Part shown: positions 1 to 52,957 of the stretch, in pieces | Layout of the letters: each line of letters starts with the position of its first letter | How positions within the stretch are numbered: position 1 is the stretch's first letter | NCBI GenBank assembly: GCA_902806205.1 | Contig: CADCVR010000078.1 | Coordinates: 1-52,957 of the forward strand | Direction: 5' to 3' | Length of the DNA stretch: 52,957 nt | Origin: an uncultured Solirubrobacteraceae bacterium | GTDB lineage: Bacteria > Actinomycetota > Thermoleophilia > Solirubrobacterales > Solirubrobacteraceae | Notes under the pieces: model-generated | What the model saw: only the letters and a program-made list of their open reading frames with translations | What the model was told of the DNA's origin: nothing | Database searches by the model: none | Made by a program: the position numbers and the translations under genes

Positions 1-334
1 CGCGCGCACTCGGGCGCGGGAGGTCGGCCAACCCGCGCGGGCCCGCGTCGAGTGCGAACGCGACGCGGGCGCCGGCGAGCAGCTCGGCCGGGGCGGAGAA
101 CGCGGCGCGCCACAGCGGGGCGTCGGGCGCCGCGAGCGGGGTCGCGTCGTCGGGGCCGGGCAGAGCGGGCAGCCGGTGGGTGCGGCGACCGTCGTCGACG
201 AGCAGGACGGGCGAGGAGAGCCGCTCCCGCCCTTGGGAGCGCCAGCGCCCGGCGACCCGCAACAGCACCGTTCCGGGAGTGGCGGCGACGCGCTCGAAGA
301 GTTCGACCTCGAAGGCCACCGGACGCGCGCTCAT
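1..334 (-). CDS. hypothetical protein, N-terminal 111 residues only (runs off window)
   Basis: An open frame on the minus strand starts at ATG 334 (MSARPVAFEVELFERV) and continues without a stop to the window edge. It follows tmk on the same strand after a 49-base gap, so the two may be co-transcribed. A TACGAT box lies in that gap. The visible part looks like a soluble beta-rich domain with many hydrophobic/charged alternations (GTVLLRVAGRW, SSPVLLVDDG). There is no signal peptide or membrane segment in this stretch. I do not recognise the family. The reading frame is favoured over the overlapping plus-strand frames because it has an ordinary amino-acid composition, while those are Arg/Ala-rich as expected of antisense frames in such GC-rich DNA. 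Confidence 0.6.
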   Translation of the reverse strand, partial: MSARPVAFEVELFERVAATPGTVLLRVAGRWRSQGRERLSSPVLLVDDGRRTHRLPALPGPDDATPLAAPDAPLWRAAFSAPAELLAGARVAFALDAGPRGLADLPRPSAR

Positions 335-383
335 GGCTGGTAGGCCCTCACGAGAAACCCCAATCGTAAGGACTGCCGTCCCC

Positions 384-998
384 TCAGGGCGCGAGCGACG
401 CGGCGACAGCCTCGGAGGCTTCGGCGAGGACCGCCTCCGGGTCTGCGGCGGCGTCGAGCACGACGAAGCGCCCCGGCTCGGCGGCGGCCAGGGCGTCGTA
501 GGCGGCCCCCACCGAGGCGAAGAACGCGTCGCCCTCGCGCTCCAGGCGGTCGGGGGCGCCGCGCGCGGACTGGCGCGACCGTCCCGTCACCGGATCGACG
601 CGCAGCAGCAGCGTCTTGTCGGGAACCAGCCCGCCCGTCGCGAATGCGTTGATCGCCCGGATCGCCTCGACGCCGAGCCCGCGGCCGGCGCCCTGGTAGG
701 CGAGGGAGGAGTCCGCGAAGCGGTCCAGGAGGACGTCGTGCCCGCCGGCCAGCAGCGGGCGCACCCGCTCGGCGACGAGCTGGGCGCGCGCGGCGGCGTA
801 GAGGAGCGCCTCCGCCCGGGGGTCCACGTCGAGCGCGGGGTCGGTCACCAGCGCCCTCACCCGCTCGGCCAGCCCCACGCCTCCGGGCTCGCGCAGCAGC
901 GTCAGCGCCGGGAACACGGTGAGCAGGCCCGCGGCGAGCGTCGTCTTGCCCGAGCCGTCGAGACCCTCGAGCGTGATGAGCTTCCCGGCGGCCGGCAT
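384..998 (-). CDS. tmk: thymidylate kinase (dTMP kinase)
   Basis: The gene encodes 204 residues, the normal length for bacterial dTMP kinase, which phosphorylates dTMP to dTDP in DNA precursor synthesis. The P-loop GLDGSGKTT is at residues 12-20, the DRF motif of the nucleotide-binding core is at 92-94 within LDRFADSSLAYQG, and an Arg-rich lid segment (RSRQSARGAPDR) lies near 140-151. I chose ATG 998 because it places the start ten residues before the P-loop, as is usual; the open frame extends further upstream but has no family similarity there. It is divergent from holB with only 21 bases between the two start codons, so their control signals must overlap. In many bacteria tmk and holB are neighbours, which supports both calls. 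Confidence 0.96.
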   Translation of the reverse strand: MPAAGKLITLEGLDGSGKTTLAAGLLTVFPALTLLREPGGVGLAERVRALVTDPALDVDPRAEALLYAAARAQLVAERVRPLLAGGHDVLLDRFADSSLAYQGAGRGLGVEAIRAINAFATGGLVPDKTLLLRVDPVTGRSRQSARGAPDRLEREGDAFFASVGAAYDALAAAEPGRFVVLDAAADPEAVLAEASEAVAASLAP

Positions 999-1006
999 CG
1001 ACCGTC

Positions 1007-1012
1007 TAGCTT
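1007..1012 (+). promoter_or_regulatory. -10 box for leaderless holB transcript
   Basis: TAGCTT ends 7 bases before the holB GTG. No Shine-Dalgarno sequence lies between, so transcription would begin at or next to the start codon. The same TA(G/C)NNT arrangement recurs at many genes in this window. Confidence 0.5.
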
Positions 1013-1019
1013 CCCAGGC

Positions 1020-2150
1020 GTGTCGGTCGCCGAGCTCCTTCCCGCCACCGCGGCGCACCCCCACGCGCGGGCGGTGCTCGGCTCCGCCCTGCCGCCGGAG
1101 GGCGCGCCGTCGCACGCCTACCTCTTCCACGGGCCGGCCGGCGCGGGCAAGCGCGAGACGGCCCTGGCCCTCGCCGCCGTCCTGCTCGCCGAAGGCTCCG
1201 CGGACCCGCGTGACGCCGCCCGCCGTGCGACCGCCGCTGTTCACCCCGACCTCACGTGGGTTCGTCCGAGCGGCGCGGCGGAGATGCTCGTGGCCGACAT
1301 CGACCAACCCGTGGTCGCGGCCGCGACGCGCACCCCGTTCGAGTCCTCGCGGCGCGTGTTCGTCATCGAGCGCGCCGAGACGATGAACGACGCCACGGCC
1401 AACCGCATGCTCAAGACGCTCGAGGAGCCGCCGCCGTTCGCGCATCTCGTGCTGCTCACCGACCGCCTCGGCGACGTGCTGGCGACGATCCGCTCGCGCT
1501 GCCAGCTCGTGCGCTTCGAGGCGCCGACCGTCGCGGTTCTGGCCCAGCGCCTGGGGCGACACGGCGTGGGCGACCAAGCGGCCGACGCGTGCGCCCGCCT
1601 CGCGCTCGGCGACGGGGAACGCGCGTCGGAGCTCGCGCTGGGCGACGGGCCCGCACTGCGCCACGGCGCCGAGGCGTTCGCCCGTGCGGCGCTGCACGGA
1701 CGCACCGGCGAGCGGCCGTGGGTCGCCCTTCTCGAGCGCGCGGGTGAGCGGGGAGCCGCGGCGGCCACGCACGTGGAGGAGCGCGTGGCGGCCGACCTGC
1801 CGTTCTTGCCGCGGAAGGACCAGGCCCGCGCCAAGCGCGAGGGGAGTGAGGCGGCGAAGCGCTCGGGTCGCCGGGCACGGACCGACGCGCTCGACCAGGC
1901 GCTGCTCCTCGTCGGCCTGTGGTTCCGCGACGTGGCCGTGGTCGCCGACGGGGCGCGGGAGCTCGCGCACGCCTCCGACCGGCTCGAGGCGCTCGAGGAG
2001 GACGCCGCCGCCCTGCGCGATTCGCACCCGGCGCGCGCGGCCGTCGCGTACGTCGACGAGACGCGCGCGGCCCTGCGCCTGGTCAACGCGACCGAGGAGC
2101 TCGCGCTCGAGGCGCTCGCCTACCGGCTCGAGCGCACGCTGCGTCCCTGA
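1020..2150 (+). CDS. holB: DNA polymerase III subunit delta'
   Basis: The gene encodes 376 residues of a clamp-loader AAA+ ATPase-like subunit. A degenerate Walker A region, GPAGAGKRE, lies at residues 38-46. It is followed by the DIDQPV segment, the MLKTLEEPPP motif and the IRSRCQ motif, all hallmarks of the DnaX/HolB family. The protein helps load the beta clamp on DNA during replication. GTG 1020 is chosen because family similarity begins a few codons later (ELLPATAAHPHARAVL) and a TAGCTT box lies 7 bases upstream. The frame is open upstream to base 180, but that part is antisense to tmk. The Cys cluster that forms a zinc module in many delta' subunits is absent: the corresponding stretch (ADPRDAARRATAAVHPDL) keeps only the HPD. 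This is read directly from the sequence; loss of zinc binding is inferred. Confidence 0.93.
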   Translation: MSVAELLPATAAHPHARAVLGSALPPEGAPSHAYLFHGPAGAGKRETALALAAVLLAEGSADPRDAARRATAAVHPDLTWVRPSGAAEMLVADIDQPVVAAATRTPFESSRRVFVIERAETMNDATANRMLKTLEEPPPFAHLVLLTDRLGDVLATIRSRCQLVRFEAPTVAVLAQRLGRHGVGDQAADACARLALGDGERASELALGDGPALRHGAEAFARAALHGRTGERPWVALLERAGERGAAAATHVEERVAADLPFLPRKDQARAKREGSEAAKRSGRRARTDALDQALLLVGLWFRDVAVVADGARELAHASDRLEALEEDAAALRDSHPARAAVAYVDETRAALRLVNATEELALEALAYRLERTLRP

Positions 2151-2159
2151 CGCCCTCGC

Positions 2160-2975
2160 TCAGGCGATGATGCCCGTGCCCGCCAGCACGAGCACGAGCA
2201 GGCCGAGGACGATCCGGTAGGCCACGAACACCGAGATGGTGTGGTCGACCAGGAACTTCAGCAGGAACGCGATCGAGGCGTATCCCGCGGCGAAGGCGAG
2301 CACCGTCGCGATGAGCGTCGCGCCGGCGCCCGCGCTGCCGCCCTCGCCGATGTTGCGCAGCTCGAAGACCCCGGAGAGCACCACCGCCGGGATGGAGAGC
2401 AGGAACGAGTAGCGCGCGGCGGCCGGGCGGGCGAGGCCGAGGAAGAGACCCGCGGAGATCGTCGCGCCCGAGCGCGAGACGCCCGGGATCAGCGCGATGG
2501 CCTGGGCGCAGCCGATGACGATGCCGTCACGGAGGGTGAGGGTCTCGATCTCGCGCTCGCGGGTGGCGAAGCGCTCCGCCGCGAGCATCACGAAGGAGAA
2601 GAGGATCAGCGCGCTCCCGATGAGGTAGAGGTCCCGCGCCCCCGACTCGATCTGAGCGGAGAACGCGAGCCCCACGACCGAGATCGGCAGGGTCCCGAGC
2701 AGGATGTACCAGCCCACCCGCGCGTCGATGTCCGAGCGCAGCGCCGGGTCGCGGAGCGACCCGAACCACGTCGTGGCGATCCGCCACAGATCCGAGCGGA
2801 AGTAGACGAGGACGGCGAGCATCGTGCCGATCTGCGTGACGGCGGTGAAGGCCGCCCCCGGGTCCTCCCAGCCGAAGAACGCCGGGACGACCCGCAGGTG
2901 GCCCGAGCTCGAGATGGGCAGGAACTCGGTGAGGCCCTGGACGATCCCGAGGACGATGGCTTGCAGGACGTCCAT
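2160..2975 (-). CDS. uppP: undecaprenyl-diphosphatase (UppP/BacA family)
   Basis: The gene encodes 271 residues, the usual length. The protein is a polytopic membrane enzyme that recycles undecaprenyl diphosphate to the monophosphate carrier used for peptidoglycan and other wall polymers. The first catalytic motif, EFLPISSSGH, is at residues 17-26 and the second, PGVSRSG, at 164-170. Hydrophobic segments fill the rest, as expected for about eight helices. ATG 2975 gives the classic start MDVLQAIVLGIVQGLTEF. It is convergent with holB (10 bases between stops) and lies 34 bases downstream of the PHP gene on the same strand. The leader is CG-rich with no Shine-Dalgarno sequence. Confidence 0.97.
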   Translation of the reverse strand: MDVLQAIVLGIVQGLTEFLPISSSGHLRVVPAFFGWEDPGAAFTAVTQIGTMLAVLVYFRSDLWRIATTWFGSLRDPALRSDIDARVGWYILLGTLPISVVGLAFSAQIESGARDLYLIGSALILFSFVMLAAERFATREREIETLTLRDGIVIGCAQAIALIPGVSRSGATISAGLFLGLARPAAARYSFLLSIPAVVLSGVFELRNIGEGGSAGAGATLIATVLAFAAGYASIAFLLKFLVDHTISVFVAYRIVLGLLVLVLAGTGIIA

Positions 2976-2991
2976 GGGGGCGGCGGCGGGG

Positions 2992-2997
2992 ACCCTA
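2992..2997 (-). promoter_or_regulatory. -10 box upstream of uppP
   Basis: TAGGGT reads on the minus strand 16 bases before the uppP ATG, predicting a leader of about 9-10 bases without a Shine-Dalgarno sequence. uppP could therefore be transcribed independently of the PHP gene just upstream. Confidence 0.4.
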
Positions 2998-3009
2998 GCG
3001 GCTCCATCC

Positions 3010-3879
3010 CTACGGCTCGGCGATCGCGCCCAGGCGGGGGGTCAAGTCGTACGTGTCGAACGCGCGGAACGCGCTGAACCGGCGATGCCCCGGGCCGTGG
3101 AAGTCGGCCGAGCCCGTCGTGAGCAGCCCGCGCCGCTCGCAGTGACCGGTGACCAGCCGCGTCTGGGCCTCCGTGTGGGTGACGTAGAAGCACTCGACGC
3201 CGTCGAGGCCCATCGACGCGAAGCGGTCGACCGCGTCGAGCACCGCCGCGTCCTCGTCGAGGTCCCAGAACGGGTGGGCCCAGACCGCCAGGCCGCCGGC
3301 GTCGTGGATGGCGCCGATGGCCTCCTGCACCGTCGGCGTCGTGCGGCGGCGGTAGGCGGGCGCGCCCGGGACGAGGTAGGCCTCGAGCACCGCGCCGGCG
3401 TCGGTGAGCCGCTCGGCCTCCAGGCGGTCACGGTTGCCGGGGTGATCCCAGACGGCGCGCGCCAGGTGCGGGCGGCCGACGGGGGCACCGCCGGCCGCGC
3501 GGGCGTCGACCGCGGTTCGCGCAAGCGCCCAGCCGCACTCCGCGAGCGCCGCCAGCATCCGCGCGCCGCGCGCGTTGCGGTCCTCGCGGAACTCGTGCAG
3601 GGTTGCGAGGAACGCCGGCGCGTGGTGGTCGACGAGGTAGGCGCAGACGTGGAGGTCCTCCCGGGTGCCGTCGAGCGCGGAGAGCTCTGCTCCCGCGACC
3701 ACCTTGAGACCGTGGGCCTCCCCGCTCGCGAGCGCCTCGTCGACGCCGTCCACGGAGTCATGGTCCGTCAGCGCCAGGAGCTCGACCCCGGCCGCCGCCG
3801 CGGCGCCGACGACGCCGGCCGGCGGCAGCTCACCGTCGGACCAGCGCGAGTGTGATTGCAGGTCGAACGTCGGGCGCAT
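3010..3879 (-). CDS. PHP-domain phosphoesterase
   Basis: The gene encodes 289 residues of the PHP (polymerase and histidinol phosphatase) superfamily. These are metal-dependent phosphoesterases; relatives include the RNase AM/YciV (3',5'-nucleotide phosphatase) group. The metal-binding motifs are visible in order: DLQSHSRWSDG near the N-terminus, LTDHDSVDG around residue 40, AGGLAVWAHPFWD in the last third and GSADFHG near the C-terminus. ATG 3879 is chosen because it starts exactly at the first PHP motif (MRPTFDLQSHS). It lies upstream of uppP on the same strand and is divergent from the secreted glycosidase gene at 3956. The substrate cannot be told from sequence alone. Confidence 0.9.
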   Translation of the reverse strand: MRPTFDLQSHSRWSDGELPPAGVVGAAAAAGVELLALTDHDSVDGVDEALASGEAHGLKVVAGAELSALDGTREDLHVCAYLVDHHAPAFLATLHEFREDRNARGARMLAALAECGWALARTAVDARAAGGAPVGRPHLARAVWDHPGNRDRLEAERLTDAGAVLEAYLVPGAPAYRRRTTPTVQEAIGAIHDAGGLAVWAHPFWDLDEDAAVLDAVDRFASMGLDGVECFYVTHTEAQTRLVTGHCERRGLLTTGSADFHGPGHRRFSAFRAFDTYDLTPRLGAIAEP

Positions 3880-3939
3880 GCGGCGCGCCGCATCGTACGG
3901 CCGCCGGCGGAACCAGACCGTCGCGCCCACTGTCCGCGC

Positions 3940-3945
3940 TACATT
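3940..3945 (+). promoter_or_regulatory. -10 box for glycosidase-like gene
   Basis: TACATT lies 10 bases before ATG 3956, between the divergent PHP gene and the glycosidase-like gene. No Shine-Dalgarno sequence is visible. Confidence 0.4.
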
Positions 3946-3955
3946 CCCGCGGTCC

Positions 3956-4960
3956 ATGCGCCTCCGGGTCCCCGTCCTGCTCTTCCTGGCCGCTACAGGA
4001 CTCTTCGCGCCGGCCACAAAGGGCAAGCCCGCAGACGGCCCAGCGCCCAGGCAGCAGGCCGCGCGGGCCGAGCCCGCCCTCGGCTTCGCCGACCAGAAGC
4101 CGTCGATGTTCGCCGACCCGCGGTTCGTGGGCCTCGAGACGCGCCACGCCCGCCTCAACGTCCCGTGGGACGTCCTGCGCGACCCGTCGACCCTCGCGAA
4201 CGTCGACGCCTGGATGGTCGGCGCGCGCCGGCGCGGCATCGTGCCGCTGGTCACCGTCGACCGCTCGCGCCGGCGCGGGATGCAGAGCCGCAACCCGACT
4301 CCTCGGGTCCTGACGCGGCAGGTCCGCCGGTGGCGGTCGCGCTGGCTCGGCCAGGTCAACCAGATCTCGAGCTGGAACGAGGGCAACATCAACAAGCGTC
4401 CCGAGGTCGTGGCGCGCTGGTACCTCGCGATCCTCAAGGCCTGTCCGAGCTGCACCGTCCTGGGCGCGGACCTCGTCGACCGCCGGAACGCCGTCTCCTG
4501 GGCCCAGCGCTTCATCGCTGCGGCCGGGCGGACTCCGGCCGTGTGGGGCCTGCACAACTACATCGACTCGAACACCTTCCAGACGACGAACACGCGCGCC
4601 TTCCTCCGCGCGATCAAGGGCGAGGTGTGGCTGACGGAGACCGGCGGCGTGCTCAAGCGTGCACGCCCGTCGGTGCGCTTCTCCGGGACGGGCGCGCGGC
4701 ACGCCGCCGAGGCGACGAACTTCCTGCTGAAGCAGATCGTCCCGCTGGACCGCGAGCGCATCCGGCGCGTCTACCTCTACTCGTGGAGCACCGCGCCGAA
4801 CGAGAGGAACTGGGACTCCGGGGTCATCGGCCCCGACGGGAAGGCACGCCCGGCGCTCCGCGTCGTGCGCTGCTTCCTCGGCGATTGCAACGCGAAGCCC
4901 GCCGTCGCGGGAGCCCCGGTGCCGCCGGCGGCCGACACCGTCCAACCCGAGGGCGGCTGA
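3956..4960 (+). CDS. secreted glycoside hydrolase-like protein (clan GH-A type fold)
   Basis: The gene encodes 334 residues. The N-terminus, MRLRVPVLLFLAATGLFA, is a plausible signal peptide, so the protein is probably exported. A candidate acid/base Glu sits in SSWNEGNINKRPE near residue 143 and a candidate nucleophile Glu in VWLTETGG near residue 225. This two-glutamate arrangement at the ends of beta strands 4 and 7 is typical of clan GH-A (beta/alpha)8 glycosidases. Between them, WGLHNYIDSNTF resembles the His/Tyr strand of such enzymes. Two Cys pairs (CPSC; CFLGDC) may form disulfides. ATG 3956 is chosen for the signal peptide and the nearby TACATT box. The specific GH family and substrate are not identifiable by eye. 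Confidence 0.72.
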   Translation: MRLRVPVLLFLAATGLFAPATKGKPADGPAPRQQAARAEPALGFADQKPSMFADPRFVGLETRHARLNVPWDVLRDPSTLANVDAWMVGARRRGIVPLVTVDRSRRRGMQSRNPTPRVLTRQVRRWRSRWLGQVNQISSWNEGNINKRPEVVARWYLAILKACPSCTVLGADLVDRRNAVSWAQRFIAAAGRTPAVWGLHNYIDSNTFQTTNTRAFLRAIKGEVWLTETGGVLKRARPSVRFSGTGARHAAEATNFLLKQIVPLDRERIRRVYLYSWSTAPNERNWDSGVIGPDGKARPALRVVRCFLGDCNAKPAVAGAPVPPAADTVQPEGG

Positions 4961-5048
4961 AGGGCGCGTAGGGCGGGGCGGCCTGCAGGTCGCACCTACT
5001 CACAGGATCGTCACGATCTCGCGCCGCGGCGGTGGTCGACTCCGCGTC

Positions 5049-7234
5049 GTGATCCGTCTCAAGCTCCTCCGCCTCGCGGTCGCCACCGCCGCAGCCGTCG
5101 CCGCAGCCCCCGCCGCGGCGGTCGCCGCCCAGCCCACCCTCGAAGGCCGTGCCCTGCTGCCGGCCGATGCCAGCGCGCCCGCGCCGTTCCCGGCCATACG
5201 GGACACCAAGCCAGCGCCCGCCGCGGATGCGCGCCAGCCCGTCGGCGGCTTCAGCGCCCTGCTCGACGCTCCGGGGAAGGACACCTTCTGGGCCATGCCC
5301 GACAACGGCTTCGGCTCCAAGGCCAACTCGGCCTCCTTCCTGCTGCGCGTGTACCGCGTGCGGGTCGACTTCGAGCGCAGGGCGGGCGACGAGTCGGGCG
5401 TCGAGATCCTCGAGTCCGTCACCCTCCGTGACCCCGATCACAAGGTGCCGTTCACCCTCGTGACCGAGGGAACCGCCGAACGCCTCTTGACCGGAGGCGA
5501 CTTCGACCTCGAGTCCTTCCGCGTCGACCGTCGCGGCGAACTGTGGTTCGGCGAGGAGTTCGGGCCGTTCTTGCCGCACACCGACTCCACCGGGAAGCTG
5601 CTCGAGGCGCCGATCGCGCTCCCCGGCGTCCAGTCGCCCGACAAGCCGTTCCTCGGCGCGGGCACCGCGAACCTCAAGCGCTCCAACGGCTTCGAGGGGA
5701 TGGCGATCTCCCCGGACGGAGAGCGCCTGTATCCGGTGCTCGAGGGGCCGGTGGCCGGCGACGACCCCACGGTCCGCCGCGTCGCCGAGTTCGACATCGC
5801 GCGCAGCCGCTACACCGGCCGGCGGTGGGAGTACAAGGTCGCCGACGCGAGCCTCCGGTCAGTGACTTCACCGCGCTGTCGAAGGAGCGCTTCGTGGCGC
5901 TCGAGCGCGACAACTTCGAGGGCACCGCCGCGCGGCACAAGAAGGCCTTCGTCATCACGATCGACCGTCCGGGCGGCGTGCTGCCCAAGCGTGAGGTGCT
6001 CGACCTGCTCAACGTCGCCGATCCGGCCCGGATCTCCGAGCCGGCGAACCCGGGCGACGTCGGCATCGGCGACCCGTTCGCGATGCCCTACCAGACGATC
6101 GAGGCGGTCCTGCCGACGCGGGGCGACCGCCTGGCGCTCGTCAACGACACGAACTTCGGCTCGCGCGGGCGAAACCCGGGCGCGGACGACCCGTCGGACT
6201 TCATCGAGGTTCGCGTCCCGGGCCTGCGCGACGCCGGCGACGACGACGAGGACGAGGACGAGCAGGACGGCGACGAGGGCCACGGCAAGAAGGACAAGGA
6301 CAAGAAGGACAAGGACCGGGGAAAGAAGGGGAAGGAGAAGGGCGGCGGGGGGCACCGATCGCGGGCCACGACGCTCTCGATCATCGGCGACACGCCCTAC
6401 GGCGACGAGCAGGTCAGGCAGTTCCCGCTGCTGGTGGCCGATGTCGACCGCCAGCCCGACGTGCGCGGCGTGGTGCACCTCGGCGACGTCAAGAGCGGTT
6501 CGAGCACCTGCACCGACGAGCGCTTCAGGAGCGTCCTCGACCTGTTCAACACGTTCGACGATCCGTTCGTGCTGACGCCGGGAGACAACGACTGGACGGA
6601 CTGCCACCGGGCCAACAACGGCGCGTTCCTCCCGACGGAGCGCCTGGCCAAGGTTCGCGAGGTCTTCTACACGCGTCCCGGCCGCACCCTGGGCGGCCGG
6701 CCGATGAAGGTCGAGACGCAGGCCTCGGACCCCCGCTTCCGGCGCTACGTGGAGAACCAGCGCTTCGAGACGGGCGGCACGGTCATCGCCACCGTGCACG
6801 TGGTCGGGAGCAAGAACGGGCTGTTGCCCTGGTTCGGCGCCGCGGAGACGGCCGAGCAGCGCAACACACGCCTGGCCGAAGTGGCTGAGCGCGACGCGGC
6901 GAACCTCGCGTGGATCGACGCCGCCTTCGACCGCGCGCGCGAGTCCCGCGCCCGCGGCGTCGTCCTCGCGATGCAGGCCGACACCTTCGCCGCCGGGCCG
7001 GCGGGCTTCGAGCGGGTGCTCGAGCGCATCGCGAGTCGAGCGGCCGCCTTCGACGGCCCGGTCCTCCTGCTCCAGGGCGACACGCACAAGTACAGGACCG
7101 ACCAGCCGCTGCCGAACGTCACCCGCATCGTCGTGGAGGGCGAGACGGCCGCCGAGTGGTTGCGCCTGCGCATCGACGACGATCTCCCGGGCCTGTTCAG
7201 CTGGACCCGGGAAGCCGTGCCCGGCCTGAGCTGA
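5049..7234 (+). pseudogene. frameshifted secreted phytase-like esterase fused to metallophosphatase
   Basis: The reading begins at GTG 5049 with a clear signal peptide (MIRLKLLRLAVATAAAV, then an Ala-rich stretch). It continues as an esterase-like domain of the phytase family (PVGGFSALLDAPGKDTFWAM; FRVDRRGELWFGEEFGPF; SNGFEGMAISPDGERLYP). At about 5856 the frame breaks: upstream ends ...VADASL and the domain resumes one frame over as VSDFTALSKERFVALERDN. One base is missing, since inserting one restores L-P-V-S-D. After the esterase domain comes a strongly acidic then Lys-rich linker (about 6235-6350). Then a calcineurin-like phosphatase domain follows, with IIGDTPYGDEQ, VHLGDVKSGSS, TPGDNDW and LLQGDTHKY as metal-ligand motifs. 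The product would be about 728 residues. The break may be a real mutation or a sequencing error; no other lesion is visible, which favours an error or a very recent event. Confidence 0.8.
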
Positions 7235-7271
7235 CCCACCCCCCGAGCCGTCGCCGCGACGGCCCCGGCGC

Positions 7272-7277
7272 TACCCT
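7272..7277 (+). promoter_or_regulatory. -10 box for tRNA-Thr
   Basis: TACCCT lies 10 bases before the mature 5' end of the tRNA, a spacing that would give a 5' leader of only a few bases. Confidence 0.4.
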
Positions 7278-7287
7278 TCCGTCCCCC

Positions 7288-7360
7288 GCCGTCGTAGCTC
7301 AGCTGGTAGAGCACTTCACTCGTAATGAAGGGGTCAGCGGTTCGAATCCGCTCGACGGCT
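7288..7360 (+). tRNA. tRNA-Thr (anticodon CGT)
   Basis: A 73-base cloverleaf folds by eye. The acceptor arm GCCGTCG pairs with CGACGGC. The D arm is in GTAGCTCAGCTGGTAGAGCAC. The anticodon stem CTTCA/TGAAG encloses the loop CTCGTAA with anticodon CGT, reading ACG (Thr). The T arm contains GGTTCGAATCC. The discriminator base is T7360 and no CCA is encoded. A strong hairpin follows immediately. The 3' flank then contains mobile-element and gene remnants, so this tRNA probably marks an integration-prone edge of the accessory region. Confidence 0.95.
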
Positions 7361-7365
7361 TCACG

Positions 7366-7392
7366 GAAAGTCCCTGCTGAGCGGGGACTTTC
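7366..7392 (+). terminator. hairpin terminator after tRNA-Thr
   Basis: GAAAGTCCC (7366-7374) pairs perfectly with GGGACTTTC (7384-7392) around a 9-base loop, followed by the T-containing tract TGCGTTTCTGG. It lies six bases after the tRNA, so it most likely ends the tRNA transcript. Confidence 0.7.
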
Positions 7393-7415
7393 TGCGTTTC
7401 TGGGGGAGGTCCCTC

Positions 7416-7469
7416 CAACGCCGCGGCCGTGTGCGTGGCCTTGTGCCCGTCGACTCCGATCACGATCAT
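7416..7469 (-). pseudogene. IS110-family transposase, first ~18 codons only
   Basis: On the minus strand, ATG 7469 is preceded by a good ribosome site (GAGAGGGAGACCGAG). It begins MIVIGVDGHKATHTAAAL, which matches the start of IS110-family DEDD transposases, including the first catalytic Asp of the GVDxHK motif. After about 18-20 codons the similarity stops and the frame runs into the tRNA terminator and tRNA antisense. This is therefore a remnant of an insertion sequence truncated next to the tRNA. The rest of the transposase is not in the window. Confidence 0.65.
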
Positions 7470-7838
7470 CTCGGTCTCCCTCTCAACGTTGGTGATGAGC
7501 GGATCAACGGCGGACAGCACTCGTCTGGGGCGTCTTATGCGTTGGCGCGACTTCAGCGGCTGGCGCATTCGTCCACTGCCGTCGGCTGTTTCCGAACGGG
7601 TCTGTCGTAGCGATCGAGCGAGGTAGATGGGCAACCGCAGCCTGCGCGGCTTGAACGTGCCGCAGAGGTCTTCGTGATGCGCCATTCGACTATCGGGCGC
7701 TCGAAGCGCGCGTGGAAGCTGTTCGGCAAGAAAGCTCGTCACCGGCGTGAAGCGAACCGGAGCTAGCGGTCGGCCGCGGACGACTTCGCCCGTCCAGCGG
7801 AGAGGATCTCCCGGTCGCGACCATCTGACCGATCGAGC
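7470..7838. other. gene-poor stretch between IS110 remnant and DHFR-like gene
   Basis: No reading frame here shows a recognisable family or ordinary protein composition. The part next to the transposase start could be the non-coding end of the former IS110 element, which in that family encodes the guide (bridge) RNA. I could not identify its fold or recombination loops by eye. Confidence 0.3.
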
Positions 7839-8441
7839 TCAACGCTCGACGCGGTAGCGGATGTGCGTGGCGTGGGGCGAGTGCAAAACCTCGACGGGTA
7901 CCAGGCGCGGGTCGTCGACGTCGTCGAACAGGCGCTCGCCCTTGCCGAGCAGCACCGGGGCGATGTCGAGGACGAGCTCGTCGATGACTCCGGCAGACAG
8001 CGCCTGGCGCACCGTCGAGGCGCCGCCGGCGATGCCGACGCCGCGACCTTCGGCGAGGGCGGTGGCCTGCTCGAAGGCGGCGTCGAAGCCATCGGTGACG
8101 AAGTGGAAGGTCGTGCCGCCCGCCATCTCGATCGGGTCGCGCGCGTGATGGGTGAGGACGAAGACCGGCGCGTGGTAGGGCGGCTCGTCGCCCCACCAGC
8201 CGCGCCAGTCCTCATCCCAGCCGCCGCGAATCGGGCCGAACATGTTGCGGCCCATGACGTACGCGCCGCGAGGACGCATCAGCCAGTCGCGCGCCGCGAC
8301 GTCAGCCGAGTCGGTGATGTCGCCGAGATGCCATCGGTGGACGTCCATGCCGCCGACGCCGAGCGGGTGCTCGCGGTCCTGGTTGGGGCCGGCGACGAAG
8401 CCGTCCAGCGAGATGGACATGTGACAGGTGGTCTGCGTCAT
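7839..8441 (-). CDS. dihydrofolate reductase family protein (RibD C-terminal type)
   Basis: The gene encodes 200 residues from ATG 8441. The start MTQTTCHMSISLDGFVAGP is the typical first strand of RibD_C/DHFR-like proteins. The protein continues with RGAYVMGRNMFGPI, PVFVLTHHARDP, GIAGGASTVRQALSAG (NADPH-binding turn) and ELVLDIAPVLLGKGERLF. Members reduce a pteridine-like or unknown substrate with NADPH; many are of unknown function. The gene looks intact. Upstream, the reading frame is continuous with the C-terminal piece of a broken SDR gene, so a read-through fusion is possible on paper. The internal methionine is still the natural start because the DHFR fold begins there. It lies in the remnant-rich area beside tRNA-Thr. 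Confidence 0.88.
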   Translation of the reverse strand: MTQTTCHMSISLDGFVAGPNQDREHPLGVGGMDVHRWHLGDITDSADVAARDWLMRPRGAYVMGRNMFGPIRGGWDEDWRGWWGDEPPYHAPVFVLTHHARDPIEMAGGTTFHFVTDGFDAAFEQATALAEGRGVGIAGGASTVRQALSAGVIDELVLDIAPVLLGKGERLFDDVDDPRLVPVEVLHSPHATHIRYRVER

Positions 8442-8525
8442 GGCAGCAAAGACTCCTCGGCCGGCGGGATTCATCGGTCGTCGCCAGCCGACGATACGCG
8501 CGGCGCGCCAGAACACGTTGCCGAC

Positions 8526-8857
8526 GCCATAGACGTAGCCGCCGTCGACGACCCAGGTCTGGCCTGTGACGAACCCCGCCTCGTCGGACACGAGGTAGGA
8601 CAGCGCTCCGGTCAGATCCTCGGGCTGGCGGTGCGCTTGATCGCCTGGACGCCGATCGATGTCTCGAAGAGGTTCATCTCGTCGTGAACGCCCTGACTGG
8701 TGCCATGGGTACGGATGAGGCCCGACGCGATGCCGTTGATGGTCACGCTCGGCGGTCCGATCTCCCGGGCCAGGCGACGGATGAAGCCGATGATCCCGCC
8801 CTTGCTCGCGACGTAGTGCAGCGCGCCCGGCGAGCCGGCGCGCCCTCCCGTGCTCGC
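8526..8857 (-). pseudogene. short-chain dehydrogenase/reductase remnant (C-terminal half, frameshifted)
   Basis: On the minus strand the sequence encodes AGSPGALHYVASKGGIIGF, which contains the YxxxK catalytic motif of SDR enzymes. It continues to NGIASGLIRTHGTSQGVHD and ends in the adjacent frame with SDEAGFVTGQTWVVDGGYVY, the standard SDR C-terminus. The change of frame is at about 8628, where one base is missing before the PEDLTGALSYL-like segment. The N-terminal Rossmann half with the glycine-rich cofactor motif is absent; the sequence upstream of 8860 loses all SDR resemblance. The piece is therefore both truncated and frameshifted and cannot encode an active enzyme. Confidence 0.8.
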
Positions 8858-8960
8858 CGCGCCGAGGCTACGGCCGACGGACCCTTCACCGCCACCTCTC
8901 AGAAGGGCATTCTCAATGAGTCGCAACTGTGTGCGGGGTCTCAGCGCCTGCCGGGCTGGC

Positions 8961-9159
8961 GACCAGGTGTCCCTGCTCGACACGCTGCAGGACCACGACG
9001 CCCGGATCCGCCGCGGCGATGGACCTGATCGACCTCAAGGACCGCATGGCCGACGCGATCGCCCGCCTGCCCGAGCGCGAGAAGCTCGTCATCGCCCTCT
9101 ACTACTACGAGAACCTCACCCTCCGCGAGATCGGCGAGGTCCTCGGCGTCACCGAGTAA
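8961..9159 (+). pseudogene. sigma-28-type (FliA/WhiG-like) sigma factor remnant
   Basis: The first part reads [14 protein letters not shown] in one frame. After about 9005 the sequence continues in another frame as [20 protein letters not shown], then [20 protein letters not shown] and GVTE, followed by TAA at 9157-9159. This is the region 3-4 junction and most of region 4.2 of a FliA/WhiG/SigF-like sigma factor. The frame shift lies between the two parts. The normal continuation after GVTE (the SRVSQLH recognition helix) is missing and the N-terminal regions 2 and 3 are absent. It is a decayed fragment rather than a functional factor. Confidence 0.75.
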
Positions 9160-9209
9160 ACCACGCGGAGTTCGGGCCGTGAGCAGGGGCTGTGGTCTCT
9201 GCCGCGCCG

Positions 9210-10703
9210 TCAGGACAGCGTCGCCACCACCCTCGCGGCTTTGAGCAGGTCGGGAGCGGTGAACGATTCGGCCTGCCCGTAGGTGGGCCGCCAGTCCGGG
9301 TCCTGCCGTAGGTAGGACTGCCCGTCGCCCTGGATCAGCCCGACGATGACCTCGGCGACGATCCTGCCGCCCACCGGGCCGAGGCGCTCACCGTTGGCCA
9401 TGACCTGGGCCTCGCGCAGGACGTAGAACCACAGCGGCGTGCGATCGTCGAGATGCAGATCCTTCAGGTCTGCCAGGTGGGACTTCTCGAGCGCGGGCAG
9501 CTTCATCGCCTTGGCCACGCGCTGGCCCGACGGCACTTTCATGGTCAGGCTGCGGAGCAGGTTGCGGGTCGCCAGCGAGTTCGGCTCGCCCTGCGGCTGG
9601 CCCATCAGTGCGAAGAGGACCGACGAGATCCTGGTGTCGATCGTCTTGCTCTGGCGCTGTCTGCCGTCCGCGAAGTCGAAGAAGGTCTGCCAGTCGATGA
9701 ACCGGCGCGCAGCTCTCCTGCGGCCGCGCAGGTCGGCGGGGTCGTCCCCGTCAGCGGCTGCCGGGTCGAAGATGTGGGCGAAGAACTGCTGTGCCGCGTC
9801 CGTGGCGCTGGTGCCGAAGTTCGCCCGGTAGCTCGGTCGGACCTGGGAGTGACCGAAGCGGTAGGCCCCGACCGAGAACTCCACGGGTATGTACGGCTCG
9901 TTGCGCCACTTGAAGTGCTTGCGGCCGCGGGTCAGGACGTCGTTGACCGTGTCTGCCCCGACGGTCCTCGGCAGGAACTCGTGCACGATGAGCCACTGGT
10001 AGTGCCAGCGCACGACCCGTTGGGCCTCGGTGAAGAGCTCCCCGGCGGTGTAGCCGGGACCCAGATCCTCTTTGAGGTCACCGACCACCCGGTTGTGAAA
10101 GCGCAGCAGTGCCAGATGCAACTGGGAGACGATGAGGTTCTCGTCGTTGCGAGGGTCACCGATGAGGGCGACCTTCTGGCTGTTGCGCGGAAGGTCGTAG
10201 CGTGGCTCGTTGCCGATCGAGACCGCGGCCGAGCCCGGGATCTCCTCGGTCAGCAGCGTCGTCCGCCCGCCGTCGACGCTGGTGTCGTAGAGGTGGGGAG
10301 ACGCTCCCGGGCCGCTCCCGTAGACGCTGTCGAGGTCCAACGCCGGGATGCGGAAGTTGCGTATCGACTCCGGGTCCTGCCGGCGGGCCAGACTCGAGGT
10401 CGGATCGAACGTCATGTCGTGGTCGAGGAATTGACCCAGGAAGGTGAACCCGGCCGTGAGCGCCGGATTGTCGGGATTGTTGACCCGCTTCGCCGGGTCG
10501 GTTATCAGCGTGATCGGATCGGAAGCCGGGTCGCCCGCGTCCATCAGACCTCCGGGCGCACCGAGCTCGGTGAGCGCGCCGCGGATCAGCGGGGTGTCGG
10601 CTGCGAACGGCGGCAGCGTCCCGAACAGGCGCCCGAAGCGGCCCTGATCGTAGAACACCGACTCGGGAGTGGACTCGCCGAGACTTGCATGACCGTGCGA
10701 CAT
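9210..10703 (-). CDS. animal-type haem peroxidase (peroxinectin/myeloperoxidase superfamily)
   Basis: The gene encodes 497 residues. The distal site FLGQFLDHDMTFD contains Gln91, Asp94, His95 and Asp96, matching Gln/Asp (haem ester)/distal His/Ca ligand of myeloperoxidase. The Ca-binding and substrate segment is ALDLDSVYGSG (121-131). The catalytic Arg185 and the second haem-ester Glu188 lie in GDPRNDENL. The proximal His285 is in VGAYRFGHSQVRP. All key residues are present, so an active peroxidase with covalently linked haem is expected. No signal peptide is seen. ATG 10703 has GGAAGG about 10 bases upstream. It is the last gene of the minus-strand oxidative cluster, 224 bases after the large regulator gene. 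A 13-bp element shared with the cyclooxygenase-like gene lies about 50 bases upstream. Confidence 0.95.
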   Translation of the reverse strand: MSHGHASLGESTPESVFYDQGRFGRLFGTLPPFAADTPLIRGALTELGAPGGLMDAGDPASDPITLITDPAKRVNNPDNPALTAGFTFLGQFLDHDMTFDPTSSLARRQDPESIRNFRIPALDLDSVYGSGPGASPHLYDTSVDGGRTTLLTEEIPGSAAVSIGNEPRYDLPRNSQKVALIGDPRNDENLIVSQLHLALLRFHNRVVGDLKEDLGPGYTAGELFTEAQRVVRWHYQWLIVHEFLPRTVGADTVNDVLTRGRKHFKWRNEPYIPVEFSVGAYRFGHSQVRPSYRANFGTSATDAAQQFFAHIFDPAAADGDDPADLRGRRRAARRFIDWQTFFDFADGRQRQSKTIDTRISSVLFALMGQPQGEPNSLATRNLLRSLTMKVPSGQRVAKAMKLPALEKSHLADLKDLHLDDRTPLWFYVLREAQVMANGERLGPVGGRIVAEVIVGLIQGDGQSYLRQDPDWRPTYGQAESFTAPDLLKAARVVATLS

Positions 10704-10751
10704 ACGCGCCTACCTTCCGGTGTCTTGATTGATCAGGAGTCTTGAGGACCA

Positions 10752-10764
10752 AGCTCTACCAGAG
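10752..10764 (-). promoter_or_regulatory. shared 13-bp element upstream of haem peroxidase (copy 1)
   Basis: On the minus strand this reads CTCTGGTAGAGCT, with a CTCT-N3-AGAG inverted repeat. An identical 13-mer lies at 15951-15963, just before the cyclooxygenase-like gene. TAGAGC inside it could serve as a -10 box, so the element may be a shared promoter, an operator, or both. Confidence 0.45.
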
Positions 10765-10791
10765 TCCGGAACACCTTTCCACCGGAGGGGG

Positions 10792-10965
10792 GTCGCCGAT
10801 CGCGACGAGGCCGACCCCGGTCACCGCTGTCGGCCGGTCCTACGCCGAGCTGATCCCCGGCGCGTCGCTCGCCGTCGAGGAGGAGGGCAAGAGCCCGCTG
10901 GCCTGGCAGGGCGGCCAGCTCTGCGGGTCATCGCCGAGCTCGCGGCGAGGGCATGGGCGACGTGA
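10792..10965 (+). pseudogene. alpha/beta-hydrolase C-terminal remnant, multiply frameshifted
   Basis: The plus strand encodes DRDEADPGH, then in another frame YAELIPGASLAVEEEGKSPL followed by AWQGGQL, then back in the first frame RVIAELAARA. Together these are the usual last strand-helix of alpha/beta-hydrolases, with the DPGH segment around the catalytic His region. At least two frame changes are needed and the core of the enzyme (nucleophile elbow) is missing. The 3' end overlaps the last 38 bases of the opposing regulator gene. Confidence 0.65.
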
Positions 10966-13900
10966 GCCCGGCCAGGCGCCCCTCGATCGCGGTCGTCAGC
11001 AAGGGCGCCCCGAACGTCCGGGTCCGCGCGAGCGCCGAGCGGAGGTGCCGGGCGGCCAGGCGGCGATCCCCCCAGGTCTCGGCGAGGCGGGCAAGGTAGG
11101 AGTCGACGGGTCCCCAAAACGCGGAGTAGGCGACGACGACGTTGCGGTGCGCGTGCGGGGCCAACGCCGTGTAGAGCGCCTCGGCGCGGGGGACGTCCTC
11201 CAGCTTTGCGCACAGCTCGCTCAGGAGGGCGAGCGTCGTCAGCCAGTACATGCCGCGCGGGACGGCCTCGGGCCCTCGCGCCAGCTCCCGGTCGTAGATC
11301 GCACGGGCCGCCGCCACGTCACCGGCTTCGAGTCGCAGCATCGCCAGTGCGCTCGGCCAGCCGGACTGGCGCCCGCCGCCGTGGGCCAGCTGCTCGACCA
11401 GCCGCAGCTGCTGCCTTATCGCGTCGTCGCGGTGGCGAACCGAGAACAGCTTGGCCGCCCACGTGCTGACCGCATCTTGCATGTGGGCGCGACGGCCATG
11501 GCGCAGCCCTTCGTCCGCGCACTGAGCCGCCAGCTCGACGTCGCCCGCGAGCTCGGCCCATATGCCCCTCCAGCCGGCGGCGACGCTCAACAGGAGAGGC
11601 TGGCGCAACTCGGCGGCGAGGCCTTCCAGCTTGGCCTGCTCGTGCTTGGCGGTTTCGAGCTCGCCCAGCTCGAACAGGTCGTAGAGGCGCCAGTGATGGT
11701 GCTCGGCGGTGAGCTCCCGGTGCTCGCCGGCCACCGACGCGAGCTCGTCCATGAGCGCGAGGCGCTCCGGAAGGTGCCGCACGTCGGTCAGCGTGACGTG
11801 TCGCGCCAGAAGCGCTCCGGTCAGGATGTTCGCGTCGCCGAGCTTCCGCGCCGTCTCGAGTGCCTCAGCGCTCGTCCTGATCGCCTGGTCGCTCTCGCTT
11901 GGGTAGCCGAGGTGCTCGGCCAGACGGGAGAGCAGCAGGGCTCGCAGCGCCGTCTCCTCGGCGGGAAGGGTGGCAACCGACTCTTCGAGCAGCTCTCGGT
12001 AGCGCGGCTCGACGTAGGCCACCTCGAACCAGCGCTCGCCGAGCCCCAGGGCCGCCCGGGCGAGTTGCCCGGCGTCGCCACGGCGCGACGCGCTCTCGGC
12101 GGCGGCCAGGAACGTGCGGCGGGCGGCGTCGCCACCGGCATGCCACTGCACGCGGCCCAGCGCGAGGAGCATGTCGCAGCGCTCGGACTCGTCCGCGTCG
12201 CCCAACAGCTCCAGCGCGAGGCGGAAGTGCTCTGCCGCCTCCTCGTAGGCCAGGAGCTCGGTCGCGCGCGCCCCCGCGGCTATCGCGTAGCGCCGCGCGG
12301 GACCGTCGCCGGCGACGTGCCGGGCGAGGAGGAAGTGGTGGGCGAGCTCGGCGGGATTGGTCGCCTGCGGGCCGGCCACCCGCTCGAGCGCCTCGGCGAC
12401 GCGGTGGTGTAGGCGGACGCGGCGGCTCCCGGTCAGCTGGCGGTACAGCACCTCGCGCACGACGGCATGGGAAAAGGTGAAGACGTCGACCGGGTGGGTC
12501 AGCTCACCGATCAGGCCGGCGTCGATGCCCTCGTCCAGCGCGGTCATGAGGTCCTCGGGATCCGCGTCGGACACGCGTGCGAGCACGTCGAGGGGAAAGC
12601 TGCGGCCGATGACCGAGGCCGCCACCAGCGCCTCCGCGCCGAGCGGCGACAGGCGACGCAGGCGTCGCGTGATGACTTCCGCGACCCCCTCGGGGACGCC
12701 TGCCCGCTCCAGCGAGCTCTCGGTCACCGCCTCGGGGGCGGGCGACTCCGCGTCGTCGAGCGCGCGAAGGGTCTCCTCGATGAAGAACGCGTTGCCTGCG
12801 GTCTGCTCGCACAGCCGGTGGACGAAGCCAGGCGTGACCGCCCTGCCGAGCCGGTCGGTCACGAGGGCCTGCGTCTCGGCCTCTTCGAGCCCGCCGAGCT
12901 TGAGGCGCTCGAAGCGCCGGTCGCGACGGATGTCGGCCAGCACGTCGCGCAGGACGTGCCCCGGGCCCGCCTCCACGTCCCGGAAGGTGCCGAGAACCAG
13001 GACGTTCCCGAGCTCGGGCTCCCGGAGCAGGTGACGCAGGAGCAGCAGCGAGGGTTTGTCGGCCCAGTGCAGATCGTCGAGGACGAGGAGCACCGGCCAC
13101 TCGCGGCCGGCCCGCTTGAACACGTCGACGACCGCTTCGAAGAGGCGGTAGCGCAACGTCTCGTGGTCGCTGGGACCGGGCGCGCCCGGCGCGCCCAGAT
13201 CCGGGATGAGCCGGCTGAGGATCTCCCGCTGCCCCACCGTGAGCGGTTGGGCTCCCCGGACGAGCAACGGGCGCAGCGCCTCGACGAACGGCTGATGGGG
13301 AAGCAGGGCGTCCTCGTCGGCACGACCGTAGAGCGTCGCCCCGCCGCTGCGGTGGACCTCCTCGGCGAAATGGGTGGCCAGGCGCGTCTTGCCGACCCCA
13401 GGCTCGCCGACGAGCAGGACCAGCTCCGTCCGCCCCGCGCAGACCGCGCCCCACAGCTCTCTCAGGCGGGCCAGGCACCCCTCGCGGCCGACGAAGGCGC
13501 CGTCGCCGAGCGCGTGGGTCGCCGGCGCCGGGGCACCGGCCGGGTCCTCGCCGGTGACCGCGCCGGGCCACGGTGCCGGCGGCCCTGAGGCGTCGTCGTG
13601 CAGCAGCCGCTCATGCAGCGCGACGTGCTCGGGTGACGGAATCGTGCCGAGCTCGTCGCGTAGGAGCGTGCGCAGCCGATCGAAGGTGCGCACCGCCTCG
13701 GCGGCGTCCCCGCGCCGGCTCTGCGCCTGCATGAGCAGCGCGTAGGCGCTCTCACGGAACGGCTGGCGCTCGATGACCGCCCGGGCCATCCGCTCGGCGG
13801 CAGGCAGGTGGTCGCCGCCGAGCATCAGAGCGGCTTGAGCCGAGGCTTCGAGGGCCCGGGGCTCCAGCTCGCAGAGCTCCCTGCGCCAATCTTCGACCCA

Positions 13901-14350
13901 CGCTCCGTGGAGGCCTGGGAGCAGCGGCTGCGCCAGCACCCGCAGCGCGGCCTGCGCCGCACCGAGCGCCGTCGAAGCGTCCTTGGCCGCAAGCGCACGC
14001 TCGGCCTCCTGCGTCTGCTCGACGACGCGCTCGACGTCGACGTCAGAGCCGTCGGGGAGCTGCAGCGTCAAGGCTGCTCGGCCCGTGATCAGCTCGGGCC
14101 CGACGGTCCGGCGGACCTTCGCCAGAACGCTACTCAGCGCGGCGTCGGGGTCCGCCGGGGGGCGCTCGGACCACAGCACGTCGAGGACCTCGTCGCGATC
14201 GACGGCCCGGTGACGGTTGAGGACCAGGTAGGCGAGCAACGTGCGGCCCTGGCGCCCGGGGAGCTCGGCGACGACCGAGCGCCCGTCGCGTCGGACCTGC
14301 AGCTCTCCGAACAGCGCGATCCCCAGCGGTACGGCGAGGCCTTGCGTCAC
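10928..14350 (-). CDS. large SARP/BTAD-AAA transcriptional activator (LAL-like)
   Basis: The gene encodes 1140 residues. The order is an OmpR-type winged helix (about 10-100, FGELQVRRDGRSV...VLWSERPPAD), a bacterial transcriptional activation domain (about 105-250), and an AAA/NACHT-like ATPase. The ATPase has Walker A GEPGVGKT at 315-322 and a Walker B motif LLVLDDLHWAD about 100 residues later. A long helical TPR-like C-terminus (about 650-1130) follows. Such proteins are ATP-dependent activators of secondary-metabolite or stress genes. No C-terminal LuxR HTH is present; DNA binding is through the N-terminal domain. GTG 14350 starts four bases after the stop of the cyclooxygenase-like gene, so the two are translationally coupled and the regulator probably controls this cluster. 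The C-terminus overlaps a hydrolase remnant on the other strand. Confidence 0.93.
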   Translation of the reverse strand: MTQGLAVPLGIALFGELQVRRDGRSVVAELPGRQGRTLLAYLVLNRHRAVDRDEVLDVLWSERPPADPDAALSSVLAKVRRTVGPELITGRAALTLQLPDGSDVDVERVVEQTQEAERALAAKDASTALGAAQAALRVLAQPLLPGLHGAWVEDWRRELCELEPRALEASAQAALMLGGDHLPAAERMARAVIERQPFRESAYALLMQAQSRRGDAAEAVRTFDRLRTLLRDELGTIPSPEHVALHERLLHDDASGPPAPWPGAVTGEDPAGAPAPATHALGDGAFVGREGCLARLRELWGAVCAGRTELVLLVGEPGVGKTRLATHFAEEVHRSGGATLYGRADEDALLPHQPFVEALRPLLVRGAQPLTVGQREILSRLIPDLGAPGAPGPSDHETLRYRLFEAVVDVFKRAGREWPVLLVLDDLHWADKPSLLLLRHLLREPELGNVLVLGTFRDVEAGPGHVLRDVLADIRRDRRFERLKLGGLEEAETQALVTDRLGRAVTPGFVHRLCEQTAGNAFFIEETLRALDDAESPAPEAVTESSLERAGVPEGVAEVITRRLRRLSPLGAEALVAASVIGRSFPLDVLARVSDADPEDLMTALDEGIDAGLIGELTHPVDVFTFSHAVVREVLYRQLTGSRRVRLHHRVAEALERVAGPQATNPAELAHHFLLARHVAGDGPARRYAIAAGARATELLAYEEAAEHFRLALELLGDADESERCDMLLALGRVQWHAGGDAARRTFLAAAESASRRGDAGQLARAALGLGERWFEVAYVEPRYRELLEESVATLPAEETALRALLLSRLAEHLGYPSESDQAIRTSAEALETARKLGDANILTGALLARHVTLTDVRHLPERLALMDELASVAGEHRELTAEHHHWRLYDLFELGELETAKHEQAKLEGLAAELRQPLLLSVAAGWRGIWAELAGDVELAAQCADEGLRHGRRAHMQDAVSTWAAKLFSVRHRDDAIRQQLRLVEQLAHGGGRQSGWPSALAMLRLEAGDVAAARAIYDRELARGPEAVPRGMYWLTTLALLSELCAKLEDVPRAEALYTALAPHAHRNVVVAYSAFWGPVDSYLARLAETWGDRRLAARHLRSALARTRTFGAPLLTTAIEGRLAGLTSPMPSPRARR

Positions 14351-14354
14351 CGCG

Positions 14355-15944
14355 TCACCGTGCCTGTCCGCCGGCCCTCGTCATCGTGATCGCGTAGGGA
14401 CGGTCCCTTCGCGTGACGTTGCGGTTGACGACGTCGGACAGGTTGCTCGTCGTGTGGATCTCCTGCCAGCCCAGCGGCGAGAGCGTCTCCTCGTCGTACA
14501 CGCGCGGGGCGAGCAGCGGATTGGTCAGCGCCTGGGAGAACGCGTCCACCCCGACCATCCGCCCGATCAGCGGCGGCAGGACCGAGTTCGGGCGCGGGTC
14601 CTCGGCGAAGAGCCCGACGTAGAACTCGATCGCCTGCGGGCCGTCGTAGCACTCGGCCAGGCCGGCGCGGATGCGTGGGTCGCTCGAGATCTGGTCGAAG
14701 CCGGTCACCCGCGGGTAACGGCAGGCCTCGCGGTAGTCGTTGTAGGAGGCAAGCCGCACGGCGCGGCCCTTCTCGACGCTGGCCCTCTCGGCCGGAAGCA
14801 GCTCGGGAGCGGTGTTGAACAGCCCCACCCGGCCCGCGCGCTGGCTCGACGCCTCTTCGAGCAGGGGGCCGAGCCCGTGTTCGGGTACGAAGCCCGGATC
14901 GAGCGCCGTCTCCTGCAGCGGTCGCATCCGCCCCCCCGCCAGCAGCTCGGACGGGATGAGGCTGTGCCACCGGTAGAGGAGGTTGAACTCGCTGGCCATG
15001 CGGTTCGTGCGCATCCACGGTGCGCGCCGGAAGGCCTTCGCCCCTTCGAGGGTGAAGCGGAAGTGGTACGGCGTGATGTGGTTGATGTACTCGTCGACGA
15101 CGAGCTTGAGCAGGATCACGATGTTGATCATGCGGGCGGTCTGGAAGAGGCGCTCGTCGTCCCAGCCGTAGGCCGCCTCGAGCCGGGTCGCCAGCCGGTT
15201 GTGCTCGCGGAGGAACAGCGTGTTCATCAGCACGTGGCCGATCTGGATGTTCCCCGTGTCGGTCCCGATCGCGAAGAGCTGCTCGCGGGCCCGGGGATCG
15301 AACATCTCCTCGCGCGCGACGGTGATCGAGGGAAAGCGCTTCGTGCCGTCGGCGGCGTAGAGGCGCGGGGGGAAGGTCTCCGGCCCGTCGCCCTCGGACG
15401 CCAGCAGACCGCCCTCGTACGTGCGCAGCTCGCGTGTCGCCTCCTGCGTCAATCCGTAGATCTGGCACAGGTCGATCTCGTGCGTCGAGTCGTTGCGCCT
15501 GGGATCGGGAGGTGCACCCGGCAGCTTCGGGCGGTCGCTGCGCAGAAAGCCGTCGGTGAACCACTGCGCGAAGTACGCGAACAGGACCGTCGACTTCTGG
15601 CAGAGGTCTTCCTCGGCGCGCGCCGGTGACGGCCGCCGGAACAGCTCGACGAGGCGGTCGACCGGGGGCAGGCCGCCCTCGCGGTGGAGCGGCCGGAGGT
15701 GCCGGCCGTCGTAGCGGCGATCGGTGAGCGACTCCCACGACGTGTAGTCGCTGCGCGTGCTGAACGGATCTGGTCGCGGGTCCATCTTCGCCGCCGCCCG
15801 CGAGATCAGCGTGCGGTTGACCAGGCGGCTCAGCCACCCCACGGAGTGAACGCCGTCCCAGACCCGGGCTCCCCGGGTGAGCAGCGCGAACTCGAGTTTG
15901 TTGCCAAGGCCGTCGCGCTTCTTGCTCCGCTGGTGTCGGCTCAC
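14355..15944 (-). CDS. cyclooxygenase (prostaglandin H synthase)-like haem protein
   Basis: The gene encodes 529 residues. The alignment by eye to animal PGHS runs almost end to end. Equivalents (ovine PGHS-1 numbers) are Arg49 (Arg120), Gln127 (Gln203), Tyr293 (Tyr355, in PYHFRF), Tyr324 (Tyr385) and His327 (proximal His388) in FNLLYRWHSLIP, and Ser470 (Ser530, in DAFSQALTNP). LFLREHNRLA and DERLFQTARMI are also shared. The distal His207 is replaced: FAQWFTDGFL has Asp131 where PGHS has FAQHFTHQFF. The enzyme therefore keeps the fatty-acid carboxylate and tyrosyl-radical residues but has lost the normal peroxidase acid-base. No EGF domain, signal peptide or membrane segment is seen. GTG 15944 is the best start; no ATG lies before the conserved region. 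Fatty-acid oxygenation is inferred. The gene is coupled to the downstream regulator. Confidence 0.9.
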   Translation of the reverse strand: MSRHQRSKKRDGLGNKLEFALLTRGARVWDGVHSVGWLSRLVNRTLISRAAAKMDPRPDPFSTRSDYTSWESLTDRRYDGRHLRPLHREGGLPPVDRLVELFRRPSPARAEEDLCQKSTVLFAYFAQWFTDGFLRSDRPKLPGAPPDPRRNDSTHEIDLCQIYGLTQEATRELRTYEGGLLASEGDGPETFPPRLYAADGTKRFPSITVAREEMFDPRAREQLFAIGTDTGNIQIGHVLMNTLFLREHNRLATRLEAAYGWDDERLFQTARMINIVILLKLVVDEYINHITPYHFRFTLEGAKAFRRAPWMRTNRMASEFNLLYRWHSLIPSELLAGGRMRPLQETALDPGFVPEHGLGPLLEEASSQRAGRVGLFNTAPELLPAERASVEKGRAVRLASYNDYREACRYPRVTGFDQISSDPRIRAGLAECYDGPQAIEFYVGLFAEDPRPNSVLPPLIGRMVGVDAFSQALTNPLLAPRVYDEETLSPLGWQEIHTTSNLSDVVNRNVTRRDRPYAITMTRAGGQAR

Positions 15945-15950
15945 GCCGCT

Positions 15951-15963
15951 AGCTCTACCAGAG
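15951..15963 (-). promoter_or_regulatory. shared 13-bp element upstream of cyclooxygenase-like gene (copy 2)
   Basis: This is the same minus-strand CTCTGGTAGAGCT as at 10752-10764, here ending 6 bases before GTG 15944. TAGAGC within it is 7 bases from the start codon, so it may be the -10 box of a leaderless transcript lying inside an operator-like inverted repeat. The adjoining bases 15964-16020 are unusually AT-rich for this window. Confidence 0.5.
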
Positions 15964-16115
15964 CCCTCAAGAAATACCAAAGCTCTTCTTTTGATGAAGG
16001 GCTCCCCGCAAAACGCCAAGAAGCTCGCAGGGTTACGCCAACGGCACAACAGGGCCCCACCGGCAGGTTGCTCCGCACCGTCCACCCACCGTGCGCAGCA
16101 CAGATCGGAGTGTCC

Positions 16116-16706
16116 ATGCCCACCATCGCCAAGTCCCGAATGCGCCGCGGCGCCGGAGAGGTGAGCGGGCTCGTCGAGCGCGCAGCCGCCCGCGACGACA
16201 CGGCGTGGCAGGAGCTCGTCGACGAGTTCGGCGGCCTGGTGTGGTCGATCACGCGGTCGCACAGGCTGGCCGACCAGGACGCCGCGGACGTCTCCCAGAC
16301 GACGTGGCTGCGGCTCGTCGAGCACGTCGAGCGCTTGCAGGAGTCCCACCACGTGGGCGCGTGGCTGGCGACGACAGCGCGGCGCGAGAGCCTCCTGACG
16401 ACGCGGCGCTCGGCCCGCCTGGTCCCGGCGGGCGACGACTTGCCCGAGCTCGCAGACGACGCCCCGGCCCACGATGCGCGACTGCTCGAGCAGGAGCGCG
16501 ACGACGCGCTGTGGGCGGCGTTCGACCGCCTGGACGAACGTGACCGCACCCTCCTGCGCCTGGTCGTGACCGAGCCATCGCCGAGTTATGAGAAGGTCGG
16601 TGCGGCGCTCGACATGCCCGTCGGGAGCATCGGCCCCACGCGTGGCCGCGCGCTCGCGCGCCTGCGCGACCAGATCGAGGACGCCGAGCTCCTCCAGGCC
16701 GTCTGA
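16116..16706 (+). CDS. ECF-family RNA polymerase sigma factor
   Basis: The gene encodes 196 residues. Region 2 is visible as FGGLVWSITRSHRLADQDAA followed by DVSQTTWLRLVEHVERL, with the -10 recognition helix. Region 4 is FDRLDERDRTLLRLVV followed by SYEKVGAALDMPVGSIGPTR and LARLRDQI. No extra C-terminal SnoaL-like domain or adjacent anti-sigma gene is seen. ATG 16116 is used; GTG 16110 two codons upstream is an alternative. The gene is divergent from the cyclooxygenase-like gene (171 bases between starts) and convergent with the vanadium haloperoxidase gene. Being inside the cluster, it is a candidate regulator of the peroxidases, but no promoter consensus could be matched. Confidence 0.93.
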   Translation: MPTIAKSRMRRGAGEVSGLVERAAARDDTAWQELVDEFGGLVWSITRSHRLADQDAADVSQTTWLRLVEHVERLQESHHVGAWLATTARRESLLTTRRSARLVPAGDDLPELADDAPAHDARLLEQERDDALWAAFDRLDERDRTLLRLVVTEPSPSYEKVGAALDMPVGSIGPTRGRALARLRDQIEDAELLQAV

Positions 16707-16729
16707 GCGCTCCCGCAGGAGCCGGCGCG

Positions 16730-16758
16730 GCCGGTGGCGTCCCCCCGACGCCACCGGC
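16730..16758. terminator. bidirectional hairpin between convergent genes
   Basis: GCCGGTGGCGTC (16730-16741) pairs perfectly over 12 bp with GACGCCACCGGC (16747-16758) around a CCCCC loop. It sits between the stops of the ECF sigma gene and the haloperoxidase gene, so it can serve both strands. Confidence 0.8.
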
Positions 16759-16773
16759 TTAACCGCCCCCCGG

Positions 16774-18015
16774 CTAGATCGGGCGCAGCACGTTGTCGGC
16801 GACGTACTCGCCGAGCGCGTTGCCCGAGTGGAACCCGTGATCGCCGTCCCACTGGAAGTGCACGCCCAGGTACACCCGGCTGCGGGCGTTCTCGCGCGCG
16901 GCCTCGGTGAAGCTGTTGAACGTCCGCTCCACCCCCGCGGGCAGGTTCGGGTCCTCGGTCGTGGCGGTGAACGTGACGTTGTCCGTGTCGAAGTACCGGC
17001 GCATGATCGCCGCATGCACGGCCCCGAACGTCGCGTGCCCGGAGACGTAGGCCGGGAACGGCGGCGAGAAGTGCTTGTTGTTCGCCGGGTTCTTCAGCAG
17101 TGGCTTCCAGTTCGCCTGGGCGGTCGTCGCCGGGTTGCCGTCGGTCGCCGCGAGCTTGATCGCCGTCTCCGGGCGCCAGAGGTCGAGGTGGGTGTCGTAC
17201 TTGGCGTCCCAGGCGACCACCGAGGCGTCCGCCATGCCCAGCGCGACGAGCGCGAACAGGCGGGCGTTCTCGACGAGGTCCAGGCCCTTCTGGTCGGACA
17301 CGACCTTGGTGATCTCGAACAGCTGTCCGGGCGGCTTGTACGTCCCGTCGAGGTCGTTGGCCCAGAACAGCGCGATCTCGGTCTCCTCGGAGGTCCGGGT
17401 CGCCGAGTTGCTGCGCCCGAGCTCCTTGACCTCGTCGAACTGCGCCGTGTACTCGGGGCTCGTGAGCATCTCGGCCTTGGAGACGTAGCCGCCGGGCTGC
17501 GGCGGACGGAACGACTGGCCGTAGGGCGAGCAGAACGGCTTGAGGTTCCCCCAGTTCGGGCCGGCCGCCGGGCCGGTGCCGGTCGGTCTCCAGTCGCCCG
17601 CACTGGTGCCCGGGACGTAGGGGGCGTTGTCGTCGGCACCGTCGCCGCGGCGCTTGGCGATCATCGCCGCGGCGGTCGCCGTGCCGACGGCCTCGCCACC
17701 CGCGACATCGGCGCCGGGGTCGAGCGCGGCGATCGCGGCCGACAGGCGGGTGGCGAGCGGCACGGTCGTGCTCGGGAACGCTGCCGCGAGGGTGTCGTGA
17801 GCCGCATGGGCCACCGCGGCCTCGATCGACGCCGTGGGTGCGGCGGGGACCGAGGCGAGGTAGGGACGGTGCGTCGACGGCGCGATCGAGCTGACCGCGT
17901 CGTACATCGAGGCGTGCATCATCGCGCCGCCACGGGCGATGGGGCCGGGAGGGCCGCCGACCTGGCGGACGACCTCGAGGAGCACGTCGTTCCAGTGGGT
18001 GATGGCATCGGGCAT
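16774..18015 (-). CDS. vanadium-dependent haloperoxidase (PAP2-type)
   Basis: The gene encodes 413 residues. The vanadate site is visible: Lys272 and Arg281 in KYDTHLDLWRPETAI, Ser325-Gly326-His327 in PAYVSGHATFG, and Arg380 and His386 in SRVYLGVHFQWDGDHG. The six-residue Arg-His spacing is the same as in fungal vanadium chloroperoxidase. Enzymes of this group use hydrogen peroxide to oxidise halides to hypohalous acid, or act as related phosphatases. No signal peptide is evident (MPDAITHWNDVLLEVV). ATG 18015 has a strong AGGAGAAG ribosome site. The gene is convergent with the ECF sigma gene. Together with the two haem peroxidases it makes a third peroxide-using enzyme within 9 kb. Confidence 0.95.
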   Translation of the reverse strand: MPDAITHWNDVLLEVVRQVGGPPGPIARGGAMMHASMYDAVSSIAPSTHRPYLASVPAAPTASIEAAVAHAAHDTLAAAFPSTTVPLATRLSAAIAALDPGADVAGGEAVGTATAAAMIAKRRGDGADDNAPYVPGTSAGDWRPTGTGPAAGPNWGNLKPFCSPYGQSFRPPQPGGYVSKAEMLTSPEYTAQFDEVKELGRSNSATRTSEETEIALFWANDLDGTYKPPGQLFEITKVVSDQKGLDLVENARLFALVALGMADASVVAWDAKYDTHLDLWRPETAIKLAATDGNPATTAQANWKPLLKNPANNKHFSPPFPAYVSGHATFGAVHAAIMRRYFDTDNVTFTATTEDPNLPAGVERTFNSFTEAARENARSRVYLGVHFQWDGDHGFHSGNALGEYVADNVLRPI

Positions 18016-18144
18016 GAGCTGCTTCTCCTATGGGTCAGAGGGGCCGCGGGATGCGACCGTCGGAGAAGTGGAGCCGCGGGGCGCGCTTCAGATACGTCCG
18101 AAGCGAGATTCCGGGGAAAAAGTCCGTCTTGCGGGCCCCATCCC

Positions 18145-18168
18145 TCGCTCGCCGAGGTCGGCGAGCGA
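18145..18168. promoter_or_regulatory. 24-bp palindrome upstream of haloperoxidase
   Basis: TCGCTCGCCGA (18145-18155) and TCGGCGAGCGA (18158-18168) are perfect 11-bp inverted repeats separated by GG, 130 bases upstream of the haloperoxidase start. No T tract follows on either side, so an operator is as likely as a terminator for the small minus-strand frame upstream. Confidence 0.45.
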
Positions 18169-18201
18169 CGCGTCACCCGCACGTTGCACGCGCGCCGCAC
18201 G

Positions 18202-18336
18202 TCATTCGTGCGGCTCGCGGCCGACCAACGGCACCCGGCGCATCCAATGCCCTCGCTGCCAGGCGTTGAAGCCAGACCCGGTCCCTACGGGGTCGGGGTG
18301 ATACGCAAACTCGGGGAGGGGCTCGGACTCGCTCAT
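18202..18336 (-). CDS. 44-residue frame resembling the N-terminus of CbrC/UPF0167 proteins
   Basis: From ATG 18336 the frame reads MSESEPLPEFAYHPDPVGTG and then GFNAWQRGHWMRRVPLVGRE before a stop. The LPxFxYHPDPxxTGS segment is the usual beginning of CbrC/UPF0167 proteins, but the Cys-rich remainder (about 150 residues) is missing. It is probably a truncated remnant. It lies between two copies of a 30-bp direct repeat, the downstream copy forming its last codons. Low certainty. Confidence 0.35.
   Translation of the reverse strand: MSESEPLPEFAYHPDPVGTGSGFNAWQRGHWMRRVPLVGREPHE
18208..18237. repeat. 30-bp direct repeat, copy A
   Basis: This begins GTGCGGCTCGCGGCCGACCA and continues ACGGCACCCG. 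It matches copy B at 18360-18390 except for one substitution (A/G) and one extra G. The two copies are 122 bases apart and flank the CbrC-like mini-frame. Confidence 0.7.
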
Positions 18337-18359
18337 GGCGACCAGCGTCGCATCGGCAC

Positions 18360-18390
18360 GTGCGGCTCGCGGCCGGCCAACGGGCACCCG
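18360..18390. repeat. 30-bp direct repeat, copy B
   Basis: This begins GTGCGGCTCGCGGCCGGCCA and continues ACGGGCACCCG. It is the same orientation as copy A at 18208-18237 and lies just upstream of the CbrC-like start on the minus strand. A small tandem duplication is the simplest explanation. Confidence 0.7.
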
Positions 18391-18511
18391 AGTCACGCGA
18401 AATAAGTTCTCCTCGGGGGCGGTATCAGGGCGGCGGCCGGCCGCTCTTGTGGTTCGAGCGCTGCGGAACGACACGCCGCGCGACCCACCACCACGACGCA
18501 CAAGGAACTCC

Positions 18512-19129
18512 ATGCCCCAGCTCCAGTCCCCACGATCGATCATCAGCCACGAGCACCTGCACCTGACCTCCGGCCTCATCGCAGGCGTCAACCAGACGTT
18601 CCCCGCGCGCCTGCCGGGGCGTGCCGCTCCCGCCGACCGGCTCAAGGAGGGCCTCGACCGGCTCGACGCCTCCCTTCATCGCTGGCTCGTCGCCCACAGC
18701 ATCATGCTGCTGCGGGTGAGCCTCGGCCTCGTCTTCCTCGGGTTCGGGGCGCTCAAGCTGTTCCCCGGCGTCAGCCCCGCCGAGGATCTCGTCAAGGAGA
18801 CGACCAGCCTCCTGACCCTCGGCCTCATTCCCGGTCCGGTTGCGCTGGCAGGCGTGGCCGTCCTGGAGTGCAGCATCGGCCTGTGCCTGCTCACGGGGCG
18901 GGCGATGCGCGTCGCGATCTCCCTGCTGGCCGTGCAGATGGTGGGCATCCTCTCGCCCCTGGTGCTGCTCGCCCCCCGCCTGTTCGCCGGACCGGAGAAC
19001 GCGCCGACGCTCGAAGGTCAGTACGTGCTCAAGGACATCATCCTGGTCGCGGCCACGCTGGTCCTCGCGGCGACGCTCCGCGGCGGAAGGCTCGCGAGCG
19101 AGCCGGAGCCCTCGTCCCCGGGGCGGTAG
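18512..19129 (+). CDS. DoxX-like membrane protein
   Basis: The gene encodes 205 residues with four hydrophobic segments: about 68-85 (IMLLRVSLGLVFLGFGAL), 105-128, 133-155 and 178-196. The motif RVSLGLVFLGFGALKLFPG is characteristic of DoxX/YkgB-type four-helix proteins, membrane proteins of poorly known function often linked to redox stress. ATG 18512 has an AAGGA ribosome site 5 bases upstream. The first 60 residues are hydrophilic (SHEHLHLTSG...RLKEGLDRLDASLHRW). It lies at the right end of the oxidative cluster and is divergent from the haloperoxidase gene (about 500 bases between starts). A link with the peroxidases is suggested only by position. Confidence 0.8.
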   Translation: MPQLQSPRSIISHEHLHLTSGLIAGVNQTFPARLPGRAAPADRLKEGLDRLDASLHRWLVAHSIMLLRVSLGLVFLGFGALKLFPGVSPAEDLVKETTSLLTLGLIPGPVALAGVAVLECSIGLCLLTGRAMRVAISLLAVQMVGILSPLVLLAPRLFAGPENAPTLEGQYVLKDIILVAATLVLAATLRGGRLASEPEPSSPGR

Positions 19130-19678
19130 TGCGCGTTTCGACGGGTCGGCGGCGGCGCGGGCGTGATCGCCCACGCCGCACGGCCGCGGTAGGCTTTACG
19201 AGAAGCTCTGCCGCTCCATGAGCGACGTGGCGATCTTCATGCGGGACGGCACGGCGTTGCACCCGGCGCCCCACGCCGTCGGGCCGTGAGACCCGCGGGA
19301 GCTGCAAGGCGGAGCGCCCGTCGCGCTCCTGGCCCGCGGTCCAGGCGCTGGCCCCCGGGATGCGATTCGCCCGCTGCACGTTAGAGTTCCTGTGGTCCCG
19401 TGCCGCTCGGGCCACTCGAGGTCGCTGCGAGCCTTCTCAAGCCCGGCAGTCGCTTCCGGGTCGCTGAAGCGCAGCCTCACCGCAGCGGGACGGCCCGTGC
19501 TGCTCGGACGCGCCGTCCTCCTGCGGCGCAGCAACCCCATGGTGCTCCCCGAAGACGCCGAGTGGTCTGAGGGCCGTCCGTGCGAGGGCCCTGAAAACAG
19601 CGTCGCCCGGCCGCTGCCGGCCGGCGGTGAGAGCATCCACCGGACCGGGATGGAGTTCGCTACGCGGGTGGGACGCGA
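19130..19678. other. 549-base stretch with no convincing gene
   Basis: Short frames here (for example a 23-codon frame from ATG 19218) have no recognisable relatives and unusual composition. Given the remnants on both sides, this is probably decayed coding DNA. Confidence 0.4.
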
Positions 19679-20203
19679 TCCGGCGGCGGCAACGACGCCT
19701 TCGGCGGGACGATCGTGAAACGGGTGCGCTTCGCCGTCGAGGTCGCCGAGGCATGCGCGGACGCGATCGGGGCCGAGCGCGTGGCGATCCGCCTGTCGCC
19801 CGGCACCGACATCTGGGACGTCGTCGAGAACGACGTGCCCGAGCTCTACAGCGCTCTGTTCGCGCAGCTCGAGCGCCTCGGCCTCGCCTACGTGCACACG
19901 CTCGCCACCCACGGCGACCAGCTGTTCGACCAGTTGCGGCACGCGTGGAGCGGGACATTCATCGTCAATCCCTCGCCCGGCGTCGCCGGAGACCAGGCCG
20001 ACCGCGCCGCCGGCGAGCACTGGCTCGGGCGCGGTGCCGACCTCGTCGCCTTCGGGCGCGCGTACCTCGCCAACCCCGACCTCGTCGAGCGCTTCCGGCT
20101 CGGCGCGCCCGTCCGCCACGCCCAGCCCGACACGTACTACGGAGGCGGCGACGCCGGCTACATCGACTATCTCGGCCACCGGCATGTCAACCATTACGAC
20201 TGA
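19679..20203 (+). pseudogene. old yellow enzyme (NADH:flavin oxidoreductase) C-terminal half
   Basis: The frame runs from about 19679 (GGNDAFGGTIVKRVRF, matching the YGGSxENRxRF segment of OYE family enzymes). It continues through VAIRLSPGTDIWD, LAYVHTLATHGDQL, GTFIVNPSPGV and HWLGRGADLVAFGRAYLANP, which is the FMN-phosphate site and final strand, and ends at TYYGGGDAGYIDY. This is a normal C-terminus. The N-terminal 190 or so residues with the catalytic His pair and first FMN contacts are absent upstream. GTG 19715 could be used as a start, but the product would lack half the barrel, so it is best treated as a truncated gene. Confidence 0.82.
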
Positions 20204-20259
20204 CCGCCGAACAAGAACCGCAAACGAAGCACCTGCACTACACGAGGCACGATCGTGAC
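20204..20259. other. short spacer between OYE and IS1595 remnants
   Basis: Nothing recognisable. The frame of the OYE remnant ends at 20203 and the transposase-like sequence begins near 20260. Confidence 0.3.
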
Positions 20260-20385
20260 GGGGTGCCGTGGCCCGGGTTCCCTCGTTCGATCGTGGGCTT
20301 CCAGGCTCGCTTTGCGACCGAGGACGACTGCCGCGCCTACCTCTCTGCTGCCGGTGGCCGGATGGGTTCCTGCCCCGGCTGTGAG
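20260..20385 (+). pseudogene. IS1595-type transposase, N-terminal remnant
   Basis: The plus strand encodes PRSIVGFQARFATEDDCRAY followed by L, then RWPDGF in a neighbouring frame, then CPGCE back in the first frame. The pattern F..RF.TE..C..YL...RWPDGF.CP.CG is the start of IS1595/ISXO2-like transposases, leading into their zinc ribbon. The piece has compensating indels and stops within the ribbon, so it is a dead fragment of about 42 codons. It marks the right side of the accessory region with a second mobile-element trace. Confidence 0.65.
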
Positions 20386-20447
20386 CGGGGAGCAGCGTCG
20401 CAGGCGCATCCGCGCGCGAGAGGGCCGACCGAGATGGGCGCGCTCAC

Positions 20448-21647
20448 TCAGGCGACGAGCGCCGCTTCGACCGGGGAGCGGCCGCGGGCTCGGGGCGTGA
20501 GCCGGACGTCTCCGAGGAATCGTTGCAGCCGGTCGGCCTCTGCCTCGATGGCCGCGACGCCTTCGGCACCGACATCCTCGACAAGCTCGTGGACGACCTC
20601 GCCGGTCGGGCGCTGGGCCCAGCCGCCGACGACCCGGCCGCTCCACCAGACCGTGGGCGAGGCGTTGCCCGTGCGGTCGAAGAGCCGCGGGCCGTGGTCG
20701 GCGAGGTAGAACTCGCGGCCCTTCCAGCCCATCGTCGTCGGGTCGAGCGCCGGGAGCAGGGCGGCCCAGGGCGCGGGCGGCGGCGTCGGCTCCAGGTCGT
20801 CGTCGGGGAGGGCGACGCCGGGCACGCCCGCGCAGTCGACCTCGACCGCGCCGGCGGCGGCGAGAGCGGTACGGGTCGTGCCGACGCCCCAGCCCGTCCA
20901 CCAGCGCAGGTCCTCTGCCGGCGCCGGGCCGAACGCCCGCAGCCAACCCCTCGCGAGTTCCGTGCGGGCGTCCGCGGTGGTGAGGGCCGGCACGGCCGCC
21001 GGCGACCAGGCGTCCATCACCGCCCAGCGGAACTGCGTCGAGGCCCAGGTGCCCTTCGGGCGGACCCGCACGGCCCGGCCGTCGGCGCCGAGGATCGTGA
21101 GGATGCGGCTGCCGAGCTTCTGCCGCGCGGCGTACTTCGTGTCGCGGCCCGGCACCAGGATCGTGCGCAGCCGGGCGTCCCTCGCGCAGAGGTCGGTCGC
21201 GCTGAGCTGTCCGCCCGCTCGAAGTGCGTCGACGGCGGCGTGCTCGACCTCCGTGAGCCACGCGCCGACGTCCTCGGGGAGCTCACCGTCCTCGGGCTCG
21301 GCATGGGCGAGCATCTGCAGGAGCTTTCGCCGCTCACGCGCGGCGACGTCGCGGCCGCAGGCAGCGAGGATGGTCGCCGCGGTGTCGGGCGGCGCGGCGA
21401 AGACGGTGCGCCGCATGCCCATGACCCGGACAAGGGTGCGGTCGCCGTAGAGGGCGCGCTCGACCTCCTCGACGCCCCCGGCGCGCATCCGCGACCAGGC
21501 GGACAGGAAGACGGACGCGGGGTCCGTGCTGTGCAGGGCGACGACTGCGGCGGCGGCCGCGACGGGGTCCTCCGCGCGCTCGGCGTGGGCGAGGCGGTGG
21601 CGCACTCCGAGCCGGGCGCGCCGCTCCGCGTCAGTGAAGCGCCGCAC
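20448..21647 (-). CDS. winged-helix DNA-binding protein, AlkZ-like DNA glycosylase family
   Basis: The gene encodes 399 residues of the HTH_42/AlkZ-like family: RHRLAHAERAEDPVAAAAAV, VALHSTDPASVFLSAWSRM, RTLVRVMGMRRTVFAAP, and near the C-terminus TMGWKGREFYLADHGPRLFD and NASPTVWWSGRVVGGWAQR. AlkZ removes interstrand crosslinks made by azinomycin; many paralogues have unknown substrates. The canonical catalytic QxQ motif of AlkZ was not located by eye, so activity is uncertain. GTG 21647 has a GGAGG ribosome site about 10 bases upstream, lying inside the remnant regulator frame that overlaps by 17 bases. The gene looks intact and may be the first complete gene to the right of the cluster debris. 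Confidence 0.85.
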   Translation of the reverse strand: MRRFTDAERRARLGVRHRLAHAERAEDPVAAAAAVVALHSTDPASVFLSAWSRMRAGGVEEVERALYGDRTLVRVMGMRRTVFAAPPDTAATILAACGRDVAARERRKLLQMLAHAEPEDGELPEDVGAWLTEVEHAAVDALRAGGQLSATDLCARDARLRTILVPGRDTKYAARQKLGSRILTILGADGRAVRVRPKGTWASTQFRWAVMDAWSPAAVPALTTADARTELARGWLRAFGPAPAEDLRWWTGWGVGTTRTALAAAGAVEVDCAGVPGVALPDDDLEPTPPPAPWAALLPALDPTTMGWKGREFYLADHGPRLFDRTGNASPTVWWSGRVVGGWAQRPTGEVVHELVEDVGAEGVAAIEAEADRLQRFLGDVRLTPRARGRSPVEAALVA

Positions 21648-21855
21648 GCGGTTTCCTCCATAGGCGCGCCCACGGCGCCGCCTCGATCAGGTAGCCGAGT
21701 CCGCGGAGCTTGTCGACATCGCGGCGGATCGTGCGCGGAACGACGTCGACACGGTCGGCCGACTCGGGCCCAGACCACTCACGACGCTGCTGCAGGAGCT
21801 TCAGCAACGAAAGCACCCGGGACGACTCGGGATCGACACACGCACATGCTCGCAT
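21631..21855 (-). pseudogene. WYL/YafY-type regulator, N-terminal HTH only
   Basis: The frame reads RVLSLLKLLQQRREWSGPES, ADRVDVVPRTIRRDVDKLRG and LGYLIEAAPWARLWR, then stops. The first 55 residues are the winged HTH of YafY/WYL-domain repressors, whose usual motif is SxRTVRRDVDRLRELGY. The WYL ligand-binding domain (about 200 residues) that should follow is replaced by the AlkZ-like gene, which starts within the final codons. The start could be ATG 21855 or 21870. It is probably a truncated gene, although a stand-alone HTH protein co-expressed with the downstream gene cannot be excluded. Confidence 0.65.
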
Positions 21856-22169
21856 CCATGCGGCCAGCATCTGGCCGCGTTGCCGTCGGGCCTCGCGGTC
21901 GAGTCCCTGGCCGCACGAGCGACGACCGTCGCCGTGCGGCTGGCGAAAGGCACGCATCTCCTCGAGCAGCTGGCGCTCGCTCGCTGTCCCGAGATCAGAC
22001 GCTCACCGGGCCGGCCCGCCCACCGGCCTCAACTGTCGCCCAACCTTTCGGATTGCTTTACGTTCTTCGTGCAACGGCGACGTCAGCCACGCCGGGCGCG
22101 GGTCGCGCCGTTCGCGATCGGCCCACCGACGCCTGGGGCCGCGCACCCGACATCGGACGAGGAGCAACC
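21856..22169. other. intergenic region with promoter-like TACGTT for secreted protein
   Basis: No gene is evident. A TACGTT box at 22059-22064 in a locally AT-rich stretch is the best promoter candidate for the gene starting at 22170 and would give a leader of about 100 bases. Confidence 0.35.
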
Positions 22170-23660
22170 ATGGGGAAGCATCGAAATCATACGGTCACGA
22201 GGGTCAGGCGACTGAGCCTCTGCGCGCTTGGCGCGCTGGCGGCGGCGGCGCCGACGGCGAGCGCCGACACGGGCGCCCCGGTGTTCACCTGCCGTGGTAG
22301 TGCAGGGTACCTCGAGGTCGGGCCGCTGCCCCGTGTCGAGCCCGTCTCGGCCAACGCCGTGGCCCCGAGCACCGCCAATCCCGGAGGTGACACCGCGCAG
22401 TGTGCCAGCGACCGCGGCGGGCTGCCCTCCGTCGTCCTGCCCCCGGGTGACAACCCGGGCATACAGCTGACCCTCCAGGCACCGGTCGCCGAGACGAACA
22501 TCACACCCGAGCTCGGCCCCGCGCGCACCCAGACCGCCACGTCGAGTGCCGCCACCGCGCTGAACCCGCTCATGCTCAACGTCGGGCCGGCGCAATTCGT
22601 CATCCGCGCCGACGCCCTCACCTCGAGCGCCAGGGCGACATGCGTCAACGGCGCGCCGGTCCTGACCGGGACGAGCCAGGTGGTCCGCCTGAGCATCAAC
22701 GACACCGTCATCGACATCCCCACCAACCAGGACAACGTCGTCATCGACCAGCTTCAGCCGCTGCTGCGGATCGTCGCCAACGAGCAGGTCACGACGACCA
22801 ACCCCACGACGGGCGATCAGGCGCTGGTGCGTCGAGCACTGCACATCCAGGTGCTGCAGAGCGCGGGCGGTCCACCGGCGGCCAACATCGTGCTGGCCGA
22901 GTCCAAGGTCGACACCCACGGCGCGGTCTGCGCGCCGCCGCCCCCGCCGCCTCCGCCGCCGGCCTGTCCGGCGGGTTCGGTCGCGCAGCCCGGGAGCGCC
23001 CCGCTGGTCTGTGTCGAGACGCGGACGGCACCGTGCCCGGCGGGCTCGACGCCGGATCCCAACGCCGGCGGCGCGTGCGTGATCGTGCGCGAGGCTCCGG
23101 CGGTGCCGTGTCCGCGAGGGTCGATCGACGACCCGCGCTCCAACAACTGCGTCTTCATCGTGGAACGTCCGTGCCCGTCCGGTGCGAAGCCCGACCCGAC
23201 CACCCGCGTCTGCGTGGTGACCAGAGACGGCGGCAACACCAGCGGCAGCGGCGGAAACGGCAGGAACGGCTCCAACGGAGGAGTCGGCAGCGCCAACGGA
23301 CCCCGCGTGACCTGCGGACGCATCAGCATGCGTTTCGTGCGCAACGGGGGGCGGACGCTGACCAACCGCTTCGGGAAGCGCCTGGTGACCCGCGGGCGCC
23401 TGGTGACCTGCGGGTCCAACCGGTCGATCGTCGGGGCGCGGATCGACGTCGTCCACGTGCTCCCCGACGGGAGGCGGCTCACGAAGACGGGTCTGCGCTC
23501 GCGACCGGGCGGCAAGCTGACGCTCATCCTGCCGCTGAACCTGCGCTCCCGCAGGATCGAGTACGCCTACCGGCCGGACCTCAGGACCCGCCGGGTGTCC
23601 TCGCGCGCGAACCTGCGCCTCACGGTCCGCAGCAACCGCACGGGCCGCGTCCTGCGCTGA
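22170..23660 (+). CDS. secreted choice-of-anchor P-like protein with Cys repeats
   Basis: The gene encodes 496 residues. The start MGKHRNHTVTRVRRLSLCAL followed by an Ala-rich stretch ending TASA is a signal peptide. Residues about 35-255 resemble choice-of-anchor P domains (YLEVGPLPRV; RADALTSSARATCVNG; VVRLSINDTVIDIPTN; RALHIQVLQ; NIVLAESKV). Then comes a run of nine prolines and a set of four CPxGSxxDP-type repeats with paired Cys (about 265-345), a Ser/Gly/Asn-rich linker, and a basic C-terminal domain (about 375-496) rich in Arg with beta-strand periodicity. ATG 22170 has GAGGAGCAACC as ribosome site. The protein is probably surface-attached or exported; its function is unknown. A hairpin terminator follows. 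Confidence 0.8.
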   Translation: MGKHRNHTVTRVRRLSLCALGALAAAAPTASADTGAPVFTCRGSAGYLEVGPLPRVEPVSANAVAPSTANPGGDTAQCASDRGGLPSVVLPPGDNPGIQLTLQAPVAETNITPELGPARTQTATSSAATALNPLMLNVGPAQFVIRADALTSSARATCVNGAPVLTGTSQVVRLSINDTVIDIPTNQDNVVIDQLQPLLRIVANEQVTTTNPTTGDQALVRRALHIQVLQSAGGPPAANIVLAESKVDTHGAVCAPPPPPPPPPACPAGSVAQPGSAPLVCVETRTAPCPAGSTPDPNAGGACVIVREAPAVPCPRGSIDDPRSNNCVFIVERPCPSGAKPDPTTRVCVVTRDGGNTSGSGGNGRNGSNGGVGSANGPRVTCGRISMRFVRNGGRTLTNRFGKRLVTRGRLVTCGSNRSIVGARIDVVHVLPDGRRLTKTGLRSRPGGKLTLILPLNLRSRRIEYAYRPDLRTRRVSSRANLRLTVRSNRTGRVLR

Positions 23661-23670
23661 AGTCGCCGAC

Positions 23671-23695
23671 GGGCGGGGCCCTCGTGGCCTCGCCC
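23671..23695 (+). terminator. hairpin after secreted protein gene
   Basis: GGGCGGGGCC (23671-23680) pairs with GGCCTCGCCC (23686-23695) with one G-T pair, around a 5-base loop, 10 bases after the stop codon. Confidence 0.6.
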
Positions 23696-23772
23696 GCCGT
23701 GCCGCGGCGCGGAGGCGTCAGCGCTCCTGCGTCGGCTCGACGCCGTGGCGCGGTCGGTGAGACCCTCTGGCG

Positions 23773-24165
23773 ATGGACGATCCAATCCAGTGGGGCCGAA
23801 CCCATCTCGACTGGACGCCGGACGGGTACCGGCTCGTGCTCACGATCCGGCTCCGGGAGCGAGCCGCGGCGCTCTTCGAGAGTCGACTCGCCGGTCTTCT
23901 CGAGAGCTTCGAAGCGCTCCTCGACGACGACCTCTTGTACGACTTCGCGTCAGGGGCCGTCCCGAACGTTCCCCGGGCGGGCGTCGGCACGGGGCACGCC
24001 ACCCTCGCCATCATCGCGGGCCGCTCCCTCTTCGCGGTCGATGCCGACAGTTTTCGGACCGCGCTCACAGAGCTGGCGGTCACCTGTCGCCGGGAGGCAG
24101 ACGAGCAGCAACAGCGCGACGAGGAGATCGCGGAGGGATGGCTCGCGAAGCTCCGAGCCCCCTGA
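23773..24165 (+). CDS. hypothetical protein, 130 residues
   Basis: The frame from ATG 23773 (MDDPIQWGRTHLDWTPDGYR) encodes a soluble, acidic protein with an initial beta-like segment (LVLTIRLRERAAALF), a helical middle (LLESFEALLDDDLLYDF) and a charged C-terminal helix ending EEIAEGWLAKLRAP. No signal peptide, membrane segment or family motif is recognised. The composition is ordinary, unlike antisense frames, and it fills the gap between two other plus-strand genes. There is no strong ribosome site. Confidence 0.55.
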   Translation: MDDPIQWGRTHLDWTPDGYRLVLTIRLRERAAALFESRLAGLLESFEALLDDDLLYDFASGAVPNVPRAGVGTGHATLAIIAGRSLFAVDADSFRTALTELAVTCRREADEQQQRDEEIAEGWLAKLRAP

Positions 24166-24236
24166 GTCGACGGCCGCAGCAGCCGGAACATCGCTTACCG
24201 GGCGCGCTGAACGGCGGTCCGCGACGTCCACCGGGC

Positions 24237-24242
24237 TACGGT
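24237..24242 (+). promoter_or_regulatory. -10 box for leaderless desaturase transcript
   Basis: TACGGT ends 9 bases before the desaturase ATG at 24252. The intervening AGAGGTTAG contains a weak AGAGG, so either leaderless or short-leader initiation is possible. Confidence 0.45.
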
Positions 24243-24251
24243 AGAGGTTAG

Positions 24252-25394
24252 ATGTCAACCTCGTCGTCCACGGCCCACCTCGACCAGGACGCGCGGGAGG
24301 CGCTCGCAGCCGAGCTCGACGCGCTCCACGCGGAGGTTCGCGCCGACCTCGGCGCGCGCGACGCGGCGTACATCCGCGGGGTGATCAAGGCGCAGCGCCA
24401 GCTCGAGGCCGCGGGCCGCGCGCTCCTGCTCGGCTCGCGCTGGAAGCCGGCGCTGGCGGGGGGCACCGTCGCGCTCACGCTCTCGAAGGTCATCGAGAAC
24501 ATGGAGCTCGGGCACAACATCATGCACGGGCAGTGGGACTGGATGCGCGACCCTGCGGTCCACTCGACGACGTGGGAGTGGGACGCCGCGTCGACCGCGC
24601 GCTCGTGGAAGCACTCGCACAACTTCCAGCACCACACCTACACGAACGTCGTCGGCAAGGACCGCGACCTCGGCTATTCGGCGATGCGCGTCGACGCCGA
24701 CCAGCCGTGGCGCCCGGTCTACCTCGCACAGCCGGTCTACGGCATGCTGATGGCGCTGACGTTCGAGTGGGGGATCGCGCTCTACGACATGGAGCTCGAC
24801 GCGGTGAAGCGCGGGGAGAAGAGCAAGGCGCAGGCGCGCCAGGAGTTGCGGGCCTTCGCCGAGAAGGCGCTCACGCAGCTCGGCAAGGACTACGCCTTGT
24901 TCCCCGCGCTGGCCGGACGCAAGGGCTTCGCACGGGCACTCGCCGCGAACGTCGTCGCGAACCTCGCGCGCAACCTGTGGGTCCACACGGTCGTGTTCAT
25001 GGGTCACATCCCGGAGCCGGCCGAGACGTTCACCGAGGACCAGTACGAGAACGAGACGCGCGGCGACTGGTACGTCCGCCAGGTCACGGGCTCCTGCAAC
25101 CTCGACGGCTCGCCCCTCTTCCACCTGATGACGGGCAACCTCTCCTTCCAGATCGAGCATCACCTCTTCCCGGACGTTCCCAGCAGCCGCTACTCAGACG
25201 TCGCCCCGCGCGTGCGCGAGATCTGCGGGCGCTACGGCCTGCCGTACCACTCGGGCCGGCTCGGTCGCCAGTACCGCTCCGTCGCGAAGAAGATCTTGCG
25301 GCTCTCGTTCCCCGGGGGCGGGCCGAGGGCGGTCGCGCCGGCGGCCTTCACCCCCGCCCGGGCACCCGAGGTGCCGGCGCTCGCGCTCGTCTGA
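24252..25394 (+). CDS. acyl-lipid/acyl-CoA fatty acid desaturase
   Basis: The gene encodes 380 residues of the membrane di-iron desaturase family. Three histidine boxes are present: HNIMH at residues 88-92 (ELGHNIMHGQW), HSHNFQHH at 121-128, and QIEHH near residue 300 (SFQIEHHLFPDVPSSRY). The QIEHH box with Gln at its first position is typical of front-end and acyl-lipid desaturases. Hydrophobic segments lie around 66-84, 160-185 and 230-255. The enzyme introduces a double bond into fatty acyl chains in the membrane, probably using ferredoxin or a flavoprotein partner that is not encoded here. It ends convergently with the TetR gene. It is 8 kb from the cyclooxygenase-like gene, so a shared lipid pathway is only a possibility. 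Confidence 0.93.
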   Translation: MSTSSSTAHLDQDAREALAAELDALHAEVRADLGARDAAYIRGVIKAQRQLEAAGRALLLGSRWKPALAGGTVALTLSKVIENMELGHNIMHGQWDWMRDPAVHSTTWEWDAASTARSWKHSHNFQHHTYTNVVGKDRDLGYSAMRVDADQPWRPVYLAQPVYGMLMALTFEWGIALYDMELDAVKRGEKSKAQARQELRAFAEKALTQLGKDYALFPALAGRKGFARALAANVVANLARNLWVHTVVFMGHIPEPAETFTEDQYENETRGDWYVRQVTGSCNLDGSPLFHLMTGNLSFQIEHHLFPDVPSSRYSDVAPRVREICGRYGLPYHSGRLGRQYRSVAKKILRLSFPGGGPRAVAPAAFTPARAPEVPALALV

Positions 25395-25443
25395 GGCAGC
25401 TTCGAGGCGGCGGGCTGCGACGCCGGCACGGGGCGAAGGCGCT

Positions 25444-26076
25444 TCAGGCCAGGCCGTCGAGCAGCCGCCCGACGACGGCCAGCAGGCGCTCACGAGCGAC
25501 AGAACGTCCTCCGCCGCAGAGGTGCGAGTAGAGGTCGGCGCGAAAGGGCGCGAGCAGGACGTGGGCGAGGACGTCGATGTCCAGGTCCCCGTCGAGCTCG
25601 CGCAGCAGGATGCGCACGTGGGTGTGGTAGGCGCCGTAGGGGCCGCCGCCGAAGCGGGCGCTGACGAGCGCGGTGCGGTCCGCCTCGAGGATGAGCTCCC
25701 CGTGGCGGTCCATGAGGCGACTGAGGGCGCTGAAGAAGGCGAGCAGCCGGTCCCGCGGCGCGGCGCCCGGACCGAGGGGGGCGGGGCCGCGGAGGAAGCC
25801 CTCCTGCAACGCGATCGACTCGGCCTCCAGGAGCGCCAGGGCGAGCCCGCTGCGATCGCCGAAGCGGCGGTAGAGGGTGCCCTTGCCGACCTGGGCTGTC
25901 GCGGCGATCTCGTCCATCGAGACGTTCGTGACCCCGCGTTCGGCGAAGAGGCGCTTGGCGGTGCAGAGGATCCGCTCGCGGTTGCGGGCGGCGTCGGAGC
26001 GCTCCGGCCGGCCGGCGGGCTGCAGGACGGGCAGCTCGATTGGAGAGGGGAGCTCGGACACGGCGACGGCGGCCAT
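25444..26076 (-). CDS. TetR-family transcriptional regulator
   Basis: The gene encodes 210 residues. The N-terminal HTH reads RERILCTAKRLFAERGVTNV and SMDEIAATAQVGKGTLYRRF, a canonical TetR DNA-binding domain at about 30-80. The C-terminal ligand domain contains RDRLLAFFSALSRLMDRHGE and matches the SBP-like TetR C-terminal group common in actinobacteria. It is the third gene of a minus-strand run YceI / FMN reductase / TetR (34-base gap), so it probably autoregulates the operon through the two CGGAC-N4-GTCCG operators upstream of the first gene. The inducer is unknown. ATG 26076 precedes a 25-residue non-conserved arm; a later start is possible. Confidence 0.93.
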   Translation of the reverse strand: MAAVAVSELPSPIELPVLQPAGRPERSDAARNRERILCTAKRLFAERGVTNVSMDEIAATAQVGKGTLYRRFGDRSGLALALLEAESIALQEGFLRGPAPLGPGAAPRDRLLAFFSALSRLMDRHGELILEADRTALVSARFGGGPYGAYHTHVRILLRELDGDLDIDVLAHVLLAPFRADLYSHLCGGGRSVARERLLAVVGRLLDGLA

Positions 26077-26110
26077 CGTAGAGCGGCGGCGGTCCGGGAC
26101 CCGGGCACGC

Positions 26111-26668
26111 TCAGGCCGCCGCGGCCACCGCGGGGGTCGCGGCGGCCACGAGCGCCTCGAGCATCGCGGCGAGCTCCCCGCGGAGCTCCGGGGTGGTCAG
26201 GCGGCCGTCGGTGTCGAAGTGCTGCGACGCCTGCCCGACGGGCAGCTCGCCCTCGAGCACGCTCGCCCCGGTCGCGCCGAGCACCTTGCGCAGCTCGGCC
26301 TGGGCCCAGACGGCGCCGAACAGCCCCGTGCTGGCGCCCACGACGGCGGTGGGCACCCCGCGGAGCACTGTGCCGGTGGACGGCCGGGAGAGCCAGTCGA
26401 TCGCGTTCTTCAGCTGGCCCGGGATGGAGTGGTTGTACTCGGGCGTGGCGATCAGCAGGGCGTCCGCGTGGGCGATGGCGTCACGCAGCGCGCGGACCGT
26501 GCCGTGCGGATCGTGCTCGTCGTCCTCGTCGAAGGGGGGGATGGCCTTGAGGTTCTCGTGGACGACGAGCTCGCTCCCGGACGGCAGCAGCTCGGCTGCC
26601 GACCGGAGGAGCGTCGTGTTCCACGAGTCGGCGCGCAGGCTCCCGGAGACGGCCAGGATGCGCATCAT
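26111..26668 (-). CDS. NADPH-dependent FMN reductase-like protein
   Basis: The gene encodes 185 residues in a flavodoxin-like fold: MRILAVSGSLRADSWNTTLL (FMN phosphate loop GSLRxxSxN), ADALLIATPEYNHSIPGQLK and NAIDWLSR, then PTAVVGASTGLFGAVWAQAE. These are the standard motifs of the FMN_red family (chromate/quinone/azo reductases). It likely reduces quinones or flavins in the cytoplasm. The start is ATG 26668 or the adjacent ATG 26665; the first overlaps nothing and lies two bases after the YceI stop, implying translational coupling. Its place in a TetR-controlled operon with YceI suggests a stress or xenobiotic response. Confidence 0.92.
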   Translation of the reverse strand: MMRILAVSGSLRADSWNTTLLRSAAELLPSGSELVVHENLKAIPPFDEDDEHDPHGTVRALRDAIAHADALLIATPEYNHSIPGQLKNAIDWLSRPSTGTVLRGVPTAVVGASTGLFGAVWAQAELRKVLGATGASVLEGELPVGQASQHFDTDGRLTTPELRGELAAMLEALVAAATPAVAAAA

Positions 26669-26670
26669 CG

Positions 26671-27219
26671 CTACGCCTTGACGAACGCGAGATCGAGGGT
26701 GAGCTTGACCTCGTTGGCGAGCGCGAAGCCGCCCTTGGGCAGCGGGGCGTTCCAGTTGAGGCCGAACGCCGTGCGGTCGATCCTCGTCTCCACGGAGATG
26801 CCGAGGCGCGTGTTGCCGTAGAGATCCTCGGCGCCGTCGGCGAGCTGACCGCGGCCCTCGACACGCTGGGTCGAGCCCTTGATCGACAGATCGCCGGTCA
26901 CGACGACGTCGCCGTCCGTCCTCGTGAACGACCCCGAGGTGAAGGTGATCGTCGGGAACTGCTCCGCGGCGAAGAAGTCGTCGGCCATGAGGTGGCCCTT
27001 GAACTGCGGGTCGTCGATGTCGATCGAGGCGACCTGGACCGTGCCCGTGAGGGTTGTGGTGCCGTCCTCGTCGGCCAGGAGCGTCGCATCGATGTCCTTG
27101 AACTCGCTGCGAAAAGTGTTGACGACGGCGTGCTTGATGGCGAAGCCGGCGCTCGAGTGGGTCGGGTCGAGCTGCCACGTGCCGGTGGGGACGGCGGTGG
27201 CGAGTGCGGTGGGGGACAT
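26671..27219 (-). CDS. YceI family protein
   Basis: The gene encodes 182 residues, the usual size. The lipocalin-like YceI barrel is clear: GTWQLDPTHSSAGFAIKHAV, LTGTVQVASIDIDDPQFKGH, FFAAEQFPTITFTSGSF and RTAFGLNWNAPLPKGGFALA. YceI proteins bind isoprenoid-like lipids or quinones. No signal peptide is present, so this one is cytoplasmic, as is common in actinobacteria. ATG 27219 has an AAGGAGCT ribosome site. It is the first gene of the YceI / FMN reductase / TetR operon. Its promoter carries a TACAGT -10 box with a palindromic operator on each side. Confidence 0.95.
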   Translation of the reverse strand: MSPTALATAVPTGTWQLDPTHSSAGFAIKHAVVNTFRSEFKDIDATLLADEDGTTTLTGTVQVASIDIDDPQFKGHLMADDFFAAEQFPTITFTSGSFTRTDGDVVVTGDLSIKGSTQRVEGRGQLADGAEDLYGNTRLGISVETRIDRTAFGLNWNAPLPKGGFALANEVKLTLDLAFVKA

Positions 27220-27244
27220 CGGAGCTCCTTGAGGTGGCGGTTTT

Positions 27245-27292
27245 GCGGACCGTGGTCCGCTTTGTTCCCCACTGTAGCGGACTTCGGTCCGT
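27245..27292 (-). promoter_or_regulatory. two tandem operators flanking the -10 box of the YceI operon
   Basis: Operator 1 (27245-27260) is the perfect palindrome GCGGACCGTGGTCCGC. Operator 2 (27277-27292) is GCGGACTTCGGTCCGT. Both contain CGGAC-N4-GTCCG and their starts are 32 bases apart, about three helical turns. The minus-strand box TACAGT (27276-27271) lies between them, so a bound repressor would cover the -35 and the start of transcription. The operon's own TetR protein is the natural candidate. Confidence 0.75.
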
Positions 27293-27344
27293 TCTCGCCA
27301 GCCACCCTGCCCCGGCGTCGGCTGTCTCTCGACATCCGTCTGAT

Positions 27345-28649
27345 TCACGCCGTCTCGCGCAGCGCGTCGGAGAGCGGGCGCAGGATGAGCAGCCCCGCCA
27401 GCGCGGCGGCCGCGAGCACGCCTACGGCGACCCGTGAGGCGTCGAAGGCGGAAAGCCCGACGAGCTCGCGCATCGCGAGCACCGTGCCGCCCCACAGCAC
27501 GAGCGGGCCGAAGCCGCTCGACAGCTTGCCGACCAGCGCGTACAGGGAGAAGTCCTCCCCGCGGCGGTCCTCGGGGACCAGGCGCAGCAGGAAGATCCGG
27601 TCGACCGCGGAGAGCGACCCGAGGGCGATCCCCACGACCGGGCCGAGCACCCAGAGGAGCGCGCTGGAGCCCGTGCCCGCTCCGAGCACCAGCGTGGCGA
27701 CCGTCACCATCAACGTCACGAGCACGACCTTGCGCGGCCCGACGCGCTCGGCGGCGAGCCCGGCGCCGATGGCGCCGCCGATCGCCGCGACCGTCGCGAC
27801 GGCCAGCAGCAGGTCGATCTCGCTGTCCTCGAAGTCGCCCGTGCGCCCCGCGTAGACCGTCATGAACTGGATCACGGTCGCGATCGCGTCGACGTAGAAG
27901 AACCGCGCGACGAGCAGCCGCCCGTGCGGCGCCTGGCGCGCGCGCCGCACGCTGGCGACCAGCTCGGCCAGCGGCCCGCGCGTCGGCTGTCGTGCCCGCC
28001 GGGCGGGCGCGATCTCCGGCGGTGGGTCGGCGCCGGCGTGGCCGGCCGGCGCTTCCCCTGAAGCGGCGCCGCGACCGCCCCGCGGACGCTCGCGCACGAG
28101 CAGGAAGCACGGCAGCGCGAAGACGCCGAAGAGCCCGGCGGCAGGCAGGAACGCGGCCTGGGCGTTGCCTTCGGTCACGATCGCCCCGATCGCGAACAGC
28201 GCGGTGAGCGAGCCGACGTAGCCCACCGCCACCCCGGTGCCCGAAACGCGCCCGCGGCGCCTCTCCTGCGGCGCGACCGTCGCCAGCAGCGGGTGATACT
28301 GCGAATCGGCGACGTTGAAGCAGAACGTCGCCAGCCCGGCGACGATCAGCGCCAGCAGCACGGGTCCGACGGTTCCGAGCAGTGCCGTCAGCCCGACGCA
28401 CAGCGTCGTGAAGACCATCAGGGTCGGCTTGTGGCGACCGGCCGCATCGGCGCGCGCGCCGACCACGGGAAGGGTCACGACGAGCAGCAGCGAGACGGCG
28501 GCGCTCATCAGCCCGACGTAGACGTCGGGCTGCCCGCGCTCCGTGATGATCCAGTCGTTGAAGTAGCGGGTCACCACCACGAGCGAGAAGATCGTGTTGG
28601 CGAAGTCGTAGAGGACCCAGCCGACGACGGGAAGCCGGTCACGGGTCAC
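27345..28649 (-). CDS. MFS transporter, UMF1/Atg22-like
   Basis: The gene encodes 434 residues with about twelve membrane segments. The start VTRDRLPVVGWVLYDFANTI is diagnostic of the UMF1 (YxiO/Atg22-like) group of the major facilitator superfamily. DADAAGRHKP-like loop motifs (VGARADAAGRHKPTLMVF) and DRIFLLRLVPEDRRGEDFSL in the C-terminal half are also present. A long charged loop lies in the middle (about 205-250, Pro/Arg-rich). The substrate is unknown. GTG 28649 has a TAGGGT box 7 bases upstream and no Shine-Dalgarno sequence, consistent with a leaderless transcript. Confidence 0.92.
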   Translation of the reverse strand: MTRDRLPVVGWVLYDFANTIFSLVVVTRYFNDWIITERGQPDVYVGLMSAAVSLLLVVTLPVVGARADAAGRHKPTLMVFTTLCVGLTALLGTVGPVLLALIVAGLATFCFNVADSQYHPLLATVAPQERRRGRVSGTGVAVGYVGSLTALFAIGAIVTEGNAQAAFLPAAGLFGVFALPCFLLVRERPRGGRGAASGEAPAGHAGADPPPEIAPARRARQPTRGPLAELVASVRRARQAPHGRLLVARFFYVDAIATVIQFMTVYAGRTGDFEDSEIDLLLAVATVAAIGGAIGAGLAAERVGPRKVVLVTLMVTVATLVLGAGTGSSALLWVLGPVVGIALGSLSAVDRIFLLRLVPEDRRGEDFSLYALVGKLSSGFGPLVLWGGTVLAMRELVGLSAFDASRVAVGVLAAAALAGLLILRPLSDALRETA

Positions 28650-28656
28650 GTCGCCA

Positions 28657-28662
28657 ACCCTA
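28657..28662 (-). promoter_or_regulatory. -10 box for leaderless MFS transcript
   Basis: TAGGGT on the minus strand ends 7 bases before GTG 28649. The dispersed element at 28662-28682 abuts it immediately upstream, where a regulator could affect this promoter. Confidence 0.5.
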
Positions 28663-28682
28663 GGGGTCTGTTGATGTATCGC
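28662..28682 (-). repeat. dispersed upstream element (copy near MFS gene)
   Basis: On the minus strand this begins GCGATACATCAACAGACCCC and continues TAGGG. A near copy begins GCGATATATCAACAGACTCC at 51781 upstream of the membrane-protein gene, with three differences in about 24 bases. The first three bases overlap the stop of the small HTH gene. Confidence 0.55.
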
Positions 28683-28873
28683 TAGGTCTCGTCGCCGTAG
28701 GGGTTCGGGCGACGCAGCCACGCCCGGACCGCTTCGAGGTCGAAGAGCGCGTCGTCGCCGGCGTCGAACGCGCAGGGAAAGCCCTCCGTCGCGACCGCTG
28801 CCCGGAGCCATTCCGGCGTGACCAGCAGGTGGTCGGCGACCTCGGGGAGGGAGAGCAGGCGGCGCTCGGGCAT
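28682..28873 (-). CDS. small helix-turn-helix protein
   Basis: The gene encodes 63 residues from ATG 28873: MPERRLLSLPEVADHLLVTP, then EWLRAAVATEGFPC, then DALFDLEAVRAWLRRPNP. The arrangement L(S)LPEVADxLxVTxxxLRxxV...F..G....FD.EAVRAWL is that of MerR-like/excisionase-type winged HTH domains (DNA-binding domain in the first half, wing and terminal helix after). No other domain is present. It could be a stand-alone DNA-binding protein acting on a neighbour. It is divergent from the gene at 28920, with 46 bases between start codons. Confidence 0.65.
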   Translation of the reverse strand: MPERRLLSLPEVADHLLVTPEWLRAAVATEGFPCAFDAGDDALFDLEAVRAWLRRPNPYGDET

Positions 28874-28907
28874 CAGCACCCATGGTGCCTGACCGCGCCG
28901 AGCGCCG

Positions 28908-28913
28908 TACCCT
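28908..28913 (+). promoter_or_regulatory. -10 box for leaderless transcript
   Basis: TACCCT ends 6 bases before ATG 28920. No ribosome-binding site is possible in the remaining CCCGCC, so initiation must be leaderless if this is the promoter. Confidence 0.5.
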
Positions 28914-28919
28914 CCCGCC

Positions 28920-29378
28920 ATGGCCTACAGCACCGCGGAGGCTCGGCAGGAGATGCTCGACACGGTCGCCGCGGCGATCGACGATCTCGCGGTGGCGCTC
29001 GCCGATCTCGGGGAGGCCTTCGAGCTGCTCGACGACACGACCGCCGAGCGCCTCGAGGGGGAGCTGTTCAAGCCGGCGCAGGCGGCCGCCGCCCGCCTGA
29101 AGCGCACCCACGCCGCGTTCGCCGAGCGCCACGGCCTGCTCGCGCGCGCCGCCACGCCGCCGACGCCGGGCTCGCCGTCCCACGGCGTGCGGGGGTTCGT
29201 CGACCGCGCGGTGAGCGCCTGCGCGCGTGCGGACGGCCGGCTCGCCGAGCTGCAGGACTCGCTGCGCCCCGTGGAGGTCGGTGATCCGGAGCTGCGCGCC
29301 GGGCTCTCCGAGACGCGCCGGATCGTCAGCGAGCTGCCCGGGCGCGCCCGGCTGTTCCTGCGGACACTGGGGCGGTGA
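28920..29378 (+). CDS. hypothetical helical protein, 152 residues
   Basis: The protein is strongly helical and acidic: EMLDTVAAAIDDLAVALADL, GEAFELLDDTTAERLEGELF, then a basic helix (AAAARLKRTHAAFAERHGL), a Pro/Gly hinge (TPPTPGSPSHG) and a second helical half ending LPGRARLFLRTLGR. No signal peptide, membrane segment or catalytic motif is seen. The heptad-like spacing of Leu/Ala suggests a helical bundle or dimer. The family is not recognised. ATG 28920 is well supported by the TACCCT box 6 bases upstream. The gene is convergent with the LVIVD gene, with a shared hairpin between them. Confidence 0.75.
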   Translation: MAYSTAEARQEMLDTVAAAIDDLAVALADLGEAFELLDDTTAERLEGELFKPAQAAAARLKRTHAAFAERHGLLARAATPPTPGSPSHGVRGFVDRAVSACARADGRLAELQDSLRPVEVGDPELRAGLSETRRIVSELPGRARLFLRTLGR

Positions 29379-29390
29379 GGGCGGCCGGCG

Positions 29391-29423
29391 GCCGGCCGGA
29401 CCGCGCTGAGGCGTCCGGCCGGC
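29391..29423. terminator. bidirectional hairpin between convergent genes
   Basis: GCCGGCCGGAC (29391-29401) pairs perfectly over 11 bp with GTCCGGCCGGC (29413-29423) around an 11-base loop, between the stops at 29378 (+) and 29427 (-). Confidence 0.75.
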
Positions 29424-29426
29424 GAT

Positions 29427-31907
29427 TCACCGTCCTCGCGTCATCGCGATCGACACCGTCCGGTTGCGCGTGTGCTCGGCGCCGCCCGTACGCGTGAACG
29501 ACACCCGCAGGACGCCGCCGGTGCGACGCGCCCGGCGGGCCGCCACCGCCCGGCGCAGCGACGCCTCCGCGGCCTTGGACAGCCGGAACGTCAGGCGCAG
29601 CTTCCCGGCACGCGTCGCGGTCCCGGTCGCCGTCCCCAGAGCGATCGTCCTGCGGCCCTTACGGACCTTGAGGGTCCCCCTGGCCTCGCCGGCTCCCGGC
29701 ACGGTGATCGTGACCCCCGCCCGCCGGCTGCGGACCGTCACCCGGCGCAGGGAGCCGAACCCGAAGGACGACGAGGGGACCGCCTTCGCGGGCACGGCCT
29801 TCGTGGGCACCGCGACCGGAGGGGTGGCCACCGGCGTGGGGAGGGGTGGCGTCGGGCGCGGCGCGGCCGGTGCCGGCGGCTTGGCGAGCACGGCCCCCGG
29901 CCCGGTGTACTTGACGATGTACAGGCCGTAGTCCCGATCGGAGCCGACGATCAGCCGGTTCCCGTCCTTGTCGGTGTGATGCTCGACGCCCCAGAAGTTG
30001 CTGCCTCCCTCGTCGATGAACTTCCCGGTCTCCTGCAGGCCACCCGCGCGGCTGAAGCGCAGGACCCGCAGGCCTCCCGCGTAGTAGGCGCTGTAGGCGA
30101 GGTTCGTCTCCGGGTCGGTGGCGAACTCGTGGATCGACAGGTCGCCGAAGCCCGACGCCAGGCGTGCGTCCGTCGCCTCGGCGATCGCGTAATCGTCGAT
30201 CAGGGCGCTCGTCCTCGCGTCGTACAGGTGCGCGTAGCCCCAGCCGTCGAACGGCGTGGTCGCCGACACCCGGGCGCCGAGCCGGCCGAGCTCCGGGCCG
30301 TGCCCCGGCGGGTACGGGAGGGCGAAGCCCGGCGGGTCGTCGAAGATGTCGTGCATCGCCCGGTGGGTGATGCACAGGCCCGGGATCGCGCGCGGGTTCC
30401 CGGGGCCGCAGAACGCCCCGTCCGACGCCTCGTCGCCCACGTGCGGGTCACCGATGAGGACGCCGTCGTAGCCCTTGTCGGCGGCGTTCTGCATCTTCTC
30501 GTCGAACCGGCAGGCCGGCTCGGTATGGCTGGGGTCGCCGAACGGTCCACGCTGGATGACGACGATCTTCTCCTCCCCCGGCGCGAACGTCGTCCCGGCG
30601 AAGGCCGTGGCCGCGGGCGGGATCTGGTTGTCGGCCGAGCAGCCGTAGCCGCCGTACACCGTCGGGCCGTTCAGCTTCCCGTCGGGCAGGGCCCGGATCG
30701 GCAGGCTGAAAGGGAACTCGCCGGCGACCGACGTGCGTGCCTTGGGCCCATCGCTGATCTCGAAGAGCACCCGGGAGGTCTCGAAGTCCTCGTCGGCGGC
30801 CAGGACGAACTGGTTGTCGCTCGAGTACTCGGCCTGGTGGGCGTTGCCCTCGGGGGCGCCCGGGGGGGTCAGCTTGACGAGCGGGTCGACGTCCGGGAAG
30901 TCGGTGTCGGTGATGTACTTCGGCCTCCTCGGATCGGTGACGTCGAGCTGGACGTACCCCGCGTCCCAGTAGCTGCTGAGCATCGTCATGCGACCGTCGA
31001 TCCGCTTGACCACCATGTCGTGCTGGAAGAGCCCGTCGCCGTACGCCGAGTTCTGCACGATCTGCGGGAACAGCTCCACCAGGTCATGCTCGGCGATGAA
31101 CTTCGGACTGCGCGGGTTGGTGATGTCGAAGATGTCGACGTCGTGCAGCTCGAGGTTGTCCACCGTCACGGCGTAGGCGCGTGGCCCGTCCTGCCAGACG
31201 AAGATGCTGTGGTTGGAGTTGGGGACCGCGTCGGGGTCCTGGACGACGGAGCCGTCCGGGGACCTGTCTCCCGTCCCCAGGACGAGGGCCACCGGCCTGG
31301 CGGGGTCGCTGACGTCGTACAGGTCGAAGCCGCCGACGCCCTGCGGCCCGCACGGCTCGTTGTTGACGGCGAGGAGATCGCCGGTGAACTCCGGCGTGTT
31401 GATCGTCGTCGCGTGCGCGCCCTCACCGTGGTAGGTCGCCCGCAGCGCCGGGACGAACGCCTTCTGCACCGGTGCGGCGGGGTTGCTGATGTCCACGCTG
31501 AAGAAGCCGCCGCGCTTGCAGGCGGTGTCGCCCGGGTTGTCCTTGGGTGACCAGGACATCGCGTACGCGGCGTTCTTGTGGACCGTGACATCCGCGATCT
31601 GTCCCGGCAGCACGTTGCCGAACGGCTGGCTGAGCTCCAGCTTGCCGACGAGCTCCATGTTCTCGCGCGCCGGCGGCAGGTGGTTCGCCTGACCGCCGTC
31701 CTGCCGGGCGTCCCCGGGATGGCTGAGCCTGGAGCGGGTCGCGTCTGATCCCGGCCAGGGAGCGCGCATCACCTCGCCGCCGTCGGTGCTCCACGGCCGG
31801 TGGCTCGCGCTGCCCGGCGGACGTTGCGCCTGGGCGGTCGAACCGACGGCCAGCGCCACCGGGGCGGCGAGGAACAGGACCGACATGGCACGGATCACGA
31901 AACGCAT
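29427..31907 (-). CDS. secreted LVIVD-repeat beta-propeller protein
   Basis: The gene encodes 826 residues. MRFVIRAMSVLFLAAPVALA followed by VGSTAQA is a signal peptide. Residues about 85-430 contain LVIVD-type blades (FSVDISNPAAPVQKAFVP, FDLYDVSDPARPVALVLG, VDIFDITNPRSPKFIAEHD, VQLDVTDPRRPKYITDT). A Cys-containing insertion (about 430-560, YGGYGCSADNQIPPA; VVIQRGPFGDPSHTEPACRF; KGYDGVLIGD) resembles a protease-associated (PA) domain. The propeller then resumes (LSIHEFATDPETNLAYSAYY, FWGVEHHTDKDGNRLIVGSD). A Pro/Val/Ala linker and a basic C-terminal domain end the protein. It is probably extracellular; ligand or activity is unknown. ATG 31907 has GGGGACACC as a weak ribosome site. Confidence 0.82.
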   Translation of the reverse strand: MRFVIRAMSVLFLAAPVALAVGSTAQAQRPPGSASHRPWSTDGGEVMRAPWPGSDATRSRLSHPGDARQDGGQANHLPPARENMELVGKLELSQPFGNVLPGQIADVTVHKNAAYAMSWSPKDNPGDTACKRGGFFSVDISNPAAPVQKAFVPALRATYHGEGAHATTINTPEFTGDLLAVNNEPCGPQGVGGFDLYDVSDPARPVALVLGTGDRSPDGSVVQDPDAVPNSNHSIFVWQDGPRAYAVTVDNLELHDVDIFDITNPRSPKFIAEHDLVELFPQIVQNSAYGDGLFQHDMVVKRIDGRMTMLSSYWDAGYVQLDVTDPRRPKYITDTDFPDVDPLVKLTPPGAPEGNAHQAEYSSDNQFVLAADEDFETSRVLFEISDGPKARTSVAGEFPFSLPIRALPDGKLNGPTVYGGYGCSADNQIPPAATAFAGTTFAPGEEKIVVIQRGPFGDPSHTEPACRFDEKMQNAADKGYDGVLIGDPHVGDEASDGAFCGPGNPRAIPGLCITHRAMHDIFDDPPGFALPYPPGHGPELGRLGARVSATTPFDGWGYAHLYDARTSALIDDYAIAEATDARLASGFGDLSIHEFATDPETNLAYSAYYAGGLRVLRFSRAGGLQETGKFIDEGGSNFWGVEHHTDKDGNRLIVGSDRDYGLYIVKYTGPGAVLAKPPAPAAPRPTPPLPTPVATPPVAVPTKAVPAKAVPSSSFGFGSLRRVTVRSRRAGVTITVPGAGEARGTLKVRKGRRTIALGTATGTATRAGKLRLTFRLSKAAEASLRRAVAARRARRTGGVLRVSFTRTGGAEHTRNRTVSIAMTRGR

Positions 31908-32029
31908 GGTGTCCCCGATGGCTTGATTCGCAGCAGAACAACTGTGCGTCCTGCCGATCTGATGCGCTGCACGCGAAGGACCCTACCGGCGGGGAAGCTC
32001 GCCGTCACGAGACGCAGCGGGGCCACGGC

Positions 32030-32035
32030 TAGCCT
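32030..32035 (+). promoter_or_regulatory. -10 box for leaderless murB transcript
   Basis: TAGCCT ends 9 bases before the murB ATG at 32045; the bases between (CCGGCGGGC) carry no Shine-Dalgarno sequence. Confidence 0.5.
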
Positions 32036-32044
32036 CCGGCGGGC

Positions 32045-33103
32045 ATGGATCTCGCACCGCGAACCACCCTGCGCCTCGGCGGCCCGGCCGCGCGCTTCCT
32101 CGAGGCGCGCACGGAGGCCGAGGTCGTCGCGGCCGTCGCGAACGCCGACGCCGCCGGGGAGGAGCTGCTCGTCCTGGCGGGCGGCTCGAACGTCGTCGTG
32201 GCCGACGCGGGCTTCCCGGGCGTCGTGGTCGCGATCGCCACCGCCGGCGTCGAGCGCACCGAGGAGGGCGAGCGCGTCGCGCTCACGGTGCAGGCCGGCG
32301 AGGACTGGGACGCGTTCGTCGCGCGGACGGTCGCCGACCGGCTCGCCGGAGTCGAGTGCCTCAGCGGCATCCCCGGGTCGGTGGGAGCCACCCCGATCCA
32401 GAACGTCGGCGCCTACGGCCAGGACGTCGCGGAGACGATCGTCGGCGTGCGCGTCTACGACCGGCGCGCACGCGAAGTCGTCGAGTTCGATCGCGCGGCG
32501 TGCGCGTTCTCGTACCGCTCGTCGGCCTTCAAGCGCGAGCCGGGCCGCTGGGTCGTGCTCGCGGTCGCCTTCACGCTCGAGCGCGGTGCCGACTCCAAGC
32601 CGCTGCGCTACGTCGAACTCACCCGGCGGCTCGGGGTCGGCGTCGGCGATCGGGCGCCGCTGGCCGACGTCCGCGACGCGGTGCTCGCTCTGCGCCGGGC
32701 GAAGGGCATGGTGCTCGACCCCGACGACCCCGACTCGGTCTCCGCCGGCTCCTTCTTCACCAACCCGATCCTCACGCAGCAGGAGTTCGGGGTGCTCGAG
32801 CGCCGCGTCCGCGAGCGCCTCGGCCCCGACGCGAGGCTGCCACGCTTCCCCGAGGTGGACGGGCGCGTCAAGACCTCCGCGGCGTGGCTCATCGAGCACG
32901 CGGGCTTCACGAAGGGGCACGGCGACCCGGCCACGGTCGCGATCTCCTCCAAGCACACGCTCGCGCTGACCAACCGCGGCGCGGGCACCACCGTGCAGCT
33001 CGTGGCGCTCGCACGCGAGGTCGCCGCGGGGGTCGAGGAGGCCTTCGGCGTCAGGCTCGGGCCCGAGCCGGTCTTCGTGGGTCACTCCTGGCCAGCTCAC
33101 TGA
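32045..33103 (+). CDS. murB: UDP-N-acetylenolpyruvoylglucosamine reductase
   Basis: The gene encodes 352 residues. MurB reduces UDP-GlcNAc-enolpyruvate to UDP-MurNAc with NADPH and FAD in the cytoplasm, the second step of peptidoglycan precursor synthesis. FAD-binding motifs are LVLAGGSNVVVADAGFPGVV (about 40-60) and GIPGSVGATPIQNVGAYGQD (about 106-125). The catalytic Ser lies in SAGSFFTNPI (about 235) and the C-terminal Glu region in RLGPEPVFVGHSW. The longer form with the Tyr-loop domain corresponds to the type I (E. coli-like) enzyme. ATG 32045 fits the TAGCCT box 9 bases upstream. Its last 53 bases overlap the end of the opposing DUF998 gene. Confidence 0.96.
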   Translation: MDLAPRTTLRLGGPAARFLEARTEAEVVAAVANADAAGEELLVLAGGSNVVVADAGFPGVVVAIATAGVERTEEGERVALTVQAGEDWDAFVARTVADRLAGVECLSGIPGSVGATPIQNVGAYGQDVAETIVGVRVYDRRAREVVEFDRAACAFSYRSSAFKREPGRWVVLAVAFTLERGADSKPLRYVELTRRLGVGVGDRAPLADVRDAVLALRRAKGMVLDPDDPDSVSAGSFFTNPILTQQEFGVLERRVRERLGPDARLPRFPEVDGRVKTSAAWLIEHAGFTKGHGDPATVAISSKHTLALTNRGAGTTVQLVALAREVAAGVEEAFGVRLGPEPVFVGHSWPAH

Positions 33104-33662
33104 CCAGCAGCCACAGCCAGGCGACCCCGACGAGCACGAACGTCCGCTGGCCGATCCCGGGCCAGTCGAGTTCCGCCGCGACCAGCACCGCCGGAAAGAG
33201 AAAGAGCGCGCTCGCGCAGGCCAGCACGCCGAGGCGGTAGCGCCGGGTGGGCACGCCGCGCAAGCCCCAGAGCGCGGCGAGCAGCAGGCCCGCGAAGATC
33301 AGCAGCGTTCCCTGGTCGTGCAGGCGCCCGGACCGGGTGCGCACGACCCCGGGAGGCAGCACGCCCGCGACGGTCTGCGTCGCGAACGCCGCTGCCACGC
33401 AGGCGCCGACCGCGGCGACCACGAGCAGGACGGTGACCGCGCGCAGCTCGCGCTCCCACGACAAGGCCGCCGCGGCCGCCAGCGCGACGCCCCAGGCGCA
33501 GAACGCGACGATCGCGACGGGATGGGTCGCGCCCGACGCGTACTCGGAGATGAAGTGCTCTCTCGCGGGCAGGTCGGGGCGCAGCGGGTGCTCGAGCGCG
33601 ACAAGCCCCACGAACGCCAGCAGCCCGCCGCGCGCGAGGTCTACGAGGGCAGGGCGGCGCAT
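33051..33662 (-). CDS. DUF998-type membrane protein
   Basis: The gene encodes 203 residues with about six hydrophobic segments (LVDLARGGLLAFVGLVAL; VAIVAFCAWGVALAAAAAL; AVTVLLVVAAVGACVAAAFA; LLIFAGLLLAALWGL; LACASALFLFPAVLVAA; TFVLVGVAWLWLLVSEL). The early motif EHFISEYASGATH matches the conserved SEYxxGxxxW-type loop of DUF998 proteins, whose function is unknown. ATG 33662 is preceded by TAGGAC 7 bases upstream. The 3' end overlaps murB by 53 bases on the opposite strand, which is unusually long for this compact region. Confidence 0.75.
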   Translation of the reverse strand: MRRPALVDLARGGLLAFVGLVALEHPLRPDLPAREHFISEYASGATHPVAIVAFCAWGVALAAAAALSWERELRAVTVLLVVAAVGACVAAAFATQTVAGVLPPGVVRTRSGRLHDQGTLLIFAGLLLAALWGLRGVPTRRYRLGVLACASALFLFPAVLVAAELDWPGIGQRTFVLVGVAWLWLLVSELARSDPRRPARARA

Positions 33663-33720
33663 GCCCACGGTCCTACGGCGCGGCGGTTCGTTGCGCTCAC
33701 CGCACGGGAACACCACGGCC

Positions 33721-34146
33721 ATGCCCGCCGAGAAGAAGCCGGACCTGCCGAGCACGCTCGAGCGCTCCTCCAAGAAGGCCCAGCGCACGTTCCTCAAGAC
33801 GCTCGAGAGCGCCGAAGACACCTACGACGGCGACGAGGAGCGTGCGCACCGCACCGCGTACTCGGCGCTGAAGCACTCGTTCGAGAAGGTCGGCGACCAC
33901 TGGGAGGAGAAGGACGAGAAGGGTCCGTCGGATCCGCAGGCCGCGAAGTCCGGCGCCGCCGCGCGCAAGGGGACGGCGAAGAGCTACGGCGGCGTGGACG
34001 TCGAGGGCTCCACGAAGCAGGAGCTCATGCAGAAGGCACGCGCTGCGGACATCGCCGGCCGCTCGAAGATGGACAAGAGCGAGCTGGCCGAAGCGCTGCG
34101 CAAGAGCAACGACCGCGCGACCGCGAAGGCGCGCAAACAGGGCTGA
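33721..34146 (+). CDS. ChaB family protein with C-terminal Rho-N/SAP-like domain
   Basis: The gene encodes 141 residues. The first 65 residues (LPSTLERSSKKAQRTFLKTL, YDGDEERAHRTAYSALKHSF) are a ChaB domain, a small fold named for a putative cation-transport regulator. After a low-complexity linker rich in Lys/Ala/Gly, residues about 105-135 (STKQELMQKARAADIAGRSK, MDKSELAEALRKSN) form a Rho N-terminal/SAP-like helix-extended-loop-helix, which usually binds nucleic acid. The protein is very rich in charged residues and has no signal or membrane segment. ATG 33721 is the only sensible start. The role is unknown; the domain pairing is frequent in actinobacteria. Confidence 0.88.
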   Translation: MPAEKKPDLPSTLERSSKKAQRTFLKTLESAEDTYDGDEERAHRTAYSALKHSFEKVGDHWEEKDEKGPSDPQAAKSGAAARKGTAKSYGGVDVEGSTKQELMQKARAADIAGRSKMDKSELAEALRKSNDRATAKARKQG

Positions 34147-34222
34147 TCCTGCGGTGTCCCGGCTCCCCGCCGCAAGGGTTGGGCTCGGGGCGGCGCGGAT
34201 GATCGACCTCCGGCACGGCTCC

Positions 34223-35101
34223 TCAGATCAGGCGCCACAGGGCGCCGTCACCCAGGCTCTCGCGTGCCACGACGCCCGCTCCCGCCGCGGCGATGAGCGC
34301 GTCCTCCGTGGTTGCGTCGTCGGGCGCGGTCATCGGGGGCGCCATCACCGCGGAGACCTCCCGCGTCGTCAGCGCGTACGCGAACGCGCGCAGGACCTCG
34401 ACGGGGTCGTCGGCCGGCGGCCGCCGTTTCAGCGAGCGGTCGAGGTTCGCCACGCAGACGTCGTACACCTCGACGGGCTGGAAGCCGCCGGCCTCCAGCG
34501 AGTCACCGCCGGAGGTGGTGAAGACGAGCGAGGGTGCCGTGAAGCGCTCCCTGCCGTCGGAGTTGGCCGACTTGCCCTGGAAGTGCGTCGGACCGCCCTC
34601 GGCGGTGCGGCTCGCGGCGCGGTCGGCCTCGTAGGCCTCCCGTACCTCGGCGGTCTCGATCGCGCCGACGACGGCGTCGGCGTCGAGGCCCTCCACCCGG
34701 GCCAGGGCGGCACGCAGGGCGCCGGGCTCGTCGAGCAGCATGGTGGTCGTGAACTGGGCGAACTGCAGCGCGCGGAACGCCTCCTCCTCGCGCTCGGGCG
34801 CGGTCAGGCGGGTGGCCACGAGCGCCCGGCAGGCGGGCGACGTGGCGCCGACGCGCGGCTTCGGGCCGGTGGCGAACGGCATGCCGTAGCGGCGGTAGCG
34901 GCGAAAGCCGGTGGCCATCCGCGTCGGGGTGTAGCCCCGGTCGACGTAGAGCTGCGGATCCTCGGCCAGGCCGATCATCACGTGGCGCCACTCGAGCTGC
35001 GCGCCGTAGCGCCAGCGGAGCACGGCCAAGTCGGGCGAGGCGCTGTAGGCCCAGGGACAGCCGGGGTCGGTGAAGTGCGTGACGGTGAGCGGGACGGCCA
35101 T
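34223..35101 (-). CDS. DsbA-family thioredoxin-fold oxidoreductase
   Basis: The gene encodes 292 residues from ATG 35101. The start VTHFTDPGCPWAYSASPDLA is the first strand and active-site turn of DsbA/FrnE-like proteins. In place of a CxxC motif it has CPWA, so only the first Cys is kept; this resembles 2-hydroxychromene isomerase and FrnE relatives that act without the disulfide couple. Later motifs FRALQFAQFTTTMLLDEP and FTAPSLVFTTSGGDS (the cis-Pro loop) fit the family. A GTG six codons upstream (35119) is an alternative start. The substrate is unknown. It lies between the ChaB gene and the phosphatase gene on the minus strand. Confidence 0.82.
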   Translation of the reverse strand: MAVPLTVTHFTDPGCPWAYSASPDLAVLRWRYGAQLEWRHVMIGLAEDPQLYVDRGYTPTRMATGFRRYRRYGMPFATGPKPRVGATSPACRALVATRLTAPEREEEAFRALQFAQFTTTMLLDEPGALRAALARVEGLDADAVVGAIETAEVREAYEADRAASRTAEGGPTHFQGKSANSDGRERFTAPSLVFTTSGGDSLEAGGFQPVEVYDVCVANLDRSLKRRPPADDPVEVLRAFAYALTTREVSAVMAPPMTAPDDATTEDALIAAAGAGVVARESLGDGALWRLI

Positions 35102-35176
35102 GGCCAGATCGTTGCACACGCAACGGCTCGTTCGGTTGCACGGCTGGAAGGCGCTCGACGGAGCCCGCCGCCTCCG

Positions 35177-37132
35177 TCAGCCCTCCCAGCGGAGTGCGAG
35201 GAGCGCCCGGTCGTCGGCCTGGGGACCTTCCTCGAAGGCGTCGAGCCGGGCGACGATCCGGTCGATCGCGTTCCGCGCTCCGGCGGGGCCCGCGAGCAAC
35301 GCGGCACGCAGCCGCGCCTCGCCGAAGCGCTCCGTGGCGCCCACCGCGTCGGTCACGCCATCGGTGTAGAGGACGACGAGGTCGCCCGGGGCGAGCTTCA
35401 CGGTGGTCGCCGTCCACCCGTGCCCCAACGGCGCGACTCCGAGCATCGGGGACGTCGTTCCCTCCTCGAGCAGCTCGCCCGCGCGGAGCAGCAGCGGCAG
35501 CGGATGGCCGGCGGAGATGACGGTCAGGTCGGGGCCCCGGGCCAGGACGACCGCCACGGAACACAGATCGAAGTCGTCCGCGCGCTGCAGGCTCTCGTTG
35601 AGCAGCGTGAGCCCGGCCCGTGGGTCGCCACCGTCGAGCGCGGCCGCCGTGACGAGCGTGTGCCGGGTGCGTGCGGTGAGCGCCGCAGCGTGGGCGCCCT
35701 TCCCGGCGACGTCGCCGACGAGCGCGAGCAGCGCGCCGTCATTCAGCGCGACGACGTCGTAGAAGTCGCCGCCCACCTGGTTGGCCTCCCCCGCCGCGCG
35801 GAAGGACGACGCGAGCTCCCAGCCCGGCGCCTCGGGCAGCACGGTCGGCAGGAGCGCCTCCTGCAGCACGGTCGCGATCTCCGCCCGTGCGGTGTGGACG
35901 CGCGCGTTCTCCACCGCGACCGCGGCACGGGCCGCGAGCTCCGTCGCAAGCTCGACGTCCGCGGGCCCATAGCGGCGGCGCGACTCCGCGGCCACCCAGG
36001 TCAGCGCACCGATGACGCGACTTCCGACCGTGAGCGGCACGACGAGCACCGAGGAGAAGCCGATCGCCTCCAGGAGCGCGAGGTGCTCGGCGTCGACGGC
36101 GGCGCCCGCGAGCATCTCCGGGGGAATCTCGGGGTGAAGCTCGGGGGCGCCCGTGCGCAGCACCTGGCCGAGGCCGTCGCCGCGCGTGAGGTCCGGCGGG
36201 TAGCGGCGCCGCAGCTCGTGCCCCAGCGCGACCTTCTGAGGGTCGGCGTGGGCGAGCGCGACGTGCTCCGTGCGCCCTCCGGAGGCCACGAGGTCGATGC
36301 TGCACCAGTCCGCGAGCTCGGGGACCACGAGCCGCGCGGTGTGCTGCAGGGTCAGCGTCGTGTCGAGTGACGACGCCAGCAGAGCGGTCGCGTCGGCCAG
36401 GAACGCCGAGCGCTGTTCTGCGCGCTTGACCGCCGTGACGTCCTCGATCACGTTGACGGCCGAGCGGATGCGCCCCTCCGCGTCGCGCAGGGGGCTGGCC
36501 TGCACCTGACTCCACGTGACCGTGCCCGTGGCCGGGTCGAGACTTCGGACCAGGATGGGCTCCGCGGGCTGCCCGGCGATGAGGCGCTGGGCGGGCATGC
36601 GGTCGGGCTCGAGCGGAGCGCCCGATTCGTCGGTGACGACCATGCGCTGGAGGTAGGCGCTCGCGGAGCCGGGCGAGACGCCGTCGGGCTCGCCGGTCAG
36701 GCGGGCGGCGGCGCGATTGCCGTACAGGACGGTGCCGTCGCCGGCCTGGATCGTCACGGCGGCAGGGAGCGCGTCGAGCGCCTGGGCAAGCTCGTCGAGC
36801 TTCCGGCGCAGCCGTGCCCCGATGATCGCCAGACCACAGACGACCGCCAGCGTGAACAGACGGATCAGCTCGTCGGACTCGCGGAGGTCGCCGTGGGCCG
36901 CGGTCAGGACGACCGCCAGTGTGACCCCGATCACCGCCAGCGAGCCCGTCGCCGCGAGCAGTCCGGCGGTGGCCGGCAGCAGCGGCGCGATCGCCAGGGG
37001 AGCGACGGGCACGTCGAAGTCCGGGATGACCACCTCCGCGAGGACGATCGCCAGGTCGAGGGCCAGCCCGAGCGCGGTGAGAGGGCGAAGGATCGATCGG
37101 CGGCGCCCTTCACCTTCTCCGCGCGTGCCCAT
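35177..37132 (-). CDS. membrane PAS-GAF-SpoIIE (PP2C) serine phosphatase
   Basis: The gene encodes 651 residues. The N-terminus has four hydrophobic segments (about 15-100). A PAS domain follows (about 115-225, QALDALPAAVTIQAGDGTVL, then VNVIEDVTAVKRAEQ), then a GAF domain (about 235-405), then a SpoIIE/RsbU-type PP2C phosphatase (about 420-650). The metal-binding acids are in NQVGGDFYDVVAL, LVGDVAGKGAHAA, LYTDGVTDAVG and ADDRALLAL. Such proteins dephosphorylate anti-sigma-factor antagonists in response to signals sensed by PAS/GAF. No HATPase kinase domain is fused. ATG 37132 has TAGTCT 11 bases upstream; a GTG 13 codons earlier is less likely. No partner anti-sigma or antagonist gene is nearby. 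Confidence 0.92.
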   Translation of the reverse strand: MGTRGEGEGRRRSILRPLTALGLALDLAIVLAEVVIPDFDVPVAPLAIAPLLPATAGLLAATGSLAVIGVTLAVVLTAAHGDLRESDELIRLFTLAVVCGLAIIGARLRRKLDELAQALDALPAAVTIQAGDGTVLYGNRAAARLTGEPDGVSPGSASAYLQRMVVTDESGAPLEPDRMPAQRLIAGQPAEPILVRSLDPATGTVTWSQVQASPLRDAEGRIRSAVNVIEDVTAVKRAEQRSAFLADATALLASSLDTTLTLQHTARLVVPELADWCSIDLVASGGRTEHVALAHADPQKVALGHELRRRYPPDLTRGDGLGQVLRTGAPELHPEIPPEMLAGAAVDAEHLALLEAIGFSSVLVVPLTVGSRVIGALTWVAAESRRRYGPADVELATELAARAAVAVENARVHTARAEIATVLQEALLPTVLPEAPGWELASSFRAAGEANQVGGDFYDVVALNDGALLALVGDVAGKGAHAAALTARTRHTLVTAAALDGGDPRAGLTLLNESLQRADDFDLCSVAVVLARGPDLTVISAGHPLPLLLRAGELLEEGTTSPMLGVAPLGHGWTATTVKLAPGDLVVLYTDGVTDAVGATERFGEARLRAALLAGPAGARNAIDRIVARLDAFEEGPQADDRALLALRWEG

Positions 37133-37143
37133 GACCACGGCCC

Positions 37144-37149
37144 AGACTA
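37144..37149 (-). promoter_or_regulatory. -10 box upstream of SpoIIE-type phosphatase
   Basis: TAGTCT on the minus strand ends 11 bases before ATG 37132, with no Shine-Dalgarno sequence in GGGCCGTGGTC. Confidence 0.45.
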
Positions 37150-37188
37150 GTCGTGCCGAGGCGCTTCCCACGTCCGAACCGCAGCGGC

Positions 37189-37232
37189 GTGTGCTCTATT
37201 CCCCTTCATCGGTGGAAACGGAGCGCACGCCG
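37189..37232. repeat. dispersed palindromic element, copy 1
   Basis: This begins GTGTGCTCTATTCCCCTTC and ends GGAGCGCACGCCG, with imperfect inverted arms. The same architecture and most of the bases recur at 42244-42285, 5 kb away. It lies between the divergent phosphatase and BrkB genes. Confidence 0.6.
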
Positions 37233-37298
37233 CCGCGCTCGGGCGACCCCGAGCGCCTCCGAGGCCTGAACCCGGCGCCGAGCGGGCAGGAGAGCCCG

Positions 37299-38126
37299 GT
37301 GGCAGCTACTCCGCGTGCGGCGAAGCCGGCGGTCGGCGCGCTCGTCGACGCGTTCAATCGCAACGACCTGCTCCTGTTCGCGAGCGCGATCTCCTTTCAG
37401 GTGCTCACCGCGCTCGTGCCGCTTGCGCTCTTCGTGCTCGGGGGGCTCGGGTTTCTCGGGCTGACGGAGGTGTGGACGCAGGACGTGCGGCCCGAGGTCG
37501 CCCCCCGCGTCAGCGCGGCCGCCATCGTCATCATCGACGACACGGTCGAGCAGGTGCTCGGCTCGGCCAAGCTGTTCTGGGTGACGGCGGGCGCGGCGAT
37601 CGCGACGTGGCAGCTCTCGGGTGCCGTGCGCGCGGCCATCGGGGCGCTCAACCGCGTCTACGGCGCCGAGGAGGAGCGCAGCGTCGGCCGGCGCTTCGCC
37701 GTCTCGATCGCGCTCGCGGTCGTCCTCGCGGCGCTCACGCTCACCGCGGTCGGCGTCGTCGTGTTCGTCCCGCTGCTGGTGGGGGACATCGGTCCGTTCG
37801 CCGCGGCGCTGCTCTTCGTCGGCCGCTGGAGCGTGGCCGCGGTGCTGCTGGGCGTCGCCGTCGGCCTGCTCGTCCACCAGGGGCCCGACCGCGGCCAACC
37901 CCTGGGCTGGGTGTCGGCCGGCGCGGTGGCGATCGTCGTCTCGTGGGTGGTCATGAGCGTCGCGTTCGGGCTCTACCTCTCCGGCGCTGCCTCCTACGGC
38001 TCGATCTACGGCGCGCTGGCGACGATCGTCGTGCTCATGGCCTACCTCTACGCCTCGGCGATCGTGTTCCTCGCGGGCATCCAAGTCGACGCGCTGCTGC
38101 GCGCGCGTCAGGACCATCCCGCGTAG
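37299..38126 (+). CDS. YihY/BrkB-family membrane protein
   Basis: The gene encodes 275 residues with six hydrophobic segments. Family motifs are NDLLLFASAISFQVLTALVP at the N-terminus, FWVTAGAAIATWQLSGAVRA and NRVYG in the middle, and YGSIYGALATIVVLMAYLYA near the C-terminus. BrkB/YihY proteins are inner-membrane proteins of uncertain function; the old ribonuclease BN label is unsupported. GTG 37299 is preferred because AGGAGAG lies 5-10 bases upstream. An earlier in-frame GTG at 37212 falls inside the palindromic repeat and adds a non-conserved Pro/Arg-rich tail. The Arg/Pro-rich region before 37299 is therefore treated as leader. Confidence 0.9.
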   Translation: MAATPRAAKPAVGALVDAFNRNDLLLFASAISFQVLTALVPLALFVLGGLGFLGLTEVWTQDVRPEVAPRVSAAAIVIIDDTVEQVLGSAKLFWVTAGAAIATWQLSGAVRAAIGALNRVYGAEEERSVGRRFAVSIALAVVLAALTLTAVGVVVFVPLLVGDIGPFAAALLFVGRWSVAAVLLGVAVGLLVHQGPDRGQPLGWVSAGAVAIVVSWVVMSVAFGLYLSGAASYGSIYGALATIVVLMAYLYASAIVFLAGIQVDALLRARQDHPA

Positions 38127-38152
38127 CGGCGCGGCGGGGGTTGTCGCGCCGC
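38126..38152 (+). terminator. hairpin after BrkB-family gene
   Basis: GCGGCGCG (38126-38133) pairs with CGCGCCGC (38145-38152) around an 11-base loop containing GGGGGTTGT. It begins at the stop codon. Confidence 0.45.
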
Positions 38153-38168
38153 CGCCGAGGGGCGGTGG

Positions 38169-38174
38169 TAGGTT
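38169..38174 (+). promoter_or_regulatory. -10 box for leaderless glycosyltransferase transcript
   Basis: TAGGTT ends 8 bases before GTG 38183, with no Shine-Dalgarno sequence between. Confidence 0.5.
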
Positions 38175-38182
38175 CGCGCGCC

Positions 38183-39247
38183 GTGGCGGACGACAGGCTC
38201 GACATCCTGATGGTCTCCCAGATGTATCCGGGCCCCGCAGACCCCGACCTCGGGGTGTTCGTCCGTGGCCAGGAGCAGGCGCTCCGCGCGCGCGGCCACC
38301 GGGTGCACGTGGTGGCGGTGAACCGGCGCGGCGGCGGCGTGGCCAAGCACCTGGCGTTCGCGCTGCGCGCGGTGGGGGCGATCGTGCGGCGGCGGCCGCA
38401 GGTCGTCTACGCGCACTTCCTGGCGCCGGCCGGAGCGCTGGCGGCGCTCGGCACGCTGCTCTCGGGCCGCAGCGGCCTCGTGGTGGTGGCCCACGGACGC
38501 GACGTGCGCAACATCGGCGAGCGCGCCGGTGTGGCCCCGGCGACGCGGTTCCTGGCTCGCCGCGCCGACCATGTCGTCGCCGTGTCCCGGTTTCTGGCCG
38601 ATGACCTGGAGCATCGCGTGCCCGGGCTCGCCGGCCGTGTGAAGGTCTTCGACGCAGGCGCCGACGTCGCCGAGACGTTCACGCCGGGGTCGCGCGAGGA
38701 GGCACGCGAGCAGGTGGGGTGGAGCCGGGCCGCGCCCCCCGATGGGCCGGCGTTCCTCTTCGTGGGCACGCTCGACGAGCGCAAGAACGTGCTGCGGCTG
38801 GCGAGCGCGTTCGAGCGGCTCGGCACGGGATCGCTCACGTTCGTGGGAGACGGCCCCTTCCGGGCCGAGCTCGCCGGCCGTCCGGGAATCCGGCTGGTGG
38901 GGCGCGTTGCCCACGACCAGGTCGTGAACTGGATCCGCGCCACCGACGTGCTGTGCCTGCCGAGCACGGTCGAGCCGTTCGGTCAGGTGCTCATCGAGGC
39001 GATGGCGTGCGAGCGCAGCGTCGTGGCCACCCGGGTCGGAGGCCCGCCCGAGTTCGTGCCGCGCGGGGTGGGCGTGCTCGTCGAGCCACTCGACGTCGCC
39101 GACATCGAGCGCGGCCTGCGCGAGGCCGCCGCGCTTCCCACGCCCAATCCGGCCGGGCGGGCGGCCGCGCTGGACCACGACGTGCGGCGTCAGGCAGAGC
39201 GGGCCGAGCGGCTGCTGCGCAGCGCGGCGAACGCACGCCGGCGCTGA
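38183..39247 (+). CDS. GT4-family glycosyltransferase
   Basis: The gene encodes 354 residues in the GT-B fold. The N-terminal domain starts LDILMVSQMYPGPADPDLGV with FVRGQEQALRARGHRVHVVA, the usual acceptor-side Rossmann fold. The C-terminal donor domain has FLFVGTLDERKNVLRLASAF and the nucleotide-sugar motif STVEPFGQVLIEAMACERSV, where the ExxxxxxxE pattern (EPFGQVLIE) of GT4 retaining enzymes is intact. It is likely to transfer a sugar from a nucleotide donor to a lipid or polysaccharide acceptor. GTG 38183 is supported by the TAGGTT box. No other glycan genes are adjacent, so the product is unknown. Confidence 0.92.
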   Translation: MADDRLDILMVSQMYPGPADPDLGVFVRGQEQALRARGHRVHVVAVNRRGGGVAKHLAFALRAVGAIVRRRPQVVYAHFLAPAGALAALGTLLSGRSGLVVVAHGRDVRNIGERAGVAPATRFLARRADHVVAVSRFLADDLEHRVPGLAGRVKVFDAGADVAETFTPGSREEAREQVGWSRAAPPDGPAFLFVGTLDERKNVLRLASAFERLGTGSLTFVGDGPFRAELAGRPGIRLVGRVAHDQVVNWIRATDVLCLPSTVEPFGQVLIEAMACERSVVATRVGGPPEFVPRGVGVLVEPLDVADIERGLREAAALPTPNPAGRAAALDHDVRRQAERAERLLRSAANARRR

Positions 39248-39257
39248 ACACGGGGCC

Positions 39258-39281
39258 GCGGGCGCCACCACGATCGCCCGC
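39258..39281. terminator. weak hairpin between convergent genes
   Basis: GCGGGCG (39258-39264) pairs with CGCCCGC (39275-39281) around a 10-base loop, between stops at 39247 (+) and 39282 (-). Confidence 0.4.
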
Positions 39282-39860
39282 TCACCGCTTCCGCGCCGCG
39301 ATGCTCGCGACGGCTCTGCTTCGATCGTCGCCGATCACCGCCTCGCGATACCGCAGGACGCGCAGGTCGGAGAAAGCGTCCAGGAGCTCGTTGTGGTCGA
39401 GCAGGAAGTCTCTGCCCATCTCGCGGCCGAGCACCTCGACGTGGTCGCGGGTGAACGTCTCGTAGAAGACGAGCCCGCCGGGGGCGAGCGCCTCGACGAT
39501 CGGCCCCAGCAGCGAGCGCTGCAGGAAGTAGAAGCCGATCACGACGTCGTAGGGCGCGCCGGGGAACGGCTCGGGGGCGGTGAGCAGATCCACCCGCGTG
39601 GCGCGTACGGGCAGGCCCCGCTCGTCGGCAGCCTGCTGTACGGCATCGACCGCCACGTCGGAGATGTCGACCGCGTCGACCTCGAAGCCCGCTTCGGCCA
39701 GGTACAGCGCCTCACGCCCGCGGCCGCAGGCGACGTCCAGTGCGCGGCCGGGCGAGACGTCCTCGAGCAGCGCACGGTGGTCGACGAGCCAGGGTCGCGG
39801 CATCCAGCCGCCGACCTGCACCCGGCTGTGCTTCTCGTTCCAGTGCTCACGCTCGCTCAC
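39282..39860 (-). CDS. class I SAM-dependent methyltransferase (TehB-like)
   Basis: The gene encodes 192 residues. Motif I ALDVACGRGREALYLAEAGF binds S-adenosylmethionine, followed by VDAVDISDVAVDAV (motif II region) and APYDVVIGFYFLQRSLLGPI (motif IV). The start REHWNEKHSR is like that of TehB/thiopurine-type methyltransferases. The substrate is unknown. GTG 39860 is preceded by AGGGAGAGCACCAC, a plausible ribosome site, and begins 12 bases after the stop of the ThDP-enzyme gene, so the two are probably co-transcribed. The functional link, if any, is unclear. Confidence 0.88.
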   Translation of the reverse strand: MSEREHWNEKHSRVQVGGWMPRPWLVDHRALLEDVSPGRALDVACGRGREALYLAEAGFEVDAVDISDVAVDAVQQAADERGLPVRATRVDLLTAPEPFPGAPYDVVIGFYFLQRSLLGPIVEALAPGGLVFYETFTRDHVEVLGREMGRDFLLDHNELLDAFSDLRVLRYREAVIGDDRSRAVASIAARKR

Positions 39861-39872
39861 GTGGTGCTCTCC

Positions 39873-41525
39873 CTACGCCAGGTTCGACGTTCGCGGGTAG
39901 ACCACCCCGGGGTCGGTGAGGACGTTGACCAGGGCGGGCAGGCCGCTCTCGAACGCGCGGACGAGCGCGGGCTTGACGTCCTCGGGGTGCTCGACGAACT
40001 CGCCGTGGCAGCCGAGCGCCTCGACCAGCTTGTCGTAGCGGGTGCCCGGGCGCAGCTCGGCCGCGACGGAGTAGCCGTAGAGGAACTCCATCGGGTGCTT
40101 CTCGAGCGCCCAGATGCCGTTGTTGCCCATCACCGAGACGACGTTGACCCCGTGGCGCGCGAGCGTGTCGAACTCCATCCCCGCGAAGCCGAACGCGCCG
40201 TCGCCCTGCAGCAGGACCACCTGCCGGTCGGGGTGGGCGAGCTTGGCGGCCAGCGCGTAGCCCGGGCCCGAGCCCAGGCAGCCGAACGGGCCCGGATCCA
40301 TCCAGCTCCCGGGCTCGTAGGTGTCGATGACCCGGCCGGCGTAGGAGACGAAGTCGCCGCCGTCGCCGATGACGATCGCGTTGCGGTCGAGCAGCTCGCC
40401 GAGCTCCGCGTACAGGCGCATGGGGTGCAGCGGCGAGCGGGGGTCCTCGCGCTCCTCGGTCTCCTTCGCCCGCTTGGCGGTCTCCTGCTCGCGCAGATGG
40501 CTCACCCACGCAACGGTGTCCACGGCGTCCTTCGCGCCCTCGCGCAGCATGTCCAGGATCGCCGGCAGGTTGCCGTAGAGCTCGGCGGCGACCCGGCGCG
40601 GGTGGTCGCGCACCGGCTCGGCGCGGTCGATGACGACAAGCTCGGTCTCCGGTCCGAAGGAGCCGCCGAAGCCGAGGCGGAAGTCCATGGGGACGCCGAC
40701 GACCAGCGCGAGGTCGGCGCCCTGGAGGCCGTCGCCGCGCGCACGGGAGAACGCGAGCGCGTGGTCGGCCGGGACGCAGCCACGGCCCATCCCGTTGAGC
40801 AAGACGGGGATGCCGCGCGCTTCGGCGAGCTGCAGGAGCGCGACCTCGCCGTGGCCCCAGTAGAGGTTCGTCCCGGCCATGATCACCGGGCGGTCCGCCT
40901 CCTCGAGCAGGGTGACCGCGCGCGCCAGGGCGCCGCCGTCGGGCTCAGGGTCCCGGGGGGCCGACGGGGTGGTGGGGCTCTCGGTCGGAGTGTCCGCTTC
41001 GGAGAAGACCAGGTCGAGCGGGAAGTCGACGAAGGCGGGGCCGGAGTGGGGCGCCTGGGCGGCCCGGAACGCATCGTCGACCAGGCCGGGGATCTCCGCG
41101 GTGCTGTCGGGCGTCGCGGCGAACCTCGTCAGCGGTGCGACGAACGGGAGGTGGTCGATCTCCTGGAGTGAGCCCTGCCCCCAGCGCATCGCGGGCGCGC
41201 GCCCGGCGAGGACCACGAGGGGCGAGTGGTTCATCAGCGCGGAAGCCATCGCGCTCAGGCCGTTCGTGACGCCCGGGCCGGCCGTGAGCGCGGCGACGCC
41301 CGGCTCCCGCGTCGCCTTGGCCCAGCCCTCGGCGGCGAACGTCGCGGTCTGCTCGTGGCGGACGTCGACGATGTCGATGCCCTCCTGCCGGCAGCCGTCG
41401 TAGATCGAGAAGAGGTGGCCGCCCGAGAGCGTGAAGAGCTTGGTGACGCCGTGGGCCTTCAGGCGCTGTGCGACGAGGCGGCCGCCGTGGGCAGACGTCA
41501 GCTCGGGTTCCTCGGTGGTGGACAT
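39873..41525 (-). CDS. thiamine diphosphate-dependent enzyme, acetolactate synthase-like
   Basis: The gene encodes 550 residues in the three-domain ThDP-lyase fold. The N-terminal Pyr domain has the conserved Glu in [16 protein letters not shown] and [15 protein letters not shown] central domain follows, and the C-terminal PP domain carries the ThDP-Mg motif beginning [20 protein letters not shown] and ending VMGNNGIW. Family members include acetolactate synthase, oxalyl-CoA decarboxylase and 2-hydroxyacyl-CoA lyase. The sequence [20 protein letters not shown] hints at the lyase side rather than true IlvB, and no small regulatory subunit gene follows. ATG 41525 is preferred over the adjacent GTG because a TAGGCT box is 6 bases upstream. 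It is upstream of, and probably co-transcribed with, the methyltransferase. Confidence 0.9.
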
Positions 41526-41531
41526 CACGCG

Positions 41532-41537
41532 AGCCTA
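41532..41537 (-). promoter_or_regulatory. -10 box for leaderless ThDP-enzyme transcript
   Basis: TAGGCT on the minus strand ends 6 bases before ATG 41525 with no room for a Shine-Dalgarno sequence. Confidence 0.5.
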
Positions 41538-41579
41538 CGCGGGGGGCCCGCGGCAGCGCACGGTGTGATGATGGAGCGC

Positions 41580-42224
41580 ATGGACGTCACCATCGTCGGC
41601 GGCCACGGCCAGATCGCGCTCCTGCTGGCCAAGCGCCTGAGCGACGCCGGCCATCGCGTGCGCAGCACGATCCGCGATCCGGCGCACGCAGACGACGTCG
41701 CTGCTGCGGGCGCTGAGGCGGTCCCGGTCGACCTCGAGGACCCGATGAGCGATCTCGACACGGCGGTGCGCGGCGCCGACGCGGTCGTCTTCGCCGCGGG
41801 CGCGGGGCCGGGCTCCGGACCGCAGCGCAAGCGCGACGTCGACCTCGGCGGCGCCGTCCGGTTGATCGGCGCGGCGCGCGACGCGGGAGTGCGGCGCTAC
41901 GTCATGGTGTCGACCACCGGAACCGAGCGCGCGGGGGTCGCGGGTGCGATGGGCCCGTACCTCGAGGCCAAGCTCCAGGCCGACGAGGCGCTCGCGGCCT
42001 CCGGCCTCGACTTCACGATCGTGCGGCCGGGCCGGCTGACGGACGACCCGGGCGGCGGCTTGGTCGCGTGCGCCGCGCACTTCGGCCGCTCCGGCGAGAT
42101 CGCGCGAGACGACGTGGCCGCCGTGCTTCACGCGGTGCTCGAGGAGCCACAGACGATCGGCCACACGTTCGAGGTCATGGAGGGCGACACGCCCGTCGTC
42201 CGGGCGGTCGCGACCCTCGCTTGA
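41580..42224 (+). CDS. NAD(P)-binding atypical SDR (NmrA/YwnB-like)
   Basis: The gene encodes 214 residues. The N-terminal dinucleotide fold begins MDVTIVGGHGQIALLLAKRL, with the GGxGxI form of the glycine motif. It continues with VVFAAGAGPGSGPQRKRDVD, RYVMVSTTGTER and a Tyr-less or altered active site (PYLEAKLQADEALAASGLDF, with Tyr and Lys in YLEAK). FTIVRPGRLTDDPGGG follows. Related proteins (YwnB, HSCARG) act as redox sensors or flavin/biliverdin-type reductases. Two ATGs at 41568 and 41571 are alternative starts; 41580 places the first strand correctly. It is divergent from the ThDP-enzyme gene with about 50 bases between starts. Confidence 0.88.
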   Translation: MDVTIVGGHGQIALLLAKRLSDAGHRVRSTIRDPAHADDVAAAGAEAVPVDLEDPMSDLDTAVRGADAVVFAAGAGPGSGPQRKRDVDLGGAVRLIGAARDAGVRRYVMVSTTGTERAGVAGAMGPYLEAKLQADEALAASGLDFTIVRPGRLTDDPGGGLVACAAHFGRSGEIARDDVAAVLHAVLEEPQTIGHTFEVMEGDTPVVRAVATLA

Positions 42225-42243
42225 GCGGTTCGAACCGTGCGCC

Positions 42244-42285
42244 GTGTGCTCTGATCCACCTCAGGGGTGGATCGGAGCACACGCC
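42244..42285. repeat. dispersed palindromic element, copy 2
   Basis: GTGTGCTCTGATCCACC (42244-42260) and GGTGGATCGGAGCACAC (42266-42282) form a 17-bp stem with one G-T pair around TCAGG. It is related to the element at 37189-37232. It follows the NmrA-like gene by 19 bases and could act as its terminator, though no T tract follows. Confidence 0.65.
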
Positions 42286-42317
42286 GTCGCCCGACCGCGG
42301 CTTGGCAGGGTGGAGGG

Positions 42318-42938
42318 GTGTCCGGGGTCCCCTCACGCTGGCGCGCGTCGCCCGCGCGCCTGACCCGCCTGCTCGTCGGGCTGGCGCTGTTCGGAGCGGG
42401 CGAGGGGCTCCTCGTCCACTCCGCCCTGGGCAACTCCCCGTGGACGGTCTTGGCCGAGGGGGCGGCGGAGCACGCCGGCCTGGCGATCGGGACGGCGACG
42501 ATCGCCATCTCGCTGGTCATCCTGCTCGCTTGGGTGCCGCTGCACCAGCGCCCGGGCCTGGGGACGATCGCCAACGCCGTGGTCGTCGGGGTCGCCATCG
42601 ACGTGACGCTGCGGGCGCTGGGCGACGGGAGCGGGGCACTCGGCGCGCGCGCGCTGGAAGTGGCCGGCGCGATCGCCCTGGTCAGCGTCGGCTCGGGCTT
42701 CTACCTCACCGCCCGCCTCGGCCCAGGGCCACGGGACGGCCTGATGACGGGCCTCGCAGCGCGCACGGGCGGCTCCATCCGCTTGACCCGCGGGCTCATC
42801 GAGCTGAGCGCCTGCGCCGCCGGCGCCGCGCTCGGCGGCACGCTGGGCCTCGGGACACTGGCGTTCGCGCTGCTCATCGGCCCGGGCGTGCAGTTCGCTC
42901 TGGCACGGCTCGGGGCGCTCGGCGTGGCCGACCTGTGA
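42318..42938 (+). CDS. YczE/YitT-like membrane protein
   Basis: The gene encodes 206 residues with about five hydrophobic segments. The opening RLTRLLVGLALFGAGEGLLV, then HSALGNSPWTVLAEGAAEHA, then LGPGPRDGLMTGLAARTG are the conserved loops of the YczE family (PWDxL and GPRDGLM-type motifs). Its Bacillus namesake lies next to surfactin genes; the function is unknown. GTG 42318 has GTGGAGGG as ribosome site. The start is 35 bases after a large palindrome that may insulate it from the upstream gene. Confidence 0.82.
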   Translation: MSGVPSRWRASPARLTRLLVGLALFGAGEGLLVHSALGNSPWTVLAEGAAEHAGLAIGTATIAISLVILLAWVPLHQRPGLGTIANAVVVGVAIDVTLRALGDGSGALGARALEVAGAIALVSVGSGFYLTARLGPGPRDGLMTGLAARTGGSIRLTRGLIELSACAAGAALGGTLGLGTLAFALLIGPGVQFALARLGALGVADL

Positions 42939-42961
42939 GAAAGCGGTGGTACCCGACCGCC

Positions 42962-42967
42962 TAGGCT
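42962..42967 (+). promoter_or_regulatory. -10 box for leaderless metallophosphoesterase transcript
   Basis: TAGGCT ends 9 bases before GTG 42977; the bases between are only C and G with no Shine-Dalgarno sequence. Confidence 0.5.
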
Positions 42968-42976
42968 CCCCCGCCC

Positions 42977-43981
42977 GTGCGCACCCTCGTCATCTCCGAC
43001 CTGCACCTCGGTTCGCGGCTGCGACGCGACGTGCTGCGCCACCGCGCGGCCCTCGATCGCCTGTGCCACGAGCTTGAAGGCGTCGATCGGCTCGTGCTGC
43101 TCGGCGACACCGTCGAGCTGCTCGAAGGGCGCCCGAGGGCGGCACTGGTCGAGGCGCAGCCCGTACTGCGGGCGATCGGCGAGGCGCTCGGCAAGGGCGG
43201 CGACGTGGTGCTGCTGCCGGGCAACCACGACCACGCGCTCGTCCGCCCCTGGTTGCGAGAGCGGCGCGCGAGGGGTGAGCCGCTCGGCCTGGCCGGCCGT
43301 GTCCCGCTGAAGTCCAGCCCCGACCTGACGGCGATCGCGCGCTGGCTCAAGCCCGCTCGCGTGCAGGTCCGCTACCCCGGCGCGTGGCTCGGTCCCGGCG
43401 TCTACGCCCACCACGGTCACTACCTCGACCGCCACCTCGCGCGCCAGCCCACGCTGCCGACGAGCGGCGCGACTCCCGAGGACTACGAGCGCGCACTGGG
43501 AACCTCGATCGCCGCCGTCGGCGCGCTCATGGCCGCCTCGCTGCCGCCGATCCTGGGGGAGCCCGCGGACCGCATCGCCGGCCTCATCCGGCTTGCCGGC
43601 ATCGCCGTGCTCCCGCTCGCCGCGTCGCTGCCCGGCGCCCCGCTGCTCGCCCCGCTCAGCGCGGGGGTGCTCGGCTTTCAGTTCCGCAGGGTCGGGCTGC
43701 CCGCGATGGCCGCGGTCACCGCGCGCCTCGGCGTCGAGGCCGAGCACGTGCTCTTCGGCCACGTCCACCGCGCCGGCCCGCACGCAGACGACGACGCCTA
43801 CGAGTGGCGCTACCGCGACGCGCGGTTCTGGAACACGGGCTGCTGGGTCTACGAGCCGCTGCTGCTCGCGGGCGCGACGCCGCCGCACCCCTACTGGCCG
43901 GGCGGTGCGATGCTCCTCGAGGACGGCGAGCTGACGCCGCTCGGGCTCCTGGATGACGTGGACCCGCGGGCGCTGCGGTAG
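42977..43981 (+). CDS. calcineurin-like metallophosphoesterase
   Basis: The gene encodes 334 residues. The five metallophosphatase motifs are visible: VISDLHLGS (residues 5-13), LLGDTVELL (about 41-49), LPGNHDHAL (about 79-87), a His motif in VYAHHGHYLDRH (about 142-153) and EHVLFGHVHRAG (about 255-266). The overall pattern is like LpxH/UDP-diacylglucosamine hydrolase-type enzymes, though an actinobacterium is unlikely to make lipid A. A hydrophobic segment between motifs (LIRLAGIAVLPLAASLPGAP) suggests membrane contact. The substrate is unknown. GTG 42977 is supported by the TAGGCT box. Confidence 0.9.
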   Translation: MRTLVISDLHLGSRLRRDVLRHRAALDRLCHELEGVDRLVLLGDTVELLEGRPRAALVEAQPVLRAIGEALGKGGDVVLLPGNHDHALVRPWLRERRARGEPLGLAGRVPLKSSPDLTAIARWLKPARVQVRYPGAWLGPGVYAHHGHYLDRHLARQPTLPTSGATPEDYERALGTSIAAVGALMAASLPPILGEPADRIAGLIRLAGIAVLPLAASLPGAPLLAPLSAGVLGFQFRRVGLPAMAAVTARLGVEAEHVLFGHVHRAGPHADDDAYEWRYRDARFWNTGCWVYEPLLLAGATPPHPYWPGGAMLLEDGELTPLGLLDDVDPRALR

Positions 43982-44041
43982 CGCCTGGGCTGCGCGGCGT
44001 TCTTGCCCGGCTTCTCATCTCTCCGCGAGGAGCTGCGTCGT

Positions 44042-44066
44042 GAGTCCGGCTGGCCCGGTTGGACTC
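44042..44066. terminator. hairpin between convergent genes
   Basis: GAGTCC (44042-44047) pairs with GGACTC (44061-44066), with further GGC/GCC-type pairs inside possible, between stops at 43981 (+) and 44097 (-). Confidence 0.4.
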
Positions 44067-44096
44067 TCGCCCGATCACGTCAAGTCTGCCTGTCGC

Positions 44097-44696
44097 TCAG
44101 TTGCGGCGCCTCGCGCGGAGCACTGCGTCGTGGGTGAACGGCGACCCGTCAGGGACGGGATCTGCGCGCGGGCGCGTCTCATCGACCTCGATGTCCCAGC
44201 GCTCGTCGAGACGATCGCGGACGTCCTCTGGCTGCACGTAGTCCGTGACTTCGAAGCCGTGGGCGCGTGCGTACTCGGGGTTCTGCGGGGCGTGGCTGAC
44301 GAGCAGCAGGCGGCCGCCGGGCGCGACGGCGTCCAAGAGAACGTGGACCGCCTTGTCTCCGGGCGAATGCTTGAGGGCGGGGTACTGCACGGACACCAAG
44401 TCGTATCCGCCGGGCGCGAGGGGCGCACCGGCGAGGTCCGCGCAGATCCACACGACGTTCACGCCGACCTCACGGGCCCCGGCAGCCGCACGGTCGAGCG
44501 CGACCTGTGAGACGTCCAGGCCGGTCACCTCCCAGCCGTTGCCCGCGAGCCAGATTGCGTCGGCTCCCTCGCCGCAGCCAACGTCGAGAGCGCTGCCCGG
44601 CACGTTGCCGTCGAGCTCGACTGCGAGCGTGCCGTTGACTCGTCCGCTCCACAACCCGTCTGCGCTTGCTGTGTATCGTTCGTCCCAATCGCCCAT
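44097..44696 (-). CDS. class I SAM-dependent methyltransferase (TehB/TPMT-like)
   Basis: The gene encodes 199 residues. MGDWDERYTASADGLWSG is the usual start of the TehB/thiopurine methyltransferase group. Motif I SALDVGCGEGADAIWLAGNG, GLDVSQVALDRA and GGYDLVSVQYPALKH follow, and a C-terminal beta strand pair ends the fold. It is likely a cytoplasmic small-molecule methyltransferase, substrate unknown. ATG 44696 is preferred to more distal in-frame starts because a TACGGT box lies 7 bases upstream and the family homology begins exactly there. Confidence 0.9.
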   Translation of the reverse strand: MGDWDERYTASADGLWSGRVNGTLAVELDGNVPGSALDVGCGEGADAIWLAGNGWEVTGLDVSQVALDRAAAGAREVGVNVVWICADLAGAPLAPGGYDLVSVQYPALKHSPGDKAVHVLLDAVAPGGRLLLVSHAPQNPEYARAHGFEVTDYVQPEDVRDRLDERWDIEVDETRPRADPVPDGSPFTHDAVLRARRRN

Positions 44697-44703
44697 GGGC
44701 GGC

Positions 44704-44709
44704 ACCGTA
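44704..44709 (-). promoter_or_regulatory. -10 box for leaderless methyltransferase transcript
   Basis: TACGGT on the minus strand ends 7 bases before ATG 44696 with no Shine-Dalgarno sequence. Confidence 0.5.
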
Positions 44710-45020
44710 GCGAGCCGCGCGATGGGCGCCCAGGCCGCGATGACGCCTGAGACTGGCCTCCAGGTGGCGAACTCGACCGCTTCACCCGGCTGCACGGTGC
44801 CCTCTCTCGGCGCCGAGCGACGGCAGCGACGGTGGTCCGACCGGCTGCCGGCAGCGACGTCCCAGAGCGCGAACCAACGGTGCTGGGGCTTGAGACAAAG
44901 TGACCACGAATGCGGTCATCTCGTCTCAAACCCCTCGTCCGTCCCCGGCCCCGCCTGCTGCTGCATCCCCCGCTCCACGTCGGCCAGACGCTCGCCGACT
45001 AGGTGCGGGTCGGGGCGCAG
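44710..45020. other. intergenic stretch; coding-like tail behind yqgE and a nested palindrome
   Basis: No complete gene. Bases 45020-44919 on the minus strand continue the YqgE frame past its TAG as an ordinary-looking 34-residue peptide (LRPDPHLVGERLADVERGMQ onward) before a TGA. A 40-base palindrome overlaps its end. Confidence 0.4.
44890..44929. promoter_or_regulatory. 40-bp nested inverted repeat
   Basis: TTGAGAC (44890-44896) and GTCTCAA (44923-44929) form the outer arms. TGACC (44901-44905) and GGTCA (44914-44918) form the inner arms, with matching 4-base gaps and an 8-base centre. It may be a terminator for yqgE or a two-half-site operator. Confidence 0.55.
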
Positions 45021-45566
45021 CTAGTTGACCGACGGGTCCACGGGCATCCGCGCGAGCAACGCGAAGGCACCACCCTTGCGCTGGAGCGCCTCGCCCCACA
45101 GCTCGTCGGGGTCGGGGGCGAAGACGTCGTCGATCCGTGCCTCGACGACGATCCAGGAACCCTCCTCGAGCTCGGCGTCGAGCTGTCCGGGTCCCCAGCC
45201 CGAGTGTCCCGCGAAGACGCGGGTGCGCCGCAGGCCGTCGGCGAGCACTTCCGGGTCCCCGTGGGAGGGAAGGAAGCCGACGTCTCCGAGCACGACCGCC
45301 GCCGACGAGCTGGGATCGTTGAACTCGGCGAGCACCATGACGGCGCTGGTCTGCACGGGGCCGCCGTCGTAGACGAGATCGCCCGGCGCCACGATCCCGC
45401 CGAGCTCGCCGACCGCGACTGCCACCTCGGCGTCCGACGGGCGGTTGAGCACGAGGCCCATCGCGCCGTCCCCGGTGTGCTCGGCCATCAGCACCACGCT
45501 GCGGGCGAAGTTCGGATCGATCAGGGCCGGGGAGGCGATGAGCAGCTTGCCGCGCGACGACATCAT
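45021..45566 (-). CDS. YqgE/AlgH (UPF0301) family protein
   Basis: The gene encodes 181 residues, close to the family's 185. MSSRGKLLIASPALIDPNFA followed by RSVVLMAEHTGDGAMGLVLN is the signature start. LVYDGGPVQTSAVMVLAEF, VLGDVGFLPSHGDPE and RVFAGHSGWGPGQLDAELEE follow, all standard. The function is unknown in most bacteria; AlgH influences alginate regulation in Pseudomonas. Two adjacent ATGs (45566, 45563) can start it, and a CACAAT box lies 9 bases upstream. It follows rsgA on the same strand after 81 bases. The frame after its stop stays coding-like for 34 codons. Confidence 0.93.
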   Translation of the reverse strand: MMSSRGKLLIASPALIDPNFARSVVLMAEHTGDGAMGLVLNRPSDAEVAVAVGELGGIVAPGDLVYDGGPVQTSAVMVLAEFNDPSSSAAVVLGDVGFLPSHGDPEVLADGLRRTRVFAGHSGWGPGQLDAELEEGSWIVVEARIDDVFAPDPDELWGEALQRKGGAFALLARMPVDPSVN

Positions 45567-45647
45567 GGCCGCGCCATTGTGACAGCGCGCGCCGGACGCC
45601 CCGGAGGCATCTCGTCCTGATGCTGACCACCTACCTCCCGCGCAGGA

Positions 45648-46634
45648 TCATCCGCGCCGGGTGCGGCCCGCGGCCTGGCCCTCGAGCTCGCGCAGGCCCG
45701 CCAGGCGGCCCGGATCCAGGTCGCCCGCGTCGATCGCCGCGCGGACCGCGCACCCCGGCTCGGTGCGGTGGGCGCAGTCGGCGAAGCGGCAGCCCTCGGC
45801 GATGGCGTCGAGGTCGGCGAAGGCCGCCGCCAGTCCCTGCTCGGGCTGCCACAGCTGCGGCAGGCGCAGCCCGGGAGCGTCGAGCAGCAGGGCGCCGGAC
45901 GGGAGCATCAGAAGCTCGCGGCGCACGGTCGTGTGACGGCCCTGATCGTCGGACGTGCGGATGGGTGCGGTGGCCTGGCGCTCCTCGCCGAGCAGGGCGT
46001 TGACCAGCGTCGACTTCCCGACGCCGGAGGCCCCGAGCAGCGCGGCCGTCGTATTCGGCACGAGCCACGGGTCGAGCTCCTCGAGCCCCTCACCGCGTCG
46101 GGCCGAGACCACCACGAGCGGCACGCCGCGGGTGACCGGGCGGACCAGCGCGAGCGCCGCGGACGGGTCGCTGTGCAGGTCCGCCTTCGTCAGGACGACG
46201 ACGGGCTGTGCGCCGCCGTCGGCGGCGACGGCGACGAACTGCTCGAGGCGCCGCGCGTCGAGGTCGCGGTTGAGCGAGCTCACCACGAGGACGACGTCGA
46301 CGTTCGCCGCGAGCACCTGCAGCGCGCCCGTGGGCATCGCGCGGCGCAGGACGGTGCGGCGCTCGAGCACACGATGGATGGTGGCCGGCTCGGGCTCGAC
46401 GGCGACCCAGTCGCCGACGACCGGCAGGTCGCCGGGAGCGGCGGCGTGTCGCAGGCGCCCGGCGAGCTCGGCGGTCAGCCCTCCGTCGGCGCCGAGCAGC
46501 TCGAAGCGCCCGCGGTCGGCTGCCACGACGCGCGCGGGAACGAGGCGCCCGTCACCGAGCGCCTCCAGCGCGGAGGTAGCGTGCGGGGCCCAGCCGAGCG
46601 CGGCAAGGGCGGGGGACGCGACCGTCAAGACCAT
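45648..46634 (-). CDS. rsgA: small ribosomal subunit biogenesis GTPase RsgA
   Basis: The gene encodes 328 residues from ATG 46634, or 326 from TTG 46628. RsgA is a circularly permuted GTPase that checks maturation of the 30S subunit. The OB-fold N-domain contains VGDWVAVEPEPATIHRVLER. The permuted G motifs appear as NKxD-type VVLTKADL (about 170) before the P-loop LLGASGVGKSTLVNALLG (about 210-227), then DAPGL (about 265). The zinc site is GCRFADCAHRTEPGCAVRAA near 290-310. The promoter box TAGCCT is only 2 bases from ATG 46634 but 8 bases from the in-frame TTG 46628. If transcription is leaderless, as for many neighbours, TTG is the real start. Confidence 0.94.
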   Translation of the reverse strand: MVLTVASPALAALGWAPHATSALEALGDGRLVPARVVAADRGRFELLGADGGLTAELAGRLRHAAAPGDLPVVGDWVAVEPEPATIHRVLERRTVLRRAMPTGALQVLAANVDVVLVVSSLNRDLDARRLEQFVAVAADGGAQPVVVLTKADLHSDPSAALALVRPVTRGVPLVVVSARRGEGLEELDPWLVPNTTAALLGASGVGKSTLVNALLGEERQATAPIRTSDDQGRHTTVRRELLMLPSGALLLDAPGLRLPQLWQPEQGLAAAFADLDAIAEGCRFADCAHRTEPGCAVRAAIDAGDLDPGRLAGLRELEGQAAGRTRRG

Positions 46635-46636
46635 CA

Positions 46637-46642
46637 AGGCTA
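46637..46642 (-). promoter_or_regulatory. -10 box for rsgA
   Basis: TAGCCT on the minus strand lies 2 bases before ATG 46634 and 8 bases before TTG 46628. Only the second spacing fits the leaderless pattern of this window. Confidence 0.45.
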
Positions 46643-46737
46643 CTGGCCCGCGCGCCCTAGCCTGGATTCACCGGTTCTGCGGCGACTGCGCGCCGTGGCC
46701 GAGGGCGGCCGGTGCATCGCCTGATCGCGCTCGCGCC

Positions 46738-47526
46738 CTACCCGAGCGTCACCTCGACGCCGTCCTTGGAGTCGTCGAACGCGAGGTGGCCCTGGGCGCG
46801 CAGCGCGTCGGGCAGCGGCGACTCGTAGCTCCAGGCGGCGTCCACGACGCCACCCACCGTCCAGTACGTCGCCTCGCCCTTGTACGGGCAGACCGTGCGC
46901 TGCCCGCTGCCGGCGGCGACCGCTTCCGGCTGCACGTCGGCGGGCGGCACGTAGGCACGCACGGGCAGGCCCGTCTCGAAGACGAGCACGGGACGCGCGG
47001 AGCGCGCGACCTCCTCGCCGCCGACGCGCACGACGACGGGTCGCGTGCTCGGGTGCGCGTCGACGCGGTGGTAGGGATCGCGGAGGTGGCCGACGACGCG
47101 GTCCTCCTCGACGAACCACGCGTCGACCTTGTCCTCGTAGAGCGAGGCGAACCCCTTGAGGAACGCCGCCGCGTCCGTCGGCTCCGGGTAGCTCCAGAGG
47201 CCGTCCACGATCGTCTTTCCTTCGGCTTGGATCGTCGAGTAGGCCGCGTCGCCCTTGAAGGGGCAGTGCGTCGAGGTGTCCGTCGGCGTCAGCACGTCGG
47301 CGCGGTAGTCCTCGAGCGGCGCGTAGATCCGCGGCAGGATCGCGGTCTCGTGGAGCAGGTGCGCCCGCAGCGTGTCGAGGACGACGGTGCCGCCGACGAC
47401 CGCCCTCAGGCGCCGCGGATCGGGCTGGAAGACGATCCGGTGCGCGGGCGCTTCGGCGACGGAGAAGTTGAGCTTCGCGGTGGTTCTCGATCCCGCGAAG
47501 GGGCCGGTTCCGAGCGTGAGGGTCAT
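46738..47526 (-). CDS. tandem DUF427 domain protein
   Basis: The gene encodes 262 residues made of two DUF427 (nucleotidyltransferase-like 'NTP_transf_9' fold) units. Unit 1 (about 30-120) has VVGGTVVLDTLRAHLLHETA, LPRIYAPLEDYR and STHCPFKGDAAYSTI. Unit 2 (about 155-255) has VRVGGEEVARSARPVLVFET, LPVRAYVPPADV and RTVCPYKGEATYWTV. The repeated motif is CPxKGxAxYxT followed by WSYxxP. The function is unknown; the fold is a small beta barrel. ATG 47526 is supported by TACACC 7 bases upstream. It is upstream of rsgA on the same strand with a 103-base gap. Confidence 0.88.
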   Translation of the reverse strand: MTLTLGTGPFAGSRTTAKLNFSVAEAPAHRIVFQPDPRRLRAVVGGTVVLDTLRAHLLHETAILPRIYAPLEDYRADVLTPTDTSTHCPFKGDAAYSTIQAEGKTIVDGLWSYPEPTDAAAFLKGFASLYEDKVDAWFVEEDRVVGHLRDPYHRVDAHPSTRPVVVRVGGEEVARSARPVLVFETGLPVRAYVPPADVQPEAVAAGSGQRTVCPYKGEATYWTVGGVVDAAWSYESPLPDALRAQGHLAFDDSKDGVEVTLG

Positions 47527-47618
47527 GCACCGTGGTGTAGCAGACGGCGGCCGCCCGCTCGCGCGCTGCCCGCTGCCGGCGCGTGGGCCCCTCGACGATC
47601 GCCACCCACGGTCGAGGC

Positions 47619-49382
47619 TCAGCCCGTCGCGCGCGATCGCCTCGCGCCGGGTCGCACGACGTGCTCGCAGCCGACGAGCTTGTCGTGTCGGTCGACCTCG
47701 GCCGTGTCCCGGCCGGCGCCGCAGTCGACGAGATCGCGCACCCCGTCGTAGGCGTAGAGGTGGTCGTCGCCGGCGCCGCCGCGCAGGCGATCGCCGCTCA
47801 GCCCGGCGAACAGCGAGTCGTTGCCCGGGCCGCCGGAGAGCGCGTCGCCGCCACGCCCGCCCTCGAGGTAATCGTCGCCCGGGCCGCCGAACAGCCCGTC
47901 GTCGCCCGTCCGGCCGAAGAGCAGGTCCTCGCCGTCACCGCCGAACAGTCGGTCGTTGCCGCCCTCGCCCTCGACCGAAGCGTCGTCGCCGCCACCGGCG
48001 TAGACCACGTCGTCGCCGTCACCCGAGAGGAACGTGTCGGCGGCGTCGGAGCCGAACATCTGATCGTCGCTCCCGCCACCGTTGAAGATCGTCGCTCCGT
48101 CCTTGCTGCCGGCCGGCCGGAGGGTCGTCGGGTCCCCCAGGGCGCCCGCGGCGATCGGGTGGAGCACGTCGGGGCCCTCGGTGCCGCGGACGTTCGGGCG
48201 GGGGTCGTCGGTCGGATCGGCGAGGTAGGCGATCGAGTAGTCCAGGCAGGACTTCAGGGTCGTCTCGTCGATCGGCAGCGCGGGCTTCTCGGGGAACGGC
48301 GAGGGGGTCTGGAGGACGGCGTTCGCGTTCGGCGGGTACACGCCCAGGTCGAGCAGCGAGGCCTTGACCGGGCCGGCGATCAGCCACCGCGCGACGGGTG
48401 AGCAATAGGACTTCTCCGAGCGCAGGACGACGACGTGCTCGCAGCCGACGACCTGGTCGCGGTCGCGGTCCTGCAGGTCGACGAGGGCCATGTCGTTGCC
48501 GGGGCCGCAGTCGATGACGTTGTCGCCCGGCGCGGAGAAGACGCCTTCCTCGATGAGCTGCGTGGAGTTGGGCTGGAAGTCGACCGCCCAGAGGAGGTCG
48601 TCCCCGTCTCCGCCGCGCAGCGTGTCGGCGCCCGAGTTGCCGACGATGACGTCGTTGCCGTCGTCTCCGTCGATCGAGTCGCCGCCCTTGCCCCCGACCC
48701 CGAAGTCGTCGCCGGGCCCGAGCGTGACGACGTCGTTGCCGCCCCCACCGAACGCCACGTCGCTGCCGGGCTGACCCGGGGTGCCGTCGCCGAGCAGGCG
48801 GTCGTCCCCGCCGCCGCCGAACAGGATGTCGGCGCCCGGCCCGCCGAAGAGCCCGTCGGTCGCTGCCGCCATCCCGTCGTTGCCGTTCTCGCCGTAGATG
48901 CGGTCGTTGCCGGCACCGCCGAGCGCGACGGGGTCGTCGCCGAAGCCCATGCGGATGACGTCCGCGCCGTCCGCGCCGTCGGCGACGTCGTCGCCCTGCC
49001 CCGCGGAGATCTGGTCGTCACCGTCACCGCCGATCATCCGGTCGTTGCCGCGCTCGGCGGCGAAGTCGGTTGCGTTGCCGATCGAGTCGTTGCCCGGGCC
49101 GCCGTCAAGACGATCGTTGCCCGAGCCGCCCGAGAGGCGGTCGTGACCGCCGTCGCCCCAGAGACGGTCGTTGTGCGCCCCGCCCGTGAGCGTGTCCCCG
49201 CCGCCGAGTCCGCAGAGGGCGTCGGCCTTGAACGTGCCGAGGATCCGGTCACCGCGGCCCGTGCCCTCGAGGCCGCAGATCCGCGCCTGCGCGGGAGCCG
49301 GTGCGGCCGCGAGCAGCACCGCGCTGCACAGTGCGGCGGCGGCGAAGGTCGTAGTCGTCCGGTCGGCTCTCCGCCATGTCAT
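47619..49382 (-). CDS. secreted RTX-type calcium-binding repeat protein
   Basis: The gene encodes 587 residues. The signal peptide covers TTTTFAAAALCSAVLLAAAP to about residue 33. Then come two blocks of RTX nonapeptides (GGxGxDxLx): about 40-275 and about 430-560, e.g. LTGGAHNDRLWGDGGHDRLS and FGGPGDDYLEGGRGGDALSG. Between them is a 150-residue non-repeat segment containing Cys (CGPGND, VVGCEHVVVLRSEKSYCSPV) and a Pro-rich stretch. The Cys-Gly-Pro-Gly-Asn and VGCEHV motifs recur at the C-terminus. The repeats should form Ca-loaded beta rolls outside the cell. No catalytic domain is recognised, so it is perhaps structural or adhesive. ATG 49382 is 99 bases from the divergent FAH gene. Confidence 0.9.
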   Translation of the reverse strand: MTWRRADRTTTTFAAAALCSAVLLAAAPAPAQARICGLEGTGRGDRILGTFKADALCGLGGGDTLTGGAHNDRLWGDGGHDRLSGGSGNDRLDGGPGNDSIGNATDFAAERGNDRMIGGDGDDQISAGQGDDVADGADGADVIRMGFGDDPVALGGAGNDRIYGENGNDGMAAATDGLFGGPGADILFGGGGDDRLLGDGTPGQPGSDVAFGGGGNDVVTLGPGDDFGVGGKGGDSIDGDDGNDVIVGNSGADTLRGGDGDDLLWAVDFQPNSTQLIEEGVFSAPGDNVIDCGPGNDMALVDLQDRDRDQVVGCEHVVVLRSEKSYCSPVARWLIAGPVKASLLDLGVYPPNANAVLQTPSPFPEKPALPIDETTLKSCLDYSIAYLADPTDDPRPNVRGTEGPDVLHPIAAGALGDPTTLRPAGSKDGATIFNGGGSDDQMFGSDAADTFLSGDGDDVVYAGGGDDASVEGEGGNDRLFGGDGEDLLFGRTGDDGLFGGPGDDYLEGGRGGDALSGGPGNDSLFAGLSGDRLRGGAGDDHLYAYDGVRDLVDCGAGRDTAEVDRHDKLVGCEHVVRPGARRSRATG

Positions 49383-49468
49383 CCTTCCCCGGATCGTCAG
49401 ATCTCTGACCCGGCTTGAGCCATGGCCGTCCGGCGGCTATGAGCACCTCCGGCCCGGAGGCCGAGAGC

Positions 49469-49474
49469 TAGCCT
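49469..49474 (+). promoter_or_regulatory. -10 box for leaderless FAH transcript
   Basis: TAGCCT ends 7 bases before GTG 49482; CTCCCGG between carries no Shine-Dalgarno sequence. Confidence 0.5.
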
Positions 49475-49481
49475 CTCCCGG

Positions 49482-50267
49482 GTGAAGCTCACGACGTTCC
49501 TGGCCCCCGGCGCCTCAGAACCCCAGGCGGGGGAGGTCCGCGGCGATCAGGTCCGGGCGTTCGCCGACGGTTCCACCGTGCTCGACCGCCTGGCCTCGGG
49601 CGACCGCTCCCCGGCCACCGGCGCTTCGCATCCGATCGCCGAGGTTGCGCTGCAGGCACCCGTCCCGCGTCCGCGCGCGATCTTCGGCATCGGCCTGAAC
49701 TACCTCGCTCACGCCCAGGAGCAGGGCAAGGAGCCGCCGGAGCGGCCGATCGTCTTCACGAAGCTGCCCTCGAGCGCGGTGGGGCCGAGCGGCCCGATCG
49801 TCTGTCCCGCGGTCGTCAAGCGCCTCGACTACGAGGGTGAGCTCGGTGTGGTGATGGGCCCGGGCGGTCAGGTCGCGGGCTACGCGGTCTGCAACGACGT
49901 CTCCGCGCGCGACCTGCAAAGAAGCGAGCCGCAGTGGACCCGCGCGAAGGGGTTCGACACCGCCTGCCCCTACGGCCCGTGGATCACGACCGCCGACGAG
50001 GTTCCCTCTCCGGAGAACCTGCGGCTGCAGACCTGGGTCAACGGCGAGCCGCGCCAGGACGCGCGCACCTCGGATCTCATCTTCTCGATTCCCGCGCTCG
50101 TCGCGTTCATCTCCGAGGCGATCACCCTGGAGCCCGGTGATCTGATCCTCACGGGCACCCCGAGCGGCGTCGGGATGGCCATGGACCCGCGGCGCTTCCT
50201 GTCCGAGGGCGACGTCGTCCGCGTCGAGATCGAGACGCTGGGAGCCATCGAGCATGCTGTCGCCTGA
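49482..50267 (+). CDS. fumarylacetoacetate hydrolase family protein
   Basis: The gene encodes 261 residues. The FAH fold is clear: PRAIFGIGLNYLAHAQEQGK, then the metal-binding YEGELGVVMG (Glu-x-Glu), then YAVCNDVSARDLQRSE with the distal Asp, GFDTACPYGPWI and ILTGTPSGVGMAMDPRRFLS. Members hydrolyse or decarboxylate beta-diketo acids (fumarylpyruvate, 2-keto-3-deoxy sugar acids, acylpyruvates) using Mg or Mn. The exact substrate is not shown. GTG 49482 is supported by TAGCCT 7 bases upstream. The last 14 bases overlap the start of the M32 carboxypeptidase gene, so the two are translationally coupled. Confidence 0.93.
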   Translation: MKLTTFLAPGASEPQAGEVRGDQVRAFADGSTVLDRLASGDRSPATGASHPIAEVALQAPVPRPRAIFGIGLNYLAHAQEQGKEPPERPIVFTKLPSSAVGPSGPIVCPAVVKRLDYEGELGVVMGPGGQVAGYAVCNDVSARDLQRSEPQWTRAKGFDTACPYGPWITTADEVPSPENLRLQTWVNGEPRQDARTSDLIFSIPALVAFISEAITLEPGDLILTGTPSGVGMAMDPRRFLSEGDVVRVEIETLGAIEHAVA

Positions 50268-51723
50268 GCTGGAGCGCCGTCTCGGCGAGCTGACCGACCT
50301 GTCGGCCGCGGGCGGACTGCTCGGCTGGGATCAGCAGACGATGATGCCGCCCGGCGGCGGGGAGGCGCGCGGGAACGTCATGGCGACGCTCGCGACGCTC
50401 GCCCACGAGCGCCAGACCGCCCCCGAGCTCGGCGCGCTGCTCGACGCCGCGCAGCCCGACGGCGAGCGGGAGCAGGCGATCGTCCGCGTCGCCCGGCGCG
50501 ACCACGACAAGGCGCGACGGGTCCCGACCGAGCTCGCCGCGGCGATGGAGCTCGCCGCGGCGCGGGCGCAGGAGCCCTGGGCGCACGCACGCGCCACGAA
50601 CGACTTCGCCCTCTTCCGGCCGTACCTCGAACGCAACCTCGAGCTTCGGCGCCGCTACGTCGACTGCTTCGAAGGGGCCGAGCACCCCTACGACACGCTG
50701 CTGGACAACTTCGAGCCCGGGCTGACGACCGCCCGGGTCCGCGAGGTCTTCGGACGGCTTCGCCAGGGGCTGGTGCCGCTCGCGGCCGCGATCGCCGCCG
50801 CCGAGCCCGCGCCCGTGCTGCCCGGCCCCTTCCCGGTCGCCGCCCAGCAGGAGCTCGCGCTGGAGCTGGCGCGGGCCTTCGGCTTCGACGACGGCTCGTG
50901 GCGGATGGATCTCGCGGTCCACCCGTTCGCGCAGTCGCTCTCGCCGCAGGACATCCGCGTCACCGCCCGCTACCGGGAGGACGACCTCCAGGGCCTCTTC
51001 GCGGTCATGCACGAGGTCGGTCACGGACTCTATGAGCACCAGGTCGATCCGGTGCTCGGGCGCACGACGCTCGGCACGGGCGTCTCGCTCGGCATCCACG
51101 AGTCGCAGTCGCGGCTGTGGGAGAACCTCGTCGGGCGCTCGGAACCGTTCTGGCGCCACTGGGGGCCCAAGCTTCGCGCCGCGTTCCCCGCAGGGACCGA
51201 GGACCTCTCCGACGACGACCTGCTGCGCGCGATCAACGTCGTGAAGCCGGGACTCATCCGCGTCGACGCCGACGAGGTCACCTACTCACTCCACGTCATC
51301 CTGCGCTTCGAGCTCGAAGTGGCGATGATCGAGGGCACGCTGGCGATCGGCGACCTGCCCGACGCCTGGAACGCGGGCATGCAGGAGCTGCTCGGCGTCG
51401 CGGTCCCTGACGACACCCACGGCGTCCTGCAGGACATCCACTGGTCCTTCGGCGAGCTCGGGTACTTCCCCACGTACGCCATCGGCAACATCGTCGCGGC
51501 GCAGCTGTGGACGGCCATCCGGCGCGACATCCCCGGCCTGGAAGACCAGATCGCCGCCGGCGGGTATGGCGCGATCCGCGACTGGCTCCGCGAGCACGTG
51601 CACCGCCACGGACGCACGGTGCAACCGGCGCAGCTGCTCGAGCGCGCGACGGGCGAGAAGCTCGACCCGGCGCCGCTGTTGGAGCAGCTCAACGCGAAGT
51701 ACCGCGCGCTGTACAGGATCTGA
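50254..51723 (+). CDS. M32-family metallocarboxypeptidase (Taq type)
   Basis: The gene encodes 489 residues. The zinc motif MHEVGHGLYEHQVDP (HEVGH, about residues 253-257) with a downstream Glu in GIHESQSRLWENLVGRS is the M32 signature. The family motif DGxxxxxPHPFxxS has its counterpart in MDLAVHPFAQSLSPQDIRVT. The opening LGWDQQTMMPPGGGEARGNV is also characteristic. The enzyme removes C-terminal residues from peptides in the cytoplasm. ATG 50254 lies within the last codons of the FAH gene. The two products have no obvious shared pathway, so coupling may only reflect compact organisation. Confidence 0.96.
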   Translation: MLSPELERRLGELTDLSAAGGLLGWDQQTMMPPGGGEARGNVMATLATLAHERQTAPELGALLDAAQPDGEREQAIVRVARRDHDKARRVPTELAAAMELAAARAQEPWAHARATNDFALFRPYLERNLELRRRYVDCFEGAEHPYDTLLDNFEPGLTTARVREVFGRLRQGLVPLAAAIAAAEPAPVLPGPFPVAAQQELALELARAFGFDDGSWRMDLAVHPFAQSLSPQDIRVTARYREDDLQGLFAVMHEVGHGLYEHQVDPVLGRTTLGTGVSLGIHESQSRLWENLVGRSEPFWRHWGPKLRAAFPAGTEDLSDDDLLRAINVVKPGLIRVDADEVTYSLHVILRFELEVAMIEGTLAIGDLPDAWNAGMQELLGVAVPDDTHGVLQDIHWSFGELGYFPTYAIGNIVAAQLWTAIRRDIPGLEDQIAAGGYGAIRDWLREHVHRHGRTVQPAQLLERATGEKLDPAPLLEQLNAKYRALYRI

Positions 51724-51740
51724 GCACGGCTTCGCGCTCT

Positions 51741-51800
51741 GGGAGCCTGTTGAAGTATTCGCGCGCCCGGCGACCACACGGCGATATATCAACAGACTCC
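51741..51800. repeat. inverted repeat containing the dispersed element of 28.7 kb
   Basis: The left arm 51741-51762 (GGGAGCCTGTTGAAGTATTC and on) is an imperfect inverted copy of the right arm 51781-51800 (GCGATATATCAACAGACTCC). The right arm and following bases match the minus-strand element at 28682-28660 with three differences in about 24. Confidence 0.6.
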
Positions 51801-51814
51801 TGGGCTCCGGGCGG

Positions 51815-51820
51815 TAGCCT
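51815..51820 (+). promoter_or_regulatory. -10 box for membrane-protein gene
   Basis: TAGCCT lies 30 bases before ATG 51851. In contrast to most genes here, the leader contains a ribosome site (GGGAG), so this transcript is not leaderless. Confidence 0.45.
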
Positions 51821-51850
51821 CTGCCGCCAATCCGAGGGCGGGAGCCGAAG

Positions 51851-52876
51851 ATGTCCGAGCAGTCCGAGGGCAGCAGGCCGCAGATGCGCCCCCTCGGCGT
51901 GGGGGAGATCCTCGACGCGTCGATCAAGCTGGTGCGGCGCCACTTCCGCGCCCTGGCGCTGGTGACGCTGATCGTGACGGTCCCCATCGCGGTGATCAGC
52001 GGGCTGATCACCGTGGCGACCACGGACTTCTGCGAGGGCCCGGGCTGCGTGAGCGAATTCACGGGCGACACGATCTACGTCTATGAGAACGACGCTCCCT
52101 ACATCGGCGGACGCCTCGTCAACGTCCTCCTGGGGGTCCTCGAGTTCGTCATCGTGCAGATCGCCTGCTTCAGGATCCTCGCCGAGGGATATCTCGGACG
52201 CGCGGTCGGCGCGGGAGACTCCATGCGCTACGCCCTGTCGCGGGGCGGGGCGGCCCTCTGGCTGACCTTCCTGCTGTTCGCCGGGCTGATCCTCGCGTTC
52301 CTCGCGCTGATCCTGCCTGGGATCTGGCTGGCGGTGGCCTGGAGCGTCGCGTTCCCGGTGCTGCTCGTGGAGCGCACGGGTGGCGCCGCGGCGCTGAAGC
52401 GCTCCTTCCAGCTCGTTCGGGGCTTCTGGTGGTCCACCTTCGTGAGGCTCCTCGTCGCGGGGCTGCTGATCACGGTCGTGGCCGCCGCGGCCGGGGGCGC
52501 GCTCGTCGCCCTGCTGCTGATCGCCGTGGATCAGGCCTCCATCGCGGGACTGGCGCTCCAGAGCCTCGTCGGCATCCTGATCGGGCTCGTCACCACGCCG
52601 TTCCTCGCGGCGGTCGTCATCCTCGTCTACTTCGATCTCCGGGTGCGCACGGAGGGCTTCGACCTCGCGGTACTGGCCGAGCGGATGGGCGGGGACGACG
52701 CGACGCAGTCCGCCCGCGCTGCCTCCCCGCGGGAGGCGTCCGACGCGTTCGGGCGGCCTGTGGAGCCGGAGGGGGGCGAGGCGCTGGCCGGCGGATGGGC
52801 GCCACCGACCGCGCCGCCACCGGACGGCGAGGGCGGAGGGGCGCCGCCGAAGCCTGGCGGGCCGCCTGGCCCGTGA
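51851..52876 (+). CDS. polytopic membrane protein with Pro/Gly-rich tail
   Basis: The gene encodes 341 residues. A short cytoplasmic start (MRPLGVGEILDASIKLVRRH) is followed by six hydrophobic segments: LALVTLIVTVPIAVISGLIT, LLGVLEFVIVQIACFRI, ALWLTFLLFAGLILAFLALI, VAWSVAFPVLLV, LLVAGLLITVVAAAAGGALV and LIGLVTTPFLAAVVILVY. The GEILDxxxxLxRRHF motif and the RSFQLVRGFWWSTF loop are typical of the glycerophosphodiester phosphodiesterase membrane-domain-like (DUF7544/GPDPase_memb) group. The last 70 residues are acidic then Pro/Gly-rich and probably disordered. GGGAGCCGAAG precedes ATG 51851. The stop overlaps the next gene's GTG (GTGA), so the pair is coupled. Confidence 0.82.
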   Translation: MSEQSEGSRPQMRPLGVGEILDASIKLVRRHFRALALVTLIVTVPIAVISGLITVATTDFCEGPGCVSEFTGDTIYVYENDAPYIGGRLVNVLLGVLEFVIVQIACFRILAEGYLGRAVGAGDSMRYALSRGGAALWLTFLLFAGLILAFLALILPGIWLAVAWSVAFPVLLVERTGGAAALKRSFQLVRGFWWSTFVRLLVAGLLITVVAAAAGGALVALLLIAVDQASIAGLALQSLVGILIGLVTTPFLAAVVILVYFDLRVRTEGFDLAVLAERMGGDDATQSARAASPREASDAFGRPVEPEGGEALAGGWAPPTAPPPDGEGGGAPPKPGGPPGP

Positions 52877-52957
52877 GGCCCACGGGGGTCGCGGCGCTCA
52901 CCACGGCCGTCCTCGCCGTGCCCGCCACGGCGGTCGCGGCCGAGCGCTCCGGAGCGG
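52873..52957 (+). CDS. exported protein, N-terminus only (runs off window)
   Basis: GTG 52873 overlaps the preceding stop as GTGA and opens VRPTGVAALTTAVLAVPATA followed by VAAERSGA to the window end. This is a typical signal peptide with an Ala-x-Ala-type cleavage site. In actinobacteria the gene after such a membrane protein often encodes a DUF4129-type protein, but too little is present here to identify it. Confidence 0.6.
   Translation, partial: MRPTGVAALTTAVLAVPATAVAAERSGA

Follow-up and report, generated by a model that had tools for sequence, protein, structure and literature searches.

Cyclooxygenase-type enzymes give rise to lipid hormones in animals and to signals in fungi. For bacteria, a 2015 survey still treated cyclooxygenases as merely putative sequences (PMC4420034), and the characterised example considered here is cyanobacterial (PMC13049297). 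The active-site motifs of the Nostoc punctiforme linoleate 10S-dioxygenase (10S-DOX) have been reported as FtdsF, YIxxITPY, FxxxY and RxIGxDAFxQA, with the Asp-containing FtdsF on the distal side of the haem, and the characterised enzyme takes oleate besides linoleate (PMC13049297). On the regulatory side, the closest described relatives are the large SARP regulators typified by AfsR, in which the SARP part activates RNA polymerase under the control of a NOD/TPR part, SARPs in general being the classical activators of antibiotic clusters (PMC10936776).

Here we analyse a locus in which a predicted fatty-acid dioxygenase (DOX) is encoded together with a large SARP/AAA regulator, an ECF sigma factor and further oxidative enzymes (Table 1). 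The window, i.e. the whole stretch of 52,957 nucleotides that was analysed, is an entire contig (C78), and the assembly to which it belongs, 3.38 Mb in size, comes from a soil actinobacterium whose nearest named relatives are Solirubrobacteraceae (Thermoleophilia, Actinomycetota). All six cluster genes are open frames with significant family matches, except for the vanadium-dependent haloperoxidase (VHPO), which falls just under the Pfam PAP2 cut-off (26.5 versus 27.2) and matches solved vanadium haloperoxidases with 78.5 and 74 bits. A preliminary description of this DNA had listed two haem peroxidase-family genes, a haloperoxidase, a SARP/AAA gene and an ECF gene, and each of these is borne out by an open frame with family or structure matches; the DoxX gene was missing from that list. 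Its count of three unrelated kinds of enzyme needs correcting, since AnPox and DOX belong to one superfamily. They are the only An_peroxidase genes in the genome, and both lie inside the cluster.

Table 1. Genes and candidate regulatory sites of the cluster (positions in the window).
Feature	Position	Strand	Evidence or remark
AnPox, animal-type haem peroxidase, 497 aa	9210-10703	-	PF03098/An_peroxidase 91 bits (cut-off 25)
CTCTGGTAGAGCT, candidate regulatory site	10752-10764	-	48 bases before AnPox ATG
SARP/AAA large regulator, AfsR-like, 1140 aa	10928-14350	-	BTAD 75 bits, AAA_16 112 bits; GTG start
DOX, COX-like haem fatty-acid dioxygenase (predicted), 529 aa	14355-15944	-	An_peroxidase 145 bits; GTG start at 15944
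CTCTGGTAGAGCT, second copy	15951-15963	-	directly upstream of DOX GTG; core CTGGTAGAGCT conserved before L017 DOX
GGCGTAACCCTG	16028-16039	-	word common to L017 DOX-ECF intergenic region (GGCGTAAACCTG)
ECF sigma factor, 196 aa	16116-16706	+	TIGR02937 68.6 bits; divergent from DOX
VHPO, vanadium-dependent haloperoxidase, 413 aa	16774-18015	-	PDB 4cit and 1idu matches; ligand motif positions
DoxX-family membrane protein	18335-19129	+	PF07681 31 bits; divergent from VHPO

Gene fragments lie on both flanks of the cluster, of an SDR at 8612-8983 and of the C-terminus of an OYE at 19715-20203. Several candidate explanations for the setting were rejected: no stretch of at least 12 bases of the tRNA-Thr gene (7288-7360) is repeated elsewhere in the window, as would be sought for an integrative element; a supposed transposase remnant near 20250 has no Pfam match; and a phage origin of the cluster found no match in PHROGs.

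The predicted dioxygenase and its relatives

DOX aligns almost end to end with COX-2 of human and mouse, at 192 bits alone and 343 bits when the family profile is used. Its AlphaFold model (pLDDT 84.7, pTM 0.90; an earlier model from 8 sequences, with a pLDDT of 52.7, was set aside) superposes on a COX-2 chain with a Z of 42.8 and an rmsd of 2.2 across 484 residues at 26% identity. The alignment places residues 13-524 of the model on residues 84-583 of COX and includes the N-terminal helices of the membrane domain, that is, a full-length COX fold, and among the matches listed by VIA-align 2 there are COX-superfamily chains only. Tyr324 corresponds to the catalytic Tyr385 of COX and His327 to its proximal haem ligand His388, both invariant in 73 sequences. 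At the position of the distal His207 DOX carries Asp131, and Asp is found there in 73/73 relatives; on this criterion an identity as prostaglandin H synthase was rejected. A conserved aspirin-target Ser530, at which a first alignment had hinted, was likewise dismissed, as the published 10S-DOX alignment places Ala at that position.

The DOX motifs FTDGF, YINHITPY, FNLLY and RMVGVDAFSQA match every reported active-site motif of the Nostoc enzyme, with Val for Ile once, in a comparison made against the motifs printed in PMC13049297 and not against the full Nostoc sequence. On the strength of its sequence and model, DOX is best grouped with the 10S-DOX enzymes of bacteria, as a predicted fatty-acid dioxygenase. 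Because the characterised 10S-DOX also oxidises oleate, a polyunsaturated fatty acid in the host would be unnecessary. The peroxidase half of DOX itself is probably weak, since the distal His is replaced by Asp, and this may explain why other peroxidases accompany it.

Some 85,000 genomes scanned for DOX relatives yielded 72 loci, mostly from Streptosporangiales. A P450 gene adjoins DOX in 61 of these loci, a fatty-acid desaturase is found nearby in 58/72, and 56/72 have a lipase-like gene downstream (GHSAGG motif; the Lipase_3 match reaches an E of only 0.23). The adjacent P450s keep the haem Cys and the ExxR motif and have no acid-alcohol pair in the I-helix, as expected for an enzyme that is fed hydroperoxide instead of O2. 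Taken together, the P450, lipase-like and desaturase partners point to fatty acids as the substrate of DOX, and the Streptosporangiales DOX and P450 appear to be a bacterial equivalent, in unfused form, of the DOX-CYP proteins of fungi. An open-literature search of limited reach found no published description of this gene set. Within the cluster studied here there is no P450, lipase or hydroperoxide lyase, and the desaturase of the window (24252-25394), considered as a counterpart of the Streptosporangiales partner, has no significant similarity to it. The oxylipin-like lipid oxidation that had been suggested for this locus can be kept as a prediction insofar as it fits the 10S-DOX-type active site of DOX and the lipase-like, desaturase and P450 partners seen elsewhere.

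Regulators and the ECF-DOX-SARP core

The ECF gene is divergent from DOX, and the SARP/AAA gene follows closely after it, the gap between the DOX stop (14355) and the SARP GTG (14350) being four bases, as had been noted before. This core is kept together in two other genera, in genome G034 (locus L017) with identities to the window of 67% for ECF, 67% for DOX and 65-66% for SARP, and in G070 (L077/L122) with 58%, 49% and 48-49%, respectively; all three core-bearing genomes come from a single family, and two of them (G034 and G070) were assembled from metagenomes. At L017 the DOX and SARP genes overlap via ATGA, which suggests that their translation is coupled. Neither DOX nor a close SARP orthologue was found in any of seven same-genus genomes, so that the module is patchy in its distribution and probably mobile.

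For an N-terminal winged-helix DNA-binding domain, the SARP gives a Trans_reg_C score of 20 bits, below the cut-off of 26.2. A phylogeny of 41 homologues places the protein of the window in a clade of eight (SH-aLRT 88), which includes a starred subgroup of five. Seven of the eight lie no more than 1.3 kb from DOX or a DyP peroxidase, and the eighth stands at a contig end, adjoining an ECF; outside the clade such a neighbour accompanies 4/33 homologues (three An_peroxidase, one VHPO-like). As the neighbour labels were set after the data had been seen, the corresponding Fisher p-values (1e-4, or 5e-4 once near-identical rows are merged) should be read as descriptive. Pfam match, GxxDG motif and proximal His bear out the DyP neighbours as genuine, and 32/146 genomes carry DyP of this type, with about one gene each, a scarcity that places the four SARP-linked cases beyond chance. 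The SARP clade is thus kept beside haem enzymes from two unrelated superfamilies, DOX or DyP. The ECF was rejected as a specific marker, its more distant homologues adjoining TPR-type genes of a different kind.

These associations also bear on a reading of the locus as a small specialised-metabolite cluster, in which the SARP would activate the oxidative tailoring and halogenation of a compound other than a lipid, itself produced from another part of the genome. Haloperoxidases are known to tailor natural products, and the occurrence of DyP in place of DOX beside related SARPs would also suit this reading. It further accords with the classical role of SARPs in antibiotic clusters (PMC10936776). 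Weighed against the fact that no biosynthetic core gene was seen in the cluster, and that DOX relatives are accompanied by lipase-like and desaturase genes, it appears improbable.

Accessory enzymes and a shared upstream site

AnPox retains the distal Asp94-His95 and the proximal His285, within the motifs GQFLDHD (90) and YRFGH (281), and its best PDB matches are lactoperoxidase and myeloperoxidase. Homologues are carried by 29/146 genomes, and outside the window none of them was seen beside DOX or SARP; at L017 a Tle1-type phospholipase domain occupies the place of AnPox. The vanadate-ligand positions of VHPO are all present (Lys272, Arg281, Ser325-Gly326-His327, Arg380, His386). Such residues, MPO/LPO-like in AnPox and complete in VHPO, would suit a system for peroxide defence or for antimicrobial hypohalous acid, with DOX in a secondary part; the conserved partner of the regulators is DOX, however, and not the peroxidases, and we regard this account as very unlikely. 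PADLOC models for anti-phage defence matched none of the six cluster proteins, which also speaks against it and leaves the anti-phage version of the defence role suggested earlier without a matching model.

The closest orthologues of VHPO, in G070 (79%) and G072 (71%), do not adjoin DOX, and in G070 the orthologue and the core are on separate contigs. In G072 (L197) VHPO is divergent from DoxX in the same arrangement as in the window, so that VHPO-DoxX forms a second module; DoxX homologues of 62% identity are found both there and at L017. Next to the ECF of L017 lies a haloperoxidase from another subfamily, near the algal bromoperoxidases (375 bits) and the only one of its type in 146 family genomes, with DoxX downstream. 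By sequence, the core has acquired a haloperoxidase on at least two occasions, drawn from different subfamilies, and these two independent pairings, few as they are, favour a functional link between haloperoxidase and core. The cluster is a composite of a conserved core and exchangeable oxidative partners. The neighbourhood comparison proposed in the preliminary description has in this way recovered ECF-DOX-SARP in two relatives, and a haloperoxidase with DoxX also at L017, contrary to the condition set there for refutation, that the genes stay together nowhere else; the notion of five genes as one conserved unit was not upheld, as AnPox is linked only here and the window-type VHPO of G070 lies off the core contig.

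Two regions of the window share a candidate regulatory site. Across the 3.38 Mb genome the 13-base word CTCTGGTAGAGCT is found exactly two times, before DOX and before AnPox, both on the coding strand, and its core CTGGTAGAGCT closely precedes the DOX start at L017 as well. Of 2000 shuffles, one gave a word of this length common to both regions. The 11-base core has three copies outside the cluster and a reversed control is commoner, so that position, not count, is the evidence for the site. An AfsR-type 11-base direct repeat was considered for the site and rejected, since by eye the sites differ in their distance from a GG-rich word further upstream.

It is possible, though on the whole unlikely, that ECF-DOX-SARP alone is the functional unit and that AnPox, VHPO and DoxX are bystanders inserted at a recombination-prone place. 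The separate VHPO-DoxX pair of G072, the unlinked VHPO of G070, the unlinked AnPox of other genomes and the SDR and OYE fragments at the flanks would all be expected from such insertions. The recruitment of an unrelated second VHPO subfamily with DoxX at the L017 core, and the 13-base site common to AnPox and DOX, are more readily reconciled with a functional association.

A proposed pathway and its relation to known systems

With moderate confidence, we interpret the locus as a regulated oxylipin-type cluster, a dedicated pathway under SARP and ECF control whose chemistry we infer. The SARP would sense a signal through its AAA and C-terminal part and, together with the ECF, would switch on DOX, as well as AnPox through the shared upstream site; this co-regulation is predicted from gene arrangement and the site. 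The N-terminal helices would anchor DOX at the membrane, where a radical at Tyr324 would allow O2 to be added to an unsaturated fatty acid, the putative substrate being oleate or linoleate, to yield a hydroperoxide. Downstream, AnPox, with its distal and proximal His intact, and VHPO may reduce or halogenate the DOX product, or may alternatively use H2O2 in parallel to make hypohalous acid. As to biological role, the retention of the regulators beside DOX or another haem enzyme suggests a switchable, hormone-like bacterial lipid-oxidation system, of which no earlier description was found in an open-literature search of limited reach. A wider proposal, in which oxylipins or halo-oxylipins would serve as signals or weapons, the ECF and SARP/AAA switch being conserved while haem enzyme and haloperoxidase are swapped between lineages, we consider doubtful.

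If the proposed pathway is correct, the SARP/ECF-switched DOX and the desaturase, P450, DOX and lipase-like set of Streptosporangiales would mean that actinobacteria run regulated oxylipin pathways, and bacterial oxylipin signalling would become directly testable in the culturable Solirubrobacter soli, Nonomuraea and Streptosporangium.

Of the systems already described, the Nostoc punctiforme linoleate 10S-dioxygenase (UniProt B2J5P4; Brash et al. 2014) most closely resembles DOX, in its COX fold, catalytic Tyr and proximal His, in the distal FTD(S/G)F, the central and terminal substrate-site motifs and the membrane-domain helices at the N-terminus, and in its length (542 aa against 529 aa). 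Its partner is a catalase-related hydroperoxide lyase, whereas DOX neighbours a SARP, an ECF, a haem peroxidase and a haloperoxidase. Animal PGHS-1/2 share the fold, Tyr385 and His388 with DOX and differ in the distal His207, which is Asp in DOX, and in Ser530, which the 10S-DOX alignment equates with Ala. The fungal Ppo and linoleate diol synthases are alike in superfamily chemistry, and the Streptosporangiales DOX adjoins a P450 that is without the acid-alcohol pair; the fungal DOX-CYP proteins, however, are fused and keep the distal His, while the bacterial genes are separate and the window cluster is without a P450. VHPO shares all vanadate-ligand positions with the haloperoxidases 4cit and Curvularia CPO 1idu, from which it differs in having the Lys and the first Arg two residues further apart and in its only distant sequence similarity, and the algal bromoperoxidases provide the comparison for the L017 enzyme. 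Finally, the SARP has the architecture of the large AfsR-type regulators of Streptomyces, with SARP/BTAD followed by AAA (NOD) and a long C-terminal region, but unlike AfsR it belongs to a distinct Solirubrobacteraceae clade that is linked to haem enzymes and to an ECF sigma factor.

Edges and surroundings of the cluster

The cluster is bordered on both sides by incomplete genes (see the table below). The Old Yellow Enzyme-type fragment at its right edge is likely to be a gene remnant. The truncated short-chain dehydrogenase at the left edge and the tRNA-Thr gene beyond it hint at an insertion-prone place; no attachment repeat for this tRNA gene was found in the window. The desaturase gene of the window lies approximately 8 kb from the gene for the COX-like haem fatty-acid dioxygenase, DOX.

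Features of the window outside the cluster
Feature	Position	Strand	Remark
tRNA-Thr gene	7288-7360		beyond truncated short-chain dehydrogenase
Short-chain dehydrogenase, truncated	8612-8983	-	left edge of cluster
Old Yellow Enzyme-type flavin oxidoreductase, C-terminal part only	19715-20203	+	profile 200-337 of 342
AlkZ-like DNA glycosylase	20448-21647	-	
Fatty-acid desaturase	24252-25394	+	108 bits
TetR regulator	25444-26076	-	adjoins desaturase
RTX calcium-binding repeat protein	47619-49382	-	

Cluster genes in other genomes

Homologues of the haem peroxidase AnPox, approximately 70% identical and carrying a TGA and split frames, occur in genomes G161 (C66:64665-65824) and G160 (C399:88957-90116), and are likely pseudogenes. 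VHPO and DoxX form a separate two-gene module, found divergently oriented in G072 (L197:7096-9248; 71% and 62%, respectively) in the same arrangement as in the window. In G161 (L158:5822-11246), a more distantly related SARP homologue lies beside two genes, one methyltransferase-like and the other VHPO-like (31% identity to the window VHPO). The ECF homologues at loci L182, L183 and L187 belong to a different regulatory set, in which the downstream genes encode a long protein of TPR type and a small conserved one (~150 aa).

A DyP version of the cluster is present in G163 (L126:11333-15868), where a same-clade SARP, a small protein, a DyP peroxidase, a P450 lacking the acid-alcohol pair and an ECF gene lie in a row. 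Elsewhere, a ~200-aa protein with a FESNYNGSF-like motif adjoins SARP-linked DyP peroxidases (L123:14125-14757, L124:1349-1939 and L125:14660-15250); the L123 copy had no match in Pfam.

The DOX neighbourhood in Streptosporangiales

Streptosporangiales DOX is accompanied by a fatty-acid desaturase, which is not similar to that of the window, a lipase-like gene with a GHSAGG motif and an abutting P450 that lacks the acid-alcohol pair (e.g. L021:6955-13986; P450 abutting in 61 of 72 loci). This gene set is apparently an unfused counterpart of the fungal DOX-CYP enzymes, in which the two activities are fused, whereas in Streptosporangiales DOX and P450 are encoded by separate genes.

What the first reader, a model, noticed from the sequence alone, without database searches (positions are those of the whole stretch)
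14355..15944. Bacterial cyclooxygenase homologue that keeps the fatty-acid site but replaces the distal histidine with aspartate
By eye the protein aligns nearly end to end with animal prostaglandin H synthase. Equivalents of Arg120 (R49), Tyr355 (Y293), Tyr385 (Y324), His388 (H327), Ser530 (S470) and Gln203 (Q127) are present, but FAQWFTDGFL has D131 at the position of distal His207 (FAQHFTHQFF in PGHS). Retaining the carboxylate anchor, radical Tyr and aspirin-site Ser while losing the peroxidase acid-base predicts an oxygenase without normal peroxidase function. It might then need a separate peroxide source to form its radical, and haem peroxidase and haloperoxidase genes sit beside it.
Basis: partly seen in the sequence, partly recalled or inferred. 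Interest (0 to 1): 0.85.

Follow-up and report, generated by a model that had tools for sequence, protein, structure and literature searches.

The report
Bacterial cousin of cyclooxygenase, distal aspartate
A soil actinobacterium carries a relative of the aspirin-target enzyme cyclooxygenase in which one haem-pocket histidine is an aspartate; this swap turns out to be the hallmark of a large, already characterised family of bacterial fatty-acid oxygenases rather than an oddity of this gene.

Summary
The gene is real, on the MINUS strand at 14355-15944 (529 aa), a full-length cyclooxygenase-fold protein (phmmer E 2e-55 to COX-2; AlphaFold model pLDDT 91.6; Z 44.8 and rmsd 1.9 A over 484 residues to COX-2). 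D131 does sit at the place of distal His207. But the swap is not peculiar to this protein: all 91 members of a multi-phylum bacterial clade have Asp there, including Nostocaceae proteins that match every published residue number of the characterised Nostoc punctiforme linoleate 10S-dioxygenase, whose FTDSF (143-147) motif is published. The haem-peroxidase and haloperoxidase neighbours are absent beside the closest homologue; what is conserved there is a SARP-type regulator and a divergent ECF sigma factor. Across the family, 51 of 84 loci carry an adjacent catalase-related or P450 gene (never both), fitting a hydroperoxide-making dioxygenase handing on to a partner; the window locus has neither. 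Its one unusual trait is Thr230 where most members have Arg in the distal pocket. Best reading: a member of the known 10S-dioxygenase family, forming a fatty-acid hydroperoxide by a Tyr324 radical. Interest is modest.

The parts
14355..15944 (-). Cyclooxygenase-fold fatty-acid dioxygenase (P0001, 529 aa, GTG start)
   Evidence: PF03098 E 3e-42; PGHS-2 E 2e-55; AF2 model pLDDT 91.6, COX-2 Z 44.8, rmsd 1.9 over 484 residues; 43% identical over residues 5-521 to Nostocaceae 10S-DOX orthologues
15552..15554 (-). Codon of D131, position of distal His207
   Evidence: Asp in 91/91 relatives
15564..15566 (-). Codon of Q127, position of Gln203
   Evidence: Q in 90/91
15255..15257 (-). Codon of T230, position of COX Val291 in the distal pocket; Arg in 81/91 relatives
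   Evidence: published as a conserved Arg in DOXs (PMC13049297)
14973..14975 (-). Codon of Y324, radical Tyr385
   Evidence: 91/91
14964..14966 (-). Codon of H327, proximal haem ligand His388
   Evidence: 91/91
15066..15089 (-). YINHITPY (residues 286-293): central substrate motif, Tyr348 to Tyr355 of COX; also YINHITPY in the Nostoc relative L076
14541..14543 (-). Codon of A468, the true Ser530 equivalent
   Evidence: Ala487 in 10S-DOX (PMC13049297)
15798..15800 (-). Codon of R49, proposed Arg120 equivalent; register ambiguous, not conserved
10928..14350 (-). SARP/AfsR-type regulator with BTAD and AAA_16 ATPase domains, starting 4 bases after the dioxygenase stop; conserved next to the dioxygenase in L038 (65% identity) and near it in L088 (48%)
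16116..16706 (+). ECF sigma factor, divergent from the dioxygenase; conserved in L038 (67%) and L088 (58%)

Best explanation
The protein is a bacterial fatty-acid haem dioxygenase of the family of Nostoc punctiforme linoleate 10S-dioxygenase. Shown here: the fold, the residue equivalences, the clade-wide Asp, and the absence of a relocated His. Inferred: the haem, bound through H327, is oxidised by a trace hydroperoxide (probably its own lipid product), with D131 instead of His assisting weakly; the ferryl haem oxidises Y324 to a radical; the Tyr radical abstracts a hydrogen from an 18-carbon unsaturated fatty acid (oleate or linoleate) lying along the YINHITPY helix; O2 adds once, probably at C10, and the hydroperoxide is released unreduced. 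No endoperoxide or prostaglandin is expected. Because the enzyme cannot reduce its product well, relatives usually sit beside a catalase-related or P450 enzyme that uses the hydroperoxide. The window's subgroup lacks such a neighbour, and its gene forms a unit with a SARP-type regulator and a divergent ECF sigma factor instead.
For: COX-2 is the best solved match by sequence and by fold (Z 44.8 for COX against 29.6 for alpha-dioxygenase). Asp in 91/91 at the distal position, Tyr385 and His388 in 91/91, Ala at Ser530 in 88/91. L083, L091 and L109 (Nostocaceae) are 542 aa with F143-TDS-F147, I306, T310, Y342, G469, I483, D486 and A487, i.e. all the published residue numbers of 10S-DOX (against PMC13049297), and each has a catalase-related gene downstream. 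The window protein is 43% identical to them and has the same central motif. Adjacent catalase-related gene in 31 of 84 loci and P450 in 20 of 84, never both, against 2 loci with a hit further than 1.5 kb away in 608 kb of flank. Recombinant NpDOX forms 10(S)-HPODE (PMC9579011).
Against: No activity data for the window protein. It differs from 10S-DOX at V464 (Ile483), Y442 (Phe) and T230 (Arg), so regio- and stereochemistry may differ. The window locus lacks the usual partner gene: the genome has no P450 match and a single catalase, an ordinary one on another contig. The identity of L083, L091 and L109 as 10S-DOX orthologues rests on residue numbers and gene context, as the N. punctiforme sequence itself was not in hand.
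Confidence: 0.8

Rival explanations
1. D131 works as the acid-base catalyst in place of His, as the distal Asp is thought to do in DyP-type peroxidases, so the enzyme still makes compound I efficiently and keeps a peroxidase or peroxygenase activity.
For: Asp is invariant (91/91), not merely a lost His, and most members pair it with an Arg at the Val291 position (81/91), an Asp plus Arg distal set like that of DyP peroxidases (PMC10427876 describes Asp149 and Arg239).
Against: The window protein has Thr instead of that Arg, and for a B-type DyP a cited paper title says Arg, not Asp, is essential for peroxidase activity. The adjacent hydroperoxide-using partners suggest the product leaves unreduced.
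Confidence: 0.3
2. The D131/T230 subgroup has lost peroxide activation altogether and depends on a peroxide or peroxidase supplied by the neighbouring haem peroxidase or haloperoxidase genes.
For: Both genes are within about 5 kb; the subgroup lacks both His and Arg in the distal pocket.
Against: Both neighbours consume peroxide. Neither has a match in the 13.5 kb around the closest homologue, whereas regulator and sigma factor are conserved there. Asp-bearing NpDOX makes its product as a recombinant enzyme.
Confidence: 0.05
3. An alpha-dioxygenase-like enzyme that makes 2-hydroperoxides.
For: Same superfamily; weak sequence matches to alpha-dioxygenases.
Against: Fold match far weaker than to COX (Z 29.6 against 44.8). 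The alpha-dioxygenase-like rows of the same bacterial order have His at the distal site and form a separate clade.
Confidence: 0.04

Closest known systems
Linoleate 10S-dioxygenase of Nostoc punctiforme (Brash et al. 2014; AF2 analysis in PMC13049297)
   Same: Length class, fold, distal Asp in FTDxF, W at COX-204, Tyr385, Trp387, His388, Tyr348, central motif YINHITPY, Ala at the Ser530 position, D-A in the terminal motif
   Different: About 43% identity (through Nostocaceae orthologues); Thr230 instead of the conserved Arg; V464 for Ile483; Y442 where 10S-DOX has Phe; no catalase-related hydroperoxide lyase next door
Animal prostaglandin H synthase (COX-1/COX-2)
   Same: Whole catalytic domain and membrane-binding helices (model residue 13 aligns with COX residue 84); Tyr385, Trp387, His388, Gln203, Tyr348, Tyr355
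   Different: Distal His207 is Asp; Ser530 is Ala; Gly526 is Val; Arg120 not conserved in the family; no EGF domain
Fungal 8R/10R-dioxygenase-P450 fusions (linoleate diol synthase family)
   Same: Haem dioxygenase of the COX fold; the bacterial family often pairs with a P450, as a separate gene
   Different: Fungal enzymes keep the distal His (PMC9579011, PMC13049297) and are fused to the P450
Alpha-dioxygenases
   Same: Superfamily fold, radical Tyr, proximal His
   Different: Distal His kept in the alpha-dioxygenase-like relatives surveyed; much lower fold similarity (Z 29.6)

Membership tests
Bacterial linoleate 10S-dioxygenase (NpDOX) family | Full-length homology to NpDOX | tested here: met
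   43% identity over residues 5-521 to Nostocaceae loci that match all published NpDOX residue numbers; same 92-row clade against alpha-dioxygenase-like rows, support 100 (quick tree)
Bacterial linoleate 10S-dioxygenase (NpDOX) family | FTDxF motif with Asp at the His207 site | tested here: met
   D131, FTDGF at residues 129-133; 91/91 Asp
Bacterial linoleate 10S-dioxygenase (NpDOX) family | Radical Tyr, proximal His, Tyr348, Ala at Ser530 | tested here: met
   Y324, H327, Y286, A468
Bacterial linoleate 10S-dioxygenase (NpDOX) family | Conserved Arg at the COX Val291 site | tested here: not met
   T230; Arg in 81/91 of the clade. A variable trait, not taken as defining, since several members lack it
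Bacterial linoleate 10S-dioxygenase (NpDOX) family | Adjacent catalase-related hydroperoxide lyase or P450 | tested here: not met
   None at the window locus; 33 of 84 loci of the clade lack one, so common but not defining
Bacterial linoleate 10S-dioxygenase (NpDOX) family | Oxygenates oleate or linoleate at C10 (S) | not testable with these tools
   Needs enzyme assay
Prostaglandin H synthase (cyclooxygenase) | Distal His207 | tested here: not met
   D131; no relocated invariant His
Prostaglandin H synthase (cyclooxygenase) | Aspirin-site Ser530 | tested here: not met
   A468
Prostaglandin H synthase (cyclooxygenase) | Arg120 carboxylate anchor | tested here: inconclusive
   R49 or A50 by alignment; R49 not conserved in the family
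Prostaglandin H synthase (cyclooxygenase) | EGF domain before the membrane-binding helices | tested here: not met
   The structural alignment starts at model residue 12-13 = COX residue 83-84
Alpha-dioxygenase | Closest fold and clade | tested here: not met
   Z 29.6 against 44.8 for COX; alpha-dioxygenase-like rows form a separate clade
Peroxidase-cyclooxygenase superfamily (PF03098) | Pfam model over gathering score | tested here: met
   145.2 bits against a cut-off of 25

The most novel reading that the evidence does not exclude
The window protein stands for a five-member Solirubrobacterales/Acidimicrobiia subgroup of the 10S-dioxygenase family that has lost both distal peroxide-activating residues (His replaced by Asp, Arg by Thr) and also has no hydroperoxide-converting partner next door: an essentially peroxidase-dead radical oxygenase started only by its own product, whose released lipid hydroperoxide is an end product or signal tied, in the window and its closest homologue, to the adjoining SARP-type regulator and ECF sigma factor.
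Probability: 0.15. Interest if true: 0.55.

Novelty: new member of a known kind. Interest (0 to 1): 0.3.

Why it matters
The survey shows that loss of the distal His is an ancient, fixed trait of bacterial cyclooxygenase relatives across Actinomycetota, Cyanobacteriota, Chloroflexota, Planctomycetota and Pseudomonadota, not an accident in one gene. Together with the either-or pairing with a catalase-related or P450 partner, it gives a testable picture of how oxygenase and hydroperoxide-using steps are split between two haem proteins in bacteria, where animal COX keeps both in one. The Asp/Thr subgroup offers a natural test of whether the distal Arg is needed to start the tyrosyl radical.

Tried and rejected
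Relocated distal His: rejected; every invariant His of the clade has a COX counterpart at a non-distal position. Aspirin-site Ser at S470: rejected by three alignments and a published correspondence. Conserved peroxide-supplying neighbours: rejected; no homologue of either gene near L038. Correlation of Arg230 loss with lack of a partner gene: 8 of 9 non-Arg loci lack a partner against 25 of 75 Arg loci (Fisher p 0.002), but the tree allows only 2-3 independent comparisons, so it is not established. Viral homologues: none found. COX-2's exact place in the tree is unresolved because of its long branch. Model coordinates are not readable here, so distances above the haem were not measured. Brash et al. 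2014 is not held in the library, so its content is taken from later papers that cite it.

Full report
What was checked. The ORF is on the minus strand, 14355-15944, 529 residues from a GTG. It matches Pfam PF03098 (E 3e-42), and by sequence its nearest solved structures are prostaglandin H synthase 2 and 1 (E 2e-55 and about 1e-50, residues 20-509). An AlphaFold2 model built on 45 aligned relatives has mean pLDDT 91.6 and pTM 0.93. Its best structural matches are all COX (Z 44.8, rmsd 1.9 A over 484 residues; alignment starts at COX residue 84, so the membrane-binding helices are present and the EGF domain is not). Peroxidases and alpha-dioxygenases follow far behind (Z 32.2 and below).

Residues. 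Pairwise and in a 99-row alignment including mouse COX-2: Gln203=Q127, His204=W128, His207=D131, Val291=T230, Tyr348=Y286, Tyr355=Y293, Tyr385=Y324, Trp387=W326, His388=H327, Gly526=V464, Ser530=A468. R49 aligns with Arg120 in one register and is adjacent to it in the other, and few relatives have Arg there. All four invariant His of the family have a His partner in COX at a non-distal position, so no His has moved above the haem.

Survey. Relatives came from the window's own order (full-length or near-full-length homologues in 9 other genomes among 232 genomes searched), plasmids and one genome per species (271 candidate places, best 80 kept). Position 207 is Asp in 91 of 91 rows of this clade, from Actinomycetota, Cyanobacteriota, Chloroflexota, Planctomycetota, Verrucomicrobiota, Gemmatimonadota and Pseudomonadota; the alpha-dioxygenase-like haem proteins of the same order have His. 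The 80 kept loci are the best matches to the query, so the survey leans towards its nearer kin.

Link to a characterised enzyme. PMC13049297 reports for N. punctiforme 10S-DOX 542 residues, F143-tds-F147 at the place of COX F205-thq-F209, Tyr342, Ile306, Thr310, Gly469, Ile483 (Gly526), Asp486 and Ala487 (Ser530), and states that COX, 8R-DOX and 10S-DOX differ at the distal His207 and at Val291, where the DOXs have a conserved Arg. Loci L083, L091 and L109 (Nostoc foliaceum, Desmonostoc muscorum, Anabaena catenula) encode 542-residue proteins with each of these residues at these numbers, and each has a catalase-related gene immediately downstream. The N. punctiforme enzyme works with a catalase-related 10S-hydroperoxide lyase (PMC13049297) and makes 10(S)-HPODE as recombinant protein (PMC9579011). 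So an Asp-bearing protein of this family is a working dioxygenase, and the substitution itself has been described.

Gene neighbourhood. Of 84 clade loci with at least 1.4 kb on both sides, 31 have a same-strand catalase-related gene and 20 a P450 gene within 1.5 kb, none both; beyond 1.5 kb, in 608 kb of flank, only two loci have a hit. Pfam confirms catalase and P450 for examples; two of the catalase-like proteins tested fall below Pfam detection and are called so by similarity or by the record's annotation. The window locus has neither. It shares with L038 (68% identical dioxygenase) a SARP/AAA_16 regulator directly downstream (65%), a divergent ECF sigma factor (67%) and a DoxX-like gene (62%); L088 keeps the regulator and sigma factor. 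Neither the haem peroxidase (9210-10703) nor the haloperoxidase-like protein (16774-18015) has a match at those loci. The genome has no P450 match and one ordinary catalase elsewhere.

What may be new. The window protein and four relatives (L004/L038, L005/L042, L006/L041, L039) have Thr where 81 of 91 members have Arg at the Val291 position; they form one clade (support 92, quick tree), and none has an adjacent partner. The link between Arg loss and partner loss is suggestive (Fisher p 0.002) but rests on 2-3 independent comparisons and is not established.

Mechanism. Shown: fold, residues, conservation, context. Inferred: trace hydroperoxide oxidises the haem, Y324 forms the radical, one O2 is added to an 18-carbon unsaturated fatty acid, most likely at C10, and the hydroperoxide is released unreduced. 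Whether D131 takes over acid-base work, as the distal Asp is proposed to do in DyP peroxidases, is open; the missing Arg argues that this subgroup is weak at it.

Verdict. The residue observation is correct and not chance; the idea of an oxygenase without normal peroxidase function is plausible, but the residue change behind it is already published for the family; the exceptional status, the aspirin Ser, the carboxylate anchor and the neighbour-supplied peroxide are not supported.

Noticed in passing
L035 3715-4971, L098 4558-5808, L062 4643-5908 and 17 further loci: Bacterial 10S-DOX-like genes with a same-strand P450 gene next to them (mostly upstream; Streptomyces, Actinomadura, Rhizobium and others), reminiscent of the fungal dioxygenase-P450 fusions but as two genes; I found no description of this pairing in the papers searched.
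   Followed up: partly
window 15255-15257 (T230); L038, L039, L041, L042: A five-member clade replaces the family's distal-pocket Arg (COX Val291 site) with Thr; other rare states are Val (L007, L009), His (L011, L012) and Asn (L037).
   Followed up: partly
window 16774-18015 (-): Protein with vanadium-haloperoxidase-like signatures (LWRPETA, YVSGHATFG, GVHFQWDGDHG); its PAP2 score is just under Pfam's cut-off.
   Followed up: no
window 9210-10703 (-): Second haem peroxidase of the genome (PF03098), with the usual Q-F-L-D-H-D distal motif, so an ordinary peroxidase that keeps its His.
   Followed up: partly
L033 4033-4974 and L107 7647-8672: Small catalase-like proteins beside the dioxygenase that Pfam's catalase model does not detect at E 0.001, though they resemble the other catalase-related partners.
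   Followed up: no
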